DNA from: Medicago truncatula
Lineage: Eukaryota; Streptophyta; Magnoliopsida; Fabales; Fabaceae
Length of the DNA stretch: 64,000 nucleotides
Direction: 5' to 3'
Assembly: GCF_003473485.1 (NCBI RefSeq)
Contig: NC_053043.1
Location: 31,782,576 to 31,846,575 of the forward strand
Below the pieces are notes generated by a model. The model saw only the letters and a program-made list of their open reading frames with translations, was not told where the DNA came from and did not search any database. Shown one piece after another: positions 1 through 64,000 of this stretch. Within the stretch, counting starts at the first letter, position 1, and every line of letters begins with the position of its first letter. Made by a program: the position numbers and the translations under genes.

Positions 1-2173
1 CCAAATATAATTTATTTAATAAAATAAACACACATCAGAGTAATTAAATTCAAATTGGGCATGTCACACTACATTTTCAAAACTCTTAAATAGAAATGTA
101 AAACTATTCAATAAACCTTCATCAATAATGTCATTAATCTGCAGCGGAATATTTATATTTAAGCAACAACGTTAACCATTTAAACTTCCAAAAACATCTT
201 GGCATAAAAAGCCTCAACCAAAATAATTCATCAACCATAGGGCTACAACAACATTAACCAAAATTTGATACATAGAATGAAAGAAAACAATAAAATCCCA
301 TCCCACGTATCAGAGCCCTAGACACTTTGAGCCACCACCTACTACTCAGGATCACCTGCAAGTTACCCATAGGAAGGGCAACGTTTCCAAGCAGAAGAGG
401 TGAGATTCTCAATCAATAAAAATAATATATAAAAACATCAATTGAAAATCTAACACCTTACAATATCAAAGATTATTCAATAAGTATAGTTATTTCATAA
501 TCAACAACAATCATCCATAATAGAATTCAAATCAACAAAATGCAACCCATGTTATGACACGACATCCCCATCTAATACTCCTCAATAAATGCAATTATGC
601 ATGTGGTACCATAATTCAGGGTCATAACCCACACCGCTGTCGAATGGTTAAAGCATTCTCAGCAGGACCTAAGTCCTCACCGCTTTGAACAACTAGTGTT
701 CCACCGCTTTGAACGACAAGGCGTTCCAGAGCCGAAGCTCTCCCACTTTGATGTTTATGCAACTACCCCACCTGTGTATATCTACATACAACTCAACTAA
801 TGCATATGTTTCATATGACTTACTACTCCGTAACTCAAACAATTCAGAACATTCACAATTATTTATAATTATGCGCTTACATCAATTTCATTCAATAGTT
901 GTATATTCACTTAATTTTCCTACTCAATTATCTCCAACATTTACTAACACCAATCAATTCGATCGCCAGCTTGTTCTAGTAGGATTCTGATACCTATACT
1001 AGGATTATACAAGTTAAAGAGGAAGTTAAAGAACACTCAAGAAGTCCCCTCATGCACTAAGCAACAGTTCAGAAAAAGGCTGACTAAGGTTCACTTCGCT
1101 TAAGCGACGGCTAGTTCGCTTAAGCGACCAGCTTACAGTAGTTTCTGGGTTCAGTTTGCTTACGGGTCGCTCACGGTTCGCTTGAGCGAACTTTGGACAG
1201 AATCAAAATTGGTTTTTCGCTCACAGGGTCGCTTACCATTCGCTTAAGCGAATTCTTGGCATAACCAAACTTAATTTTCGCTTACCAGTTCGCTCACGGT
1301 TCGCTTAAGCGAACGGGTAAAATCGCATTCTGGGCAGCTTGCTTGAATGCTCGCTTAAGCGACGGATGCTTCGCTTAAGCGACCACTCATCTGGGCAGTG
1401 TAAAACCTACGGTTTCAGACCTCTTCTCACTCCAAAAACCCCATTTTAATCCCCTGATCATCCGAAATGTTTTCCAACAGATGTTTACAGGTCCTATATA
1501 CAACTAGGCATTATAAAGAAACACAATTCAGCCATCAACAACAACAATTATAGAATCATTCCACCATCACACAATATCTCATCAATTCATTCAAATCATC
1601 CAAAATTCAATCAATTCATGGATTACAACAACCATATGGATTAAGATTTCATTCTCAACATTAAATTTCAAGAAAACTAACATCATCTTTACTCATTCCA
1701 TCAGAATCATCATCAAACCCTAACTTTCATCCTATTTTCCAAAACTATTCAATTAGGTCAATTTCAGAAATTATAGATTATGATTATTGAGAGATAGTCC
1801 CACCCTTACCTTAGTTTTGCAGAAAATTAGACAACAAGGATCGATTTCTAGGCTTTCCTCTCTAGCTCTTGCTCTTCTTCTCCCTTTTTCCAAAACTTGT
1901 CTGTTGTACGTGAAACTGCTTTCTGACTATTCTTTTTCCTAACTCCCCAAAACTATAACTCCCCCTATTACATTAAACTCCCTTAATTTTTATTAAATTC
2001 TAATTAACTCCCTAATTTCTAAAATAATATTAATTTCCACTTATTTTAATTATTATTATAATAAACTATATAATAAAATGCACACACCACATAAATCACC
2101 AAAAATCATATAAAATCACATTTGAGACTCCACATAATTCAAAATAAAATAAAATAATAACTAGGGCGTTACA
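1..2173 (-). mobile_element. Ty3/gypsy-type LTR, 5' end at 2173, runs off the window
   Basis: On the minus strand the sequence starts TGTAACGCCCTAG at 2173, a common start for Ty3/gypsy LTRs in legumes, and continues to the window edge without any protein-coding segment. The ORFs here are short and show no family features. The 5' end falls exactly inside a gag-like ORF of another retrotransposon (2175-2338), so this is a nested, younger insertion. The other LTR end and target duplication lie outside the window. Whether all 2.17 kb is LTR, rather than LTR plus leader, cannot be decided here. Confidence 0.6.
1085..1390. repeat. Cluster of CGCTTAAGCG palindromes inside the LTR
   Basis: About six copies of TTCGCTTAAGCGA(A/C), or one-base variants, are spaced 20-70 bp apart, with half-sites such as TTCGCTCACGG and TCGCTTACC between them. 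Each full copy is a perfect palindrome around CTTAAG. The spacing is irregular, so this is not a simple tandem satellite. Confidence 0.85.
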
Positions 2174-2174
2174 A

Positions 2175-2338
2175 GGGGTTTGAAAAAATTGATCGTTCCT
2201 AAACCCTTGATTATATTGAGCATAGTTTACTTGCTCAGGACTTCTAACAACACTACCTAGTTGACCAGCATGACCAAATATTCCATAACAAGGAGGCAAA
2301 ACAGGGGAAGGAGTCCAAGGATAGTAGTTTTGAGCCAT
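2175..2338 (-). pseudogene. gag-like leader ORF fragment, cut by the LTR insertion
   Basis: An ORF starts at 2338 with MAQNYYPWTPSPVLPPCYG and is rich in Pro, Tyr, Asn and Gln. It lies about 325 bp downstream of the primer binding site of the element at 2663-3854, where a gag start would be expected. It is open for about 55 codons and then enters the inserted LTR at 2173, so it is broken. No zinc knuckle or capsid motif is visible. The gag assignment comes from position only. Confidence 0.35.
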
Positions 2339-2416
2339 GCCTGAGATAAGAACGGTTAAAGATAAGAAATAATAAATAAATAAATAAATAAATAAATAAT
2401 AAAATTAGGAGAAAGG

Positions 2417-2420
<4 letters not shown>

Positions 2421-2486
<66 letters not shown>
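2421..2486. repeat. (TA)n microsatellite
   Basis: About 33 uninterrupted TA units lie in the untranslated leader of the LTR element. A second shorter (TA)n run lies near 2573-2596. Confidence 0.95.
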
Positions 2487-2488
<2 letters not shown>

Positions 2489-2564
2489 ATAAGAAAAGGA
2501 AATAAAATATATAAGAAATAAAAAATAAAAAAATAAAAAGATAAGAAAAGGAAATAAAATATTT

Positions 2565-2601
<37 letters not shown>

Positions 2602-2662
2602 TATTTATTTATATATTTTTTCAGACTAACCACTATTAAAAAGTTAATCAAATTACAATAAC

Positions 2663-2680
2663 TCCCCGGCAGCGGCGCCA
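2663..2680 (-). other. Primer binding site, tRNA-Asp type
   Basis: The minus strand reads TGGCGCCGCTGCCGGGGA. This is complementary to the 3' end of plant tRNA-Asp apart from one base (the usual form is TGGCGCCGTTGCCGGGGA). It lies 6 bp downstream of the LTR end at 2687, as expected for first-strand priming. Confidence 0.8.
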
Positions 2681-2686
2681 AAAACT

Positions 2687-3854
2687 TGATGGGGTAAAAC
2701 CGCAAGTGCACGGTTCTATCGAAGTAGTAAAAATAGAGTATCGTTCCGACAGGGAGTTAGGAATTCAATTAACTTTAGATAATGATTAGACTAAAGGTTT
2801 ATAAGGTAAAAAAGTTTGGGTTTTTAATTAAAAGCAAATAATAAAAGAAAAGATAAAAGCCTTGGGATTATTGGTTCATCTAAATGACAAGTCCTTCACA
2901 AACCAAACTATAAGCTTATAACTTTATGTTAGACCTAATTTCTCAAGACAGTTTCTCTTTTGTTCCTCTAGCAACCAAGCCTATTTCGCTGACTTGATCA
3001 TTATTAGTTCCCTTGAAGATCGAAACTATATGTCTCAAAGATTTCAAAGACTATTTCGTTGCCTTTGAAATCCTTGTCTAAATTCACTTGTTCGAATATC
3101 AAAGCTCCACTTTCGTTTTATGAATTGATATTTGAGATGATGGATAAACAATTATCAAACCCTCCACTTTCGTTTCCACAGTTTGATAATGGTTGATCCA
3201 TGTTAAAGCGGTGAATTTAGATAAGAAATTAGGGTTACATAAGATTAAGGCTTAGAGCTTGGTTTGATTAGGATTATGTCATTTAGACTTATCCAACAAT
3301 CCCAAGACAAGAAGAAGTCTACTCACTAACGTTCATTGTAGACATAGAGAAGAAGAGAGAAAACATAAAAGTAAATAACAAGAAAGTAAAGGTGAACTTT
3401 TATTAGAAAGACAATTGTCACATATTGCATTCCAAGAAAAGATGAATATTTGTGATGGGTAGCTACTCTATTTATAGCATACATTCGACTTAAAATCTAA
3501 GCAATTACATTACTAGAATGTTCCACAAGAGATTGCGGGCTAAAATAGAGTAGCTTAAAATCTAAGCAAAAGCAGCAAAAGCAACTCTAGAGGGTGGCAC
3601 GGCCGTGCCAAGCTTCTGACTCTAGGGGAGACATATATTGTCTTCCAATCTTTGTATTTTCGTACCGAATCAGCTCCAAGTCCCTTTCTTTTGCTCCAAG
3701 ACTCAATCCATCCAATATTCATTCCTGAAATATAATAAAATGCAATTTGTAGTAAACTATCTTAAAAAGGAAATAATATTAATATAAAATAAACTAAAAT
3801 CTAATTAAAACTAAACTAAATAATATCTAGAAATAGGTAATAAATGACTCATCA
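2687..3854 (-). mobile_element. Complete 5' LTR of a retrotransposon (1168 bp)
   Basis: On the minus strand the LTR runs from TGATGAGTCATTT at 3854 to TTTTACCCCATCA at 2687. The ends are the short inverted repeat TGATG...CATCA and keep the canonical TG...CA. It is followed by a tRNA-Asp-type PBS and a leader with a gag-like ORF. The right flank is a CYP94 gene fragment, so the element inserted into or beside that P450 gene. The second LTR and the target duplication are outside the window. Confidence 0.8.
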
Positions 3855-3856
3855 GG

Positions 3857-4324
3857 TGTATTATGCCATCCTCGACGATCTCCTAGGTGATGGCATATTC
3901 AATGATGGTGACCATGTTTTCTTCAAAAAAAAAATGATGATGACCATGTGTGGAAGTTTCAAAGAAATCTGGTAAGACCCGAATTCACCAATCCATTCAC
4001 CCTTGATCGCGCTTTTCAAGTCATGATTGAGGAGGTTGAAAAGAGATTGATTCCAGTGTTTTATTCATTCACACATGATGGGAGAGTATTTTACCTACAT
4101 GACCTGATGAAGCGTTTCTCATTCGGTGTCATGTGTCGCTTCTCCTTTGGATGGGACCCATACGCTTTACAGGCCGCCTTGCCACATTCGGATTTTGGCG
4201 AGGCATTTGACACCATTGTTCGGATTTCGGCTGAGCGAGCCTCGTCAGTTTCACCCTTGATTTGGAAAATCAAGCAGTATTTTAACATCGGGTCACAGAA
4301 GAAGCTCAAAGAAGCAATTAAAAT
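3857..4324 (+). pseudogene. Cytochrome P450 CYP94-type pseudogene, N-proximal fragment
   Basis: Conceptual translation shows AILDDLLGDGIFN, then WKFQRNLVRPEF, then RFSFGVMCRFSFGWDP and SAERASSVSPLIWKIKQYF. This is the order of blocks in the B-C to F-helix region of CYP94 enzymes, which hydroxylate fatty acids or jasmonoyl-isoleucine at the ER. There is no N-terminal anchor, I-helix, ExxR or heme-binding Cys loop. The frame breaks near 3910-3945, where a GATGRTGACCATGT segment is duplicated around an A10 run. The retrotransposon LTR ends 2 bp upstream and has removed or separated the 5' part. After 4324 the sequence turns to AT-rich noncoding DNA. This is clearly non-functional. Confidence 0.85.
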
Positions 4325-5196
4325 AAAAATTAATAAAAATATATTTAATGCTTTATAATATTTAACATCGGGTCAGTCTCATAAATGAATATAAATATAT
4401 TTAAAATAAAAATATATTTTAAAATAATATATATTGATATTTAATAAAATTAAAATTACACTAAATACTATATAATATTTAATGCTTTTGTGATATCACA
4501 AAGTTAAACAAATGCATTGCTATTTCATTTCTAGTGACGTGGCTCCTCATTCTCTCGCATGCACGCACGCGCGCGCACTCGTGCACAAGTTAGGCTAACT
4601 TTGACAAAATATAATTGAACTATTCAACGAATCTAAAAAGTAAAATGTTCTTTATAGTGACAAATTGTCATCATTTTTGTTGATCATACCAGTCGAGATA
4701 CACATGCTATAACACGGGTAGCGCGGAAACACAACGCAACAAAACGTGCATCGTTGTGCAGTAAGACATGCGCAAAGACATATATAGTATTGAATGATGA
4801 TATACAATTATTATATCATAAATTAATATATAATTTTATTTCTCACACTCATCGTGATCCTCTTCAAATTCTTTGAGAGGTGCACTTGTAATGTGTGTTC
4901 GAGCACTTGTATAACACGGGTAGCTACCTATGAGCTACCTATGTGTTCAAGCGGTATTTTAATATCTTGTCAAAGAAGAAGCTCAAAGAAGCAATTAAAG
5001 TGGTCAGGCGTGTATTGAAAAGAATTATCCAAAACCGCATGTCTCTTTATAAAAAGTCATTGCTATCAAATTAGTAGTGATGTTGCTCCTCGTTCTCTCA
5101 CACGCACGCATGCACGCGCACGCACATACACAAGTTAGGCTAACTTTGACAAAATATAAATTAACTATTTAATGAATCTAAAAAGTAAAATGTTTT
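4273..5196 (+). repeat. Diverged tandem duplication of the CYP94 fragment's 3' edge
   Basis: Copy 1 (4273-4643) and copy 2 (4951-5196) share the P450 stretch coding FNI..KKLKEAIK. They also share a downstream noncoding block containing GTTAGGCTAACTTTGACAAA and a run of CACGCACGC dinucleotides. Copy 1 carries about 190 bp of extra AT-rich sequence between the two parts, which is absent from copy 2. Confidence 0.75.
4951..5058 (+). pseudogene. Second CYP94 pseudogene fragment
   Basis: Translation gives RYFNI, a break, then KKKLKEAIKVVRRVLKRII and QNRMSLYK. It repeats the end of the 3857-4324 fragment and extends about 25 codons further into the F-G region of a CYP94 protein. It is part of the second copy of a local tandem duplication. 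There is no start, no later exons and no heme motif. Confidence 0.7.
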
Positions 5197-6113
5197 TTAT
5201 AATAACAAATACTTACATTTATTTTGTGGATCCTGTGTAAAAATATATACTTACATTTATTTTATTAATGTATACTACACACTCTCATATATTTTATTAA
5301 CATATAGTTCACAATATATTTTATAAATATACATCGACTTATCTTCCTAAAAAAACCATATGCATACATATATTTTTATTCATATATAATCCATAGAGTC
5401 ACATATATTTTATTAATATATAAATTCATAAATAAACATATATTGATATATTCTAGTAAAAAGAAAGATACCTTTACATATATTTGTATTGATATATCTT
5501 ACAAAATAAAAATAAATATTTATTACGAAAACATATAACATAAAGACTAATAAATAAATAAATCTATAAGAATTCTCTTTTTGACAAATTTATATGAAAT
5601 TTTATAAGGTGTTAGTTTGTTATATGGAGTATTATCAAACACCGATAAGTGAAAATTTTTTTTAGGGTTCATCCATTAAAATATTTTCAAATACTAAGTT
5701 TAATTTATTTATAAGTGATAAATATGGATCCCATGTAAAACCCTATACTTACATTTGTTTTATTAATGTATACCACATGCTCACATAATTTTTATTAATA
5801 TATAGTTCATAATATATTTTATAAATATACGCCGAGATATTTTCGTAAATTACAGTTGTCATTGAAAAAGATAACATGTTTTTGAAAAATTTATATTATA
5901 TTTGTTAAATTACAGTTGTTATTGAAAAAGATAACATCTTTTTTTTTTTTTTTGGGGTTTTTTACAATTTAAAAGTCATAAATATTTGTATTTATACTTT
6001 TAATCAAAATCAAAGTCAAGGCGCCGGTCATAACCTTAACATGCATCAAGCTTAAGGCGCCGTCTACGGTACGGAAACGAAACGTATTGTGGGCTAGCTG
6101 TAAACGAACTCCG
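5197..6113. other. Intergenic, AT-rich, no gene seen
   Basis: AT-rich sequence. An imperfect repeat of ACTTACATTTATTTTATTAATGTATA-like text occurs near 5210-5300 and again near 5740-5830, and a repeated TTACAGTTGTYATTGAAAAA occurs near 5850 and 5910. No open frame of interest. Confidence 0.6.
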
Positions 6114-6426
6114 TGTTATGAATATACATATTAGTAGATGTTCATCCCTTAACCTTCCATATGATTGTAACTCCCATATGATTGTAACTCCCACTATAGG
6201 ATGTCCATCCCTTAACCTTCCATATGATTGTAACTCCTACTAGTGAGTGGATTGTAATGTGATCTTCCATTTACCTATATGTGTCCTATAAATAGGACCT
6301 ATATTGCAATGTAATATCACACTTATGAAGTAATACAATATACTCTCTTGTTCTCCCTTTATCCTTTTCTCTATACTTTTCTATGTTGTACAATATCTTG
6401 GAATGTTTTGTATTAATTTCATAACA
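6114..6426 (+). mobile_element. Solo LTR, Ty1/copia-like (313 bp)
   Basis: The segment begins TGTTATGAA and ends TTCATAACA, a perfect 9-bp terminal inverted repeat. Flanks CTCCG (left) and CTCCC (right) form a 5-bp target duplication with one mismatch. Inside, CCTATAAATAGG near 6287 is an LTR promoter TATA box, followed by a pyrimidine-rich stretch. No PBS follows, so this is a solo LTR left by recombination. The short length and end sequence fit Ty1/copia, but no coding region confirms this. Confidence 0.75.
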
Positions 6427-6878
6427 CTCCCCTTCTTTTTCTCTATTCCGTTGTTCAATTTCTTCTCTTTTTTTTTTTTTTTCCGCCCATAACTGATGTT
6501 GATTTTCTAAATAGATAACTAGAAATGAAATGAAAAAAAAAAACTTATGAAGAAAATTACAAGTGAAATGTAAAAAGAAATTAAATGGTGCGTCATAGTT
6601 TCAAACCCATTTTGAATCGGTGATTCAAGGGTTCAACAAAGTTAAAAGCTTTTCATTAAAAAGTGATATTTTTCATGATTTTCGTTTGAAAAAAATATTT
6701 GATTTGTGTTGATTGTTGGATTTGCAGATATTCTAATAAATCATTCCTTTCATTATAGATCGTTATCTTTTTCGGAGATTTATCATCCAAGAATGACAAC
6801 AAACAAGGGGAGGGTATAAAAAACAAGAAATCATGTTTTTTTTTAAAGAAAAAAAAACAAGGAATTATGTTAATGTTA
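6427..6878. other. Intergenic, no gene seen
   Basis: Pyrimidine tracts and A-runs. The 61-codon ORF from 6833 arises by chance inside a transposon end. Confidence 0.6.
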
Positions 6879-7813
6879 AGAGTAAATTACACCCTTCTCT
6901 CCACAAAGATGTTGGAATTACATTCATTTCCTCTCTTATGTTAAAATATACGCTTCCCTCCCCTCTTATTCAAAACATATTAGAAAATATTTCACTCATC
7001 TCTTTGAGAGAAGTTTGAATTACATTCCTCTTCTCTCTTATGTTAAAATCTAGAGTAAATTATACTCCCCTCCCTTGAAAGATACTTAAATTACACTCTC
7101 ATCCTCTCTTATGTTAAAATATACACTCCCATCCATTGAAAAATAAAATTTATACTTCCCTCCCCTATAAGATGCTTGAATTACAACTTCCACCATTAAT
7201 AATTAAAGATACACTACACTTTAATCTATTTTAAGATAAATAATTTTTTTTATAATATATACTAATTTTGAACCATCATTTAAGTAAAATAAATTTATTT
7301 ATTTATAATTTAAGTGTCAATGATAATTAAGTTTAAATATTTTGCTACTAATTTAATAATTTAGAGTATAAAATTAACTTTTAAGCAATCATACTTTATT
7401 GTCTTTAGTAATTTTTCATATATTTTAATTTTATTTTGAGTTTTTCATATTTTTTGATAGGGTTTAAAACTATATGTTAATAAAATTGTGCATAAAAAGT
7501 AGAAAAAAATATGTATTCCAATTTTGATTATATTAAAATAGACATGCAATACTATTTTTCTTGAAGTGTGTTCGATTTTTTTTTTTTTTGTTGCTAGATT
7601 ATTATAAATAAAAAAGTTATTGAGGGAGTAAAGTGTAGATTTTGACATTAGAGGGATGAGAATGTAATTCAAGCTTCTCTTAGGGGAGGAGAGTTAAATG
7701 TTTTTCTAATATGTGTTGAATAAGAGGGGAGGGAAGGGGGTGTATATTTTAACATAAGAGGAAAGGAGGGTGTAATTCAAACATTTTGAAGAGATGTGAG
7801 TGTAATTTACTCT
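6879..7813. mobile_element. Fold-back/MITE-type element with long inverted repeats (935 bp)
   Basis: The left end AGAGTAAATTACAC and right end GTGTAATTTACTCT are exact inverted repeats. Similarity continues imperfectly inward for about 120 bp, sharing blocks such as CCTCTTATGTTAAAATATA. The left side also carries degenerate tandem copies of the terminal block near 7045 and 7090. No transposase is encoded. No clear target duplication was seen, so the superfamily is uncertain; long TIRs with internal repeats would fit a Mutator-like derivative. Confidence 0.7.
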
Positions 7814-8258
7814 AAAATCTATGCCTTAGTCTCTCTCAGTGATATTTTTTTATTTCTAACAATCTAGAAAGAAAAAAAATCCAACACACTTGAAAGAAAA
7901 ATAATATTGTGGGTCCATTTTAATATAATCAAATTTTGAATAAATATTTTTTACTATTTTTTATTCATAATTTCATTAACATATAATTTTAAACCTGAAT
8001 ATAATTTAGAGGAATAGATGGAAAAATATACGGAATAGACGGAAAAATATACAAACAAAAACAAACTACTACCAATCCAATTCCATTCATAAATATATTA
8101 CATGATATATGATTTAAAAGCTAAATGAATAAAAGAATTTAAGACCCCACCATAATTTACTTAGAATTGTTTAACTAATTTTGCAATATCCTCTCTAACC
8201 TCACAATAAGATAAATTATTTACAAACAGCCTGAGCCATACTTGATACAAACTTGATT
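7814..8258. other. Intergenic, 3' flank of the small gene at 8259
   Basis: AT-rich, with a short direct repeat GGAAAAATATAC near 8020 and 8040. It probably includes the 3' UTR of the minus-strand gene. No other gene seen. Confidence 0.5.
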
Positions 8259-8504
8259 CTAACTCTGAGTTGCTTGTGATTGAGGACTCATTGTAGAAGG
8301 AGATGGTTCTCCTTCAGGAGGAAAATCGGAGAGATAAGCCAACATCCGACGAATACTCACGGAACGCGCCGGCTTGAAGCTGTTTGATCTCTTGATGTTC
8401 TTGGAGAATATGTTTGATGAATTTGAAAGGATAAGGTACACCAAAGCTTGGACTAGGACGAACATAGCCACCTTCAATAACATGTCTCCTAAGCTACTAT
8501 CCAT
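8259..8504 (-). CDS. Small single-pass membrane protein, uncharacterised (81 aa)
   Basis: The predicted protein starts MDSSLGDMLLKVAMFVLVQA. It has one hydrophobic segment at about residues 9-28, then a basic Ser/Arg-rich stretch (KNIKRSNSFKPARSVSIRR) and a Pro/Ser-rich tail. I chose the Met at 8504 over the upstream in-frame Met at 8585 because a TATA box at 8595-8603 would place transcription start near 8570, downstream of the first Met. This layout (short N-terminal TM, basic cytosolic tail with possible phosphosites) is common in small uncharacterised plant proteins. I do not recognise the family and infer no function. The clean frame, TATA box and sensible composition argue for a real gene. 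Confidence 0.6.
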   Translation of the reverse strand: MDSSLGDMLLKVAMFVLVQALVYLILSNSSNIFSKNIKRSNSFKPARSVSIRRMLAYLSDFPPEGEPSPSTMSPQSQATQS

Positions 8505-8594
8505 CTTCAGATCAAATTTTGTGCTAACAAATAATATAGTTTTTGGATGATGAAATGAATGCTGTTGAATTGAAAGAATATGCACGGAGAAGTT

Positions 8595-8603
8595 CTATTT
8601 ATA
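8595..8603 (-). promoter_or_regulatory. TATA box of the small membrane protein gene
   Basis: The minus strand reads TATAAATAG, about 90 bp upstream of the chosen start codon at 8504. Confidence 0.6.
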
Positions 8604-9384
8604 GTTGTTTATAGATAGATGGAAGGACTTTTTCTTTAAGGAAGATAGATGGAAGGACATGTTGGACCATACTTTGGAAAAGTAGAGAAATTATTATTGC
8701 ATGAAGCTTTGACTTGTTAATTTCACGTTGGAAATTAATGTTGGGAATGAGGTGGAAGTTTCATTGTTATCCAGAAGACTAATAAAAAATGTACACGTGT
8801 TAAGGGTGTCGTGGTCCTTAAAATGGAAATTTAATTTCTATGGGAAAAAAAAATGAATGAATGAGGTGGATTGCTTGTTGAATTGACCTAGTAGAAGAAG
8901 TTAGATTTAGAGGGAACTTTCCTAAAATGTTGGTCAATTTAGTGTCACGGAATTGATGGTGCTGACTCATCGTATTAATCCACTTGGCCTCGTTGTGTAC
9001 CTAAAGATTATTGAATTGAATTGTGTTATAAAAAAATAGATTATTGAATTGATTTATGCTCAATGCAAATGACATTTCTACTTTGCTTAGCCATCGAATG
9101 ACAAAAGAAAATATGTTCTTATGTGTGACGGTGACAACAATAATAACCTACTCACCAAGAGGGTCATTAGAACAAGTGCCTCATGACTCATGAGTGTAGT
9201 TCATATGATAAAAAAAATTTAAATGACATTTGATGCGCTAGAAACACAAGTTGGAATCCATAATACCTTAATGTGTGTGAATTTAATCGTTAATCTCTTG
9301 AAGAATTAAAAGTATAAGCACTAGATGCATGACATCAATGACAAGAGGTTCATAATCCTCACCACTGGGTGTGCAACACGAACA
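8604..9384. other. Upstream region and intergenic, no gene seen
   Basis: Contains the promoter side of the 8259-8504 gene, with a GATAGATGGAAGGAC direct repeat at about 8615 and 8645. No coding potential was recognised up to the LINE fragment. Confidence 0.5.
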
Positions 9385-9900
9385 GAATAGAATGCAAAGT
9401 AACAGCTTAGTTCGGGAGAAATTGCACGAGACGTGGTTGAAGTGTATTGTGGATGTCGCGTTCCATTTTCATTACCATAATCATATTGCATCTTTTGTGT
9501 GCTGTGTTAGAGACTCATGTGGGCAATTTATTCGAGCTCAAATAAAATGGTAGCGAACAAATATGACAGTTTTGGAGGGGGATGCAGTAGCCTTCTTGAT
9601 GCCATTTACTTTGCTAATGTGAACCCGGGGTCTTCGAGTCCGACTCAGCTACTCTAGTGCAAGCTCTATCGTCTCTAGGTCATGGTGAATTGAAATTCTA
9701 TGCTATTGTTTCTAGTATTATTTACCAGTTATCTTTACATTTCAACTTTGAGGTGAAGTTTGTTAGGTAACAAGTGAACATGGTTTCTCATACTTTAGCT
9801 AGGGTGACTTCTTCTTGAGCTAGTCACCGCATTTTTTATTCTTATCATTCATATATTGAACATTGATTGATTAATGATAATAATTAACTTTGCTTTGTAA
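9385..9900 (+). pseudogene. Decayed LINE RNase H-domain fragment
   Basis: Conceptual translation gives VDVAFHFHYHNHIASFVCCV, then RDSCGQFIRAQIKW, a TAG, then TNMTVLEGDAVA and a frameshift into LDAIYFAN. Beyond that are remnants such as FVR and LAR. These are hallmarks of the plant RNase H-like (RVT_3) domain at the C-terminus of many LINE-type proteins. Several stops and frameshifts occur. The fragment ends in TTTGTAAAAAAATAA, consistent with a LINE-like A-rich tail. It is dead. Confidence 0.7.
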
Positions 9901-11119
9901 AAAAATAAATTAAAAGTATAAATTCATTATTGAGTTATAATACTTTTTATTTTTACATATACTTCAATTTAGAGAGTTGACCAACGGCTTTAGGGCAGCC
10001 ACTTAGTTGTTAACGGTCTACAACTAATTAAACCATAAAGTCGATGGTAGAAGATGTATTGTAATTGTTTAGCCGTCATTCATGTATAGCACAAACAATT
10101 TTTAAGATCGTTCGATGAAAGATGAAGACTGAGTCAAGAATATGACTTGTGAAAGACGACCATAAAATATGAAACAAGCAATTCTGTACTATTCAATTCT
10201 ACTTATCTTTTTCCTTCAAAAAAGTATTATAACCAAATAAGATAGATAGGTATATCACAATATGAGGTCCGTATTAGCCAAGAAGTATATTGATTGAAAG
10301 AAACTAATAACGTGAAGTGTACTACACGAGTCGAGTTCCATCTTAATGATTGGTTGTGTTTCTAATAATGACCATAAAAGCAAATACGTGCCATACAATG
10401 CTGAAGTTGGCAGCTAGGTTCTAAATTGGACCATTTTGGCTGAATGGAAACGTGTTTATTAGGAAATAAGTTACTTAAAATGATTTATGGGGACATCAAT
10501 TCATGGCACAGAGTTGGTTCTCAGGTAGAGTGACCCTTTGAAAGATCTAAGAATTTCGGCAACTCCCAGATAAGGCCAGCTATAAAATTAAGATAATGAA
10601 TTATCCTATCTCATTTTACCCAATTTGAAGGGAAGATAAAAGATGGCAACCAATGGAATTGAGTGACATGGATGTCACCCCTCTTTCCAATACATTCTAT
10701 CGATTTTTTAAATATCTAAATTATATACTATCATATCATTCTATTCCAGTTCATTTCGCTCTATTATATTGCATACTGTTAATCCAAACATGTCTCATTA
10801 GAGCCTCAGACAATTGAAATCAAACAACCAAAGACATTTTAAGGATTTCCCAGAAAACATCATCCACCCAAAATCGTTTAAGTATCAAAGTTAATCATAA
10901 TCAAAACATGACTCAAAGACAAAATATATATTTGATTGCTCTTCCACGTTACACAGCAACACTCGGATGATACAATCCCTCAACAATCTCATGCCCAAAC
11001 TACAGGCTACATCCATGTTGGCATGTAATAATATCATCTAATGTAAATCAAAAAAACCGTGAACGAAATGTTTCAATGGATAAAATCCACTTCAGCAATA
11101 CAGACATAACATAAACGAG
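9901..11119. other. Intergenic, no gene seen
   Basis: AT-rich unique-looking sequence without recognisable coding blocks, ending where the inferred 3' end of the RING-H2 transcript lies. Confidence 0.5.
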
Positions 11120-11409
11120 AGCTGAATACTACAATGATTTTATTGACTAAGATAGAGAGGAATTTGGTTTAAGAGAATCCAGTTTCAAGGACTGACATAC
11201 AGAGAGTGGAGAGGGGGACAAGAAATGCACGATACTTGTGCATTCCATCAGTTTATTGTATTTATGGCTATAGCACTAAAACTAGCTAGTTGGAGTTCCC
11301 CAAAAAAGAAGGGAAAAACAGAAGAACCATATTCGTCGGTGTAGATTTACACTTGATAAGACGATCTATGGTGATACAACTTCAATATTCATTTAGTACA
11401 CTATATACC
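11120..11409 (-). other. Probable last (3' UTR) exon of the RING-H2 gene
   Basis: On the minus strand an acceptor-like TTCAACTGCAG|GTATAT lies near 11409. About 270 bp later there is a canonical AATAAA at 11143-11138. A donor G|GTATGT lies at 13857, just after the RING-H2 stop codon. Together these suggest a 3' UTR exon reached by a 2.4-kb intron. This is inferred; transcript data are needed. Confidence 0.4.
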
Positions 11410-13857
11410 TGCAGTTGAATATCAGAACAAATCATGTTAGTTCACATGCAAAAGAAGGGATATTTTCAGAATAGAATATAGATGACTAGTAAAAGTGACA
11501 GTAGTGGAGTAGGCTTGGTGCTGACTATTATGCAGCAAATAGAAAATAGCCATAGTTGCTGAACCAAATAACTTAATATAACATAACAATGACAGAGTCA
11601 CAGACTAATACGTGTTACATATTTTATTATATCTACTAGAATTGGTGGTCTCCTCCCCTTCTCCAACCTAATTTTTATTTTAACAAAAAGCAAATTCCAC
11701 CAAACAATGAAACAGAAAATTTTACAATCATTTTTAACATTGCAGATGTTCAGTTTTGGCAATCTTGAATCATGCAATAATCACTCAGATTTCTTAACGT
11801 TTTGGCTTGAATGAAATGCATATGATCCACTACAAAATAAAGATAACAAGGGTTTTGACATGTACAAATATATGCAAGCTGTGATAACACTACAAAACAA
11901 ATATACTCATGGAAAACTAGTCAACCCCATGTTTCAACAGTTGCCTTTTCTCCTCATCTTTGTTTTCTATGAAATTTGTTCTTAAGCCACAAACTTAAAG
12001 GTACTTATTTCACGGTGCACTAGAGAGAGAACTTTCTATATTGGTCTATTAGGTTCATACAAGGGGAGGGATTTATTGAGATACATCTTATGTGATTGGG
12101 TTGAGGGAAAGGATTTTAATGAAGGGAAATGCTAATTTACATTTTAAACTCTTGTAACATTTCATGTGACATATAATTTGGTTAAAAAGGAGTTCAGTTA
12201 AAAGTGAAGTGATCTATATTTGTATACATGTTTGGATTAAAATGGTTTTAAAATTTCTCTTCTCTAACATAGAGACGAAGAGGTTTTACTCTTGTGCAAC
12301 ACCAGAGTATGATTGAAGACTAACAAGGATGAAATCAAATCCCATTGTTTCATTTGCAAGTTGTGCTGTCAAATGAAAATATTGCAACAATTTTTGTTTT
12401 AGGAATATTTTGTTATTCTTTATTTGAAGTTTAATTAGCAATATCTTTTTTCTCCCTGTATCAACTTTCAACGCTGAAGTAGATTTTTGTTGGACTATCA
12501 AAAGTTATTGGAATCCAAAATGGTGTCATGACATATAGGCACAAAGGGGTAGCTGATTCCTTTTGTTAAAAGTAAACGCTGAGAGTACATCACACATTTT
12601 TAATGGAAAATCAATTCAACAAGAAGTGAAAAACCACACATAGTTGCTTAGATCTGAATCAATTCTAGGATGGAGAATCAATTTCAAAACCAAAAGTCAA
12701 ATGTCATCATAGCTCAGGAAAATTTATTTTGACCTCTTGGGCATACGTTTCTTTCTCCCCAATGTTGGATAAACACCTTATAGCACAAGCGCTTATCATG
12801 ATAAGCCCTTATATATAAGCTTGCATAAGCTATTTTTATAGCAAAGAGATAAAATAACGTTAAATTGGTCTCGTACTGCTATAAGTTGTTTTTATAAGAT
12901 ATATTGGAGAACTTATGAAAATAAGTTGAAAAAAGCTTATGAAAATTGTCATAAGTTGTTCTCATAAATTCTAGCAAAGAATCTCACAAAACTTATGTCA
13001 GCAGATAAGTTCAAATAAGTTAATCCAAACAGGCCCTAAGTTTATAAACACATTTTCCCTCCCACAAGCTAAACTTAATGAAGAGGATATGCTTCCCTCC
13101 ACTCCACATCAAAATATTGAACTCAACTAAACAAACCTTGACTTAAACGAATTGTCAATTTGTCATTTACTCAAGAGAATGTGGAAGCGAGAAATTCAAA
13201 AATTACTCTAAAATCTCAAGATCACTTCCATGAACAAGTTCAATAGAAGCACAAAATAACCTTGTGTGAAAATTTCACCAGCCATTCAAGAATCTACCCT
13301 GCCTATACATCAAGAACATCAACTAACAAAACGAAAAAACAACATCAAAATCTAATTTTATTATTTATAATTATCTTATAGGGACAGGCATCCACCATCC
13401 TGACTAATCATCTTTGTCAGAAAACCTGTTAGGCAGACAAGCTGAATCCTCTCCAACTAACCAAATATTTTCCATATGCAAGAGTCTATTACCACTCATA
13501 TCAAGAATTTAAAGCATAATAATTTAAAGCTAAGGTAAGGGATTTTCGAATTACTAGTAGTAGACATGAAGAATTTTCATGGCCTACGGAATCAACAAGT
13601 AATCCCTACTATTTCCATATATCTAAGGAACAGTTAACGAATCAGTCTCCTAAAATCAATATCTAAGATACCTATACATAAACACGGATAGCACTCTTCA
13701 AGGACCAATATTCTATATTCACAAATCACACTTCAATATAATGTTGAATGATTCCATAAAGTCAGAAACATATTATAAGCAAGTTTAAGTCAGGTGTCGG
13801 CTACATGGATCAAATGACGCTATAATCTTCTATCATGAAACAAATCATAAAACATAC
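11410..13857 (-). other. Inferred 3' UTR intron of the RING-H2 gene
   Basis: This stretch has no coding potential and contains one MITE-like repeat (12764-13036). It is bounded by plausible GT/AG signals on the minus strand. If the splice is not used, this is ordinary intergenic DNA. Confidence 0.35.
12764..13036. mobile_element. MITE-like repeat, hAT-like end
   Basis: The right end reads TTAATCCAAACAGGCCCT and the left end GTTGGATAAACACCTTATAG, roughly inverted. The interior is a run of ATAAGCTTAT/ATAAGTT palindromic blocks. This TTTGGAT...ATCCAAACAGGCCC pattern is common in plant MITEs. The left terminus is degraded and no target duplication was found. Confidence 0.5.
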
Positions 13858-13874
13858 CGCAAAGAATCTCAGCA

Positions 13875-14567
13875 TTAAGATTCTTCTCCATCTACACCAC
13901 CAAGTTCACTAGCATCACCACCATTCTCACCAGCACCAGAATCATTAGAATGAAGCAGAGCATGACGTGAAGCAATGTGATTCAGAGTAATCCTCAATCC
14001 ATAGAAATCATCCTCGGACAACTCCGACAACCGCATCACCATCTCCCGCATCACATCTCCACCATTAATATCATCTTCCTCATCATCCTCATCCTCTTCA
14101 TCCTCCACAATTCCGCACCGACAAAGAGGACAAGAAGAACGAATCCGAAGCCACGGAGTAATACAATCCGCATGATAAAGATGATCACAAGGAAGCTGTT
14201 TCGCTTCCTCGTCAACGGAAACCGTTTCTTTACAAACAGCGCAAATAACGACGCCGTTTGAGGGATCGAGTAAGGTAAGAAGCGTTTGTGTGACGGTTAT
14301 TGTAGGGATTGATGTTTCAGTGCGGGATTTCGGGGGAGGAGGTGTGAGTAGTAAAAGCGCATCTTGGAAAACGACATCGAATAGGGATGAAGAATCGGCG
14401 TCGTTTTGAGAAAAAGGTGAGTCCATGAGTTCGAGGAAATGAGTGTCGCAATGGGGACAGAGTAGAGGAGAGGGGGTGAGAGAAGTAGTTAAAGAAACAC
14501 TCATGTCACATTCGTGGCACCAGTATGTTTTCAGTTCGGGTTCCGCCACCGAGATCGCCGTCGTCAT
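13875..14567 (-). CDS. RING-H2 E3 ubiquitin-protein ligase (230 aa)
   Basis: The protein has an N-terminal zinc-ribbon with Cys pairs at residues 17/20 and 37/40 (YWCHEC...LLCPHC). A C3H2C3 RING-H2 domain covers about residues 109-149: C109-x2-C112, C127-x-H129-x2-H132-x2-C135, C146-x2-C149, with the Trp (W139) typical of E2-binding RINGs. An acidic run (EDEEDEDDEEDD) follows. This is the layout of plant BCA2/RNF126-like and CIP8/RDUF-like ligases, which take ubiquitin from an E2 and pass it to a substrate. The Met at 14567 is chosen because the family starts just before the zinc ribbon; the upstream extension to 14714 is low-complexity Thr/His/Pro sequence typical of a 5' UTR. The CDS has no intron. 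A donor-like site lies 17 nt after the stop. The substrate is unknown. Confidence 0.92.
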   Translation of the reverse strand: MTTAISVAEPELKTYWCHECDMSVSLTTSLTPSPLLCPHCDTHFLELMDSPFSQNDADSSSLFDVVFQDALLLLTPPPPKSRTETSIPTITVTQTLLTLLDPSNGVVICAVCKETVSVDEEAKQLPCDHLYHADCITPWLRIRSSCPLCRCGIVEDEEDEDDEEDDINGGDVMREMVMRLSELSEDDFYGLRITLNHIASRHALLHSNDSGAGENGGDASELGGVDGEES

Positions 14568-14891
14568 GGTGGTGGCTGGTGGAGTTAGTTGAGTTGAATT
14601 GATTTTTTTATTTGAGTGCTTGGTATGCGTCGGTGATGTGGTGAGTGTATAAAATGGAAAGTGGGGGGTTAAGAAAGAGATTAAGTGGGACCCACACGCA
14701 CCCAACCTCTTCACTTCATATCAGTGGGTGGTTCGTTTCTGTGTCGTTTTTTTTGTTTCGTTTCATTTGGTTCTTTCTGCAGCTACCCTGCAACCGCAAT
14801 GAAAGAGAGAGAGAACGCAACATTAACTTCTGTGATGTTTATTTTCATATCATGGTAATAATTAATATTTAATTGAAATTTAATCAACAAA

Positions 14892-14973
14892 GTCGCTTTG
14901 GCCGAGTGGTTAAGGCGTGTGCCTGCTAAGTACATGGGGTTTCCCCGCGAGAGTTCGAATCTCTCAGGCGACG
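14892..14973 (+). tRNA. tRNA-Ser (anticodon GCT)
   Basis: The acceptor arms GTCGCTT and AGGCGAC pair over 7 bp with one G-T, followed by discriminator G. The anticodon stem TGTGC/GTACA encloses the loop CT-GCT-AA, with the anticodon at 14925-14927. A long variable arm (TGGGGTTTCCCCG) identifies the class II tRNA-Ser. The T arm carries GTTCGAATC. A Pol III terminator (TTTT) follows at once. There is no intron, and box A and box B look intact. Confidence 0.97.
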
Positions 14974-15795
14974 TTTTATTCTTTTTTCTTCTGTTTTATA
15001 CGAATATGTTCCAAGAGAATGGGATTTCTTTCTTTTTTCGGTGTGGGTTTTTATTTTAAAACTAAAAATCGATAATGCTTTTATGGACTGCAAAAGCTCG
15101 ATCTGTCAATTTTTTATTATTATTATGTCAAACATTATTTAAACACAATGAACATGCTAAAAAGTCATGAAAAATTAATTAAATTAAACCTTATTCCTTT
15201 TTTTTTTTTTTGACAAAACTTGTATTAGACTTAGTAGTTAATTTAATTGATTTAATGGAGAGCAAACATGAAGAAAACCAAAGTATTCCAAGATAAATTA
15301 TATATTTTTCCTGTGTTTATTTATTTTAAAAATAAAAAATTGATTTTTTTAAAAGTTTTTTTACGGCCTTGAAAAGCTTTTCATTGATTTTTTTTTTAAT
15401 GTCAAACCTTATTTTTTTTGGTTACAAGACTAAAGAGGAAAACAAAAAACAAAAGACAAAAACAGACAAGGAAAAAAATCAAACAATTTAAACTAAACAA
15501 CTTAATGAGGTTTATTCCTTAAAAAAAAAAAAACTTAATGAAGTCTTTGGTGGACCACCTATCATATTGGTCCACTTTAGACATTTAATGTTAAAATTAA
15601 TGAAACGAGACTAATTTAACTAACAGAGATATTTTTGAGGGACCAAAGCATAAATTTTATTAGTTACGAGACCAAAATAAAAACTAAAAATCAATTAGAG
15701 GATCAATAGATAAAATAAACCTATTTAATTTCTAGCAAAAACATCCATCATATGTTGTGTTTTTCGGCAAAAGCAAGATTTAATTGGTTAATTAG
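14974..15795. other. Intergenic with decayed repeat, no gene seen
   Basis: T- and A-rich sequence. From about 15540 to 15720 it contains phrases such as GGTGGACCACC, GGGACCAAAG and GAGACCAAAAT that resemble the ends of the fold-back element starting at 15796. It is probably an older relative. Confidence 0.5.
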
Positions 15796-17012
15796 AGTTT
15801 CGTGAGTCATTTCTTCGCGAGTCTTTTTTTGTGTTTTTTTAATTTCAAATTTTGTAACCGTCTTTTGACCACGTTTCATCTTTATTTCATGTTAAGTTTT
15901 GCAGTATGATCCCTTAACTAAAAAACGTCTCAAATTGGTCCCTTATGTCTTCTTCCGTTACCTCGTTTGGTCCTCTCCGTTAGTTTTTAACATCAAATGT
16001 CTAAGGTGAACCATACTTAAAAGTGGTCCACCATATGCCTTATTAATTTTTTAAATTTTAACCATTTGATTTTTTTCCTTTCTGTGAACCAGTCACACCT
16101 AATAAAATTGATTCATCTTCTTCTTCCCTCATCTCTTCATGATCTTCAGCAACAGCTTCATCAATAAAATCCAGAAAATCTCAAAAAAAAAGAAAATCCT
16201 AATCTTTAATCACCACACAACCTAATCTTTAAAAATAAAATCCAGAAAATCCAAAAAAATAAAATAATAATTAATCATAATTTTTAATCACCACACAACC
16301 ATCATTGTTGAGTATTTATTCAGCAATACATTACTTTACTGGTTACTGATTTCTAACATATGCTTTTTTCTATTTTTCCATTTTGCTTAACAAGCATTGT
16401 TGTAGCAGCAAGAGGAAAATGTTGGGAATGGGTCTTCGAAAAACAACGAATAAAGCACCCATATCATCCATTTTCTTCTTCTTCTTCTTCTGCAACAATA
16501 TCTACTACAGCTACTGTAAAATCATCATTAAAGGGTAAAATCTCGTCGGAAAATTGAGACGTAATCGGAATCAGAGATGATGAATCGGAGAAAAACGAAA
16601 TCCGGTGAGAGAGAAAGGAGAAGACGAAGAAGAAAAGAGTTAGGGTTTGATTGAGATTTGAGAAGAGTGAATTTTGGATTGGATCTTGGAGATTTTGTGA
16701 ACTGGGAGAGAAGAGAAAGAGGAAAACGAAATCTGGATTTTTTTTATTGTATGAATTCCTATGAATATGAAGAATTGATAGAAGGAAGAAGATAAAAAAA
16801 GGAAAAAAAAATTAGGTGTTGGTTGTTCATTGTTGTATACAATAGACATGCAATCGAATGGTTGAAATTATATATAAAATATTAGTCATTAAAAAACTAA
16901 CGGAGAGGACCAAAAGAGGTAATGACAAAAGACATAAGGGATCAATTTATGACTTTTTTAATTAGGGGATCATACTGAAAAAAAGAATTAAGTTAAGAGA
17001 CCAACGAAACCT
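15796..17012. mobile_element. Fold-back non-autonomous element (about 1.2 kb)
   Basis: The left arm (about 15905-15995: CAGTATGATCCC, GGTCCCTTATGTCTT, GGTCCTCTCCGTTAGTTTTT) is inverted at the right (about 16890-16992: AAAAACTAACGGAGAGGACC, AGACATAAGGGATC, GGGGATCATACTG). The interior (16040-16880) encodes only low-complexity Ser/Phe-rich ORFs. The outer limits are uncertain. Confidence 0.6.
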
Positions 17013-17157
17013 TATTTTTACAACATATATGACACATGTGAATTTGAAAGCCAATGGTTAAGCAACGAACTCATCCTACTTAGTGAATGGCAATGCTGAT
17101 TATCTCCTCTAATTTGTTTAATCTTAATTAAATTCACATTTTGAGCAATTTTTTTGT

Positions 17158-17274
17158 CAGTAGTCTAACGGTTAGAATTCAACTTATAAGGTGAATAAGT
17201 GGGGTGTTCGAGGTTCGAACACCATCCGCTGTATATAATAATATATTGTCTTGCCAACTGAGCTATGCTCACGG
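17158..17274 (+). mobile_element. tRNA-derived SINE-like fragment
   Basis: The sequence resembles parts of Pol III promoters: TAGTCTAACGGTTAGAATTC (box A-like), GGGGTGTTCGAGGTTCGAAC (box B-like), and then GCCAACTGAGCTATGCTCAC in antisense. It does not fold into a complete tRNA. Similar text in reverse occurs near 42215-42262. This is typical of SINE or tRNA-related repeats in legumes. Confidence 0.45.
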
Positions 17275-18739
17275 AACTGCAATTTATTTTATTGGCTATA
17301 AATAAAGAAATATGCATGATAATAAAAAAAAACTCTAAGTGACTTTTTTTGAAGTTATTTGGAGTGTTAATTATACAATTGTTGCCGATAACAAGGATGA
17401 CATAGCAACACCCAACAAAAAGACATACAATCAGCCCAACTGACTGCCCAACATTCCATTAGAAAATAAAACCAATCCAACTACTTTATCATCATATCCC
17501 CATCACTAGTCACTATCGCCACTGTACCCTTGTATTGTACCATTAAGTTGTTTGCAACCACTCTCGTCGTCACAACAACTAGGCACCGATCATTTCAATT
17601 TTCAATATTGAACTCGGGTGTTTATTGCAAGCAAAATGGGAAAATCATTGCTTTCATGTCACTAAATCTTGCTGCTTTTTGTTGGTGTTATATATAAAAA
17701 GAAATGATATTTGAACATCTATTTTATGACAATTTTTGTTATAACTTTCTCTCTCATACTCACATTATTTTTTACTTTATCTCTCTTATTGCTTTGATTT
17801 TCGTGCAAATACCTATTCTTTCTTTACAAATTATGATTGTCTCCATAAGTTGTCAATTAAAGAATGTTCAAATAACACTCCTGATATATAAAATCTGAAA
17901 TTCTAGTTTTGAGTCCGTTGACAGGACAATTGAGAATTTTTGGGAAATGTCTTGAAATTACACACTCGAAGTTTAGATAGTAGTCTAATTTGATGTACGA
18001 ACTCAAAGTAACATCCTTGAAGATAAAAAAGAACAACGCTTGAAAGAGGTCATTCATAAACATTCGAAAACTCAAGCCATTTTGTACTAAAAATAACTAC
18101 CTTTTCGAAAGTGGTACAAGAAAAGACTAAAAGTTGGTTACGCGACCGTAAATTTGTCAAAAAAGGTCGTCATAATTGAAGATTAAAGGAGACTTGCATA
18201 AGAAGCTTCAAGTTAGCTAAGAGACACATGACATGTATGCAACGTAGAGACTAGAGATTAGTTCCTTTCTTTTGCAAACACGTCCAAAGAAAATGGGAAT
18301 AAAAGACCCCTGTCCAAAACTCAAACCAAGCTAAGAGAAAAGCTAAGGCATAGAAGAAGCTCAAAGAACATACATAGCCTCATAACACCCTACATCTGCA
18401 TTGATACACAATAATGCAAGAAACAACTACAATTAAAATAATCAGGCCTAGACCTTTGAGCAAAGATGATGAATATTATTACTTATCAATATCATGCCTC
18501 TTTTTACGATTGTAAGATTTTATAAGGATCAAGATACATTCAGTCATGCATTAGATTTATTTTTTCTTGAAATAAGTCATGTATTAGATTAATATATCTT
18601 TTAAATTTTGCCTATTTTTATTATTTAAAGTTTGAATCAATTTCAACGTATAAACAAAATTGAATTGATTTCACAAGAATTTGGTTTTGTTTTTGTTGTG
18701 GTCAAGATTTGAACTCCGGACCTTGCATATATTATGTGT
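17275..18739. other. Intergenic, no gene seen
   Basis: AT-rich unique-looking DNA. The short ORFs at 17704 and 17857 have random, hydrophobic, low-complexity translations without family features. Confidence 0.5.
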
Positions 18740-19862
18740 GTGTTTGGTATGACGGTGACGAAAATTGATTTTGATAGAATTAATTTTGAGAGAATTGGTT
18801 TTGGTTAAAAGTCAGTTGGATGTGAATTGATTTATGTTTTGATACACTTAATTAAAATTGATTCTTACAAGTTGATGTTGTTTGGATTATATGAATCAAA
18901 ATTGATTTTAAATGTACAATGACCAAACTATCCTTTTGATTGTATTTAAAAGCAAATATCTCATTCACATTAGATAATTATTTCAGCTTATTATTGATTT
19001 TATTGATTTAAAAATTCATTTTTAGATAATATTAGTTTATAAGACTTATTTTTAATATTTATTATTTTTTTTTTTTATCAATTAGGTGATTTTTAATAGA
19101 ATATAAGCATCAAAATAATGCAATTAAAAGAGATACAATATGCGCTCCTTCAAAAATAAATAAATGCAGTTTATGTAAAAAAAAAAAAAAAAAACATTGT
19201 CCCAAATGGGTTTAATTATATAAATAAAATTTAACTAATAGTCAATGGAAAAAAAATTCTAGATAATCAACCAAAAACACCCCAACCCAACCCAATAGTA
19301 AAAAAAAAATCATGAATTAAAATTACGTCTTCAACGTGCCCCTGTCTTACATTTTCCAGAAGCTTGAATCCATTTCTCTACCATTTTGATCTTCTTCCCC
19401 ATCTCTCAACACTCTTCTCCCACTTCTCTTCCCCATATATCAACATTCTTATCTTATTTTACCATTTCTCTCAAGCTTAAAAGCAAAAAAAAACGAAATT
19501 ATATGGGTCTGGGAAAGAACAACATTCATCTGATTTAAGTGGTAGATATGAGACATGTGAAGAAGAGGAAGAAAGTTGTGGTGATTATGGATGTTGTGAA
19601 GAAGAAGAAAGCTGTTATTGAATAGGAAATCCAAGAAATTGTGGGTAATAAGGTAAATTTACATGTCAGCAGAAATTAACTATTTGGAATCGATTTTCCT
19701 TTGCCGCAGAAGCTCCAATTGCTTTGAAGTAACTCGCGTTTGGGGCTAAAATCACGTTTTCTAGAATTGATTTTGCAAGTTATCCAAACATCCATTTCAT
19801 GGCTCAAACCGCGTTTGGGACTGAAAAAGCACGTTTGGAGCTTGCAAACGTGCAACCAAACA
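18740..19862. mobile_element. Probable non-autonomous DNA transposon (TGTTTGGT ends)
   Basis: The left end TGTTTGGTATGACGG and right end CGTGCAACCAAACA are inverted at their tips. Near both ends are blocks of AATTGATTTTG and related text (left 18760-18905; right, inverted in part, 19690-19790). A poly-A run and Ser/His-rich noise fill the centre. No transposase and no secure target duplication. Confidence 0.4.
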
Positions 19863-20684
19863 TATACTATACATTATTCATACCAACTGAGTTAAATTCC
19901 GAACAAAAATTTGATATTTTTTAGCCTAAAAAAAGGCTACAAATTTCCAAAATCAAATATTCCTACGTTTAATAATAAAACAAACATGTGATATAAATTA
20001 AGGTATCAAATCACTTTATCAAAAGTTATACTTTAATTAGAAAACAAGTACTTACTATTGCATCATTTAATAAGTTCTATGAGTTATCTATTTTCTCACA
20101 ATTTAATTTGATAAATATTTTATATCTTATTTTGTATAAAATTATTTTCGTCCATTTTCAATGTTTAGCCTTTGTCCGGGATAGTAAAAACATCTTCAAG
20201 AATAGGGCTGGAGGAAAAACATTCATTTGTTGACAATATTATTTGACCATTACTTTTTTTATTTTATGAGTTTCTCACGCATCTTATTCGAATACAAAAT
20301 CACTCGGTATTTATATACCGAACAAAATAGGAGGCACGATAAATCAATAGGGTGAAAAAAGGAGTCATATTATTTATGCAACTTAGATCAATGTGTTTAT
20401 TCATACTTTTATTTGATAGAGTATTTTTGTCATAAAAAAGAAATGAATGGTCATGCATCGGAGAATAGTTACTTGTTGTTCTGTTCAGTAATTAACTACA
20501 AATAGTCAAATATGGTTCATGTCAACGAATCTAATCAAGGATCTTTAACAAATAAACCATACATAGTACAAAAAAACTAGACGGAAACAAATCATACACT
20601 AATATGCTTTACAAAATAATAAAACATGAAACCACAGGTCATAACACAGTTGCATTGAATTAAATTTCTCTCTTAAAATAAACA
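19863..20684. other. Intergenic, 3' flank of the AAA-ATPase gene
   Basis: AT-rich, no coding potential. The last 100 bp probably holds the 3' UTR of the minus-strand ATPase gene. Confidence 0.5.
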
Positions 20685-22247
20685 TCATCTCCCAGAGTCA
20701 GATTTGGTCAACGACCTCAACCTCACAAAAAACTTAACCTTCTTATCTAAATTATTGGACCCATGTTGTTGCTCTTTCCTCTTCTTCCCACTCAAAGAGT
20801 CCCAATTCTCCGGTGAACCCATTAGAAGAACACTCTCTGGTGACCTCACTCCGATCATTGCCAACTCCTCATTATCTGTCTGATCAGCAGCAGATGTAAC
20901 AACAACCACCCTGCCTTGCATAAGAGACAAAACCTCCCTCATTGCCACATCAACATCCCTCCTATTCCTCAACAAAATCTCCCCCACATGTGCCGGTGTA
21001 AGGGACCCACCCGAACGAATACACCCTTCGATTGCCTCAAACATCACGTGTGACTCCAGCCCAAGGTAATTCTTTGCCAACTCCCTAAACGCATGGACCC
21101 CACACGTGCTTAAACTCACGTGCACGTCCATGCGTCCACACCTAACTAATGCAGGATCAACACTATCCCTATGATTAGTTGTAAAAACTACTAACCTCTC
21201 TTCTCCACAACATGACCATAGCCCATCCGTAAAATTAAGGAGCCCCGAAAGTGTGACCCGACTACTCTCATCACAACTCGAACCAGAAAACGATGTTGTT
21301 TTATGTTTCTTAGACTTAGACAACGACTTTGCACCATTTTTCTTCGACATTCTATCTGCGGTTAAATCCACAGAACAATCAATATCTTCAATAACGATAA
21401 TTGAACGATTTGTTGTTTGGATCAAAAGTGAACGAAGCTCGGAGTTATCAGAAACTTTCGTAAGTTCCAAATCATAAACATCATAACATAGAAAATTCGC
21501 CATTGCAGCAATGAGGCTGGATTTACCCGACCCAGGTGGACCATGAAGCAAGTAACCACGTTTCCAAGCTCGCCCGACCCGATGATAAAACTCTTTACCC
21601 GATGCAAAAGCTGTTAAATCATCTTTGATTTGTTTTTTCAAATCGGGTTCAAGTGCTAGCGTTTCAAAAGTAGAAGGATGACGAAACGGAACCGAAACCC
21701 AACCCGATTCAAATGAACCGGTTCCGTTATTATTCGTGAAAAGCCTCCGTTCACGTGAGACACGCTCAAACTCCTCGGCGCGTGAGGTGACATGAGAGAG
21801 ATACGCAGAGAGAAGCGCGTGACGGTGACGCTTCGGAAAACGGAGCGTGAAGCTGCGTTTTTCTTCTACAGAATCCTGCATGGTGTCTACATGGTGTGTC
21901 CATGAGAGACGGTGGTTGTTGAACGTGTCATGGACGGTGTGGTTTGGTGCAACAGCGAAGGATATGCGGTTGGAGGAAGGAGAGCGTGAGAGTGTGAGAC
22001 GGCGGCATGCGGTGGCAGAGGAGTGGTTGACGGCGTTGAGGTAGAGATGGACGTGGCGGTAGAGGTCGTTGAGTTCGACGCCGCAGTAACCGTTGAATTC
22101 GGGAATTTCAAAGTATGAGTATGGAGAAAGAAGATCTTGAAGTGATTCGTACAGTGAATGAAGCACTGAGAGAAGCTGTGTTGGAAGTACGTTTTGGAGA
22201 ACTGTTAGTAACCCTAACAATGACCACATTTGTGACAATATCTCCAT
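20685..22247 (-). CDS. BCS1/HSR4-type AAA-ATPase (520 aa), intronless
   Basis: The N-terminus has a hydrophobic stretch (about residues 8-35), then the AAA-associated N-domain with the conserved YFEIPEF near residue 45. A single AAA module follows. Walker A is GPPGSGKS (236-243), Walker B is IIVIEDID (283-290), the second conserved strand is VVFTTNHRD (353-361), and the arginine-bearing end is RCGRMD (369-374). A Lys/Ser-rich insertion follows Walker B. This is the plant AAA-ATPase group related to mitochondrial BCS1 and to hypersensitivity-related 4, usually intronless and stress-responsive. Members sit at mitochondrial, ER or plasma membranes, and substrates are mostly unknown. Length and motifs are all typical, and the frame is intact. 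It stands alone, with the nearest genes over 6 kb away. The membrane location here is not decided by sequence. Confidence 0.95.
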   Translation of the reverse strand: MEILSQMWSLLGLLTVLQNVLPTQLLSVLHSLYESLQDLLSPYSYFEIPEFNGYCGVELNDLYRHVHLYLNAVNHSSATACRRLTLSRSPSSNRISFAVAPNHTVHDTFNNHRLSWTHHVDTMQDSVEEKRSFTLRFPKRHRHALLSAYLSHVTSRAEEFERVSRERRLFTNNNGTGSFESGWVSVPFRHPSTFETLALEPDLKKQIKDDLTAFASGKEFYHRVGRAWKRGYLLHGPPGSGKSSLIAAMANFLCYDVYDLELTKVSDNSELRSLLIQTTNRSIIVIEDIDCSVDLTADRMSKKNGAKSLSKSKKHKTTSFSGSSCDESSRVTLSGLLNFTDGLWSCCGEERLVVFTTNHRDSVDPALVRCGRMDVHVSLSTCGVHAFRELAKNYLGLESHVMFEAIEGCIRSGGSLTPAHVGEILLRNRRDVDVAMREVLSLMQGRVVVVTSAADQTDNEELAMIGVRSPESVLLMGSPENWDSLSGKKRKEQQHGSNNLDKKVKFFVRLRSLTKSDSGR

Positions 22248-22335
22248 TTTTGGTGTTTTGTTTAGATTTTTGTGTGTTGTATGTTGTGAATAATTGAATA
22301 GGAACGTGAATGAGAATGTTTCTTTTTGAGGTTGT

Positions 22336-22345
22336 TATATATATA
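22336..22345 (-). promoter_or_regulatory. TATA box of the AAA-ATPase gene
   Basis: A TATATATATA stretch about 90 bp upstream of the start codon at 22247 is the only TATA-like element in the proximal promoter. Confidence 0.5.
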
Positions 22346-22347
22346 CG

Positions 22348-25300
22348 TTGCATAAAAGAATGAACATGGTTTGGTAAAGGTTAATGTTTTGTGTTTTGAG
22401 GAAGAAAAAGAAGCATTAAATAAACATGATGTTGTAGAGGAGGTTAAAGTTAAAGGTAAAGATGATTAAACAACCGACCACTTTGCTTTTTGCTTTTGCT
22501 TTGTTCGTTTGCAGATATGGTTGATTTTGTTTGTTCATGGCCTTATTAGTACAGAATTATTTTGCATGCTTGGTATAGAATCGTGTGTTACACACCTTAA
22601 GACATGCATTACCTTACTAAAGAATCTTAGAAAATGTGAATTTATGTTTGCCAAAGGTTCTTTCTTCCATTCTGTTCCTGGTTTTCTACCTTGGAAGCGT
22701 AAGCATCCACTTTGGTATGTGAATTAGAAGTATAAGCATCCACTTTGGTATGTGAATGTGTCCTTGAATCTATCAAAATTGAAGAAACATCTTCAATTGC
22801 TGCTTTATAAATCATTTTTGATCCTCAAATGTATATTTTGTTACTTAAATATGTGTTTTTTGTTAGTCAATTTAGTCCATAAAATTACAAACAAAAGATA
22901 TGTATTTGCAACTTTGATACATTCAAAGAGTATAATGACATCGCCTCATAATCTGAATATCAAAGTGGTTGTTTACTCACCTTGAAATCTACACGAAGGG
23001 TGTCCATATCTTTCTTTGTGACTTAGAAACCAAAATCAATGCAAAATGCTTGTTTTTGCCAATGGTAGTTTCAACCTTCATCAATTAATGCTTTTGTTTT
23101 TGGATAAATAATTAGTTTGGTCCTTCGGTGCGTGAGACAATATTGTCACACTAGTCTCTCAATGTATTAAAATTACAAACACATTCTCAAGTATCTTTTT
23201 TGTTAGTAATTTTATTTTATAGACTAAATGGATCAACAAAAAATACATTTTAATACTAGACTAGACTAACTAACTAAAGAGGCATTTGAGGAAGGAAAAA
23301 AAAACTAACTAAAGACACATTTATTTTTTATTTTGATACATTCAAAATTATTGTGACAAAGCACCACATTTAGCGATCAAAATAACTGTTTACCCTTTTT
23401 TTTTTCTTTTCATCTTTTCTTTTTTCTGATTTTTGTCTTTTGCATGGTGTGTATTTACTTGTTCTAGTATGAATTAAATTTTAGGGATACTTATAGCAAG
23501 TTAGTAACACACTATTTTCAACACACTCATTCTAATTGGTTAGAATTCAAATTAGTCTTACTAAATTGTCTAGGTCTCACAAAAATTTGATCCATATGAG
23601 CTTAGACTAGTAGGAAAAAATTGTGTTAAGAAAGTATTGAAGAGTTTATTGCTAACATTTACCTTTTTCAAATTCAACCTAGTTTTACAAGCATCTTGAT
23701 CTTGTGAGTTGTAAATAATGCCCATAAAGCCATGTATTTCACAATGCACACGTGGTATAACTAGCTTTAGTAAAAGATCATCAAGGATAATAGCAGCATC
23801 AATGCCAACACATGGTGTAACGTTTGATGGTATGGTGGGCATGCAGGGGATCTTGTGCAGTGGAATCTGCTTTCGTACTTTCTTGACAATTCACACTTTA
23901 TTCTTTACCTTATTTTTTCTTGTAATTTGTGCATTCATAAGTCAGAGAATGTTCTTTTGTATTATTATAACTCATCAGTCATTCATCATGAGTACTGACT
24001 GAGTGTGAGATGATAATGAGGGGATGATGATTATGTACTCCTGATTATTTTCATGTTTTACTGCACCATGTTGGTTCAAATTGCTACAAATGAACCCATT
24101 CTATAATTTTTTATTTTAGCATCTATTCATGTTTATATTTTTTATCTTCATCTTTGTACTTTAGGGTGGTATTACTGCATCATAAAATTATGAGGTTAGA
24201 CTTCAATGCACAAATATGTAATAATTGACTCTAATTTTTTTTTTTTAAAAAAAAATGCCTGTATACAAACTTTGTTGCTGATTTGGTTTTGCAATTCTAT
24301 GTATGCATCAAACTTTTTCAATTCATTATTTTAGGCTTTTACTTATTTATTGGTCTGCATAGTGGTGGGAGATGGTCTATGATAATGTGATATATAAATC
24401 TTAAAGTAATTGGAGATGCATGGTGGTATTCTTTCTTGTGAATTACATTTCTTTTATATCTTTTACATGCTTGTGCTTTTGTAACAAAGTTTAATTTATG
24501 CTTTACAGAAATTTGTCTAAATTTCCTTTTACTAAAGCAATGCAATTTGTACCATCAGATTATAATCTTGTGGTGTTGTGATATCATTCTTATCTAAATC
24601 TTTCTTGCCCCTTCAATGGTTTTAGGTATCCACTCATAAAAATGGTTGATATTTTGAGAAAGGGAACATGTAAAAGAGAAAATAAAAGGGGGTGAAAAAG
24701 AAAAAGAGGCATGTGTATGGGCATCAAAAGCCACGAATATGTAGGACGGACAAAGAATTCAGTGTAGGTCAGCCTTGAGAGAAAGCTAAGCTTAAATTAG
24801 GGTATCAAGAATAAAGGCAAAAAAAAGTGTTCTCATTATATGGAATGTCAATGATCTAAGGGATCATATTCCATCTATGCATTAGGTTTCATTGCAAAAT
24901 TGGTTCATCAAGAGAATTGATCAATGTGTTTCTCTAGAAATTGTAAATCAAGTAGCAGTTAACATGTACTAAAATTAGAGATTGCACTTCACATATTTAG
25001 TGTATAAGCTTAGATATTATGTCGTGAACATGACCAACTATTTTAGAATGTCATCTAAATATCCATTAAATATTAAAGTGTATGTCATGACTTGAGCGAA
25101 TGCTCGGCTTTAATTGGGGTATTAGCATAAAGTATAAAGTTGGTTCTGCCTGGAATGTCAATAATCAAATGGATTAAGACTATTGAGTTATAGTTATGAT
25201 CAAGATAATCGGTGTGGACATTCACATACTAGCCATCGTGTAATTGCAAAAAAACTCTATCTATTTAATGATGAATAAATAATAAATATGCTAGAGCTAT

Positions 25301-25405
25301 TCTAGATCTTATAGATTACTAATTAAAATAAGTTTAAGCACACTTCTGGTGGCTTTTAATCAAGTTAGATGTTTTAATCAATTGAACACTCATTTTTATT
25401 CATTA
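22348..25405. other. Intergenic, no confident gene
   Basis: The 5' part contains the ATPase promoter and a 20-bp direct repeat (AAGCATCCACTTTGGTATGT at about 22700 and 22734). An open stretch on the minus strand (about 23842-23665) translates to CVGIDAAIILDDLLLKLVIP and ends at a donor-like AAAAAG|GTAAATG. It looks exon-like, but I cannot assign it. A diverged tandem duplication is visible at about 24770-24880 and 25090-25200 (shared GGAATGTCAAT). The rest is AT-rich. Confidence 0.4.
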
Positions 25406-25519
25406 CTCCCTCCGTTTCTAAATATAAGTAAAATTGACTTGTTAGGTTCATTCATTTAATAATATATAAATGAATGAATCTAACAAGTCAATTTTACTTA
25501 TATTTAGAAATGGAAGAAG
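25406..25519. mobile_element. Stowaway-like MITE (114 bp)
   Basis: The element starts CTCCCTCCGTTTCTAAATAT and ends with its imperfect inverse ATATTTAGAAATGGAAGAAG, flanked by TA on both sides. CTCCCTCCGT with a TA target is the classic Stowaway (Tc1/mariner) signature. The two halves are nearly perfect inverted copies around TTTAATAATATATAAA. Confidence 0.85.
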
Positions 25520-25617
25520 TACTAGTCTTTGTTGGGAAGTCTTAGAACCTATTGAACACACTGGGTTAGTTCTATCTTTCCAACAATATTTTACATACAT
25601 AAAGTTTAGAGTTTATT

Positions 25618-25687
25618 CCGAGCAGTTGGTTTAGTGGTAAATGCTTGAATTTAGGATTGTGCTTCTCTCTAGATCTAGGTGTAAACC
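25618..25687 (+). mobile_element. SINE-like repeat, left half (split by the CACTA element)
   Basis: GAGCAGTTGGTTTAGTGGTA resembles a tRNA box A, and AGATCTAGGTGTAAACCC a degraded box B. The sequence appears to resume beyond the CACTA insertion at 34731 (ACCTCTCATGTGCAAACAAT). The transposon therefore landed inside a tRNA-related repeat. Confidence 0.45.
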
Positions 25688-25890
25688 CACTATAAAAAAA
25701 CGCGTTAATTCTGGCGGTTTTTTACCGGCGGTCCTTATTAACCGCCACTATATCCTATGTATTGCGGCAGTTTTTATGTCCGCCGCTTTTTACGGTACAT
25801 TACGGCGGTTTTAACCGCCAGTATTAACAAAATATAATAGCACAATTTACATCGTATATTATGGCATTTTAGACCGCCGCTATTAACCTT
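25688..25890. repeat. Left subterminal repeats of the CACTA element
   Basis: Several copies in both orientations of a GGCGGTTTT / AACCGCC motif are present, for example CTGGCGGTTTTTTACCGGCG and TTACGGCGGTTTTAACCGCC. In En/Spm such motifs bind TNPA. Confidence 0.8.
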
Positions 25891-27613
25891 TTTAATTTTT
25901 CCAGCTCCAAATCACTTGGCGCACTATCTTCCCTCTTTTTTTTTCCCAACTTTTTAGAAAATCCCTCCATCTTTTTCTTTTGTCTTTCTTTTCTTCTTAA
26001 CATAAAATAAAATATTTTTATAACAAAACATCAAAACCCTCACCGATTCATAGTCTTCAAACATTATCTCCAAGCTTCCAAAGTTCCAAACCTTTTCCAT
26101 CACTACCAAAACACCTTTCTTTTCACCGATTCATAGTCTTCAAACCATTCAATTCCTTCCTTATGCATTTTCGATTCATGTTTTTCAATTGATACCAAAA
26201 CCCTCAAACACCCAAACCCATTTGATTCCCTCAAACCTCTAAATTCCTAATCTTTAACCGATTTCAAAACCCTCAAACACCCAAAGCCTCATCTGTGGTC
26301 CCTGTCGAATTCTTCTCTCAACATTGTGAGTATGAAGTTTGCTTAATCTGAAATACCCAAACCCTCATCTTTGTATTATTCTTGATTTTAGTTCAGATTT
26401 TATTATAAAGTTCAGTTTTAATTATATGATTGAATTATTTATTGTTGTTGTGAATTTGTGTAGAAAAACTGAGGTTTGTGAAAAGAAACAAGCGGATCTA
26501 CTGTTATTTGAGGAGGTTTGCTGCCAAATCAGGAGGATCTAGAGTTGCAACCCATCACTCTTATTTGGTGAGGATATGAGTTATTTAAATTTCTTGTTTT
26601 GTTTGAGTTTTGTTTCTTAAAAACCAAATCAGGAATAATGAAATTTTTTTAATACAAGTTTTAATAATACGATGGATTTATCTTAAACTACTGTTATGTG
26701 AGGAGGTTTGTTGCTAAATTGCTTGTACACAACATAGATAGCAATTAGTTTAATAAATTAATTATTTGAAGTTTCAAAGCTCTCAGTATTATTAAACAAA
26801 GATGACATGATTCTAGAACCAGTAGTTGTGTTTCATGGATTTGGATATCATTGTATAGATATTACCTAGCAAGCAAAACACACTTTGTGAATTGTTTTGC
26901 CTTTCTTTTATGCATTGTATTGGTTTAGCAATTGTTGGGCTTAATGGATATGATATGCCTGTTCTGGTTATGTATTTTTGGTTACAAGGTTGGCATTTAC
27001 TGATGTTTTTTACCTCAATCTTTTTCTGCATTGTACTAGGCTGTTTGTGCCTGTTTTTGGTGGCTAAGTGGTGTTGTTTGGCTGCTGGTCCAGCAGAAGT
27101 GGCAGGCCTCTGTTGTTTTTCTGCTATGGTGAGTCTTTGCTGCGTCTTGGATTGCATTTTGGGTCCTTGAATGTGTTTTTTTTTGTGTTTTAGGCATGAT
27201 AGTAAGTTATGTAACAGCTGATGTTACTTGTTTGAGTGAAAAAAGGGAATACAAGGATTGAATAAATTAGATGAGCACCACCATTGTGTTGTGGCAGCTG
27301 CCATAGGCCAAATCATTGATTTTAGTTTCCTTGTGATTCAAATATACTTCAATTCATTCTGTACTATACTTTTAACACTTCATTTTCTGTTTGTCCCATA
27401 GAACGACTATAATTGTCAGCACATCAATCGCCGTTGCACCAAAATTGCCGTCTGAAATCTCAAAATTGTGCAGGAGGTATGAGATGCGTTCCTTGTACCT
27501 TTATACACTGTCTATATAATTCTATATCTTAATTCATCATCAGTGATTATTAAAATTTGGTAGTTACAAATCTTAAGATGCAATGCTTTAACATTTTTTT
27601 TTTTTTTGTAGTC

Positions 27614-30600
27614 ATGTCAATTGATAAATCATGGATTTGCAAACGACTAGGCACACCTGAGTATGAAAATGGGATAATTCACTTTTTGAATTTTGCATTT
27701 GAACATCAATCTGCTGATTTACTTACAATTAAGTGTCCGTGTTCAAAATGTGGTTTCAAGAAGGGGGGAACATGGGATGAAGTTTACATACACCTAAAAA
27801 ATAGACCTTTTCCAAAAAATTACAAAATTTGGACTTGGCATGGTGAAAGACCAAATGTAATCGCATCTGAGGCAGTTCAAAGAACCTGTGTTCCAGAAGA
27901 TACTTTTCAACCACAAAATCCAATGGAAAACATGGTCAATGATGCATTTGGAATTGGTCGAAACAACCTGGATGATGCTGGTCCATCCTCTGTGCATAAC
28001 AATGAAGGGCGTAACTCGACACATGATGTAGACGATGTCGAGATTTATGAGTTGTTAAAGGAGGCAAATGAAGAATTATATGAAGGGTGTACAAAGTATT
28101 CAAAATTGTCATTTATAGTTAAATTGTATCATATAAAGTGCTTGTGTAGAATGAGTGACAAAGCCATGACTATGATTCTTGAATTGTTAAAAGATGTGTT
28201 CGGAGATGCAAAGATTCCTAATTCATTCTATGAGGCTAAGAAAATCATCAACAAACTTGGTCTTGGTTATATTAAGATACCTGCTTGCCCAAATGATTGT
28301 ATGTTATATTGGGGTGAAGAAAATCAAGAATTGGAAGAATACAAAATATGCAAGACATCTAAGTGGAAGGATAACAAGAAGAAACAACCTGCAAAGATAT
28401 TGCGCTACTTTCCACTAAAGCCAAGATTGCAAAGGCTATTTATGGGTTCCAAAATCGCAGAGTCTATGAGTTGGCATGCATTGGATGGTAACCAAGATGG
28501 GCTGATGCGACATCCTAAAGATTCCGAGGCATGGAAAACGTTTGACTTACTTCATCCTGAATTTGCAGCAGATCCTCGAAATGTACGACTTGGCCTATCC
28601 ACCGATGGCTTTAACCCTTTTGGAGTTATGAGTTCAAACTACAGCATTTGGCCGGTGGTTCTTATCCCATACAATCGCCCTCCATGGGAGTGCATGAAGC
28701 AAACATCAATGATCCTTTCCATGATCATTCCTGGGAAACTAGCCCCGGGAAATAACATTGATGTGTACTTACAACCTCTCATCAAAGAGTTGAACGAAAT
28801 GTGGTATGATGGAGTGCGTACATTAGATTCATCAAAAAATGAAATGTTTACGTTGAAGGCAGCTGTGATGTGGACAATTAGTGACTTTCCAGGGCTTGGT
28901 ACTTTATCTGGGTGGAACACATACACTGGTTTAGCCTGCCCCACTTGTAAGTTTGAAACAGATAGTTGTAGACTAAAGAATGGTAGGAAATGATGTTTTA
29001 TGGGTCACCGGCGATTTTTAAAAAAAGATCATAAATTTCGATTGAATCGGTCTCGTTTTAATGGAAAATTTGAGGAAAGGGAACCCCCTTCAACTTTGTC
29101 TGGGTTGGACATATTAAATCAGCTTAAGAACATTGATGTTACTTTTGGGAAGGAGCCAGAATCTAATGATAAAGGTAAAAAATCTCGAGGAAAGAAACCA
29201 GTTGAAAAAGGAAAGAAATCAGTTGAAAAGGGAAAGAAACCAGTTGAAGAAGGAAAGAAGCCGGTTGAAGAAGGAGATAGACCAATTAGAAAAAGAAAAA
29301 GACCAGTTGGAAAAAAAAAAAGACCAATCGAAGAAGAAGAAAAGCCAACAATTGAAGATATTAAGAAACAATGGAGGAAGAAAAGCATATTTTTTGATCT
29401 TCCTTATTGGGAGTCTAACTTATTGCGTCATAATTTAGATCCAATGCACATTGAGAAAAATGTATGTGATAATGTTGTATACACTTTGCTCAATGATTCT
29501 GGGAAATCAAAAGACAATCTTAATGCTCGGAAGGATCTTAAAAAAATGCGTATAAGGAAGGATCTTTGGCCTGATGATAATGACAAATTTCGCCCATCTA
29601 TATTTACGATGTCAAATTCAAAGAAAGATGTCTTCTTACAAACTTTGAAGAATACTACAGTGCCAGATGGGTACTCAAGCAATATCTCAAGGTGTGTTGA
29701 CTTAAAAAATCGTAAGCTTTTTGGAATGAAAAGCCATGACTCTCATGTTCTTATGGAGCAATTACTACCTTTAGCAATACGAAATGTCCTACCAGACAAT
29801 GTGACTGCAGTGTTAATAGAGTTGTGTTCATTCTTTCGTCAATTATGTGCCAAGAGTTTGAGTCTCTCGGATCTTGATAGGCTCCAGGATCGAATTATTC
29901 TCACTCTTTGTCACTTAGAAATATTATTCCCTCCTTCGTTCTTTACAATCATGGTTCATTTGACCATTCATCTTGTGGATGAAGCAAAACTTGGAGGTCC
30001 AGTACACTATCGCTGGATGTATCCTATTGAAAGGTAAACAATATGCTTCTTTTTTAGACTATTATTTTAACCCCCTTTGGCTGATTCCAATATACTAATT
30101 TTCAATTCCCTCTCTAGGTATTTGGGACACTTAAAAGGCTATGTTAGGAATAAGGCACAACCCGAAGGTTCTATTGCTGAAGGATATGTTGCTGAAGAGG
30201 CTCTCACCTTTTGCTCTCTATATGTAGAAGGGATTGAGACTCGAATCAATAGACCTGCACGTGTTGATGATTATCCTGATGATAGCGCTTCATCACGTAC
30301 ATCTACAATTTTTCCACCAATGGGTAAAGCAGTAGGAGCATTCCAAAGTTTTGAGCTATCAGATATGGTGAAAACTCAAGCACATCGTTATGTGTTATTT
30401 AATTGTCCACAAGTCAAGCCTTATATAGAGTGAGTACCTCGACGATTCGTAAATGATATCAGATTTGTAAAGACACATATATATATATATATATATATAT
30501 ATGTGATATTAAGAATCGTAAATTGATATTGATTGTTTATGTAGTGAATTTAAGGACTACTTGTGGAGGCGATCTAAGGGACGTAGACCGACAACAACAG

Positions 30601-31369
30601 AGATAGAGAAAATAGTAAATAAAGATTTCATGGACTGGTTTCCTCGAAGGGTAAGGATAAATATATAATAAAGTTGTTGCTGGTCATTTCATGGATGTTT
30701 ATAAATTTATGAAAGTTCTATGACATTCTTTCATTGTCATTTTAGATTATGAACCCCGACATATCAAGTACAATACCAGATGATCTCAAGTATCTTGCAA
30801 AAGGCCCATCAACACAAGCTAGAAGATGTTCTGCATATAATATTAATGGATTCAAATTCCGAACAGTTGCATGAGAGCATGGATTTAAAACCCAAAACAG
30901 CGGAGTTTATTTAACATCTGCAACATCCTGTGTTGCTAGCAGTGCAGATGGAAATGTTAGAGAAGCCGATTTGTTATATTATGGAAAATTACAAGATATC
31001 ATTGAGCTTAACTACTCTGGTTTTAAAGTTACTTTATTCAAATGTACATGGGCTGACACAACTACAGATAGGGGGTTTAAAAAAGATGCATGGGGTTTCA
31101 GTTCCATTAATTTTTCCCGAGTGATTCACACAGGTGATCGTGAAGATCATGATCCGTACATTGAGGCTTCACAAGCGCAAATGGTCTATTATGTTAATGA
31201 TGAGCTGAGTAAAGACTGGAGTGTTGTTGTCCATTTGAAGCCAAGAGACTTGTATGATATGGGAGAGCAAATAGATACTGAAATTTGTCCCGATCAAGAC
31301 TTTAGTCAATTTTTTCAAGACTCTGATGATCTATCTTTGATAAGGGAGGACGCAGATGATGAGGAATGA
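27614..31369 (+). pseudogene. CACTA transposase (TNP2-type), two in-frame stop codons
   Basis: Inferred exons are 27614-30033, 30118-30429, 30545-30650 and 30746-31369. All junctions are GT/AG and keep frame for 1153 codons. Domains in order: transposase-associated zinc domain (residues about 3-78, MSIDKSWICKRLG and CPCSKCGF); TNP2 core (about 230-610) with LGLSTDGFNPFG, whose Asp is likely catalytic, and LRHNLDPMHIEKNVCDN; a lysine-rich 7-residue repeat insertion (about 519-580); DUF4218 (about 705-860); DUF4216 near the C-terminus. The start is the Met just after a TTTTTTGTAG acceptor. TGA codons at 28991-28993 and 30872-30874 interrupt otherwise clean frames. The second sits where the family has Arg (VARE), fitting a CGA-to-TGA CpG decay. 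The protein would bind element ends and cut DNA in the nucleus. As read, it is disabled. Confidence 0.9.
29168..29352 (+). repeat. 21-bp coding minisatellite in TNP2 (KGKKPVE repeats)
   Basis: About eight degenerate 21-bp units encode a 7-residue repeat of the form (E)KGKKPVE, drifting to RKRPV and EEEKPT. The unit length is a multiple of three, so the frame is kept. It falls between TNP2 blocks where other members have only a short basic linker. Confidence 0.85.
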
Positions 31370-31592
31370 ATTAATGAGAGAGGGGAATGTTAATATTCTT
31401 ATATGATTTTGACGTGTCAATGTTAAGACATACTTTCCTTCTATGATTTTTAACCATTAATATCATTGTTATATGCAACTAGTTCTATGATTAGCATGTC
31501 TATAAAGTTATGTTTGAATATAGTTCTTTAAATTTAGCATTATAATTATTCAAATCATTTGTTACTGATTTCTTTAATTTACATATACAGCA

Positions 31593-33980
31593 ATGCCAAA
31601 GTCCAGGAGGATAAAGAATTTCCTTAAAGTATCAAATGAGAGCTCTTCACATGGTGCATCTTTCCCCAATCTAACTTCCTCACAACATCCACAAGAAGAG
31701 GTTGCAAGTTCACATCGTGGAGCAAAGGTATCAGTTCAGCCACACAATCAAACATCCTTGCAATCTACACAACAAAGGGTTGCACGCTCTATAGAGGTTG
31801 CACGCACTACACAGGTTGTATCTGCCTCCAATGATCAAAATCAAGCTCCACATGCATCACAAAATGAATCCCCTACACTGGTTGCTGCAAGTATATCGTC
31901 TCAAATACCAAATCAAACACGCTTGCAACGTGAAGCTAATGCACCTATTCAGCAAACCAATCTAACTTCCTCACAACATGAAGCTAATGTACCAGTTCAG
32001 CCACCCAATCTAACGGCGCAATCTGCGCAACCAATGGCCGCACGTCCTCGACGTAGAGGTGGACGAGAATCTACCCATTATTGGTCTGTAGATGCACTAG
32101 GTATGCTTATATATCGATATAAATAGATTTAGTCTTGTGTTGTCTCTTGTTTACATATTTTTTAATAACATAACATTCATATCTCAATAGATGAAGAGAA
32201 TGATGCAATTCGAAAACTTCATTTGCTGGTTAAGGACATCAATAACTTGCCTGATGGATTGCGAGTCATTGTGGATTTTGATGAACAACATACACCTATT
32301 GGAGAGGCTGCTGGTTTTCTTTCTGGAGTATGTGGATTAGTAGCAACACATAGTCCCTTTTTCCCTATAAGTTTGGATAAGTGGTCAGATATGCCAGCTA
32401 ATTATTTTGATACACAATGGAAAGAACTCTTTGAGGTAAAATAATTTTTATTCTAGTTATGTTTTTTATAGTTTGTCTTTGTAAAATTGTAATTAACTAA
32501 CATTCTTGTTATTTGAAGCGTCGATTCTGTTTCAATGAAGTTGAAGATCTAGCTAAAAGATATATTGAGGGTTCAATTGGCAAAAAGTGGAGAGAGTATA
32601 GACTTAAACTATTTGATGATAACTTCGATCCTACTTTGAGCAAGAATGAAATTGTCAACAATAGACCTGAGAATGTTCCCTTGGACCATTGGGTGAAATT
32701 TGTTGAATATCGCTTGAAACCCGAGACTATGGTATACTTCATTTTTCATTATATATTGATTTTTTTTAAAATAATCAGTTGTTAAATCATAGAAAGTAAT
32801 ATACTCTCACTTGTATAGGAAATGTGCAAGCGAAACAAAGAAGCGAGAAAGAAACAGATTTTTAATCATACGTGCGGCGCCATGACTTTCGCGAGGAAAA
32901 GACATATCCTAGTATGTTTGTCTATTACTATATGTAGCTAATTCATTGTTTAAGTTGACTATTAAGTTATCTGATTCATAATTATACTTTTTGTTCTAGA
33001 CTCTTGAGGCTGGTAAGCCTGTCGGCCGGGGTCCAATGTGGGATATGACCCACAAAAGGGCAGATGGGAAGTATGTGAATGAAGAAGCTCAGAAGATAGG
33101 GGTAAATTGATAATCTACGTCACAATTTATTTTAAAATTATGTTCATTGTTTTAGAATTGAAGGAAATGAATGTTATTCATTGGTTATTTATTATTTGGT
33201 TTGTAGGAGAAAATTTGCAATCATATAGCTGAAAACCCTGATGGTTATTCTGAAATTTCTCCAAATGATATTGTTGGCAAGATATTTGGAAAAGAGCATT
33301 CTGGCCGTGTTCGAGGAATGGGCATGGGAGTGGTTCCTACTATTGCTTTTAAGCATACTACCACACGACTTAGCGGTATGGAGTTTGGCTCTTTTCGTGG
33401 TAGTACTTCAAGCGGCAGTTCTGGATTGGTGAACCAAAAACTTGCAACTATGGAGGCTCAAATTACAACACTTGTTGGCTACGTTAAAGCGAAGGAAGGT
33501 GGTTCACTGCCTCCAGAGTTAGCTGCTGCCTTATTTCCCAATGATACACTACAGGTATAATAACTACTCAATGCATTTATGATTTTGTGCATCTGTCTTT
33601 CTGGAGTAGTACCGACACTACATTAAGCTTTGGAAGCATTGATATTATTTGATGATATTTTACAAAATGGATCTGAATGCTATTGGGCTAATGAAATCAA
33701 TACTGCTAATTTTTTTTATCAATTAAATGCATTTCTCTAAGTTTTTCATCATCAATCTTTATATTCATCAATTATGAAAAATTGATTTTGGATAATACTG
33801 TCTTATGATCTTTTACTTTGATAATAACTTTTACTTTGCTTAGGTTGTTGAATTGGCAATAATATCTTGCTTAATATGAGTTAGCAATTATAATATTTTT
33901 TGCAGGCATCAAATGTAGGAAGTGGATCTCCAACACCCAATGACATAACTAGATCATCAGATGAAAGCAATGCATGTTGA
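31593..33980 (+). CDS. CACTA TNPA-like DNA-binding protein (527 aa, 7 exons)
   Basis: Inferred exons are 31593-32100, 32191-32435, 32519-32731, 32819-32911, 33000-33101, 33207-33554 and 33906-33980. Every junction is GT/AG, the total is divisible by three, and no stop codon intervenes. The N-terminal 170 residues are Gln/Ser/Pro-rich and repetitive (LTSSQH, PNQT). The centre matches the plant Ptta/En/Spm transposase family (Transposase_24): WKELFEVKRRFCF (as read through exon ends), KKWREYRLKLFD, LDHWVKFVEYR, and GKPVGRGPMWDMTHKRADGK. The C-terminus has a possible short coiled coil (NQKLATMEAQITTLVGYV). In En/Spm, TNPA binds the subterminal repeats and helps bring the ends together. It follows the transposase by about 220 bp in the same direction. 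The gene looks intact, unlike TNP2. Confidence 0.85.
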
Positions 33981-34279
33981 GCATGAGAGTCCAAATTTTA
34001 GTGACATCAGTTGTGGTCATTTTTATGTTTTGAAACTTGTTATTTTGAGAATAGCTAAAGATGGTGGAAATGGTTTGTGTAACTTTATGTTTGAAAACTT
34101 GTTTATATTTGAGACTTGTTTATTTTGAGAATGGATATTTGTATCAAACTCCACTTGAGTTGAATTATAAATATATCAATGACAATGTTCAAAATTTGTT
34201 TGTCCTTTAATTTTTTCCAAAAAATAGAAATGTACAATTATATATTCCTATGAATTAATAATATTATAAATAAAGTAAT

Positions 34280-34730
34280 TTCAATTTTATATGTCAATTG
34301 TGGCAGCTATATGATTAAATATTAGAAGTAAATTCTGGCAGTTGGACATGCCACTATATGAATAGGTCACATAAGTGCTTTCTGGCGGTTAAAACTGCCA
34401 CTATATTAGAAGTACTTTCTGGCGGTTAAAACTGCCGATACTTTCTGCATGTTACGGCAGTCAACAATGCCAGAAACACTTATTGGCTTTGTCACAATTA
34501 TGTAAATAATGGCGTTTGAAACTGCCGCTATATACAATTAAATAACCGCCACTTTAAACCAAGTATATAACGGCGGACAACATGGTGGCTACGTAAAAAC
34601 TGCCGCTTTAAACATTGTGGCAGGCGAAATTTCGGCAGTTCTTGAAACGCCAGAATTGTGCATAGTGGCGGCTAAAACCGCCGGAATATACATTTTTTAG
34701 CCGCCGGAAAACACGCGTTTTTTTGTAGTG
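34280..34730. repeat. Right subterminal repeats of the CACTA element
   Basis: At least eight copies of TGGCGGTTAAAACTGCC or half-sites in both orientations lie between about 34300 and 34710. They mirror the left end and are the expected TNPA-binding region. Confidence 0.85.
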
Positions 34731-35030
34731 ACCTCTCATGTGCAAACAATTTTTGTATGGGGTCAGTTCATATATAACTTTGAGCCGACTTTAATTGACT
34801 CTCCGTTACTAGACGATAAGATTGGTCCCTTGAATTTGTTGGTCTTTTACCCAAAAACCGAATTTAAAAAAAAAAAGAAAAGGAAGAAATAGAGTTTGAT
34901 CCCTCGTCCAACTGCTTAAGGTGTGGAGTCTTTTACTAATTTTATCAATCATATATATTGGTATAAACCCTCGAATTCTGCTCTTTATTCAAACGGTTTT
35001 GTTTATTCCCAAGTGAAAAGACGAATATCT

Positions 35031-35171
35031 CATACGCAAGTTAACTCACACTAGTGCAAATGTCAACGTAAGTTAACACACGTTGCGTGAGTTAACATGC
35101 GCTAGTGTTAATTGCAGCGTGAGTTAACTCACGTTGCCATTTGCACTAGCGTGAGTTAACTCACGTTCATA
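35031..35171. repeat. Left subterminal palindromes (GTGAGTTAACTCAC)
   Basis: Perfect copies of CGTGAGTTAACTCACG at about 35130 and 35151, with several variants (AACTCACACTAGTGC, GCGTGAGTTAACATGCGC) between 35038 and 35167. Confidence 0.85.
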
Positions 35172-35550
35172 GCAGAAACTACATTTAATGCAGTGCAGTA
35201 CTGAACAGGTATTTGGAAAGTAAAAAATGACCTGTAATCACGCCACATTCATGACTTAACCGAATTACGTCAGTTTAACAACATTATCAGATAATACGAC
35301 ATAATAGATCCAAACGGTCAAAATTACACAAATTCGTCGGTAATGACCCGTAATCACTTAAACACACTTAATGACACGTAAACGATCCAAATTACACCAA
35401 TTTGTCCATAAATTTATAAAAATACATAATCTCACATAAAGGTCAAAATTACCCAAATTCATTGTTAAATTACATAAACACAAATTCATTAAAATTCAAC
35501 AATACAGACACAAATTCAGAAAATATTACACTGTTACACTTAAACAAATA

Positions 35551-35874
35551 CTACACTTCAACGGATCGGACAAAAAGATACAAAGTGTAATTCTCAACCA
35601 TGAACCTAAACATGTAATCAACGTCACTATCATCTTCGACAAGTTCTAGAAAATACAAGGTCTTCCAAAAGTCCTCTTCCTTATCCTCTCCCAAGTCCAC
35701 GCCTGACACATTTACTATCACATCACGTGTTCTATGATTTGAACCAATATGGATAAAGAAGTCGTCAAATAATGCCTTCAACTTGTCGGTGGGGTTCACA
35801 GTCAACCAAGCCCTCCTTTTCACATCTACATAACGAACTTCAAGTTTAACTTGATCTTGTGCATCTTCATACAT
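35551..35874 (-). CDS. Unrecognised ORF inside the MULE (107 aa)
   Basis: The ORF starts MYEDAQDQVKLEVRYVDVKR and is rich in Asp and Val, with no TM segment. It lies about 280 bp downstream of the OTU ORF on the same strand. The composition and open frame look like real coding sequence, perhaps a small ubiquitin-like or beta-rich domain (LTVNPTDKLKALFDDFFIHI), but this is only an impression. It may be a captured host exon or a second MULE gene. Function unknown. Confidence 0.4.
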   Translation of the reverse strand: MYEDAQDQVKLEVRYVDVKRRAWLTVNPTDKLKALFDDFFIHIGSNHRTRDVIVNVSGVDLGEDKEEDFWKTLYFLELVEDDSDVDYMFRFMVENYTLYLFVRSVEV

Positions 35875-36157
35875 GTTTCACATCACAAAAATATAATGAA
35901 AAACAAATATGATATAAATGAGATAAAATAAATAGTTCAATAATTAGTGACAAAGTAATGCGAGCAATAATTGGTGTGACATAACCGGCCACCAAAAAAA
36001 TAATTCATTTATATATTTATATAATATATAATATAGTTACATATTGATCATAAATATCCAAATTACACAATCGGCCACCAAAAAATATGTCGGGGTGTAA
36101 TACCACAAAAAAATAGGACGAACACCGACCGACCCAAAAGTGTCATAACGTATCTAC

Positions 36158-37412
36158 CTAGACTAGTGATAGTGCATAATCTTCGTCTTCATCCATGACT
36201 TCGAAATCTTGCTTCGATTTTTTCGGAGTTGGAGTGTCATAAGTAATAGGATTGTGCTCATTTGTTGGTTTCCTTGGCAGCTTCAGCTCCTTAGACATGA
36301 GATCATCGAAGACGGCTTGTCTATCCATAAACTCAAAATGCCATTTCTCCACCTCATCAATCTTGTGAGTCATCCACTTCTTACAAGGAGGTGGTAGCAC
36401 ACAATCTTCTTTCAACTTCGCATGAAGAAAGTGGTCCGGAATTAAGAAAAGGCAAATTATGTTGGAATGTGACTTAAGTGGTGGAGCACTCCGGATTGGA
36501 AAATATGTCTCACATGAACAACCCATTTTGGGCAAAGTCAATAGAACAACGGCTCTATTGTAGCAAGTAGCAATAATGTGACCCATATCCTGAGTGGTCA
36601 ACCACTTCTCTACCGGCACAATACCACCTTTACTTGTTGGAGGGTGTAAACCATCCAAGATAAGTTTATAACGCCTCTCGGTACCATATATCGGCAAGTA
36701 GTCAGTCTTGTGATTTTTCAACTCATTAATAAGTGCACGACGAACCAAAACATGATCTTCCTCATTCAATCCCATGTGCCTAGCTATGATCCGGAAACCA
36801 CAATTACCATCCCCTTTAACATTCACAATGTCTTCAATGTAAGGTCTCATGAGATTTGGAATTTGTGAAATGTATGGTATTTGCAAATAAGGTTTTGGTT
36901 TTGAAGTAGGAGTCGAAGCTTGTGAGCGGGAGCAAGTGCCAACCTTTACTCTTTGGAACATTACTCTTTCCATGTGAGCATTGACTATCGGGATTTTGAG
37001 AATCAATAGTCTCCCACCTAGAGGGGATTTGACCTGTGGACCTCGTTTTCGGTGTAGACTTCACCCTTTTAGGTGCTCCCTTGATGGCCACTTTTCTCGG
37101 AGGTGGCTTCAACATTGTGTCCTCCGAAAATCCTAGGCCACGCAACTTTTCTTTGATGAAGACTTTCATCTTGTAAGGGTCCTTCTTGAGACGTTCTTGA
37201 ATGGCGTTCCATTCCTCCATAACGGAAAAATTGACATCAACCTCTTCTCCAATTACACATAACCTTCGCCAATGAGGGTGTATTTCATCCAAAAGAATAG
37301 GAAATTTTTTCTTTCTCTTCTCGGCAAGAATACAAGCACAAGGCAACCCGAACGTTGTCATTTGCACACAACCATAATCTTCTTTAGCAAAGTCGAATCT
37401 CCTAGAATGCAT
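36158..37412 (-). pseudogene. MULE-derived SWIM finger plus OTU cysteine protease, frameshifted
   Basis: The first frame (37412-about 36950) carries a SWIM-type zinc finger as in MULE transposase C-termini (YGCVQMTTFGLPCACIL), then a basic linker (RKVAIKGAPKRVK). The second frame (about 36950-36158) carries an OTU-like protease: YIEDIVNVKGDGNCGFR, with the catalytic-type Asp and Cys in GDGNCGFR, then MGHIIATCYNRAVVLL and FLIPDHFLHAKL, which should hold the catalytic His. One single-base indel near 36940 separates the frames. The transposase core (DDE) expected upstream of SWIM is absent. Such fusions are known in plant MULEs. OTU enzymes cleave ubiquitin, but the role in MULEs is not established. 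Alternatively this is a decayed FAR1-like host gene; the TIR-like flanks favour a transposon. Confidence 0.75.
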
Positions 37413-37721
37413 TTCTTTGTGTGATTACTCATCGTATATAAGGGAATTCAATGTGAGAATTTGTATAGTAAATTTTGTAGAATACATGTGTTGTGTTCTC
37501 TTCATTCTTTTGACTTTTCATAGGGCGCTGCAAATCACTACGCTAAGTATAAGACACTTCAATGCCAATATTTTCCGCAAACTTTCAACTGTTTAATTTA
37601 AATCCAACATCATGATGATAGCACAAATATTTAGGGAGAATGTAATGTAATGCAGATGAAATTAAAACTAAATAAAATTGTGTATTTTTTTAATTGATTT
37701 TGTGTAATTTTGCCACTTTAT

Positions 37722-38010
37722 TCGAATTTATTTATTCAATATGCAAATTTTATTCGAATTCACGCTGGGTTTAATTAGTCTTTATTCGAATTTATTTATT
37801 TAATACGCAATTTTTATTCGACTTGACTTTATTCGAATATACTTATTCAATACACAACTTTTATTCGACTTGACTTTATTCAATTTATTTATTTAATACG
37901 CAATTTTTATTCGACTTGACTTTATTCGAATTTATTTATTTAATACGCAACTTTTTATTCGAATTCACTTTAGCGAAATTTATTTATTCAATACGCAATA
38001 ATAAAATAAA
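37722..38010. repeat. Tandem repeat, about 47-bp unit
   Basis: About five imperfect copies of a CTTTATTCGAATTTATTTAT + TTAATACGCAATTTTTATTC + GACTTGA unit lie upstream of the OTU ORF, in what may be the MULE promoter region. Confidence 0.8.
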
Positions 38011-38526
38011 TGCAAATATAAACAAAAATAATGAAACAAAATAATACATATAAAATCTCATTTTATTAATATAATTTATACATTTACAACAGGGAAGGGG
38101 AATTGGGGTAAAACTAAATATGGGGTAAAAAGAAAACCACAAGAAAACCAACCTTCTTGGGGGTAAAACTAAATCTGCTTCTTCTTACCCCAAGAAGGCT
38201 GGTCACCATTCATCTTGGTAAGGTATGTTTCTTGTCTTAAGTTCAAAGCAACCTCTTGAAATTTTCAAAGATGTTTCTTTCTATGAAAGACCAAGGATGG
38301 AAAAATATTGTTGTTGTAGAAGGAAGATGATGAGAGAGTGAGGATGAGAGAATGTGAGAAATGGTGAAGGTTGGAAGACTATTTATATGGGGATAGTAAA
38401 ACATAGGTTTTAACTACACTTAATGCAGTCAAAAACGTGTAAAACCATGTAAAAATGTGTGAAATCCATTAAAAAAAATCTTGACCATCGTCCAAAAAAA
38501 CATGTTCTTTGTTCATAACCACCGGC

Positions 38527-38661
38527 CAACCTGCGTGAGTTAACTCACGCCATCGGCCAAAGGTGCGCGAGTTAAGTCACGCTACTGTCCAAAGGTGCGT
38601 GAGTTAACTCAAGTTGCATGCATGGGGTACGTGAGGTGCATGAGTTAACTCATGTAGGGGT
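38527..38661. repeat. Right subterminal palindromes (GTGAGTTAACTCAC)
   Basis: GCGTGAGTTAACTCACGC at about 38534, followed by variants GCGCGAGTTAAGTCACGC, GCGTGAGTTAACTCAAG and GCATGAGTTAACTCATG. These are the counterpart of 35031-35171. Confidence 0.85.
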
Positions 38662-38717
38662 ATTATAGTATTTTCAGTTCGGAATGAGCATTTTTTGTTG
38701 GGTAAAGAGCAGGATTC

Positions 38718-40286
38718 ATAAGTGTATTGTCAAGAAAATAATCCAAAGAATTGATATGTGATTGTTTTATGGGTTTTACTTTTCCCACCCTACCCATTTC
38801 TCGCGCGTCCTATAATTTTTACAAAAAGTCCATGTGATTTTCGGATTTTAAAATTCGAATTAAGTTTTTCTTCTCTTATGGGGTGGAAAAAAAAAATAGT
38901 TTTTCACTAATTCAGATTTTACAATCCAAAAACCTCAAAAAATAAGGTGTGTTCCTTGCTTTTTTTGGATTATAGATCCAAACACCCTTTTTCAGGGAAA
39001 AAATAGTTCGGGTTATATAATTCGAACTGTATCAGCATACATTATGAATCTGTTTGTGACATGGATAACTAGTTTAATGACCATATTAATCTTGCTAACT
39101 CTCATCCTTTTGTTTTAGGTAATTGTTAGTTGTTCTTAGTCAAAAATCTAGTTTTCGAGCTACTTGATCAGATTCGTCCGAAACTTCCCCATAAAATCAG
39201 AAGAAAAAAAAATCATGGATCAAGACTCCCATAGAAGGAACTTCTTACGAGATTTCGCCCCTCAAAATCCAAAATCTCACGTTTAGATCCAAAACTGTTG
39301 AAATGAGGGAGATTCTGATCGCTGTTTATATATAATAATATTTCAAATATAAGATTTCAGCGGCAGTTCAGCTAGGTTTCAACGGCAGTTAACTGACGTC
39401 GGTTAAATTTCAACGGTTGTTAACTACTGTTGCAATCAATTATGCAGACAATAAGTTTTGTTTTAGAACCAAGCTAAAATTTGAAATATTTATTACCTGT
39501 AATTCAAAACAACAATTTCAGAGGTAGTACAACCTATACACCGATTGTTTTACAAACAACCTTCTTGCTGATCTAGCACATTTTAGTCCTTGTAAAAAAA
39601 TTGTTTTACAAACACCCTTCTTGTTGATCTGGCACATTGTAAGGGTCGACGACGACCAAACCCTTTATTAGGTTATTATTCATTTTGATTTTCTTAGTTG
39701 AAAAAATTCACAAGAAGATTGAAGATAAACAAAACTCAATTTATGGGTGCACTCGACACTAACAAAGAAGAATATTGAATCGAAATGATTCGAGGAATCA
39801 TGAAATTAAAAAAAAACCCAATTTAAGTGTTCATTTTTTAAAATAGAATATTATAATTAAAATAAACAAACCTAAGTTTCTAATTTATTATTTTATTTTT
39901 GAAATGCCATGTGTATTAGTTCTGCATATTCGTCTTGTGCAACATCGGCCAAAATGAGCCAAATCAGCAAGAAACTAATCACAAGAATTTTTCTTAAACA
40001 AAATTGTTACAAGGACAAATTTTACATATTTCAAATTTGTCTTACACGAACCAAATACAAATTTTAGCTTTTTTTTTTCTTCCTGAAATGAAGCTATAAT
40101 ATTGCTCAATTGTAACCTTAGGTTATTATGCCTACCTTCCCAACATTTACATAAGTCACCTATGTAGTATCCCAACGGATGGTCAATTTCCAATGAGAAG
40201 ACTTAACCCTAACATGAAAAAAATTTCACATCAAAGTCAATTCAATGCAGTTCCAAATTACAAAGTTTTAAAAATTGGTAATCATA
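38718..40286. other. Intergenic, repeat debris, no gene seen
   Basis: Contains a direct duplication of about 60 bp (TTGTTTTACAAACA...CTTCTTG, about 39548 and 39600) and a short block of CAACGGCAGTTAACT-like repeats near 39360-39440 that resembles a transposon end. The 72-codon ORF at 39975 has no family features. Confidence 0.5.
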
Positions 40287-40432
40287 CACCCTCCGGTCAC
40301 TATTATAAGCAAAAAATCATATTGTAGGTTCATTCATTAAATGTTGTATGTAACCTAAATATAGACCACATACAATATTTAATGAATGAACCTAAAAAAT
40401 GAATTTTTGCTTATAATAGTGACCGGAGGGTG
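40287..40432. mobile_element. Stowaway-like MITE, CACCCTCCGGTCAC family (146 bp)
   Basis: The termini CACCCTCCGGTCACTATTAT and ATAATAGTGACCGGAGGGTG are perfect inverted repeats flanked by TA. A second copy lies at 44885-45031. The TA target and CTCC-rich tips fit Tc1/mariner MITEs. Confidence 0.85.
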
Positions 40433-43080
40433 TACATATTAGTAGTTGTGTTCCCGAAATGCATCACTTGATTGATCCATGTTACAACAAATCATTGCCT
40501 TCAAGGAGTCAACCTAGTCTCTTTCACATAATTGAAAAACATGTTGCAACCTTTGCTCAAACTTTTGCAATCGGTGTTGATGCTCAAACTTTCTACAACT
40601 AGATAACTTACTCTTGCATGTCCTTCAAGAGACACTGCTTGCATTTTTCATCAACATTTTTGTCTATGTGAAACCGACAAAGCAAATTAAAAGAATGGTT
40701 TTTTCAACATGTGCAAATTTGTCCAGGTTAAGAAGTTTAAAATAGTAACTTTGACTTAAAATTTATATTTTTTATATTAAATATGTAACTTTTAATCAAT
40801 AATTGTTGGTTTTAATAAAAAATTACTACTTTTAGTTACCTTAACATGTGCAATATTGCACATGTTAGACAAACCCTTAAAAGAATATGGGAATACAAAA
40901 AATTAACTACTATAAATATAATTTGATTTATTAGAAAAACTAAAATATAATATTTCTAGTAGCATTTAATGAAAATATCAACATTATCAGATTTAGGAAA
41001 GATATTTCACCTGTATGTAATTACTTATGGCACATTATTTTGTTGAGATTAAGTAAAAATTTAAAATATTCCAAGTATTTATACATTTTGTCATACAAAA
41101 AATGTATCTAGACAAAATCTGAAACTTTTAATTTATTTTTTTGTTCAAAGAAATTGCCTGAAACTATTCCTTTAAAAAGGAAAAAAATATGATGCGGCAA
41201 TTAAGCCTCATAAATTTGCTAGTAAAATCCTACAGCTTGTTTTTATACAGGATTTGTCAGCTTTTTTTTAAAAAAATAAAATTGAGTTAAAACTCCTAAG
41301 CAATAGTACTCCATGATACAACCATGATTACACCAACCGATTGCCTTTGAAAAAAATATATTGCACCAATTACCACAAAAAACTAAGATTACATCTATTT
41401 TTTGAAGAAACTAAGATTACATTCATCAAATTCAAAATTCCTAAGTATATGACTGTTTTTCTCAATATTGATATATACCTCGTAACCAAGCACAAGGTGT
41501 GCTTGAAAATAACTTAATAAATAAATAGTATCTCACATTCATGCTATCCTAATGTTGAAATTGGTCTTAGGTGTAGTATTGGATTTATTGAGAAAGGTAT
41601 GTGTACGTCTCTTTTTGACTTCTCCCAGCCTGCGAAATTAAAAAACATGAAATAAGTTAGAACAATTGTTGGATAGCATGATAGACGAAAAGTGTAGAAA
41701 CATGGTTTGGTGTTATTGACATCAACAGTAGACATAGTGGAAAAGTCAAGAGAGAATGAGGTAAATGATAAACTTCATCATCAAATATTACAGAATGATC
41801 ATAAAAGGAATGAGATTAGTGTTGGTTATTATATAGGTGAAAGGGAAATTAGGATGATCTTTTTTTTTTTTTTTGTTACAGGGCTAAACGGAATGATCTA
41901 AAATGTAACATCTCTTTAAGCTTTATGTGGAAGAATGTAAACATACACATCCAATGATGATGGTGTAAATAATATAGCAATAATTCATCATGCATTTTTT
42001 TTAAAAAAAAAAAAAAAAAGGAGTGGAAGAAGTTATTATAAGAATGAAGGATTTGGATGGTTTTGTTTGTGCCGTGACAGTTTGTTGTAATTATTAAAAT
42101 AATTAGACTTTTCACCCGTGCTACCGCACAGGTTATATACATTGTAGATGTAGTAGACAAAAACAAATTTCAATGCATATCAAAGAGAATGAAATATGTG
42201 GTCTCAAATATATACAGATGTTGGAATTCGAACCTCAGACACCACACTTATTCACCTTAAAAATATTAATTTTTATCAATCGTGTGTTACTTCATTCTTT
42301 TGTTAAAATTATATGTCAATGTTATATTATTGGTATGTTACTTCATTTTTTTATTTTTTTTTGACAAAATGTTACTTCATTCTTTTGTAAAAATTATATG
42401 TTAATGTTATATTATGTACCTAAAAATAACTCATTCTTAACCTCAACATGTAAAATGTTTTATTTAAATAATTTTCATTTTATCGAATATTTGGTCTTTA
42501 CCGTAAATGATACCCTTTAAATGTTTGTTGAAATGTTTCTTCCACCTGTTATATAGATTGCAAAATTCTGGTGCATTTTGTGGTAGATATTTAACAAAGA
42601 GAGTTCAGTTCTAATTTGGATGAAAAGTGTAATATTAACAAAAAAAAATGTTGCTATAATCTTTCAAAACCCTTTTATTCCAATAGGGCGATTTGTTTTG
42701 AAGAAATAGGGGAAATAAAGCGATGCCGATTTGCTTTGTTCATGAAAATAGGAGATTGGGTGTGAGCATTAAGGTTAAAACAGTAAAATTATGCAATAAG
42801 GTTTAGGTTAAAATTAGGGCTTACGGGTTAACTTTAATATATAAGAAGATAATATTTTTATTTTTTTTAGGATAAAATAATAATAATGTTAAGTTACAAT
42901 TCCCTTCCTATTCTTAGTGGCAATTGATTAGTATAACTCTTTTTTATCAAAATTATATATTATGGGTTGAATGAACGACGCATAAGCAAAGTAGAGAAAT
43001 GATTAAGAATAAAGTTAAGAAGGGGTTATTGATTTATTTGTGAGGTGACATGTAAGTAAAGTGTAGTTTAGAATATATGT
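40433..43080. other. Intergenic, no gene seen
   Basis: AT-rich. A hairpin-forming CCCGTGCTACCGCACAGG lies near 42115, just before a partial reversed SINE-like fragment (42215-42262). GTTACTTCATTCTTTTGTTA is repeated near 42288 and 42371. No coding blocks. Confidence 0.5.
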
Positions 43081-43658
43081 GTGTGCGCGCGCGTGTATAT
43101 ATATAAGAGATAGATACAAATCAATATATATTTATTGAAATTTCATTCATTAATATACTTAATTCTTTTTTTGGTTACAATTAATATATACTTAATTCAA
43201 TAATGTTTTTCTCAACAAGATTATTTTATTTTAATAAAATCTTCAATTATATTTGGGAAATTAATTACACCTACTTCTCATTTATATTAAAACAGCTTTT
43301 TGTACAATTGAGAAGAGATATGTGCAACTAATTGGTATAACCCATTTCATAATCAATCATTGTTTCTGTTTTAAAAAAAAAAAAAAAAAAAACAGTTGTG
43401 TTATTTAAACTATGTGTTATTATTACATTTTTTTTTATGCTTAAAAGTTTATATGAGTTAGATTTCAGATCTCACTAGAATCAATGTAGATCTCAAACCT
43501 CATTGACATTTAGAGTTGAATCTACAACTTTATAGATAAATGAACTTCTTATCAATTAAATCAATTGTCCATTACATATATTTTTTAGTTTGAAAAAGTT
43601 TGTCACTATGTTTATTTAACTTTATATCTAATTTATTTATTTTTATCTCTGAAACTTG
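43081..43658 (+). repeat. Direct repeat, left copy (about 575 bp)
   Basis: Aligned by eye with 45841-46415 along its whole length. Both begin with a GCGCGCGTG run and TATATATAAGAGATAGA, and both end TTTTATCTCNGAAACTT. Divergence is roughly 10% with small indels. The two copies bracket the CYP94 inverted repeat. Confidence 0.85.
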
Positions 43659-43660
43659 TT

Positions 43661-43867
43661 CCTAAAATATCAAAAAGGAAAACAATCTTTCAGCATTCTT
43701 GGAGATCTCCTAGGCAAGGGGATCTTCGTTGCATATGGCCAACAATGGAAGTTTCAGCGGAAGATGTCATCCCTCGAGATCGGAAGTCTAGCCATCCGCT
43801 TGCATGCCATGGACCTCGTTTCTGAAGAGATTAGATCAAGGCTGATGCCTTTATTGGGTATCAATCA
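43661..43867 (+). pseudogene. CYP94 fragment, sense arm of the hairpin
   Basis: Translates as YQKGKQSFSILGDLLGKGIF, then GQQWKFQRKMSSLEIGSLAI and EEIRSRLMPLLG. This is the CYP94 region after the first N-terminal beta segment (block with DGxxWxFQRKMxSxE). It is one of two near-identical arms of an inverted repeat and cannot encode a P450. Confidence 0.85.
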
Positions 43868-44093
43868 CTTGTTTGTTTTGATCCACTGATTAATACCCAA
43901 TAAAGGCATCAGCCTTGATCTAATCTCTTCAGAAACGAGGTCCATGGCATGCAAGCAGATGGCTAGACTTCCGACCTCGAGGGATGACATCTTCCGCTGA
44001 AACTTCCATTGTTGGCCATCTGCAACGAAGATCCCCTTGCCTAGGAGATCTCCAAGAATGCTGAAAGATTGTTTTCCTTTTTGATAATTTAGG
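43661..44093. repeat. Long perfect-length inverted repeat of CYP94 coding sequence (207-nt arms, 19-nt loop)
   Basis: Arm 1 is 43661-43867, the loop is 43868-43886 (CTTGTTTGTTTTGATCCAC), and arm 2 is 43887-44093. The arms differ at five positions and have no gaps (about 97.6% identity). Transcription from either side would give a near-perfect 207-bp hairpin made of CYP94 exon sequence, the structure expected of a hairpin-siRNA or young MIRNA locus. No promoter has been identified. That it is expressed or processed is inference. Confidence 0.9.
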
Positions 44094-44290
44094 AAATTGT
44101 TTTTTAGGATGTGCTCGACATTGCTGGGATTTGAGGTGATTACGTTTCCTAAGACATGCAGGTGTACAGTTCCAGTTGATGATCTTTGCAACTGGTCAGT
44201 GACAAAGTCGACTAGATTTGTAAATGTTTTCCTCCATGACTTTGAAACGTAAGGGAGGCAAACGGCACACTTACAAGTTGGTTTGTTCAA
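43887..44290 (-). pseudogene. CYP94 N-terminal fragment, antisense arm and extension
   Basis: The minus strand reads FTNLVDFVTDQLQRSSTGTV, HLHVLGNVITSNPSNVEHIL, then the same segment as the sense arm. It therefore covers CYP94 from the proline-rich/first beta-sheet region to about residue 150 of the family, and extends about 200 nt beyond the hairpin arm. It lacks the N-terminal ER anchor; its upstream text (MNKPTCKCAVCLPYVSKSWR) matches the family only from about SWR. Confidence 0.85.
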
Positions 44291-44311
44291 CTATCCAAGT
44301 GATTGATATCC

Positions 44312-44519
44312 ATCACTCCCGACCTCCGTTCTTGCTGATGCCTTTGATCTTTGTTCAAAGGTAACAACAGAACGAGCCCTAGTTGTCTCCCCATTATATT
44401 GGAGACTTAAGAGGCTCTTAAATATTGGGTCGGAGAGAAAACTTAAGGAAGCTTTGAGTGTTGTAAATTTATCTGCTAAGGCTATGATAAAAGAGAGACA
44501 CAGACTCTTTATTATGTAG
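44312..44519 (+). pseudogene. CYP94 fragment, downstream piece in sense orientation
   Basis: Translates SLPTSVLADAFDLCSKVTTE, RALVVSPLYWRLKRLLNIGS and then ERKLKEALSVVNLSAKAMIK to a TAG at 44517. This is the CYP94 F-G region, the same region as the pseudogene at 4190-4324. The segment between it and the hairpin arm (C-helix to E-helix) is missing. It was probably part of the same gene copy before the inverted duplication. Confidence 0.85.
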
Positions 44520-44632
44520 TTTTAATATGAGCAACTCTTTATTTCTCAGGATGATACAACAGATCGCTAAATTAATAAATAAGTTATATATATGTATTCA
44601 AAAACATAAATATTATAAAAAACATAGTATAC

Positions 44633-44635
<3 letters not shown>

Positions 44636-44712
<77 letters not shown>
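44636..44712. repeat. (TA)n microsatellite
   Basis: About 38 TA units, adjoining an inverted-repeat arm (44713-44830) whose partner (45668-45787) is followed by another (TA)n. Confidence 0.95.
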
Positions 44713-44714
<2 letters not shown>

Positions 44715-44830
44715 AGGGATATATTGACTCCAAGAGTAAGTATAAAGAGCTACTCCACATCCTCACCCTCCATTTTATCTAAATTTAATGGACTAGATTT
44801 AATTCTTATTAATAATCATGGGATCTCATA
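44713..44830 (+). repeat. Inverted-repeat arm paired with 45668-45787
   Basis: GGAGGGATATATTGACTYCA, ACTCCACATCCTCACCNTC and GGACTAGATTTAATTCTTAT occur here and reverse-complemented, with minor changes, at 45668-45787. Together with the flanking (TA)n runs they form a large inverted pair around the MITE at 44885. Confidence 0.75.
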
Positions 44831-44884
44831 CCTAATCATTTTCACAATATTAATTATGATTTCCTTCTTTTGATTTAATAAATA

Positions 44885-45031
44885 CACCCTCCGGTCACTA
44901 ATATAAGCAAAAAACTATATTCTAGGTTCATTCATTTAATGATGTATGTGGTCTATAATAAAGACCATGTGCATCATTAAATGAATGAATCTAAAATGTA
45001 AACTTTTGCTTATAATAGTGACCGGAGGGTG
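44885..45031. mobile_element. Stowaway-like MITE, CACCCTCCGGTCAC family (147 bp)
   Basis: Same termini as the copy at 40287-40432, flanked by TA on both sides. The middle differs (ATGATGTATGTGGTC...). Confidence 0.85.
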
Positions 45032-45667
45032 TATTAATAAACTCATGAGGAGATTTTTTAGTTCATCTTCCTCCTTTCGACGGCTAACCTTACGTTACCA
45101 TACTGTTAACACCATTCATAAATTAAGTCTTGTCTAAAAACTTCATAGAAAAAGAACATATTTTAAAAAATTTAATTTATAGCTTTTCATCTCCACGAAA
45201 GAAATAGATAAAAAACAACATGTCTAACTCAAATTCATAGGCATGGTCAAATTTAATTCACAACTAGCATTAGAAATAAATAAGTCCACCAATCGATGGA
45301 TCAATCCTCAAAAAGAATAAAATCCACAATAACAATCATTTCTAGAATGTGTGCGTGGATAATAAAAAGAAATACATCTATGGAAGCCCATAAGCTCATT
45401 GACTCATTCTAAAAATCACATTAATAATGGGTATTAGGGAAAATATATGTAGTTTTGACTTTGGATTGTGAACCGTGAAATAGTTGTCGAGAAGCTTCTT
45501 TTGATATTGTTTATGAAAATATTGCAGAGGAGATGAATTTGTAAGGAGTAATTAAGAATTAGATTTTCTTTACAAATTTACTAATAGTTTAATTGTGTTT
45601 ATAAAAGGTAAATATTGATTGAGTCAAAAGAAAAAACGGTAATTAATTATGTGAGATTAGTTAAGGT
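45032..45667. other. Spacer inside the rearranged cassette, no gene seen
   Basis: AT-rich unique-looking sequence between the MITE and the second inverted-repeat arm. No coding potential. Confidence 0.5.
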
Positions 45668-45784
45668 GAATGAGGTCACATGATTATTAATAAGAATTAA
45701 ATCTAATCCATTAAATTCTGATAAAATAGAAGGTGAGGATGTGGAGTAGCTTTTTATACTTACTCTTGAAGTCAATATATCCCT

Positions 45785-45787
<3 letters not shown>
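45668..45787 (-). repeat. Inverted-repeat arm paired with 44713-44830
   Basis: Reverse complement of 44713-44830 with minor changes. It runs directly into a (TA)n tract (45788-45840) and then the right direct repeat. Confidence 0.75.

Positions 45788-45840
<53 letters not shown>
45788..45840. repeat. (TA)n microsatellite
   Basis: About 26 TA units followed by GCGCGCGCGTGCGTG at the start of the right direct repeat. Confidence 0.95.
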
Positions 45841-45845
<5 letters not shown>

Positions 45846-46415
45846 CGCGTGCGTGTATGTATATATAAGAGATAGAGACACAAATCAATAGATATTTATT
45901 GAAATTTCATTCATTAATATACTTAATTCTTTTTTTGATTACAATTAATATATACGTAATTCAATAATGTTTTTCTCAACAAAATTATTTTATTTTAATA
46001 CAACCTTCAATTGTATTTGGGAAATTAATTACACCTACTTCTCATTTCTATTCAAACAACTTTTTGTAAAATTGAGAAGAGATATGTGCAACTAATTGGC
46101 ATTTGAGTATATAACCCATTTCATAATCGATCATTGTTTCTGTTTTAAAAAATCAATTGTGTTATTTAAACTATGTGTTATTACATTTTTTTTATGCTTA
46201 AAAGTTTATACGAGTTAGGTTTCAAATCTCGCTGGAATCAATATAGATCTCAAACCTCATTGATATTTAGAATTGAATCTATAACTTTATAAATAAGTGA
46301 ACTTCTTACAAGTTAAATCAATTGTCTAATACATATAATTTTTTAGATTGAGAAAGTTTGTCACTTTATTTATTTAACTTTATATCTAATTTATTTATTT
46401 TTATCTCAGAAACTT
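45841..46415 (+). repeat. Direct repeat, right copy (about 575 bp)
   Basis: Partner of 43081-43658. It lacks the A19 run seen in the left copy (near 43374) and contains a few extra bases (CATTTGAGT near 46102). Confidence 0.85.
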
Positions 46416-46904
46416 ACTAATTTAATAAAAAAGATCATGCTCACAAATGTTTTAAGGACATTGTTTAAAATATCTATACAATTTATTTTTGTTTTGTAAA
46501 TACACTGCAAAAGTATTATTTACACTTCTTCAAAAAAAGAAGAAGGTATTATTTACATAATTTTATGTACATAAATTATCACTTTTAATTGCTTAAACAA
46601 TGTTTAAGACATTTGTTAACAAAAAGATATATTTAACAACAATACCTTGAAGTTATAGACTTTGATGGGTGTGACTAATAAGGGTATTATTGATATTTGA
46701 TGTTGAATGTCTGCTTCAGATCTTCCCAATCTTAATTAATATGTTGAGTACATTGAAATACATAACATGATTACACTTTCACTTCATCACAAAACCAAAA
46801 CTTGAGCTAATAGAGTGCTAAGATTCCTTACACCTTTCTGGTGCAGATCAGATCTTAAATTTGAGCTTCATTGGTACAAAAATTCAGAAAATCTGCACTA
46901 AGAA
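46416..46904. other. Intergenic, upstream of the COBRA-like pseudogene
   Basis: AT-rich with no coding blocks. It may hold the old promoter of the pseudogene. Confidence 0.5.
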
Positions 46905-47758
46905 ATGAAGTCTATATTGTTATCTACCATTGGATCTCGTCGTGGCTTTCTAGTTTTACTTTTTTTACTATTCTCTTCCTCCACATTAGGGTAAATATCT
47001 CTTTTCGTCCTTGTAATATTAGCGAATTCTGGTTTTAGTCCCTGTATAAAAAAAGATTTATATTTTGTCCCTGTAATTTCAGATTCTTTCACTTTTGGTC
47101 CCTCCTTTCATCACGTCAGCAGAATTTGCATAAATTACGTCCCTGTAATTTCATATTCCTCCACTTTTGGTCCCTCATTTTACGTGCCATGTATGCAGAT
47201 TCTGCTTACGTGGTGGAATGAGGGACCAAAAATGGAAGAATCTGAAATTACAGGGACAAAATCTAAATCTTTTTTTTCCAAGGACTAAAACCGAAATTCG
47301 CTAATATTACAGGGACGAAAAGAGGTATTTACCCTCCACATTATTCACTTCCACAGGTATTTTCTACTTCTTTTAAGTTTTCAAGTTATCATATTATACT
47401 AGTTATATACTTCTCTGAATTAATGAGTTCATATTTTCTGTTTTTCTTCATATATATGTGTTTTGCATCACAACTTTATAACTTTATGAAAGTGAAATAA
47501 TATATTCAACTAGTTTTTTGATGACCATTGTAGATATGAAAATTGATTTAAATAAAGTTAACATTTACGGTGATTTTATTTATTTATGGATATATGATGA
47601 AGATCTCTTTTACATCTTTTCACTTTTTTCTGTGAATGTTTGGTTCTCTAATTTGTAAAAGTGATTTTTGATTTACAGAAGCATATGATCCGCTAGATCC
47701 AAATGGAAATATAACAATCAAATGAGATGTCATGGGCTGGAATCCAGATGGTTATATT
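46905..47758 (+). pseudogene. COBRA-like (COBL) pseudogene, first two exons only
   Basis: Exon 1 (46905-46988 plus 47344-47356, split by a MITE) encodes a signal peptide, MKSILLSTIGSRRGFLVLLF with a hydrophobic run after it. Exon 2 (47679-47758) encodes AYDPLDPNGNITIK, stop, DVMGWNPDGYI. This matches the highly conserved start of mature COBRA proteins, GPI-anchored wall proteins that help orient cellulose. The TGA at 47723-47725 stands where the family has Trp. Exon 2 ends at a normal donor (ATT|GTAAGT), but no later exons (cellulose-binding region, CCVS motif, GPI tail) follow. It is truncated, interrupted and has a nonsense codon. Confidence 0.85.
46989..47334. mobile_element. MULE-type MITE with perfect 9-bp target duplication (346 bp)
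   Basis: The target duplication TCCACATTA lies at 46980-46988 and 47335-47343. The termini GGGTAAATATCTCTTTTCGT and ACGAAAAGAGGTATTTACCC are inverted repeats with one mismatch, and pairing extends well inward. The 9-bp duplication is the Mutator-superfamily signature. The element sits in exon 1 of a COBRA-like gene. Confidence 0.92.
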
Positions 47759-48539
47759 GTAAGTCTTCATAACTTCCTTAATTGTGCATGGAAAAACATT
47801 AAACACTTTGTGATTTGGATTCTTATATGGATTTTTCTCTATTGTCATACCTTTTTCAATCACGACATAAAACTTAAATGGTTGTCTGATTGGCTTAACT
47901 GGTTTATTATTGTTGAGAAGTCTCCCACTGAATCTGAAAATGAGTTTAATAGTGGGAAACATCTCTCTACAAACAAGCCGGTTTGTAGGGTTGAGTTAGA
48001 CTTGACCAAAAGTTTAAGATGGTATCAGAGTCTATCCAAGATCCATTGGTTCACCTACAATCAGTTTACTCGAATCATGCTCTAGATTTCTAGTTTTGGG
48101 TGTGAAATTAGATGACTTGAGATTTGGAAACTTTTATGGAACCATTAAGATCTATGTAAAGTGTTGTTTGCAAAAATGTAAAACTAGACTGTTTTAGCTT
48201 GATGGAATATTCTCTATTGCACATACCTTTTTCAATTAGGACTTAAAAGTTTTGATTGGATTAATTTGTTTATTATTGTTGAGAAGTTTCACAGTGGATA
48301 CAATACGATTTGAAAATGAGTTTATAATTTGGAGACATATCTTATCTTATAAGTTAGTTTTATAGGATTAGGTTAAGATGATATTAGAGTCTATTCAAAA
48401 TCTGTTAAGCCATCTGCTAGCGGACCACTTGGGTCATGCTCCAGATGTCTAGTCTCGGGCATGTAGCGAAATTACACGGTCTTGGTGCGTCTTTTAGATT
48501 TTTGAACTTAAAAATGATGATATGTCATATTTAAATTAA
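47759..48539. other. Intergenic with an internal diverged duplication
   Basis: Two related blocks share TGTTGAGAAGTYTCNCA, AATGAGTTTA and GTTAGACTTGACC/TTAGGTTAAGATG text (about 47900-48090 and 48210-48440). They resemble a transposon end read twice. No gene. Confidence 0.4.
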
Positions 48540-48798
48540 AACATTAAAGGAATTTTCATGTAATTATATGATTGTTGTTTCTATTATAAACTTTTTCATA
48601 TTTATTGTGTACATAAAAGAAAACATTGGTGCATTAAATATTCCTCTAAAATTTTGACTTTTTGCACACAACATTTTCGGTTAACTCATCAAATTCCAAT
48701 TCCGTTTTTTTTCTTCTTTCTATTATAAACTCTTTCATATTTTGTGTGTACATGAGAGATAACATTAAATGAACCTTTCACTAATAGGTTGCCACATG
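48540..48798 (+). repeat. Dispersed repeat, copy 1
   Basis: The sequence from ATTGTTGTTTCTATTATAAA to AGGTTGCCACATG is closely repeated at about 60258-60525 and, in part, at about 59990-60130. In this copy it is interrupted by a hAT element at 48799 and by a MITE at 49675, and resumes as far as about 50050. Confidence 0.8.
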
Positions 48799-49651
48799 CA
48801 GGGGTGGTTTTACAGCCCGGCGACCCCGGGCGGTCGCCCGGGCTCGATCGATATTTTTGCAAATTAGATGCAAACCAAAAGTCCATTAACACACTTACAA
48901 AAAGAAAAATTTGGGCAAATCTGAAAACTCTCAGACGTATATTATTTAGCACACTATTGACGGGTTCATCTCTCTTATTTTAACGAGTTATTTGTTCAAA
49001 TTGACTCTATAATATACATTATGTCTGAAAAATGACCCTGTAAAATACAAAACATATATTCTAGCATTGTAAATTGAATTTCTTCTTATTTTTGACCACC
49101 TCATAATATACGCGTAGTCTAAAAATGTGACCTACAAATTGAATTTTTTCACTATCTTTTTCATACATGTTTAGCACGTTAAATTATATCTTTACACAAA
49201 AATTAAATTTCTTCGAAAAGGGATAAATTATTATGAATTTTTATCCCCTCGTAATTATGAATTTTATAAACAATTTATAATTAATTTGTATCTCATTTAA
49301 AAACTACAAAATTTCATTGTGAAGGTTCTTATCATGTTCTAGTCATGCCTACAAAATTAGGGAACTAAATTTGCCTTGTGAGTATACGCTTACGTATTCA
49401 GGGTTATAAATAATAAAAATCTTGAATTACATGTTCAGAATACATGTTATTTAATTATATGGTCAAATTTTCAAACTTCGTGTATATTACATGGTCAATT
49501 TCAATTAATAACCCTATTTTAAATTGTACTTTTCTTGACGAAATGAGGAACCTCTTTTATTTCGATTTATGACTGTTTATATATTATGTCGCATGTGAAT
49601 TTGCGAATTTTTTTTTGCCCGGGCTCCATAAATTTTCTGGCTCCGCCACTG
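48799..49651. mobile_element. hAT-like non-autonomous element (853 bp)
   Basis: The left end CAGGGGTGG and the inverse of the right end, CAGTGGCGG, fit hAT tips, and GC-rich GCCCGGGC blocks lie just inside both ends. The flanks GCCACATG and GCACATG are a slightly degraded 8-bp target duplication. The related repeat at about 60515 shows the uninterrupted site TTGCCACGTGTACTTTT. No transposase is left. Confidence 0.75.
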
Positions 49652-49674
49652 GCACATGTACTTTTAGAATAAAA

Positions 49675-50022
49675 GGTTAAAATATGGTTTTAGTCCCTGC
49701 AAATATGTCTCGTTTTGATTTTAGTCCCTGTAAAAAAAAATTGTGTTTGGTCCCTGCAAATTTTTTTGTTTTTGAAAATAGTCCCTGGCCCCACTTTTGT
49801 GATGATTTGCATACGTGGCACATAATAACTGAACCAATTTTTGTAGTTTTTGGTCCATGCAAAATATTTTATTTTTAAAAAGGTCCTTGCAAAAAATTTT
49901 GTTTTTGAAAATAGTCCTTCAAAACAAAAAAATTTGCAAGGACCAAAAACAAATTTTTTTTTTTTGCAGGGACTAAAATCAAAACGAGACATATTTGCAG
50001 GGACTAAAACCATATTTTAGCC
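49675..50022. mobile_element. MULE-type MITE (348 bp)
   Basis: The termini GGTTAAAATATGGTTTTAGT and ACTAAAACCATATTTTAGCC are inverted repeats with one mismatch. The flanks TAGAATAAAA and TAGAAAAAAA form a 10-bp (or 9-bp) target duplication with one mismatch. It belongs to the same GGNNAAA...AGTCCCTG group as 46989-47334 and 51327-51936. Confidence 0.85.
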
Positions 50023-51326
50023 TAGAAAAAAATAGTGCAAATGTTTATAATAGAGATTATAATTTTGAAAGTTCACCATATATATGTGAAATTTTTTTCT
50101 ATGCGGAAATTTATTTGACTTTGAAATGATTATTAATGTTCATCAAATAGAAATTTAATGACATTCATTATGTAATTATTAGTTGCGAAGTGTTTACGTT
50201 CTTATTTTGCTATTTTACTTTTAACCTTTTTTTTTTTGGGTAGATTTTTAACTTTTTTAATAATGACATGTTTCAGTATATTCCTATCTAAATATCCTTC
50301 TAGACACTTTTGTTAGTCTGATAGTATATGTTCGTGAGTTTGAAGTGTGCTTCTTTCAATGTTTCAGGTTGAAATTATCTCGATGCAAAGTTTTGTGGGT
50401 TAATCCATACAGTGATAGAAATTCTCATCTAGTGGACAGTGAGAATGATCTCATTGAATTAATGGGTCCTTGAACTGAATATCAAGTTTAAAAGAAAAAA
50501 CCCATTTTAAACACTTTCCTCGTTTGATTTATAGATATTATTGAAAAAACTTAAGATACTTTTTAGTTTAAAAACATAAGTTATTTTTTATTTGTTTACT
50601 ATAGTGAATTCAGCATAATACTCAAATGAGTTTTAAGATAAATTACTCAAAACAACTTTATATTTTGGGGCATATAATGTAAACATGTTTATTTTGAATG
50701 TTAGTGTAGAAATTTTATAGGATCAGCTCATCAAAATCAATCATGTTTGTGACTTTGAATGTGGTTAAAATAAAATCAAATGTTTGAATTGATCTAAAAG
50801 TTGTGATTATTATTGAAAATATAATTATTCAAATCCAATAGAATTTTAGGAGTCAATTTTTACTTTTAACTTATACGACATGTTTGCTAAAAATAATAAG
50901 AGTCACCTTTACACTTATTCCATATTATTAGACACCCCTTAACTCTGTATACACACATTTTAAGTCATAATTTTAGATTTTCTTTTTTCAAACCTAACAT
51001 GTAAACATATTGTTTTTACAAAAAAACTCATGTCAACCGATAACAAAATGTAAATGGGACAACTATATCGGTACTCAATTAACAGTTGTGACATATACCT
51101 CCTTAGAGTGAACCAAATCCGAAATAGAACGGACATACGTAGCCGAAAGCCAATTATTTATTTCAACCATTCTCCTTGTATTCAATGCCAAAGCAAAGCG
51201 ACCTCGAAGGAAAGTACTTCTGGCACGCCATCCTGAAGATATTCAATTGACATTAACACATGAAAAAACAATACATTGTCCCATCACTTTGTTACATGGA
51301 TTACACATGAAATGTATTTAATCATA
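50023..51326. other. Intergenic, no gene seen
   Basis: AT-rich. The beginning (to about 50050) is the tail of the dispersed repeat. A minus-strand open stretch near 51230-51170 could be exon debris of the RPA-like gene downstream, but it is too short to assign. Confidence 0.45.
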
Positions 51327-51936
51327 GGATTAAATATCATTTTCGTCTTTGTAATTTGGGTCCGTTTTGATTTTCATCACTGAAAAAAAAAAGTTTGAAA
51401 AACATCCTTGTAAAATTTTTGTTGTTTGAAAAAGGTCTCTGGCCCCACATTTTTGATGATATGGCATGGGTTTTGCCACGTGGCGGTGCTGACGTGGCAG
51501 CCACGTAATTAAAAAATTAAAATTACTTTTAAAGTTTTGAAAATTATTTTTTTAAATTAAAAAAATATGAAAATAAATTCAAAAATCATTTAAAAAAATC
51601 GAAAAAAAACTGTTAAAATTAAATTTTCGACCATTAATTATAATTTCAGAAAATTATTTTAATTTTTTTAAATTTTTTTCAGATTTTTTAATTTTTTTTA
51701 TATTTTTAAATTTTAAAAACAATTTTTAGAATTTAAAAATTTTAATATTATGTGGCATAAGTTGCACAGTCAGCAACTGCCACGTGGCAAAAACCATGCC
51801 ACATCATCAAAAATGTGGGGCCAGGGACCTTTTTCAAACAATTTTTTTTTTACAGGGATGTAATTCAAAGTTTTTTTTTACAGGGACGAAATTCAAAACC
51901 GACCCAAATTACAGGGACTAATATCATATTTAAGCC
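51327..51936. mobile_element. MULE-type MITE with perfect 9-bp target duplication (610 bp)
   Basis: The target duplication TTAATCATA lies at 51318-51326 and 51937-51945. The termini GGATTAAATATCATTTTCGT and the inverse of ACTAATATCATATTTAAGCC match closely. The inverted pairing continues through CCACGTGGC blocks to an AT-only centre, so the whole element is one long hairpin. Confidence 0.92.
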
Positions 51937-52010
51937 TTAATCATATCCTTCTAGAGGACAATAAACAAAAATCTAAAAAACACAACCATAAATTACATAT
52001 TAAGCAATTA

Positions 52011-52937
52011 TTAAGAAAGTGCATTATAGATATAATCTACAATGGAATCAATCGACATGAAACAACATATCCATAATATTAACCTCCTTTTCAATTCCAC
52101 TGCAGCATTCATGACGGGATCGAAGACCAATTTGGTTGCATATTCAGATGTGTGGACTGTAGGGATGCCTATTAAATAAAATCTAATGTTAAACACGGTA
52201 TATAGACATTTTAAACTATTTAGATCGATGAATTAACATAGTGCAGAAGGTATACCATTCCACATCTGAACTCTTGCGAACAGGATGCCAACACATGAGT
52301 TATCAGATCTACCATTCGATACAAAATGGTTCAATTGTTCGACAAAGCGTCCATACAAAAAACACTTGAACTTAGTGCTGTAAAAATAAAAAACATATAA
52401 TTTGGGGCATGGAAAACATTAAAAAAGTATGTATTACTTGTTTTTTGTCTAAAAATCAGACTAACCCGTCGTGGTCCAAATCTAAAGAAATCATGGTCAC
52501 AACCTTTCCGTCAACCACAACATCTTTCTCTTCATCTATTGCGTCAAGCATACCTATGACGCCTGAAATAATCAGGTAATAAAAAAAAATTAAAATGCAT
52601 GCATACGAAAGTTCACTTAGTAAAAAATAACCAACAAACAATAGTTTATTCGTTACGTTCGATTAGCAACTCACCAATCATAATCTCATCTTGATGACAA
52701 AGGCCGAGGAACTCAGTGGGCCCATTGAACACGTACGCATCAATGGGGACTAAAGATCCATCGACTGGTCTAATACGTGTTCCTTCGACAAATTCCAGCT
52801 TAAAATTGTGGCACGACGTCTTAATTCTGGAATTGTCGTGAGATACACGAAAATTAATCATCACATAAACACGGTCCTCTTTAACCATATTATTGTATTT
52901 CTGAATAAGATCTTTGTCGACCTTACAGTAAATCGTA
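52011..52937 (-). pseudogene. RPA70-like OB-fold/DUF223 gene, copy A, 5' exon missing
   Basis: Inferred exons on the minus strand are 52937-52675, 52562-52466, 52377-52256 and 52168-52011, all GT/AG and in frame to a TAA. Translation includes RVYVMINFRVSHDNSRIKTS, GVIGMLDAIDEEKDVVVDGK, KFKCFLYGRFVEQLNHFV and TSEYATKLVFDP. The exon positions match copy B at 58654-59640 one for one. The family is the plant RPA1-like group of single-stranded-DNA-binding OB-fold proteins (DUF223), often multiplied and sometimes carried by Helitrons. The first exon, which should begin the first OB-fold, is not found; a long palindrome (52958-53237) sits in its place. The surviving frames are open, so the loss may be recent, or a first exon may lie elsewhere. 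Replication or repair roles are known for true RPA70, not for this gene. Confidence 0.75.
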
Positions 52938-52957
52938 CTAATAAAAAATCAAGAATA

Positions 52958-53237
52958 CAATTTATGACGATTTATTGGTTGTAAATAGTTATCAAACATG
53001 AATCCATCTATATGACTATAAATATTGCTGCCAGAATTAAGTTTTTCCACATCGAATACACATTACCGCTATCCATGGTCCTCCGATCAACCACAAATTT
53101 GAATAAACTGAAGAGTGATGGTGTAGCGGTAATGTGTATTCGGTGTGGAAAAACTTAATTCTGACAGCAATATTTATAGTCATATAGATGGATTCATGTT
53201 TGATAACTATTTACAACCAATAAATCGTCATAAATTG
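52958..53237. repeat. Long palindrome (113-bp arms, 54-bp spacer)
   Basis: Arm 1 (52958-53070) and arm 2 (53125-53237) are inverted copies with about two mismatches and no gaps. The arms contain no coding sequence I recognise. The palindrome lies 20 bp upstream of the first surviving exon of the RPA-like gene. Confidence 0.9.
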
Positions 53238-54182
53238 GACCGGAAATAATGACAAAATATCATTATTACATTAAAATACAGACATTCATATTTCGTAATT
53301 TTTGTCACCATATAAGCATTATTATAGTCGTTATTATAGTCGTAAATATGGTTTCTTGTTTGGCAATTTTTTTGTGGTCGAAATTTTGGGGAGAAAAATC
53401 CGACAGAATACCATTAATGTACCAACGATGATTAAGGCTTATTTTTTTTACAATACATGACATTGATGATGCTTATTATTTTCCAATATACGCAATATCA
53501 ATAATGTCCAGGATGGATCATTCAAAGCATATAACAATCAGCCGATTTGTTAAAAAAAAAAAAAATGATTAGCTTTATCGACTGGTCAAACATTTCAATT
53601 GCAACATTTAACCATGAAGTTTTGGTACTTATTTTTAAACCAAATACTAATAATCCATTACACAATTCCGATGGAGAGAAAAATCAAAACAAATAACAGA
53701 CTATCATTATCGGTGTGCGAAATATTAATCAATCTTTCAAAAAAGAAAAAAAAAAGAAAAAACAATAACGTGTGTAGCAATAATCTACTAATTCCCTCAA
53801 AAAATAAATTAAAAAAGTAATCTTTCATAGTTTCATATAACTATCATGTAGTTTTTTTTTTATTTGTAAAAAAAAATAAAAATCATGTAGTTTATTGTTT
53901 TTTTACAAAAAACCATCAACACAACTATTAAGTTAAATGTCAGTTAAAATAGATCATAAAATGGTGGCACTACTAAAAAATAAAAATCCTAAAACGGTGG
54001 ATTGACTAACATCAACACGGTGCAAATCTCATGATATAAGGAATGATTGATCACAAATGAGGATGCTTGAATTCCAATTATTTCCTTAATAAAAAAAAAA
54101 TGAATTGTGCTCATTCGGTTGATGAAATACAATTTGAGAAACAAAATCTCCACCGCAGTTAAGGCAAATAATTCTTCCTTCA
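53238..54182. other. Intergenic, no gene seen
   Basis: AT-rich. The 60-73 codon ORFs have low-complexity or random translations. Confidence 0.5.
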
Positions 54183-54317
54183 CACTACTAGAAAAAGCAA
54201 AATTAACGAGGGAAATTAGTGGCGGTAAAAATAAAATTCCTCACAAATTCATTGGTCGTAAAATTTAGTGACGGAATTAGAGAGGAATTTTACGTTTTTC
54301 CTCACTAATTTTTGTTT
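54183..54317 (+). mobile_element. CACTA element end, truncated by a LINE
   Basis: It begins CACTACTAGAAAAAGC, a typical CACTA terminus, and continues with short GGAATTT/AATTCC and TTTAGTGACGG-type repeats. It stops where the LINE begins, and no matching right end (TTTTTCTAGTAGTG) was found after 58114. Confidence 0.65.
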
Positions 54318-57300
54318 TTTGGTGAGAAGAGGGTGGAGATTCGTCGTTTAGTCCAAGAAAAGAATCCTTTTGTGGTGTGTATTCAGGAAACTAAGTTGAG
54401 AATGGTAGATGATTTTTTGATCAAATCAATTTGGGGTGATGATTCTGGTGGTTATTCTTATCAATCTTCCGTTGGAGCGTCTGGTGGCTTGATTACTATG
54501 TGGGATAAATCTCTTATTGATGTTCGGTCCTCTATGAGTTTTGCTCACGTCCTTGTTATTATTGGCAAAGTCATTCTCACAGGGGAGGATATTGTTGTTT
54601 TTAATGTGTATGCGCCTTGCGATAATGTTGTCAGAAAAGATTTATGGGAGCGGTTGGTACCTATTATTATTAGTAAATTTGATTCTTGTGTTTGTGTGTG
54701 TGGGGACTTTAATTCCATTAGAAGTGCTAATGAAAGAAAAGGTCGTGGCACAATTTTCAACCAGGTTGAAGCGGATGTGTTTAATAAATTCATTGCGGAC
54801 AGCATGCTAGTTGATTTGCCAATTTGTGGTCGGTTATTTACTTGGTACCGCGGTGACGGAGTTTCGATGAGTAGATTGGATCTTTTTTTGTTGTCTGATA
54901 AGTGGTGTGACGTGTGGCCAAATTGTATTCAGGTAGCTTATCAATGTGGTCTCTCCGATCACGTTCCTTTGATTTTACATGCGGATGATGCTAATTGGGG
55001 ACCTCGGCCTTTGAGGATGCTTAAATGTTGGTCGGATTATCCGGGTTATTCGAACTTTGTCCGTGAAAAGTGGAGATCTTTTGACTTGCAAGGGTGGGGC
55101 GGCTTTGTGTTGCGTCAGAAGTTAAAATTGTTAAAGAATAGTCTAAAGGAGTGGCACCAACAACATTCTCAGAACATGGAAGGTAAGATAACGGAGGTAA
55201 AAAAACGAATTTCTTATCTGGATTCGAAGGGTGAGACCTCCGCGCTCATTGAGGATGAGATGAAGGAGCTTCATGACTTATCGGCCAATTTACACTCAAT
55301 GGCTCGCATAAATAATAGCATTAATTGGCAGAAGGCTCGGATGCAATGGTTACAAGAAGGCGACGCGAATTCTAAATTCTTTCATGGTGTTATGTCTTAT
55401 CGTCGCCGACGTAATGCTATCAATATGGTGAATGTTGATGGGGTTAGTGTTGAAGGCGTGCCACAAATCAGAGCGGCTGTCTTTGCTCATTTTTCTTGTC
55501 ACTTTAAATCCTTGAGAATTGATCGGCCTAGTGTGGAGGGACTTCATTTTCAAAAATTATCTTTTCGCGAAGGAGGTCAGCTAACTAAACCTTTTTCGGT
55601 AGAAGAAGTAAAACAAGCGGTGTGGGACTGTGATAGTTACAAAAGTCCGGGACCGGATGGCATTCATTTTGGATTCATCAAAGACTTCTGGGACCTGATT
55701 AAGGATGACTTCATGAGGTTTATGGTGGAATTTCATCGTAATGGGAAATTGTCAAAAGGCGTCAACTCCACTTTTATAGCTTTGATTCCTAAGGTGGTAA
55801 GCCCGCAAAGGCTTAATGATTTCCGTCCCATTTCTCTGGTGGGGAGTATGTACAAGGTTCTAGCGAAGGTATTAGCTAATAGACTTCGTGCAATTATGGG
55901 AAGTGTGGTTTCCAATGCTCAATCAGCGTTTGTTAAAGGGAAGCAAATTTTAGATGGTATTTTGATTGCTAATGAAGTAGTGGATGAGGCAAGGCGTATG
56001 AAAAAGGAGCTTTTGTTGTTTAAGGTTGATTTCGAAAAGGCTTATGATTCGGTCGACTTAAATTATCTTGATTCCGTGATGACTCAAATGAACTTTCCAA
56101 CCCTTTGGAGGAAGTGGATTTCAGAGTGTGTGGGAACGGCGAAGGCTTCAGTCCTTGTTAATGGTAGTCCAACTGAGGAGTTTCATATAGAGAGAGGCCT
56201 TCGTCAAGGGGATCCTCTATCACCTTTCTTATTTCTGCTCGCGGCCGAAGGGTTCAATGTGTTGATGAATTCTATGGTGGGGGCGGACATGTTCAAGGGG
56301 TATGGGGTTGGCCGTGATGGTGAGGTACGGTTGACTCACGTCCAGTTTGCTGATGATACTCTCATAATTGGTGAGAAGAGTTGGTTGAATGTCCGATCTA
56401 TGCGGGCGGTGTTGCTTTTGTTTGAGAAGATTTCGGGATTAAAGGTGAATTTCAATAAGAGTATGCTGACTGGTGTTAATATACCAGCTACTTGGTTGGT
56501 GGAAGCGGCTTTGGTCTTGAACTGCAGAAAGGGGACTCTTCCTTTCCTTTACTTGGGTTTACCTATTGGTGGGGATTCCAGAAAGTTGAGCTTTTGGAAA
56601 CCGGTTGTTGGCTGTATTAAAGCTCGCCTGTCCTTATGGAATAACAAGTTTTTGTCTTTTGGTGATCGCCTGATATTGTTGAAATCTGTCCTGTCTTCGC
56701 TCCCGGTTTACTTTCTTTCCTTCTTCAAGGCCCCCGCAGGTATAATCTCTTCTATAAAATCTATTTTTAAAAACTTTTTCTGGGGGGGTGGTGAGGAAAA
56801 TAGGAAAATAAATTGGATAAATTGGGACTCTATTTGTAGTCCAAAGGAGGTTGGAGGGTTGGGGTGAGGAGGATGGGAGCTTTTAATTTATCATTATTAG
56901 GAAAGTGGTGTTGGAGGATGTTGGTGGATAAGGAGGGATTATGGTATAGAGTTTTAAAAGCCCGTTATGGTGAGATTGGGGGGAGGTTACAAGAGGGTGG
57001 GAGACAGGGGTCTTCGTGGTGGAAGATGTTGTGTCATATTCGTGATGGGGTGGGTGAGGGAGTGGGGAATTGGTTTGACGAGAACATTCGTCGAGTTGTC
57101 GGTGATGGTAATAATACTTTCTTCTGGTATGATAGTTGGGTTGGGGAAATGCCTTTGTGTACCAAATTTCCTCGGCTTTTTGATCTGGCTGTGAATAAGG
57201 AGTGTTCGGTGGGGGAGATGGTGACTTTAGGGTGGGCGGAAGGTGGGAGGGCTTGGGTGTGGAGACGGGGGCTGTTAGCGTGGGAGGAGGACAGTGTTAG

Positions 57301-57973
57301 GGAGTGCACATTGTTATTACATAACGTTGTTTTGCAGGTGAATGTCCCTGACAAATGGAGTTGGCTCCTGGATCCGATTAATGGTTATTCTGTTCGGGAA
57401 TCTTATCGACATATAACAACCTCCGGAGAGTACGTGGATCAATCTGTTGTTGATGATGTTTGGCATAGATACATTCCACAAAAAGTGTCCCTGTTTGTGT
57501 GGCGTCTTCTTCGAAACCGTTTACCAACTAAAGATAATCTGATGCGGCGACGGATTATCCTTGCAAATGTCGTCGACTGTGTTTATGAGTGTGGTAAGTT
57601 GGAATCTGCTACTCACCTCTTTTTAGACTGCAGAATTCCTACTATGGTCTGGTTACATGTTCAAAATTGGATAGGCATATCTACCGTATCTCCTAGCCAA
57701 ATGCGTGAACATTTTACACAATTTACTTTAATGGCTGGTATGCCTAGAAGCTCTCATTCTGTTTTCAAAGTAATTTGGTTTGCTTATGTATGGGTGATTT
57801 GGAAGGATCGCAACAACCGTGTCTTTAACAATACAGGTTCAAATCATTCAGTTTTATTTGAGAAGGTTAAGTTGAATTCCTTCTTGTGGCTCAAGGCTAA
57901 GTGTCCGTCCCTAAATTTTGGTTATCATGATTGGTGGCAACACCCACTTCCATGTTTGGGTGTTCACATGTAA
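54318..57973 (+). pseudogene. LINE ORF2: endonuclease, reverse transcriptase and zf-RVT, one frameshift
   Basis: Frame 1 runs from EKRVEIRRLVQEKNPFVVCI to 56866 and frame 2 from about 56864 to 57973. Apurinic-type endonuclease motifs are IQETK, CGDFNS and SDHVPLIL (residues about 20-225). Reverse transcriptase motifs are FRPISLVGSMYKVLAKVLAN, KVDFEKAYDSV, GLRQGDPLSPFLF and FADD (about residue 679). The C-terminus has the zf-RVT zinc domain (WHRYIPQKVSLFVWRLLRNR, HLFLDC). The frames meet at GGGTTGGGGTGAGG, where loss of one G from a run explains the break; otherwise 1,220 codons are open. The first beta strand of the endonuclease (WNVRG) is missing because of 5' truncation. The high integrity suggests a recent insertion. 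Confidence 0.93.
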
Positions 57974-58114
57974 TTTTCTTTCCTGGTGATGCCTCTTCTT
58001 TCTAGGCATCGTCATTTGTAAACTTTTGATCGTGGTCTCTCTCTAGCACACCTTGTGCGGGGATTGGCGGCGTGGTTGTTTATATATATATCATTTTGGT
58101 TTGTGCAAAAAAAA
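54318..58114 (+). mobile_element. L1-type LINE, 5'-truncated, with A-tail
   Basis: The element contains nearly all of ORF2 (54318-57973), a 3' UTR and an A8 tail at 58107-58114. The 5' limit is set by the abrupt switch from CACTA-like sequence to the endonuclease frame. No ORF1. No clear target duplication was found. Confidence 0.85.
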
Positions 58115-58653
58115 GAATATTCCTTAAAATGAATCATTGTGATTATCAAATATCGTGGCGTCAGAATATAAACTCTAACACTAAAAAATTTATAAAATGA
58201 AACGAAAATTCCATAAATATTTAAATTTTCTAATAACAAACCAGCGATTTTTAAAGTTGATCATATAATTGTCAATATTACATGTTTTAAAGTTGATCAT
58301 ATAATTTTTAAAGCAGCATGTCATCGTAGCCTCTGTACATTTTTTTTTTTAAGGACCCTGCTTATATTTTTACCAAACTTATGTGTGATGAAATCCCACA
58401 TTAAAAAACTCATTAAATAATTAATTTGGTAATTAATATCATGATTAATGCCCAAAAAACATTATATGATTAGTGTTTTATAACGTCATCTAAGCGTAAT
58501 TTTTTTAAGTTGATAATTAAGGCAATTAAATAGACGATTAGAAAATATAAAACTGTACATACCACAAAAGTATCTTAATAATTTATAGATTCGGATACAT
58601 TTGTTAAGAACAATAGAAAATAAATTTAGGGTTACAAAAAAAAAAAATGTTAC
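58115..58653. other. Intergenic/3' flank of RPA-like copy B
   Basis: AT-rich; TTTTAAAGTTGATCATATAA is repeated at about 58250 and 58290. The later exons expected for copy B were not recognised here. Confidence 0.45.
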
Positions 58654-59369
58654 CTTGCCAGATCTTAACTTTGGCCAACAGGACAACCACAATGACCTTA
58701 TTGGTCTCTCCGGCAGCAACAAAAGCATTAAGTTCATCAGCATATTGTCCAAATAGAGTGACCTTAAATTTAAACCTAACAAAAAAAAACTAAAACAAAT
58801 TAGCTCTTAAAATTAAATATAAACGATAAAAACCAATAACACATTTTCAAAATATTATGAAAAACACCAACCCATCGTAATTCAATTTCATGGCCACCAT
58901 CTTAGTTTTTGCTCCATTTCGTTCATATTCCCTTTGCATGCCAACACCGGTCAACATACCCATGACATCTACATACAAATGAAACGGAATCAAGTAATAA
59001 ACAATATATATTAAAAAAAATTACAGACAATTAAATTTTAATTTCCATACCGACTAAGTAATCAGTGTCGTATTCAGAATTGAAAACAACAATAGAATTT
59101 GATATCGGATAGATATCATCCGGAACACTATTTTTGCCACACAATTTCACTTTGGTGTTAAATTGGAAATTGAGTTTGTATTCGTGCTTTGTGGTGCGAT
59201 AAGATCCAAGATTCGCAGCAACACCAAAGCCACTCATAGAGTAGACCTTTCCCTCCTGCAGGTCCTTCTCAAATTTGTAGATCAGAGTTCTTCGTACAGT
59301 GGCGTGAATCTTGTTTCCCTAAAAACGCCAAGAATAAAATAATCAACAATCATCAACACAACACAAAAC

Positions 59370-59410
<41 letters not shown>

Positions 59411-59640
59411 GTAATGTAATTTGCTCACAGATGCATCCATGAGAACCATGTCGAGAGAAAACGGATGTGCGTCACGATTGACGTCACGAACAAACCAAGC
59501 ACGGACAATCCGTACAACTATGCTCTAAGATTCCTTCACTGGACTGATCTCAGGTATGTTATCTGATCTTGGAGCGATTTGAATATACTTTTTTTTCTAG
59601 GTTGAGAGGGAACAGAAGAAGACAGATGATTTATCTCCAT
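58654..59640 (-). pseudogene. RPA70-like OB-fold/DUF223 gene, copy B, with nonsense codon
   Basis: Inferred exons on the minus strand are 59640-59429, 59318-59051, 58968-58872 and 58775-58654. Translation has SIVVRIVRAWFVRDVNRDAH (first OB-fold), then NKIHATVRRTLIYKFEKDLQ, GFGVAANLGSYRTTKHEYKL, VMGMLTGVGMQREYERNG and FKVTLFGQYADELNAFV. This is the N-terminal two-OB arrangement of plant RPA70-like proteins, which bind single-stranded DNA. TAG at 59527-59525 replaces the conserved Trp of KESWxIVVRIVR, and an A8 run near 59600 shifts the start frame. The last exon and C-terminal zinc domain are not found. It is the paralogue of copy A (52011-52937) with the same exon borders. Probably dead. Confidence 0.78.
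59371..59406. repeat. (ATA)n microsatellite in an intron
   Basis: Twelve ATA units inside the first intron of RPA-like copy B. Confidence 0.95.
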
Positions 59641-59878
59641 TTAACATTGATATAAATAGGCTAATTGCATAAATAATATGAGTGGAAGTAATGCGAAAAT
59701 AAAAACAATAACATCAAATAGTTGCAACATGATTGGTTTAAAAAAATGATATTGACACATGTCAATGTAATATTGGAGGAATACCTACAAATGACATGAA
59801 TTAGTTTTAATAATATTTTTATTATTTATTTCAATGCATAAATTTTTTTTGTTAATGGAGACCTTACAAATTAATTTC

Positions 59879-60570
59879 GGTGCTCATTTTCTTTAGTGAA
59901 TAATTTCGGTGGAGTGAATAGTTTTGATTGCAATCATGGTGCAATAACTTCTCCTATCAAAAGGAGATAACATTTTAGGTAAATTCTCCAAATTATGATT
60001 GTTGTTTCTATTATAAGTTTTTCCATATTTATTGTATACATAAAAGAAATCATTGGTGCATTAAATAACAATTACAAATTATGACTTTTTACACAACATT
60101 TTCGGTTACCTAATCAAATTCCAAGTCCATTTGTTTTTTTTTTTTCGTGCTCATTTTCTTTAGTGAATAATCTCGGTGCATTGAATAATTTTGATTCCAA
60201 TCATGGTGCAATAACTTCTCCTATCAAATGGAGATAACATTTTAGGTAAATTCTCCAAATTATGATTGTTGTTTCTATTATAAGCTTTTTTATATTTATT
60301 GTATACATAAAAGAAATCACTGGTGCATTAAATAACAATCAAATTATGATTTTTTGCACAACAATTTCGGTTAGCCAATCAAATTCCAATTCCATTTGTT
60401 TTTTTTTCTTCCTATTATAAACTCTATCATATATTGTGTGTACATAAGAAATAAGAGATAACATTAAATTGTGTGTACATAAGAAATAACATTAAATGAT
60501 CCTTTCACTATTAAGTTGCCACGTGTACTTTTAAAAAAAAAATAGCGCAAATGTATATAATAAAGATAAA
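59879..60570 (+). repeat. Tandemly duplicated dispersed repeat, copies 2 and 3
   Basis: Two units of about 270 bp (59885-60150 and 60151-60400) share CTCATTTTCTTTAGTGAATA, CTTCTCCTATCAAANGGAG and GAGATAACATTTTAGGTAAA. The second continues through ATTAAGTTGCCACGTGTACT to about 60570. The same text occurs at 48540-48798. Confidence 0.85.
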
Positions 60571-61702
60571 GATTCCTTTTACTTCATTGTTAAATGATAT
60601 AAAATCAAATGAGTCCAATAGTCCATATCCACTGATTTTGGGAATGTGAATCACATCTGTTTGCACTAAACAGTAATGTCAATGATATACAAAAGGTTCA
60701 AATCTCATTTGATCATTTTTCATATGTTATAGATCAGCTTATCAAGATCATGGAACTCAATTCCATTACTTGATTAGCAAACTTGTATAGAAAACATTAT
60801 TTGGATAATAGGACAACATTTGTATTTTATTCAACTACACAATCTTTCTCTTGTCAATACAAGATTTAGGACATAATGCTTCTATATTATATGGAATTTA
60901 ATAACAATTATTTGGTTCTATATCAAGTTGAGTTTAAGTCCAAGCATAAGTTCTTATAGTCAATGAAACTATTTGTTCCATTCGAGACGTAGGTGGACTT
61001 CAGTTATAGTTAAAGTTCTACTTCTTTAAAACTCTATATTTCAACAAACATAATATTAATCATCAAGTATCATATACTTATGATGCAGAAGTAGAAATTT
61101 AACTTTATATAACTATATGGGTAAATAAGAAGTCTTACTTCTTTCTTATTTTGACTCTTTCAAAACTACGAGCAATTTTGTTTTCAACTTTTGAAATAAT
61201 TGTTTTCCTATTTAGCAACCATGTTTAAACTTCCAAGGTAGAGAAACAAAGTTTGAATTTTATTCTTATTCGTTTCCATCTACTTGATGGACTTAAACTC
61301 TTTATCTTATCTTGTAGTTATAACATTGAGGTTAATGATCATATCATTATCCATTGTCGTTACCACTATGAGATATCTTATATCCACTCATTCGATCTGA
61401 TGCTTCTGACAAACATTCTTTTCGAATTTAGATATAGAAAGTTGCTAAGAAATGATTGCTCGAGATTATACAATTTTTCTTATTCTTAAGAACAATTCTT
61501 AATTTTGTACCAGTTCAGAAACTCCTTTATGAAGATTTTGTTCTTCATAAGAACATTTAACAGTATAATAAAAACGTATATGCCAAAGAAATTCTAAATA
61601 CAGAAAATAAATAAAATAAATGTATCATGATTTAAAAACATAATTAATTAGGTCTTTAATTAAATATGCTCCCACTACAATTTCTAGAACAATCCTACTC
61701 GA
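60571..61702. other. Intergenic, no gene seen
   Basis: AT-rich. The ORF at 61253-61489 (78 codons) has no recognisable features. Confidence 0.5.
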
Positions 61703-61985
61703 TGTAACACCCCGTATTTTATATACATTATGCATTTTTCTTGTTTTAACTTATTTCGGAATTAATTAATATATTTTAATATTTACTATCGGTTTTACCA
61801 CATGTACATCTATTTGCACTACACTTATTTTTTTAATTTATTCCTTGACCATGTGGTCATTTTACTTGCTAGGTCAAAGGTGTTATGCCTACTTTTATGA
61901 GTTACTTGCTAAATATAAGGAGCAGTTTTCCACTCACTTAAGTGGGGCAGCATCACAATATACATCCCCTTTAGCAAAAAAAAAA
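61703..61985 (+). mobile_element. LTR fragment, Ty3/gypsy-like start
   Basis: TGTAACACCCCGTATTTTAT is a common Ty3/gypsy LTR start in plants and resembles the LTR start at 2173 (TGTAACGCCC). No end, PBS or coding region follows before an A-run at 61977-61989. Confidence 0.5.
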
Positions 61986-63395
61986 AAAATAATATTTGGG
62001 GCAGTTTACGGGCATGAGCCCTAGGCCGCTGCATCCCGGCCTATGCCTTGGGCCAGCCTTGACTACTACTACACCTACAACAATTGTGAATGAATTTGAT
62101 ACCTTTGAAGATATAGAAGAAAGTGACAATGAAAGTTATAATGAAAATGGTGCAAGTGGTGATGATGATGGAGGAAATGATGAGATTGATGAAGATGGAT
62201 GTGTTGATATGATGGGGATAAACCATATATTTGGTGATTTTTCTTGATTTATGATTGCATCAAGTCTTTGCCTTTATGGATTTTGTGGACTTGAAATTTT
62301 GAGTTATTTATGATTAAGTATTTTGTCAGTCATCTAGTCTTTGCCTTGAAACTTAAGAGTCTCGTACTTATTTATGATCAAGTATTTTGTCAAGCATCTA
62401 TGATTTGCGTTAAATATTTTGTCTTAGATTGTTTAGCATTATCATGACCACTAGAGAATATTTGATATCTAGACTTTGAGTAATTTATTTATAGGTATTT
62501 TGTGGACTTGAAACTTTTGAGTCATTTATGACTATATGCAATTTATAACATATATTTACCATTATTTTTGATTTTGGTAGAATCTACCGATTTTGATTGC
62601 AATTTTACGATATTCGATATTACTATCCTACGTCGATTCTACAAAAATAGTTGAATAAAATCTTTTGATTACAATTTTACGATTTAAAATTTTATCATTC
62701 CCTTTCGATCTCAAACAAAATTTCAATTTTAACAACTTTAATCATTCGTGGTGTCATATTTGACTATGAAGATACAAACTTCAATGACTATGATAATCGA
62801 TAAAACTTGTATCAATTATTTAGTTTATATTTTAATAGATACAAATTTTATCAATTATCATGGTCATTGAAGTTTATATTTTAATAGATACGAGTTTTAT
62901 CAATAGACCATGATGATTAAAAATCATCAAACCCCGATCTAACCTTAAACTGATAGACACATACATCGGTTCAATGGCTCATGATTTTGATTACTTTGAT
63001 CTAAAGTGAAATTTAATATGGATTGCAGACTTGCACAAGTAAGATTGTTTGCAAAACTTCTTCAAATAAACAACACTTCCTCTTTGATCCACTTTTTTTG
63101 TTTGACCTTTACTTTTTTGTCTGACACTGTTCTCATGTATTGTCAATATTGATAAACCAATATCGAAACTTCTAGTTATGTTACTAAATATATCATAATA
63201 CAAAGTATCAGGTTAGATTCACCAAGTCCTTATAGATACACATTAGATCGAAAAACAAAAACAAAAAAATTAATAAAACTAAAAAAGATGAAAACATTAA
63301 AACAAGCCAAATCTCATATCACAAAAAAACATAGAGAACTCACTTGCTTAAAGTAACTAATTACAAACAAAGTTTCATATCACTCCTTAATTACT
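61986..63395. other. Repeat debris, no confident gene
   Basis: From about 62080 to 62247 an open frame encodes an acidic tail (FDTFEDIEESDNESYNENGA and more Asp/Glu) ending HIFGDFS. It might be the C-terminus of a transposase, but that is unproven. TTTATGATYAAGTATTTTGTC is tandemly repeated at about 62310 and 62365. A mixed tandem/inverted repeat around TATTTTAATAGATAC lies at 62750-62930. Confidence 0.4.
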
Positions 63396-63761
63396 TCACC
63401 TGCTGAGTAGAGGAAACCAACGTTCTTGAAAGGAAGATTGGTACGAAACCATGAAAAGAAGAACAACAAGAAACAAACCAACACCCCAAGGAGTTCCACC
63501 AGCTCTATGAAGTGACTCTCTCTCAGGCAAAGGAATCAAAGAAGAAAAGAAACCTCCATCTCCATAGTTAGAAAGAAAGTGAACAACAAGTAGAAGAAGA
63601 AGTGGTGAAATCATTAGAACCATCTTCACTTGATCCATTATGCTTTCCATGATTGGTTCATAGTTTGAGTACCATGAAAAACCAAGGAATATTAGAAGGG
63701 TAAGTAGGAAGAAACAAAGGTGTAAAGGGAGAGCTGGTTGAGAGTTTTGAGTGGTGGCCAT
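63396..63761 (-). CDS. Conserved plant three-TM membrane protein, uncharacterised (121 aa)
   Basis: The protein starts MATTQNSQPALPLHLCFFLL. Hydrophobic segments are at about residues 11-29, 47-63 and 91-107. The C-terminal block SLIPLPERESLHRAGG...PWGVG and SYQSSFQERWFPLLSR is strongly conserved in a family of small uncharacterised plant membrane proteins that I recognise by pattern but cannot name. The Met at 63761 is preferred to the one at 63908 because a TATA box at 63846-63854 would start transcription near 63815. Single exon, intact frame. The function is unknown; nothing in the neighbourhood helps. Confidence 0.8.
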   Translation of the reverse strand: MATTQNSQPALPLHLCFFLLTLLIFLGFSWYSNYEPIMESIMDQVKMVLMISPLLLLLVVHFLSNYGDGGFFSSLIPLPERESLHRAGGTPWGVGLFLVVLLFMVSYQSSFQERWFPLLSR

Positions 63762-63845
63762 TGTTCTTTGGTTTTGGATTCTTGAAACAATTATGGGGAT
63801 GGAAAGGTTATTGTTTTGTGTGGAAATAATGCCACATATTTGAGG

Positions 63846-63854
63846 TTTTATATA
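63846..63854 (-). promoter_or_regulatory. TATA box of the three-TM protein gene
   Basis: The minus strand reads TATATAAAA about 90 bp upstream of the start codon at 63761. Confidence 0.6.
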
Positions 63855-64000
63855 GTGGACATATTGTCGTGTAATGTGCCTACTTTTTTGTTTAATGAAA
63901 GTAACCATTTATTCATAGAACAAGTGTTCATTGTATGTTGTATGTAATATAAAAAAATTGAGTTTAATGAGATATATTATTATCCACGTAAATTCAACTA

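Follow-up and report, generated by a model that had tools for sequence, protein, structure and literature searches.

Several described systems come close to the locus analysed here, and we compare it with them first. In the Allen model, the inverted duplication of a segment of the target gene is the proposed first step towards a plant MIRNA gene (PMC3237417, PMC10004981), and the MIRNA genes that arose in this way resemble our locus in that copies of a coding segment face each other across a short loop; they differ from it in that here no extant gene was found near enough to be a target and the parent was not found in the genome among the best candidates scored. In Arabidopsis, endogenous long hairpins feed DCL2, DCL3 and DCL4 (PMC4687873), and two of these, IR71 and IR2039, share with our locus a long stem that would be a DCL substrate if transcribed, whereas our hairpin is known from sequence alone. 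The CHS cluster of the soybean I locus (PMC3804491) and the maize/teosinte Tpd1 hairpin (PMC11390486) are alike in having a hairpin able to yield hp-siRNAs, and the latter is an example of what a hairpin with a target can do; however, both have matching target mRNAs, and here none was found among the 15 P450 loci scanned. Hairpins are also made by template switching between short inverted repeats with inversion of the loop (PMC8794818), and inverted-repeat template switching has been described in yeast (PMC8604942). The hairpins of the former study are similar to ours in the short imperfect inverted repeat that serves as the switch point and in the reverse-complement copy, but they involve tens of copied bases, whereas ours involves about 400 nt in a plant pseudogene with a loop inversion that we infer. 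The locus itself is not mentioned in the titles and abstracts, among the matches listed, of the literature on Medicago CYP94, young MIRNA genes, and P450 inverted repeats or pseudogene siRNAs, and the main text of a study of Medicago small RNAs (PMC4212123) contains no word starting with P450 or CYP. From its sequence, we suggest that the hairpin was probably born by template switching in a rearranged, truncated CYP94-type pseudogene of which we found no close second copy, and that the locus is best classed as a hairpin derived from a pseudogene, with an origin that is unusually easy to read.

The hairpin lies in a stretch of 64,000 nucleotides of Medicago truncatula DNA (the window), located at C2:31782576-31846575. 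Its parts, together with the P450 blocks and the copies of a flanking repeat (repeat A), are as follows.

43073-43657, + strand: repeat A copy 1, which ends where the left arm starts
43659-43867, + strand: left arm, equivalent to aa 92-157 of the nearest intact gene, plus about 3 codons
43859-43871, - strand: inverse of the 13-mer, at the hairpin tip
43868-43886: loop, 19 nt
43887-44095, - strand: right arm, sharing the reading frame of the longer reversed block
43887-44284, - strand: P450 block in reverse, covering aa 29-157 of the nearest intact gene, 0 internal stops
44296-44308, + strand: 13-mer CAAGTGATTGATA, at the junction before the third block
44310-44507, + strand: third P450 block, aa 206-271, forward (58% identity, E 4e-18 by alignment)
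45833-46415, + strand: repeat A copy 2, 88% identical to copy 1

The preliminary description had reported ungapped arms of 207 nt with five mismatches around a 19-nt loop, and this was borne out, the same arms really being 209 nt long. They align over these 209 nt with 0 gaps and 5 mismatches, at the pairs 43667/44087, 43734/44020, 43779/43975, 43797/43957 and 43862/43892. The predicted fold is a single long stem on each strand, with energies of -398.7 kcal/mol (+) and -408.9 kcal/mol (-) and z-scores of -43 (+) and -47 (-), and none of 100 shuffles of each strand folded as low. Perfect duplex is found in 114 of the 189 21-nt windows of the hairpin. The near-perfect duplex that had been proposed for a read-through RNA would hold as well, with 209 bp on either strand. 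Among the 23 rows of inverted pairs listed for the window, only runs of AT repeat exceed the hairpin in complementarity. For the control, we searched 210 kb elsewhere in the genome (21 stretches of 10 kb, one of them adjoining the window) with cut-offs of arms ≥ 80 nt, identity ≥ 85% and AT ≤ 0.9, and four rows passed, three (two of them overlapping) in one stretch, L019, and a single one in another, L021, none with more than 92% identity. Positions 4227-5389 of control stretch L021 form a palindrome with arms of about 590 nt that are 92% identical.

Some long-read library errors can make palindromes, and this is what would speak for reading the hairpin as an assembly or library artefact. We regard such an artefact as extremely improbable, because the arms differ at 5 sites, the right arm runs on in frame for 63 codons past the palindrome, and the left arm meets repeat A at a defined breakpoint. 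The mismatches had already been put forward as an argument against a simple artefact; we uphold this argument, and the context of the hairpin argues likewise.

The nearest intact relative of the locus is a gene of 502 codons at C4:27.97 Mb with a p450 domain (E 2e-67). Compared with this gene, and read in + orientation, the locus runs forward through aa 92-157, in reverse through aa 157-29, and forward again through aa 206-271. The reversed block extends the right arm 5'-ward to 44284, and its positions 44284-43898 are 62% identical in protein to aa 29-157 of the C4:27.97 Mb gene; both this extension and the third block are absent from the preliminary description. The minus-strand frame matches the Pfam p450 family with E 2e-4 and 20.6 bits, which is below the gathering score of 22.8, and its best match of solved structure is the P450 LUT5 (27 bits), while the third block alone (44310-44507) matched no Pfam family. 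An in-frame TGA lies just upstream of the third block, and the blocks themselves are without a stop. Nothing equivalent to aa 1-28, 158-205 or 272-502 of this 502-codon gene was detected at the locus, and with three genes as query (E 1e-3) no further pieces were found in the window, save the P450 fragments at 3933-5068. Since no other piece of the gene was found at the locus, the C-terminal part is missing, including the haem site that lies in this part of a P450. The locus thus combines homology to an intact gene with the loss of essential parts and of coding constraint, and its sequence features mark it as the truncated and rearranged pseudogene of an old P450 paralogue.

The arms had been described as CYP94 coding sequence. 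Their P450 origin stands on the Pfam match, the LUT5 match and the 62-65% identity to the intact gene, and CYP94 is a presumed family label. In P450 nomenclature, family membership means more than 40% identity to a named member. The closest company of the fragment is three intact genes, to which it is 54-65% identical. The CYP94 name fits in that most Medicago CYP94 genes are intronless (PMC8467197).

When the left arm was used as a DNA query against the whole genome (429.9 Mb, 42 contigs), only the two arms were present among the candidates scored. The genome-wide protein search with aa 29-157 returned 55 matches, among them two to the locus itself, and the best of the others is 65% identical; genome-wide uniqueness is meant here for the left arm as DNA and for aa 29-157 as protein. 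A close parental gene elsewhere in the genome was sought and rejected, as none was seen among the best candidates scored, the nearest having 65% aa identity. At the DNA level, the closest intact gene is 63% identical over 387 nt. A 16-row tree, in which the fragment fills only 37% of the columns, joined it to the C4:27.97 Mb gene with support 95/91, on a long branch (0.62 compared with 0.095). The reversed block has a pS of 0.79, at which synonymous sites are saturated, and a pN of 0.25, and the third (forward) block has a dN/dS of 0.165. The large excess of pS over pN in the one block and the low dN/dS in the other suggest long purifying selection before the break-up of the gene. The parent therefore probably stayed functional over a long period as a gene distinct from the paralogues found, and judging from these comparisons only its wreck remains in this genome.

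The differences between the arms tell of a later period. Four of the five are amino-acid replacements, and derived states are found on both arms, so there is no sign of coding constraint since the arms formed. Substitution rates of 7e-9 and 1.08e-8 per site per year are in use for dating, and with these rates 4-5 differences correspond to 0.9-1.7 million years; the inverted duplication is probably about 1-2 million years old.

Broken P450 fragments of another CYP94-like paralogue lie about 39-51 kb from the hairpin, at 3933-5068 (+) of the window and at C2:31775301-31778400, where there are at least three P450 fragments on one strand. Neither place was accepted as a local parent. The fragments at C2:31.775-31.778 Mb are 42-49% identical, and their longest frame groups with another gene (support 80/86, below the starred level); the fragments at 3933-5068, compared outside the tree, are nearer to a gene at C2:42.26 Mb (53%) than to the C4:27.97 Mb gene (44%).

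The junctions of the blocks bear on how the hairpin arose. The 13-mer CAAGTGATTGATA has no place in the window besides 44296-44308 and, inverted, 43859-43871, and a 13-letter match was seen in none of 2000 shuffles of the two stretches concerned (50 and 45 nt, picked after the match was seen). At 43862 the left arm has a C, in agreement with the complement of the leader 44296-44308, whereas the right arm strand has a T. Of the loop, only the first four bases recur elsewhere, within the 13-mer, and the spacer itself was seen nowhere else. A reverse-complement copy is thus accompanied by short inverted repeats at the putative switch points, namely the 13-mer pair and a quasi-palindrome, as is typical of template switching.

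We infer the template-switch path, the spacer and the order of events as follows. The parent gene would have lain on the + strand, and the hairpin would have formed inside the gene in a single episode of replication or repair during which the template was switched twice. The parental order would have been aa 157, GGGTATTAATCA, the 19-nt spacer, TGATTGATATCC and aa 206, where GGGTATTAATCA and TGATTGATATCC would constitute a 12-nt imperfect inverted repeat (the quasi-palindrome) around the spacer and act as the switch point. The growing strand may have jumped to the opposite template here, copied the spacer and then aa 157 to about 29 backwards, and rejoined its first template immediately ahead of aa 206. 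On this reading the loop would correspond, in reverse complement, to the parental spacer downstream of aa 157, and the C at 43862, which is the mismatch closest to the loop, may be a footprint of the switch. Such a pair of switches would leave the forward-reversed-forward order of the blocks together with an inverted 13-mer. The ancestral order and the spacer are read from the locus itself, in place of an outgroup or an unrearranged orthologue.

The same block order would also be produced in two steps, by a partial tandem duplication of the pseudogene and a subsequent 424-bp inversion between the inverted 13-mers, and it agrees with this path that the 13-mers bound exactly the segment whose inversion aligns all three blocks. 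However, it needs two events and a 13-nt inverted repeat that must pre-exist, and the C at 43862 is not predicted by it. We consider the two-step path possible, if not likely, and prefer the template switch.

Following the template switch, the left junction at 43657/43659 would be a later event, by which repeat A replaced the 5' part (aa 1-91) of the forward copy. A third long copy of repeat A, 77% identical, is located at C2:31.234 Mb, and the sequence after the end of A is common to copy 2 and this copy and is lost in copy 1 at 43657. Because copy 3 agrees with copy 2 in what follows A, we take copy 2 as uninterrupted and copy 1 as cut at 43657/43659. Provided that the template was the forward copy or its sister, the junction should not predate the hairpin, since the reversed block keeps aa 29-91 and the forward copy lacks them. 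The repeat A copies have diverged by 12% and the hairpin arms by 2.4%, implying that the duplication of A is older than the hairpin or that the arms were homogenised. The interval 43658-45832 is bounded by A as 88% direct repeats and contains the inverted pair 44658-44884/45613-45840. Capture by a transposon (an LTR-like element) was rejected, as A does not end as an LTR would and copy 2 continues into the shared sequence. No P450 sequence was found around the third copy of A (4.5 kb, two genes as query, E up to 1). The region 45957-47999 resembles C2:31.234 Mb over a 1-kb segment (73%) and further pieces (87-92%), the two places being about 0.6 Mb apart.

Whether small RNAs from the arms could act on CYP94-type genes was examined by target prediction, one of the checks that had been proposed for this locus. 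All 21-, 22- and 24-mers of both arms were compared with both strands of 15 P450 loci, using our own version of a TargetFinder-like scoring (mismatch 1, G:U 0.5, doubled at positions 2-13, no bulges). The 15 loci account for 17 of the 53 other matching places of the protein search, the ten best included, with C1:35.054 Mb and 35 weaker places left out, and the gene stretches scanned were 1.6-3.1 kb long, so that some gene ends are possibly cut. None of the 21-, 22- or 24-mers scored ≤ 4 against the 15 loci; the best score was 4.5, with five mismatched positions at one locus (L024), and the fewest mismatches of a 21-mer were three, at a score of 6.0. As a positive control, arm against arm gave a score of 0, and chance matches of 21-mers at ≤ 4 numbered 3, 4 and 1 in three tests on 200 kb of unrelated sequence. 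The 21-mers also had no match at ≤ 4 in the P450 fragments at 3801-5100 of the window in three of the four arm/strand combinations. The longest exact word shared by the hairpin and four intact genes is 11 nt, and no Rfam MIR family matched over the arms at the gathering score.

Extended similarity of the arms to an extant target gene, by which MIRNA genes of inverted-duplication origin are recognised, was not found. Because no arm k-mer scored ≤ 4, effective silencing of the CYP94-type mRNAs tested is unlikely, and with 63% DNA identity to the closest intact gene the suggested action in trans on CYP94 genes is left unsupported. The suggestion of a proto-microRNA fares little better: it has in its favour that an inverted duplication of coding sequence is just what the Allen model starts from, but no paralogue was found near enough to be a target, the best score of 4.5 compares with 1 to 4 matches at ≤ 4 that chance yields per test in 200 kb, and both the 11-nt longest word and the Rfam result speak against it. 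We therefore hold a proto-microRNA or trans-acting locus directed at CYP94 mRNAs to be extremely unlikely.

A different possibility is that the hairpin may be an endogenous inverted-repeat siRNA locus, transcribed and diced by DCL2, DCL3 and DCL4, with DNA methylation in cis or unrelated transcripts as the targets. Such a role is compatible with the pseudogene origin. The hairpin does have the long near-perfect inverted repeat that characterises endogenous hairpin-siRNA loci, its 209-bp stem would form from either strand, and siRNAs of this class come from very long stem-loops in Arabidopsis with no need of an RDR (PMC4687873). On the other hand, no CYP94 target was found in the loci tested, and structure alone is a poor predictor, because other long AT-rich inverted repeats exist in the window and in the control stretches. 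A read-through RNA would pair almost perfectly with itself and could serve as a DCL substrate, with no matching CYP94 transcript among the tested loci. We consider this siRNA role unlikely, and from what the sequence offers a genomic fossil is a more probable reading of the hairpin than a regulatory RNA gene. By analogy with the teosinte Tpd1 hairpin, one could also imagine an orphan silencing hairpin, whose parent CYP94 gene, seemingly lost from this genome, may persist in other Medicago accessions or relatives; the arms would match it there almost perfectly, and hp-siRNAs could silence it in crosses, leading to RNAi incompatibility or drive; we rate this as very unlikely. If the locus is read correctly, it would represent the first step of the inverted-duplication route with the likely switch point and breakpoints still legible and the parent gone. 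It would also illustrate that a hairpin made of gene sequence, however striking, does not have to be a regulator, and that a target test should precede any assignment of function.

Several other features were observed in the window. Rfam MIR5284 matches at 47143-47253 (+) with 123 bits, within the inverted repeat 46988-47335, a palindrome that is perhaps a MITE. MIR2593 matches on both strands at 44901-45015, within the palindrome 44871-45045, perhaps also a MITE, with related copies at 40284-40441. A match to MIR5272 is located at 18816-18889 (+). MIR2593, MIR5284 and MIR5272 are Medicago families. Transposase_21 and DUF4216 matches at 27554-28990 (+) and 30875-31366 (+) form a combination that is presumably that of a CACTA-type element, and an open frame of 852 codons at 54309-56864 (+) encodes a LINE-like reverse transcriptase with an endonuclease domain.
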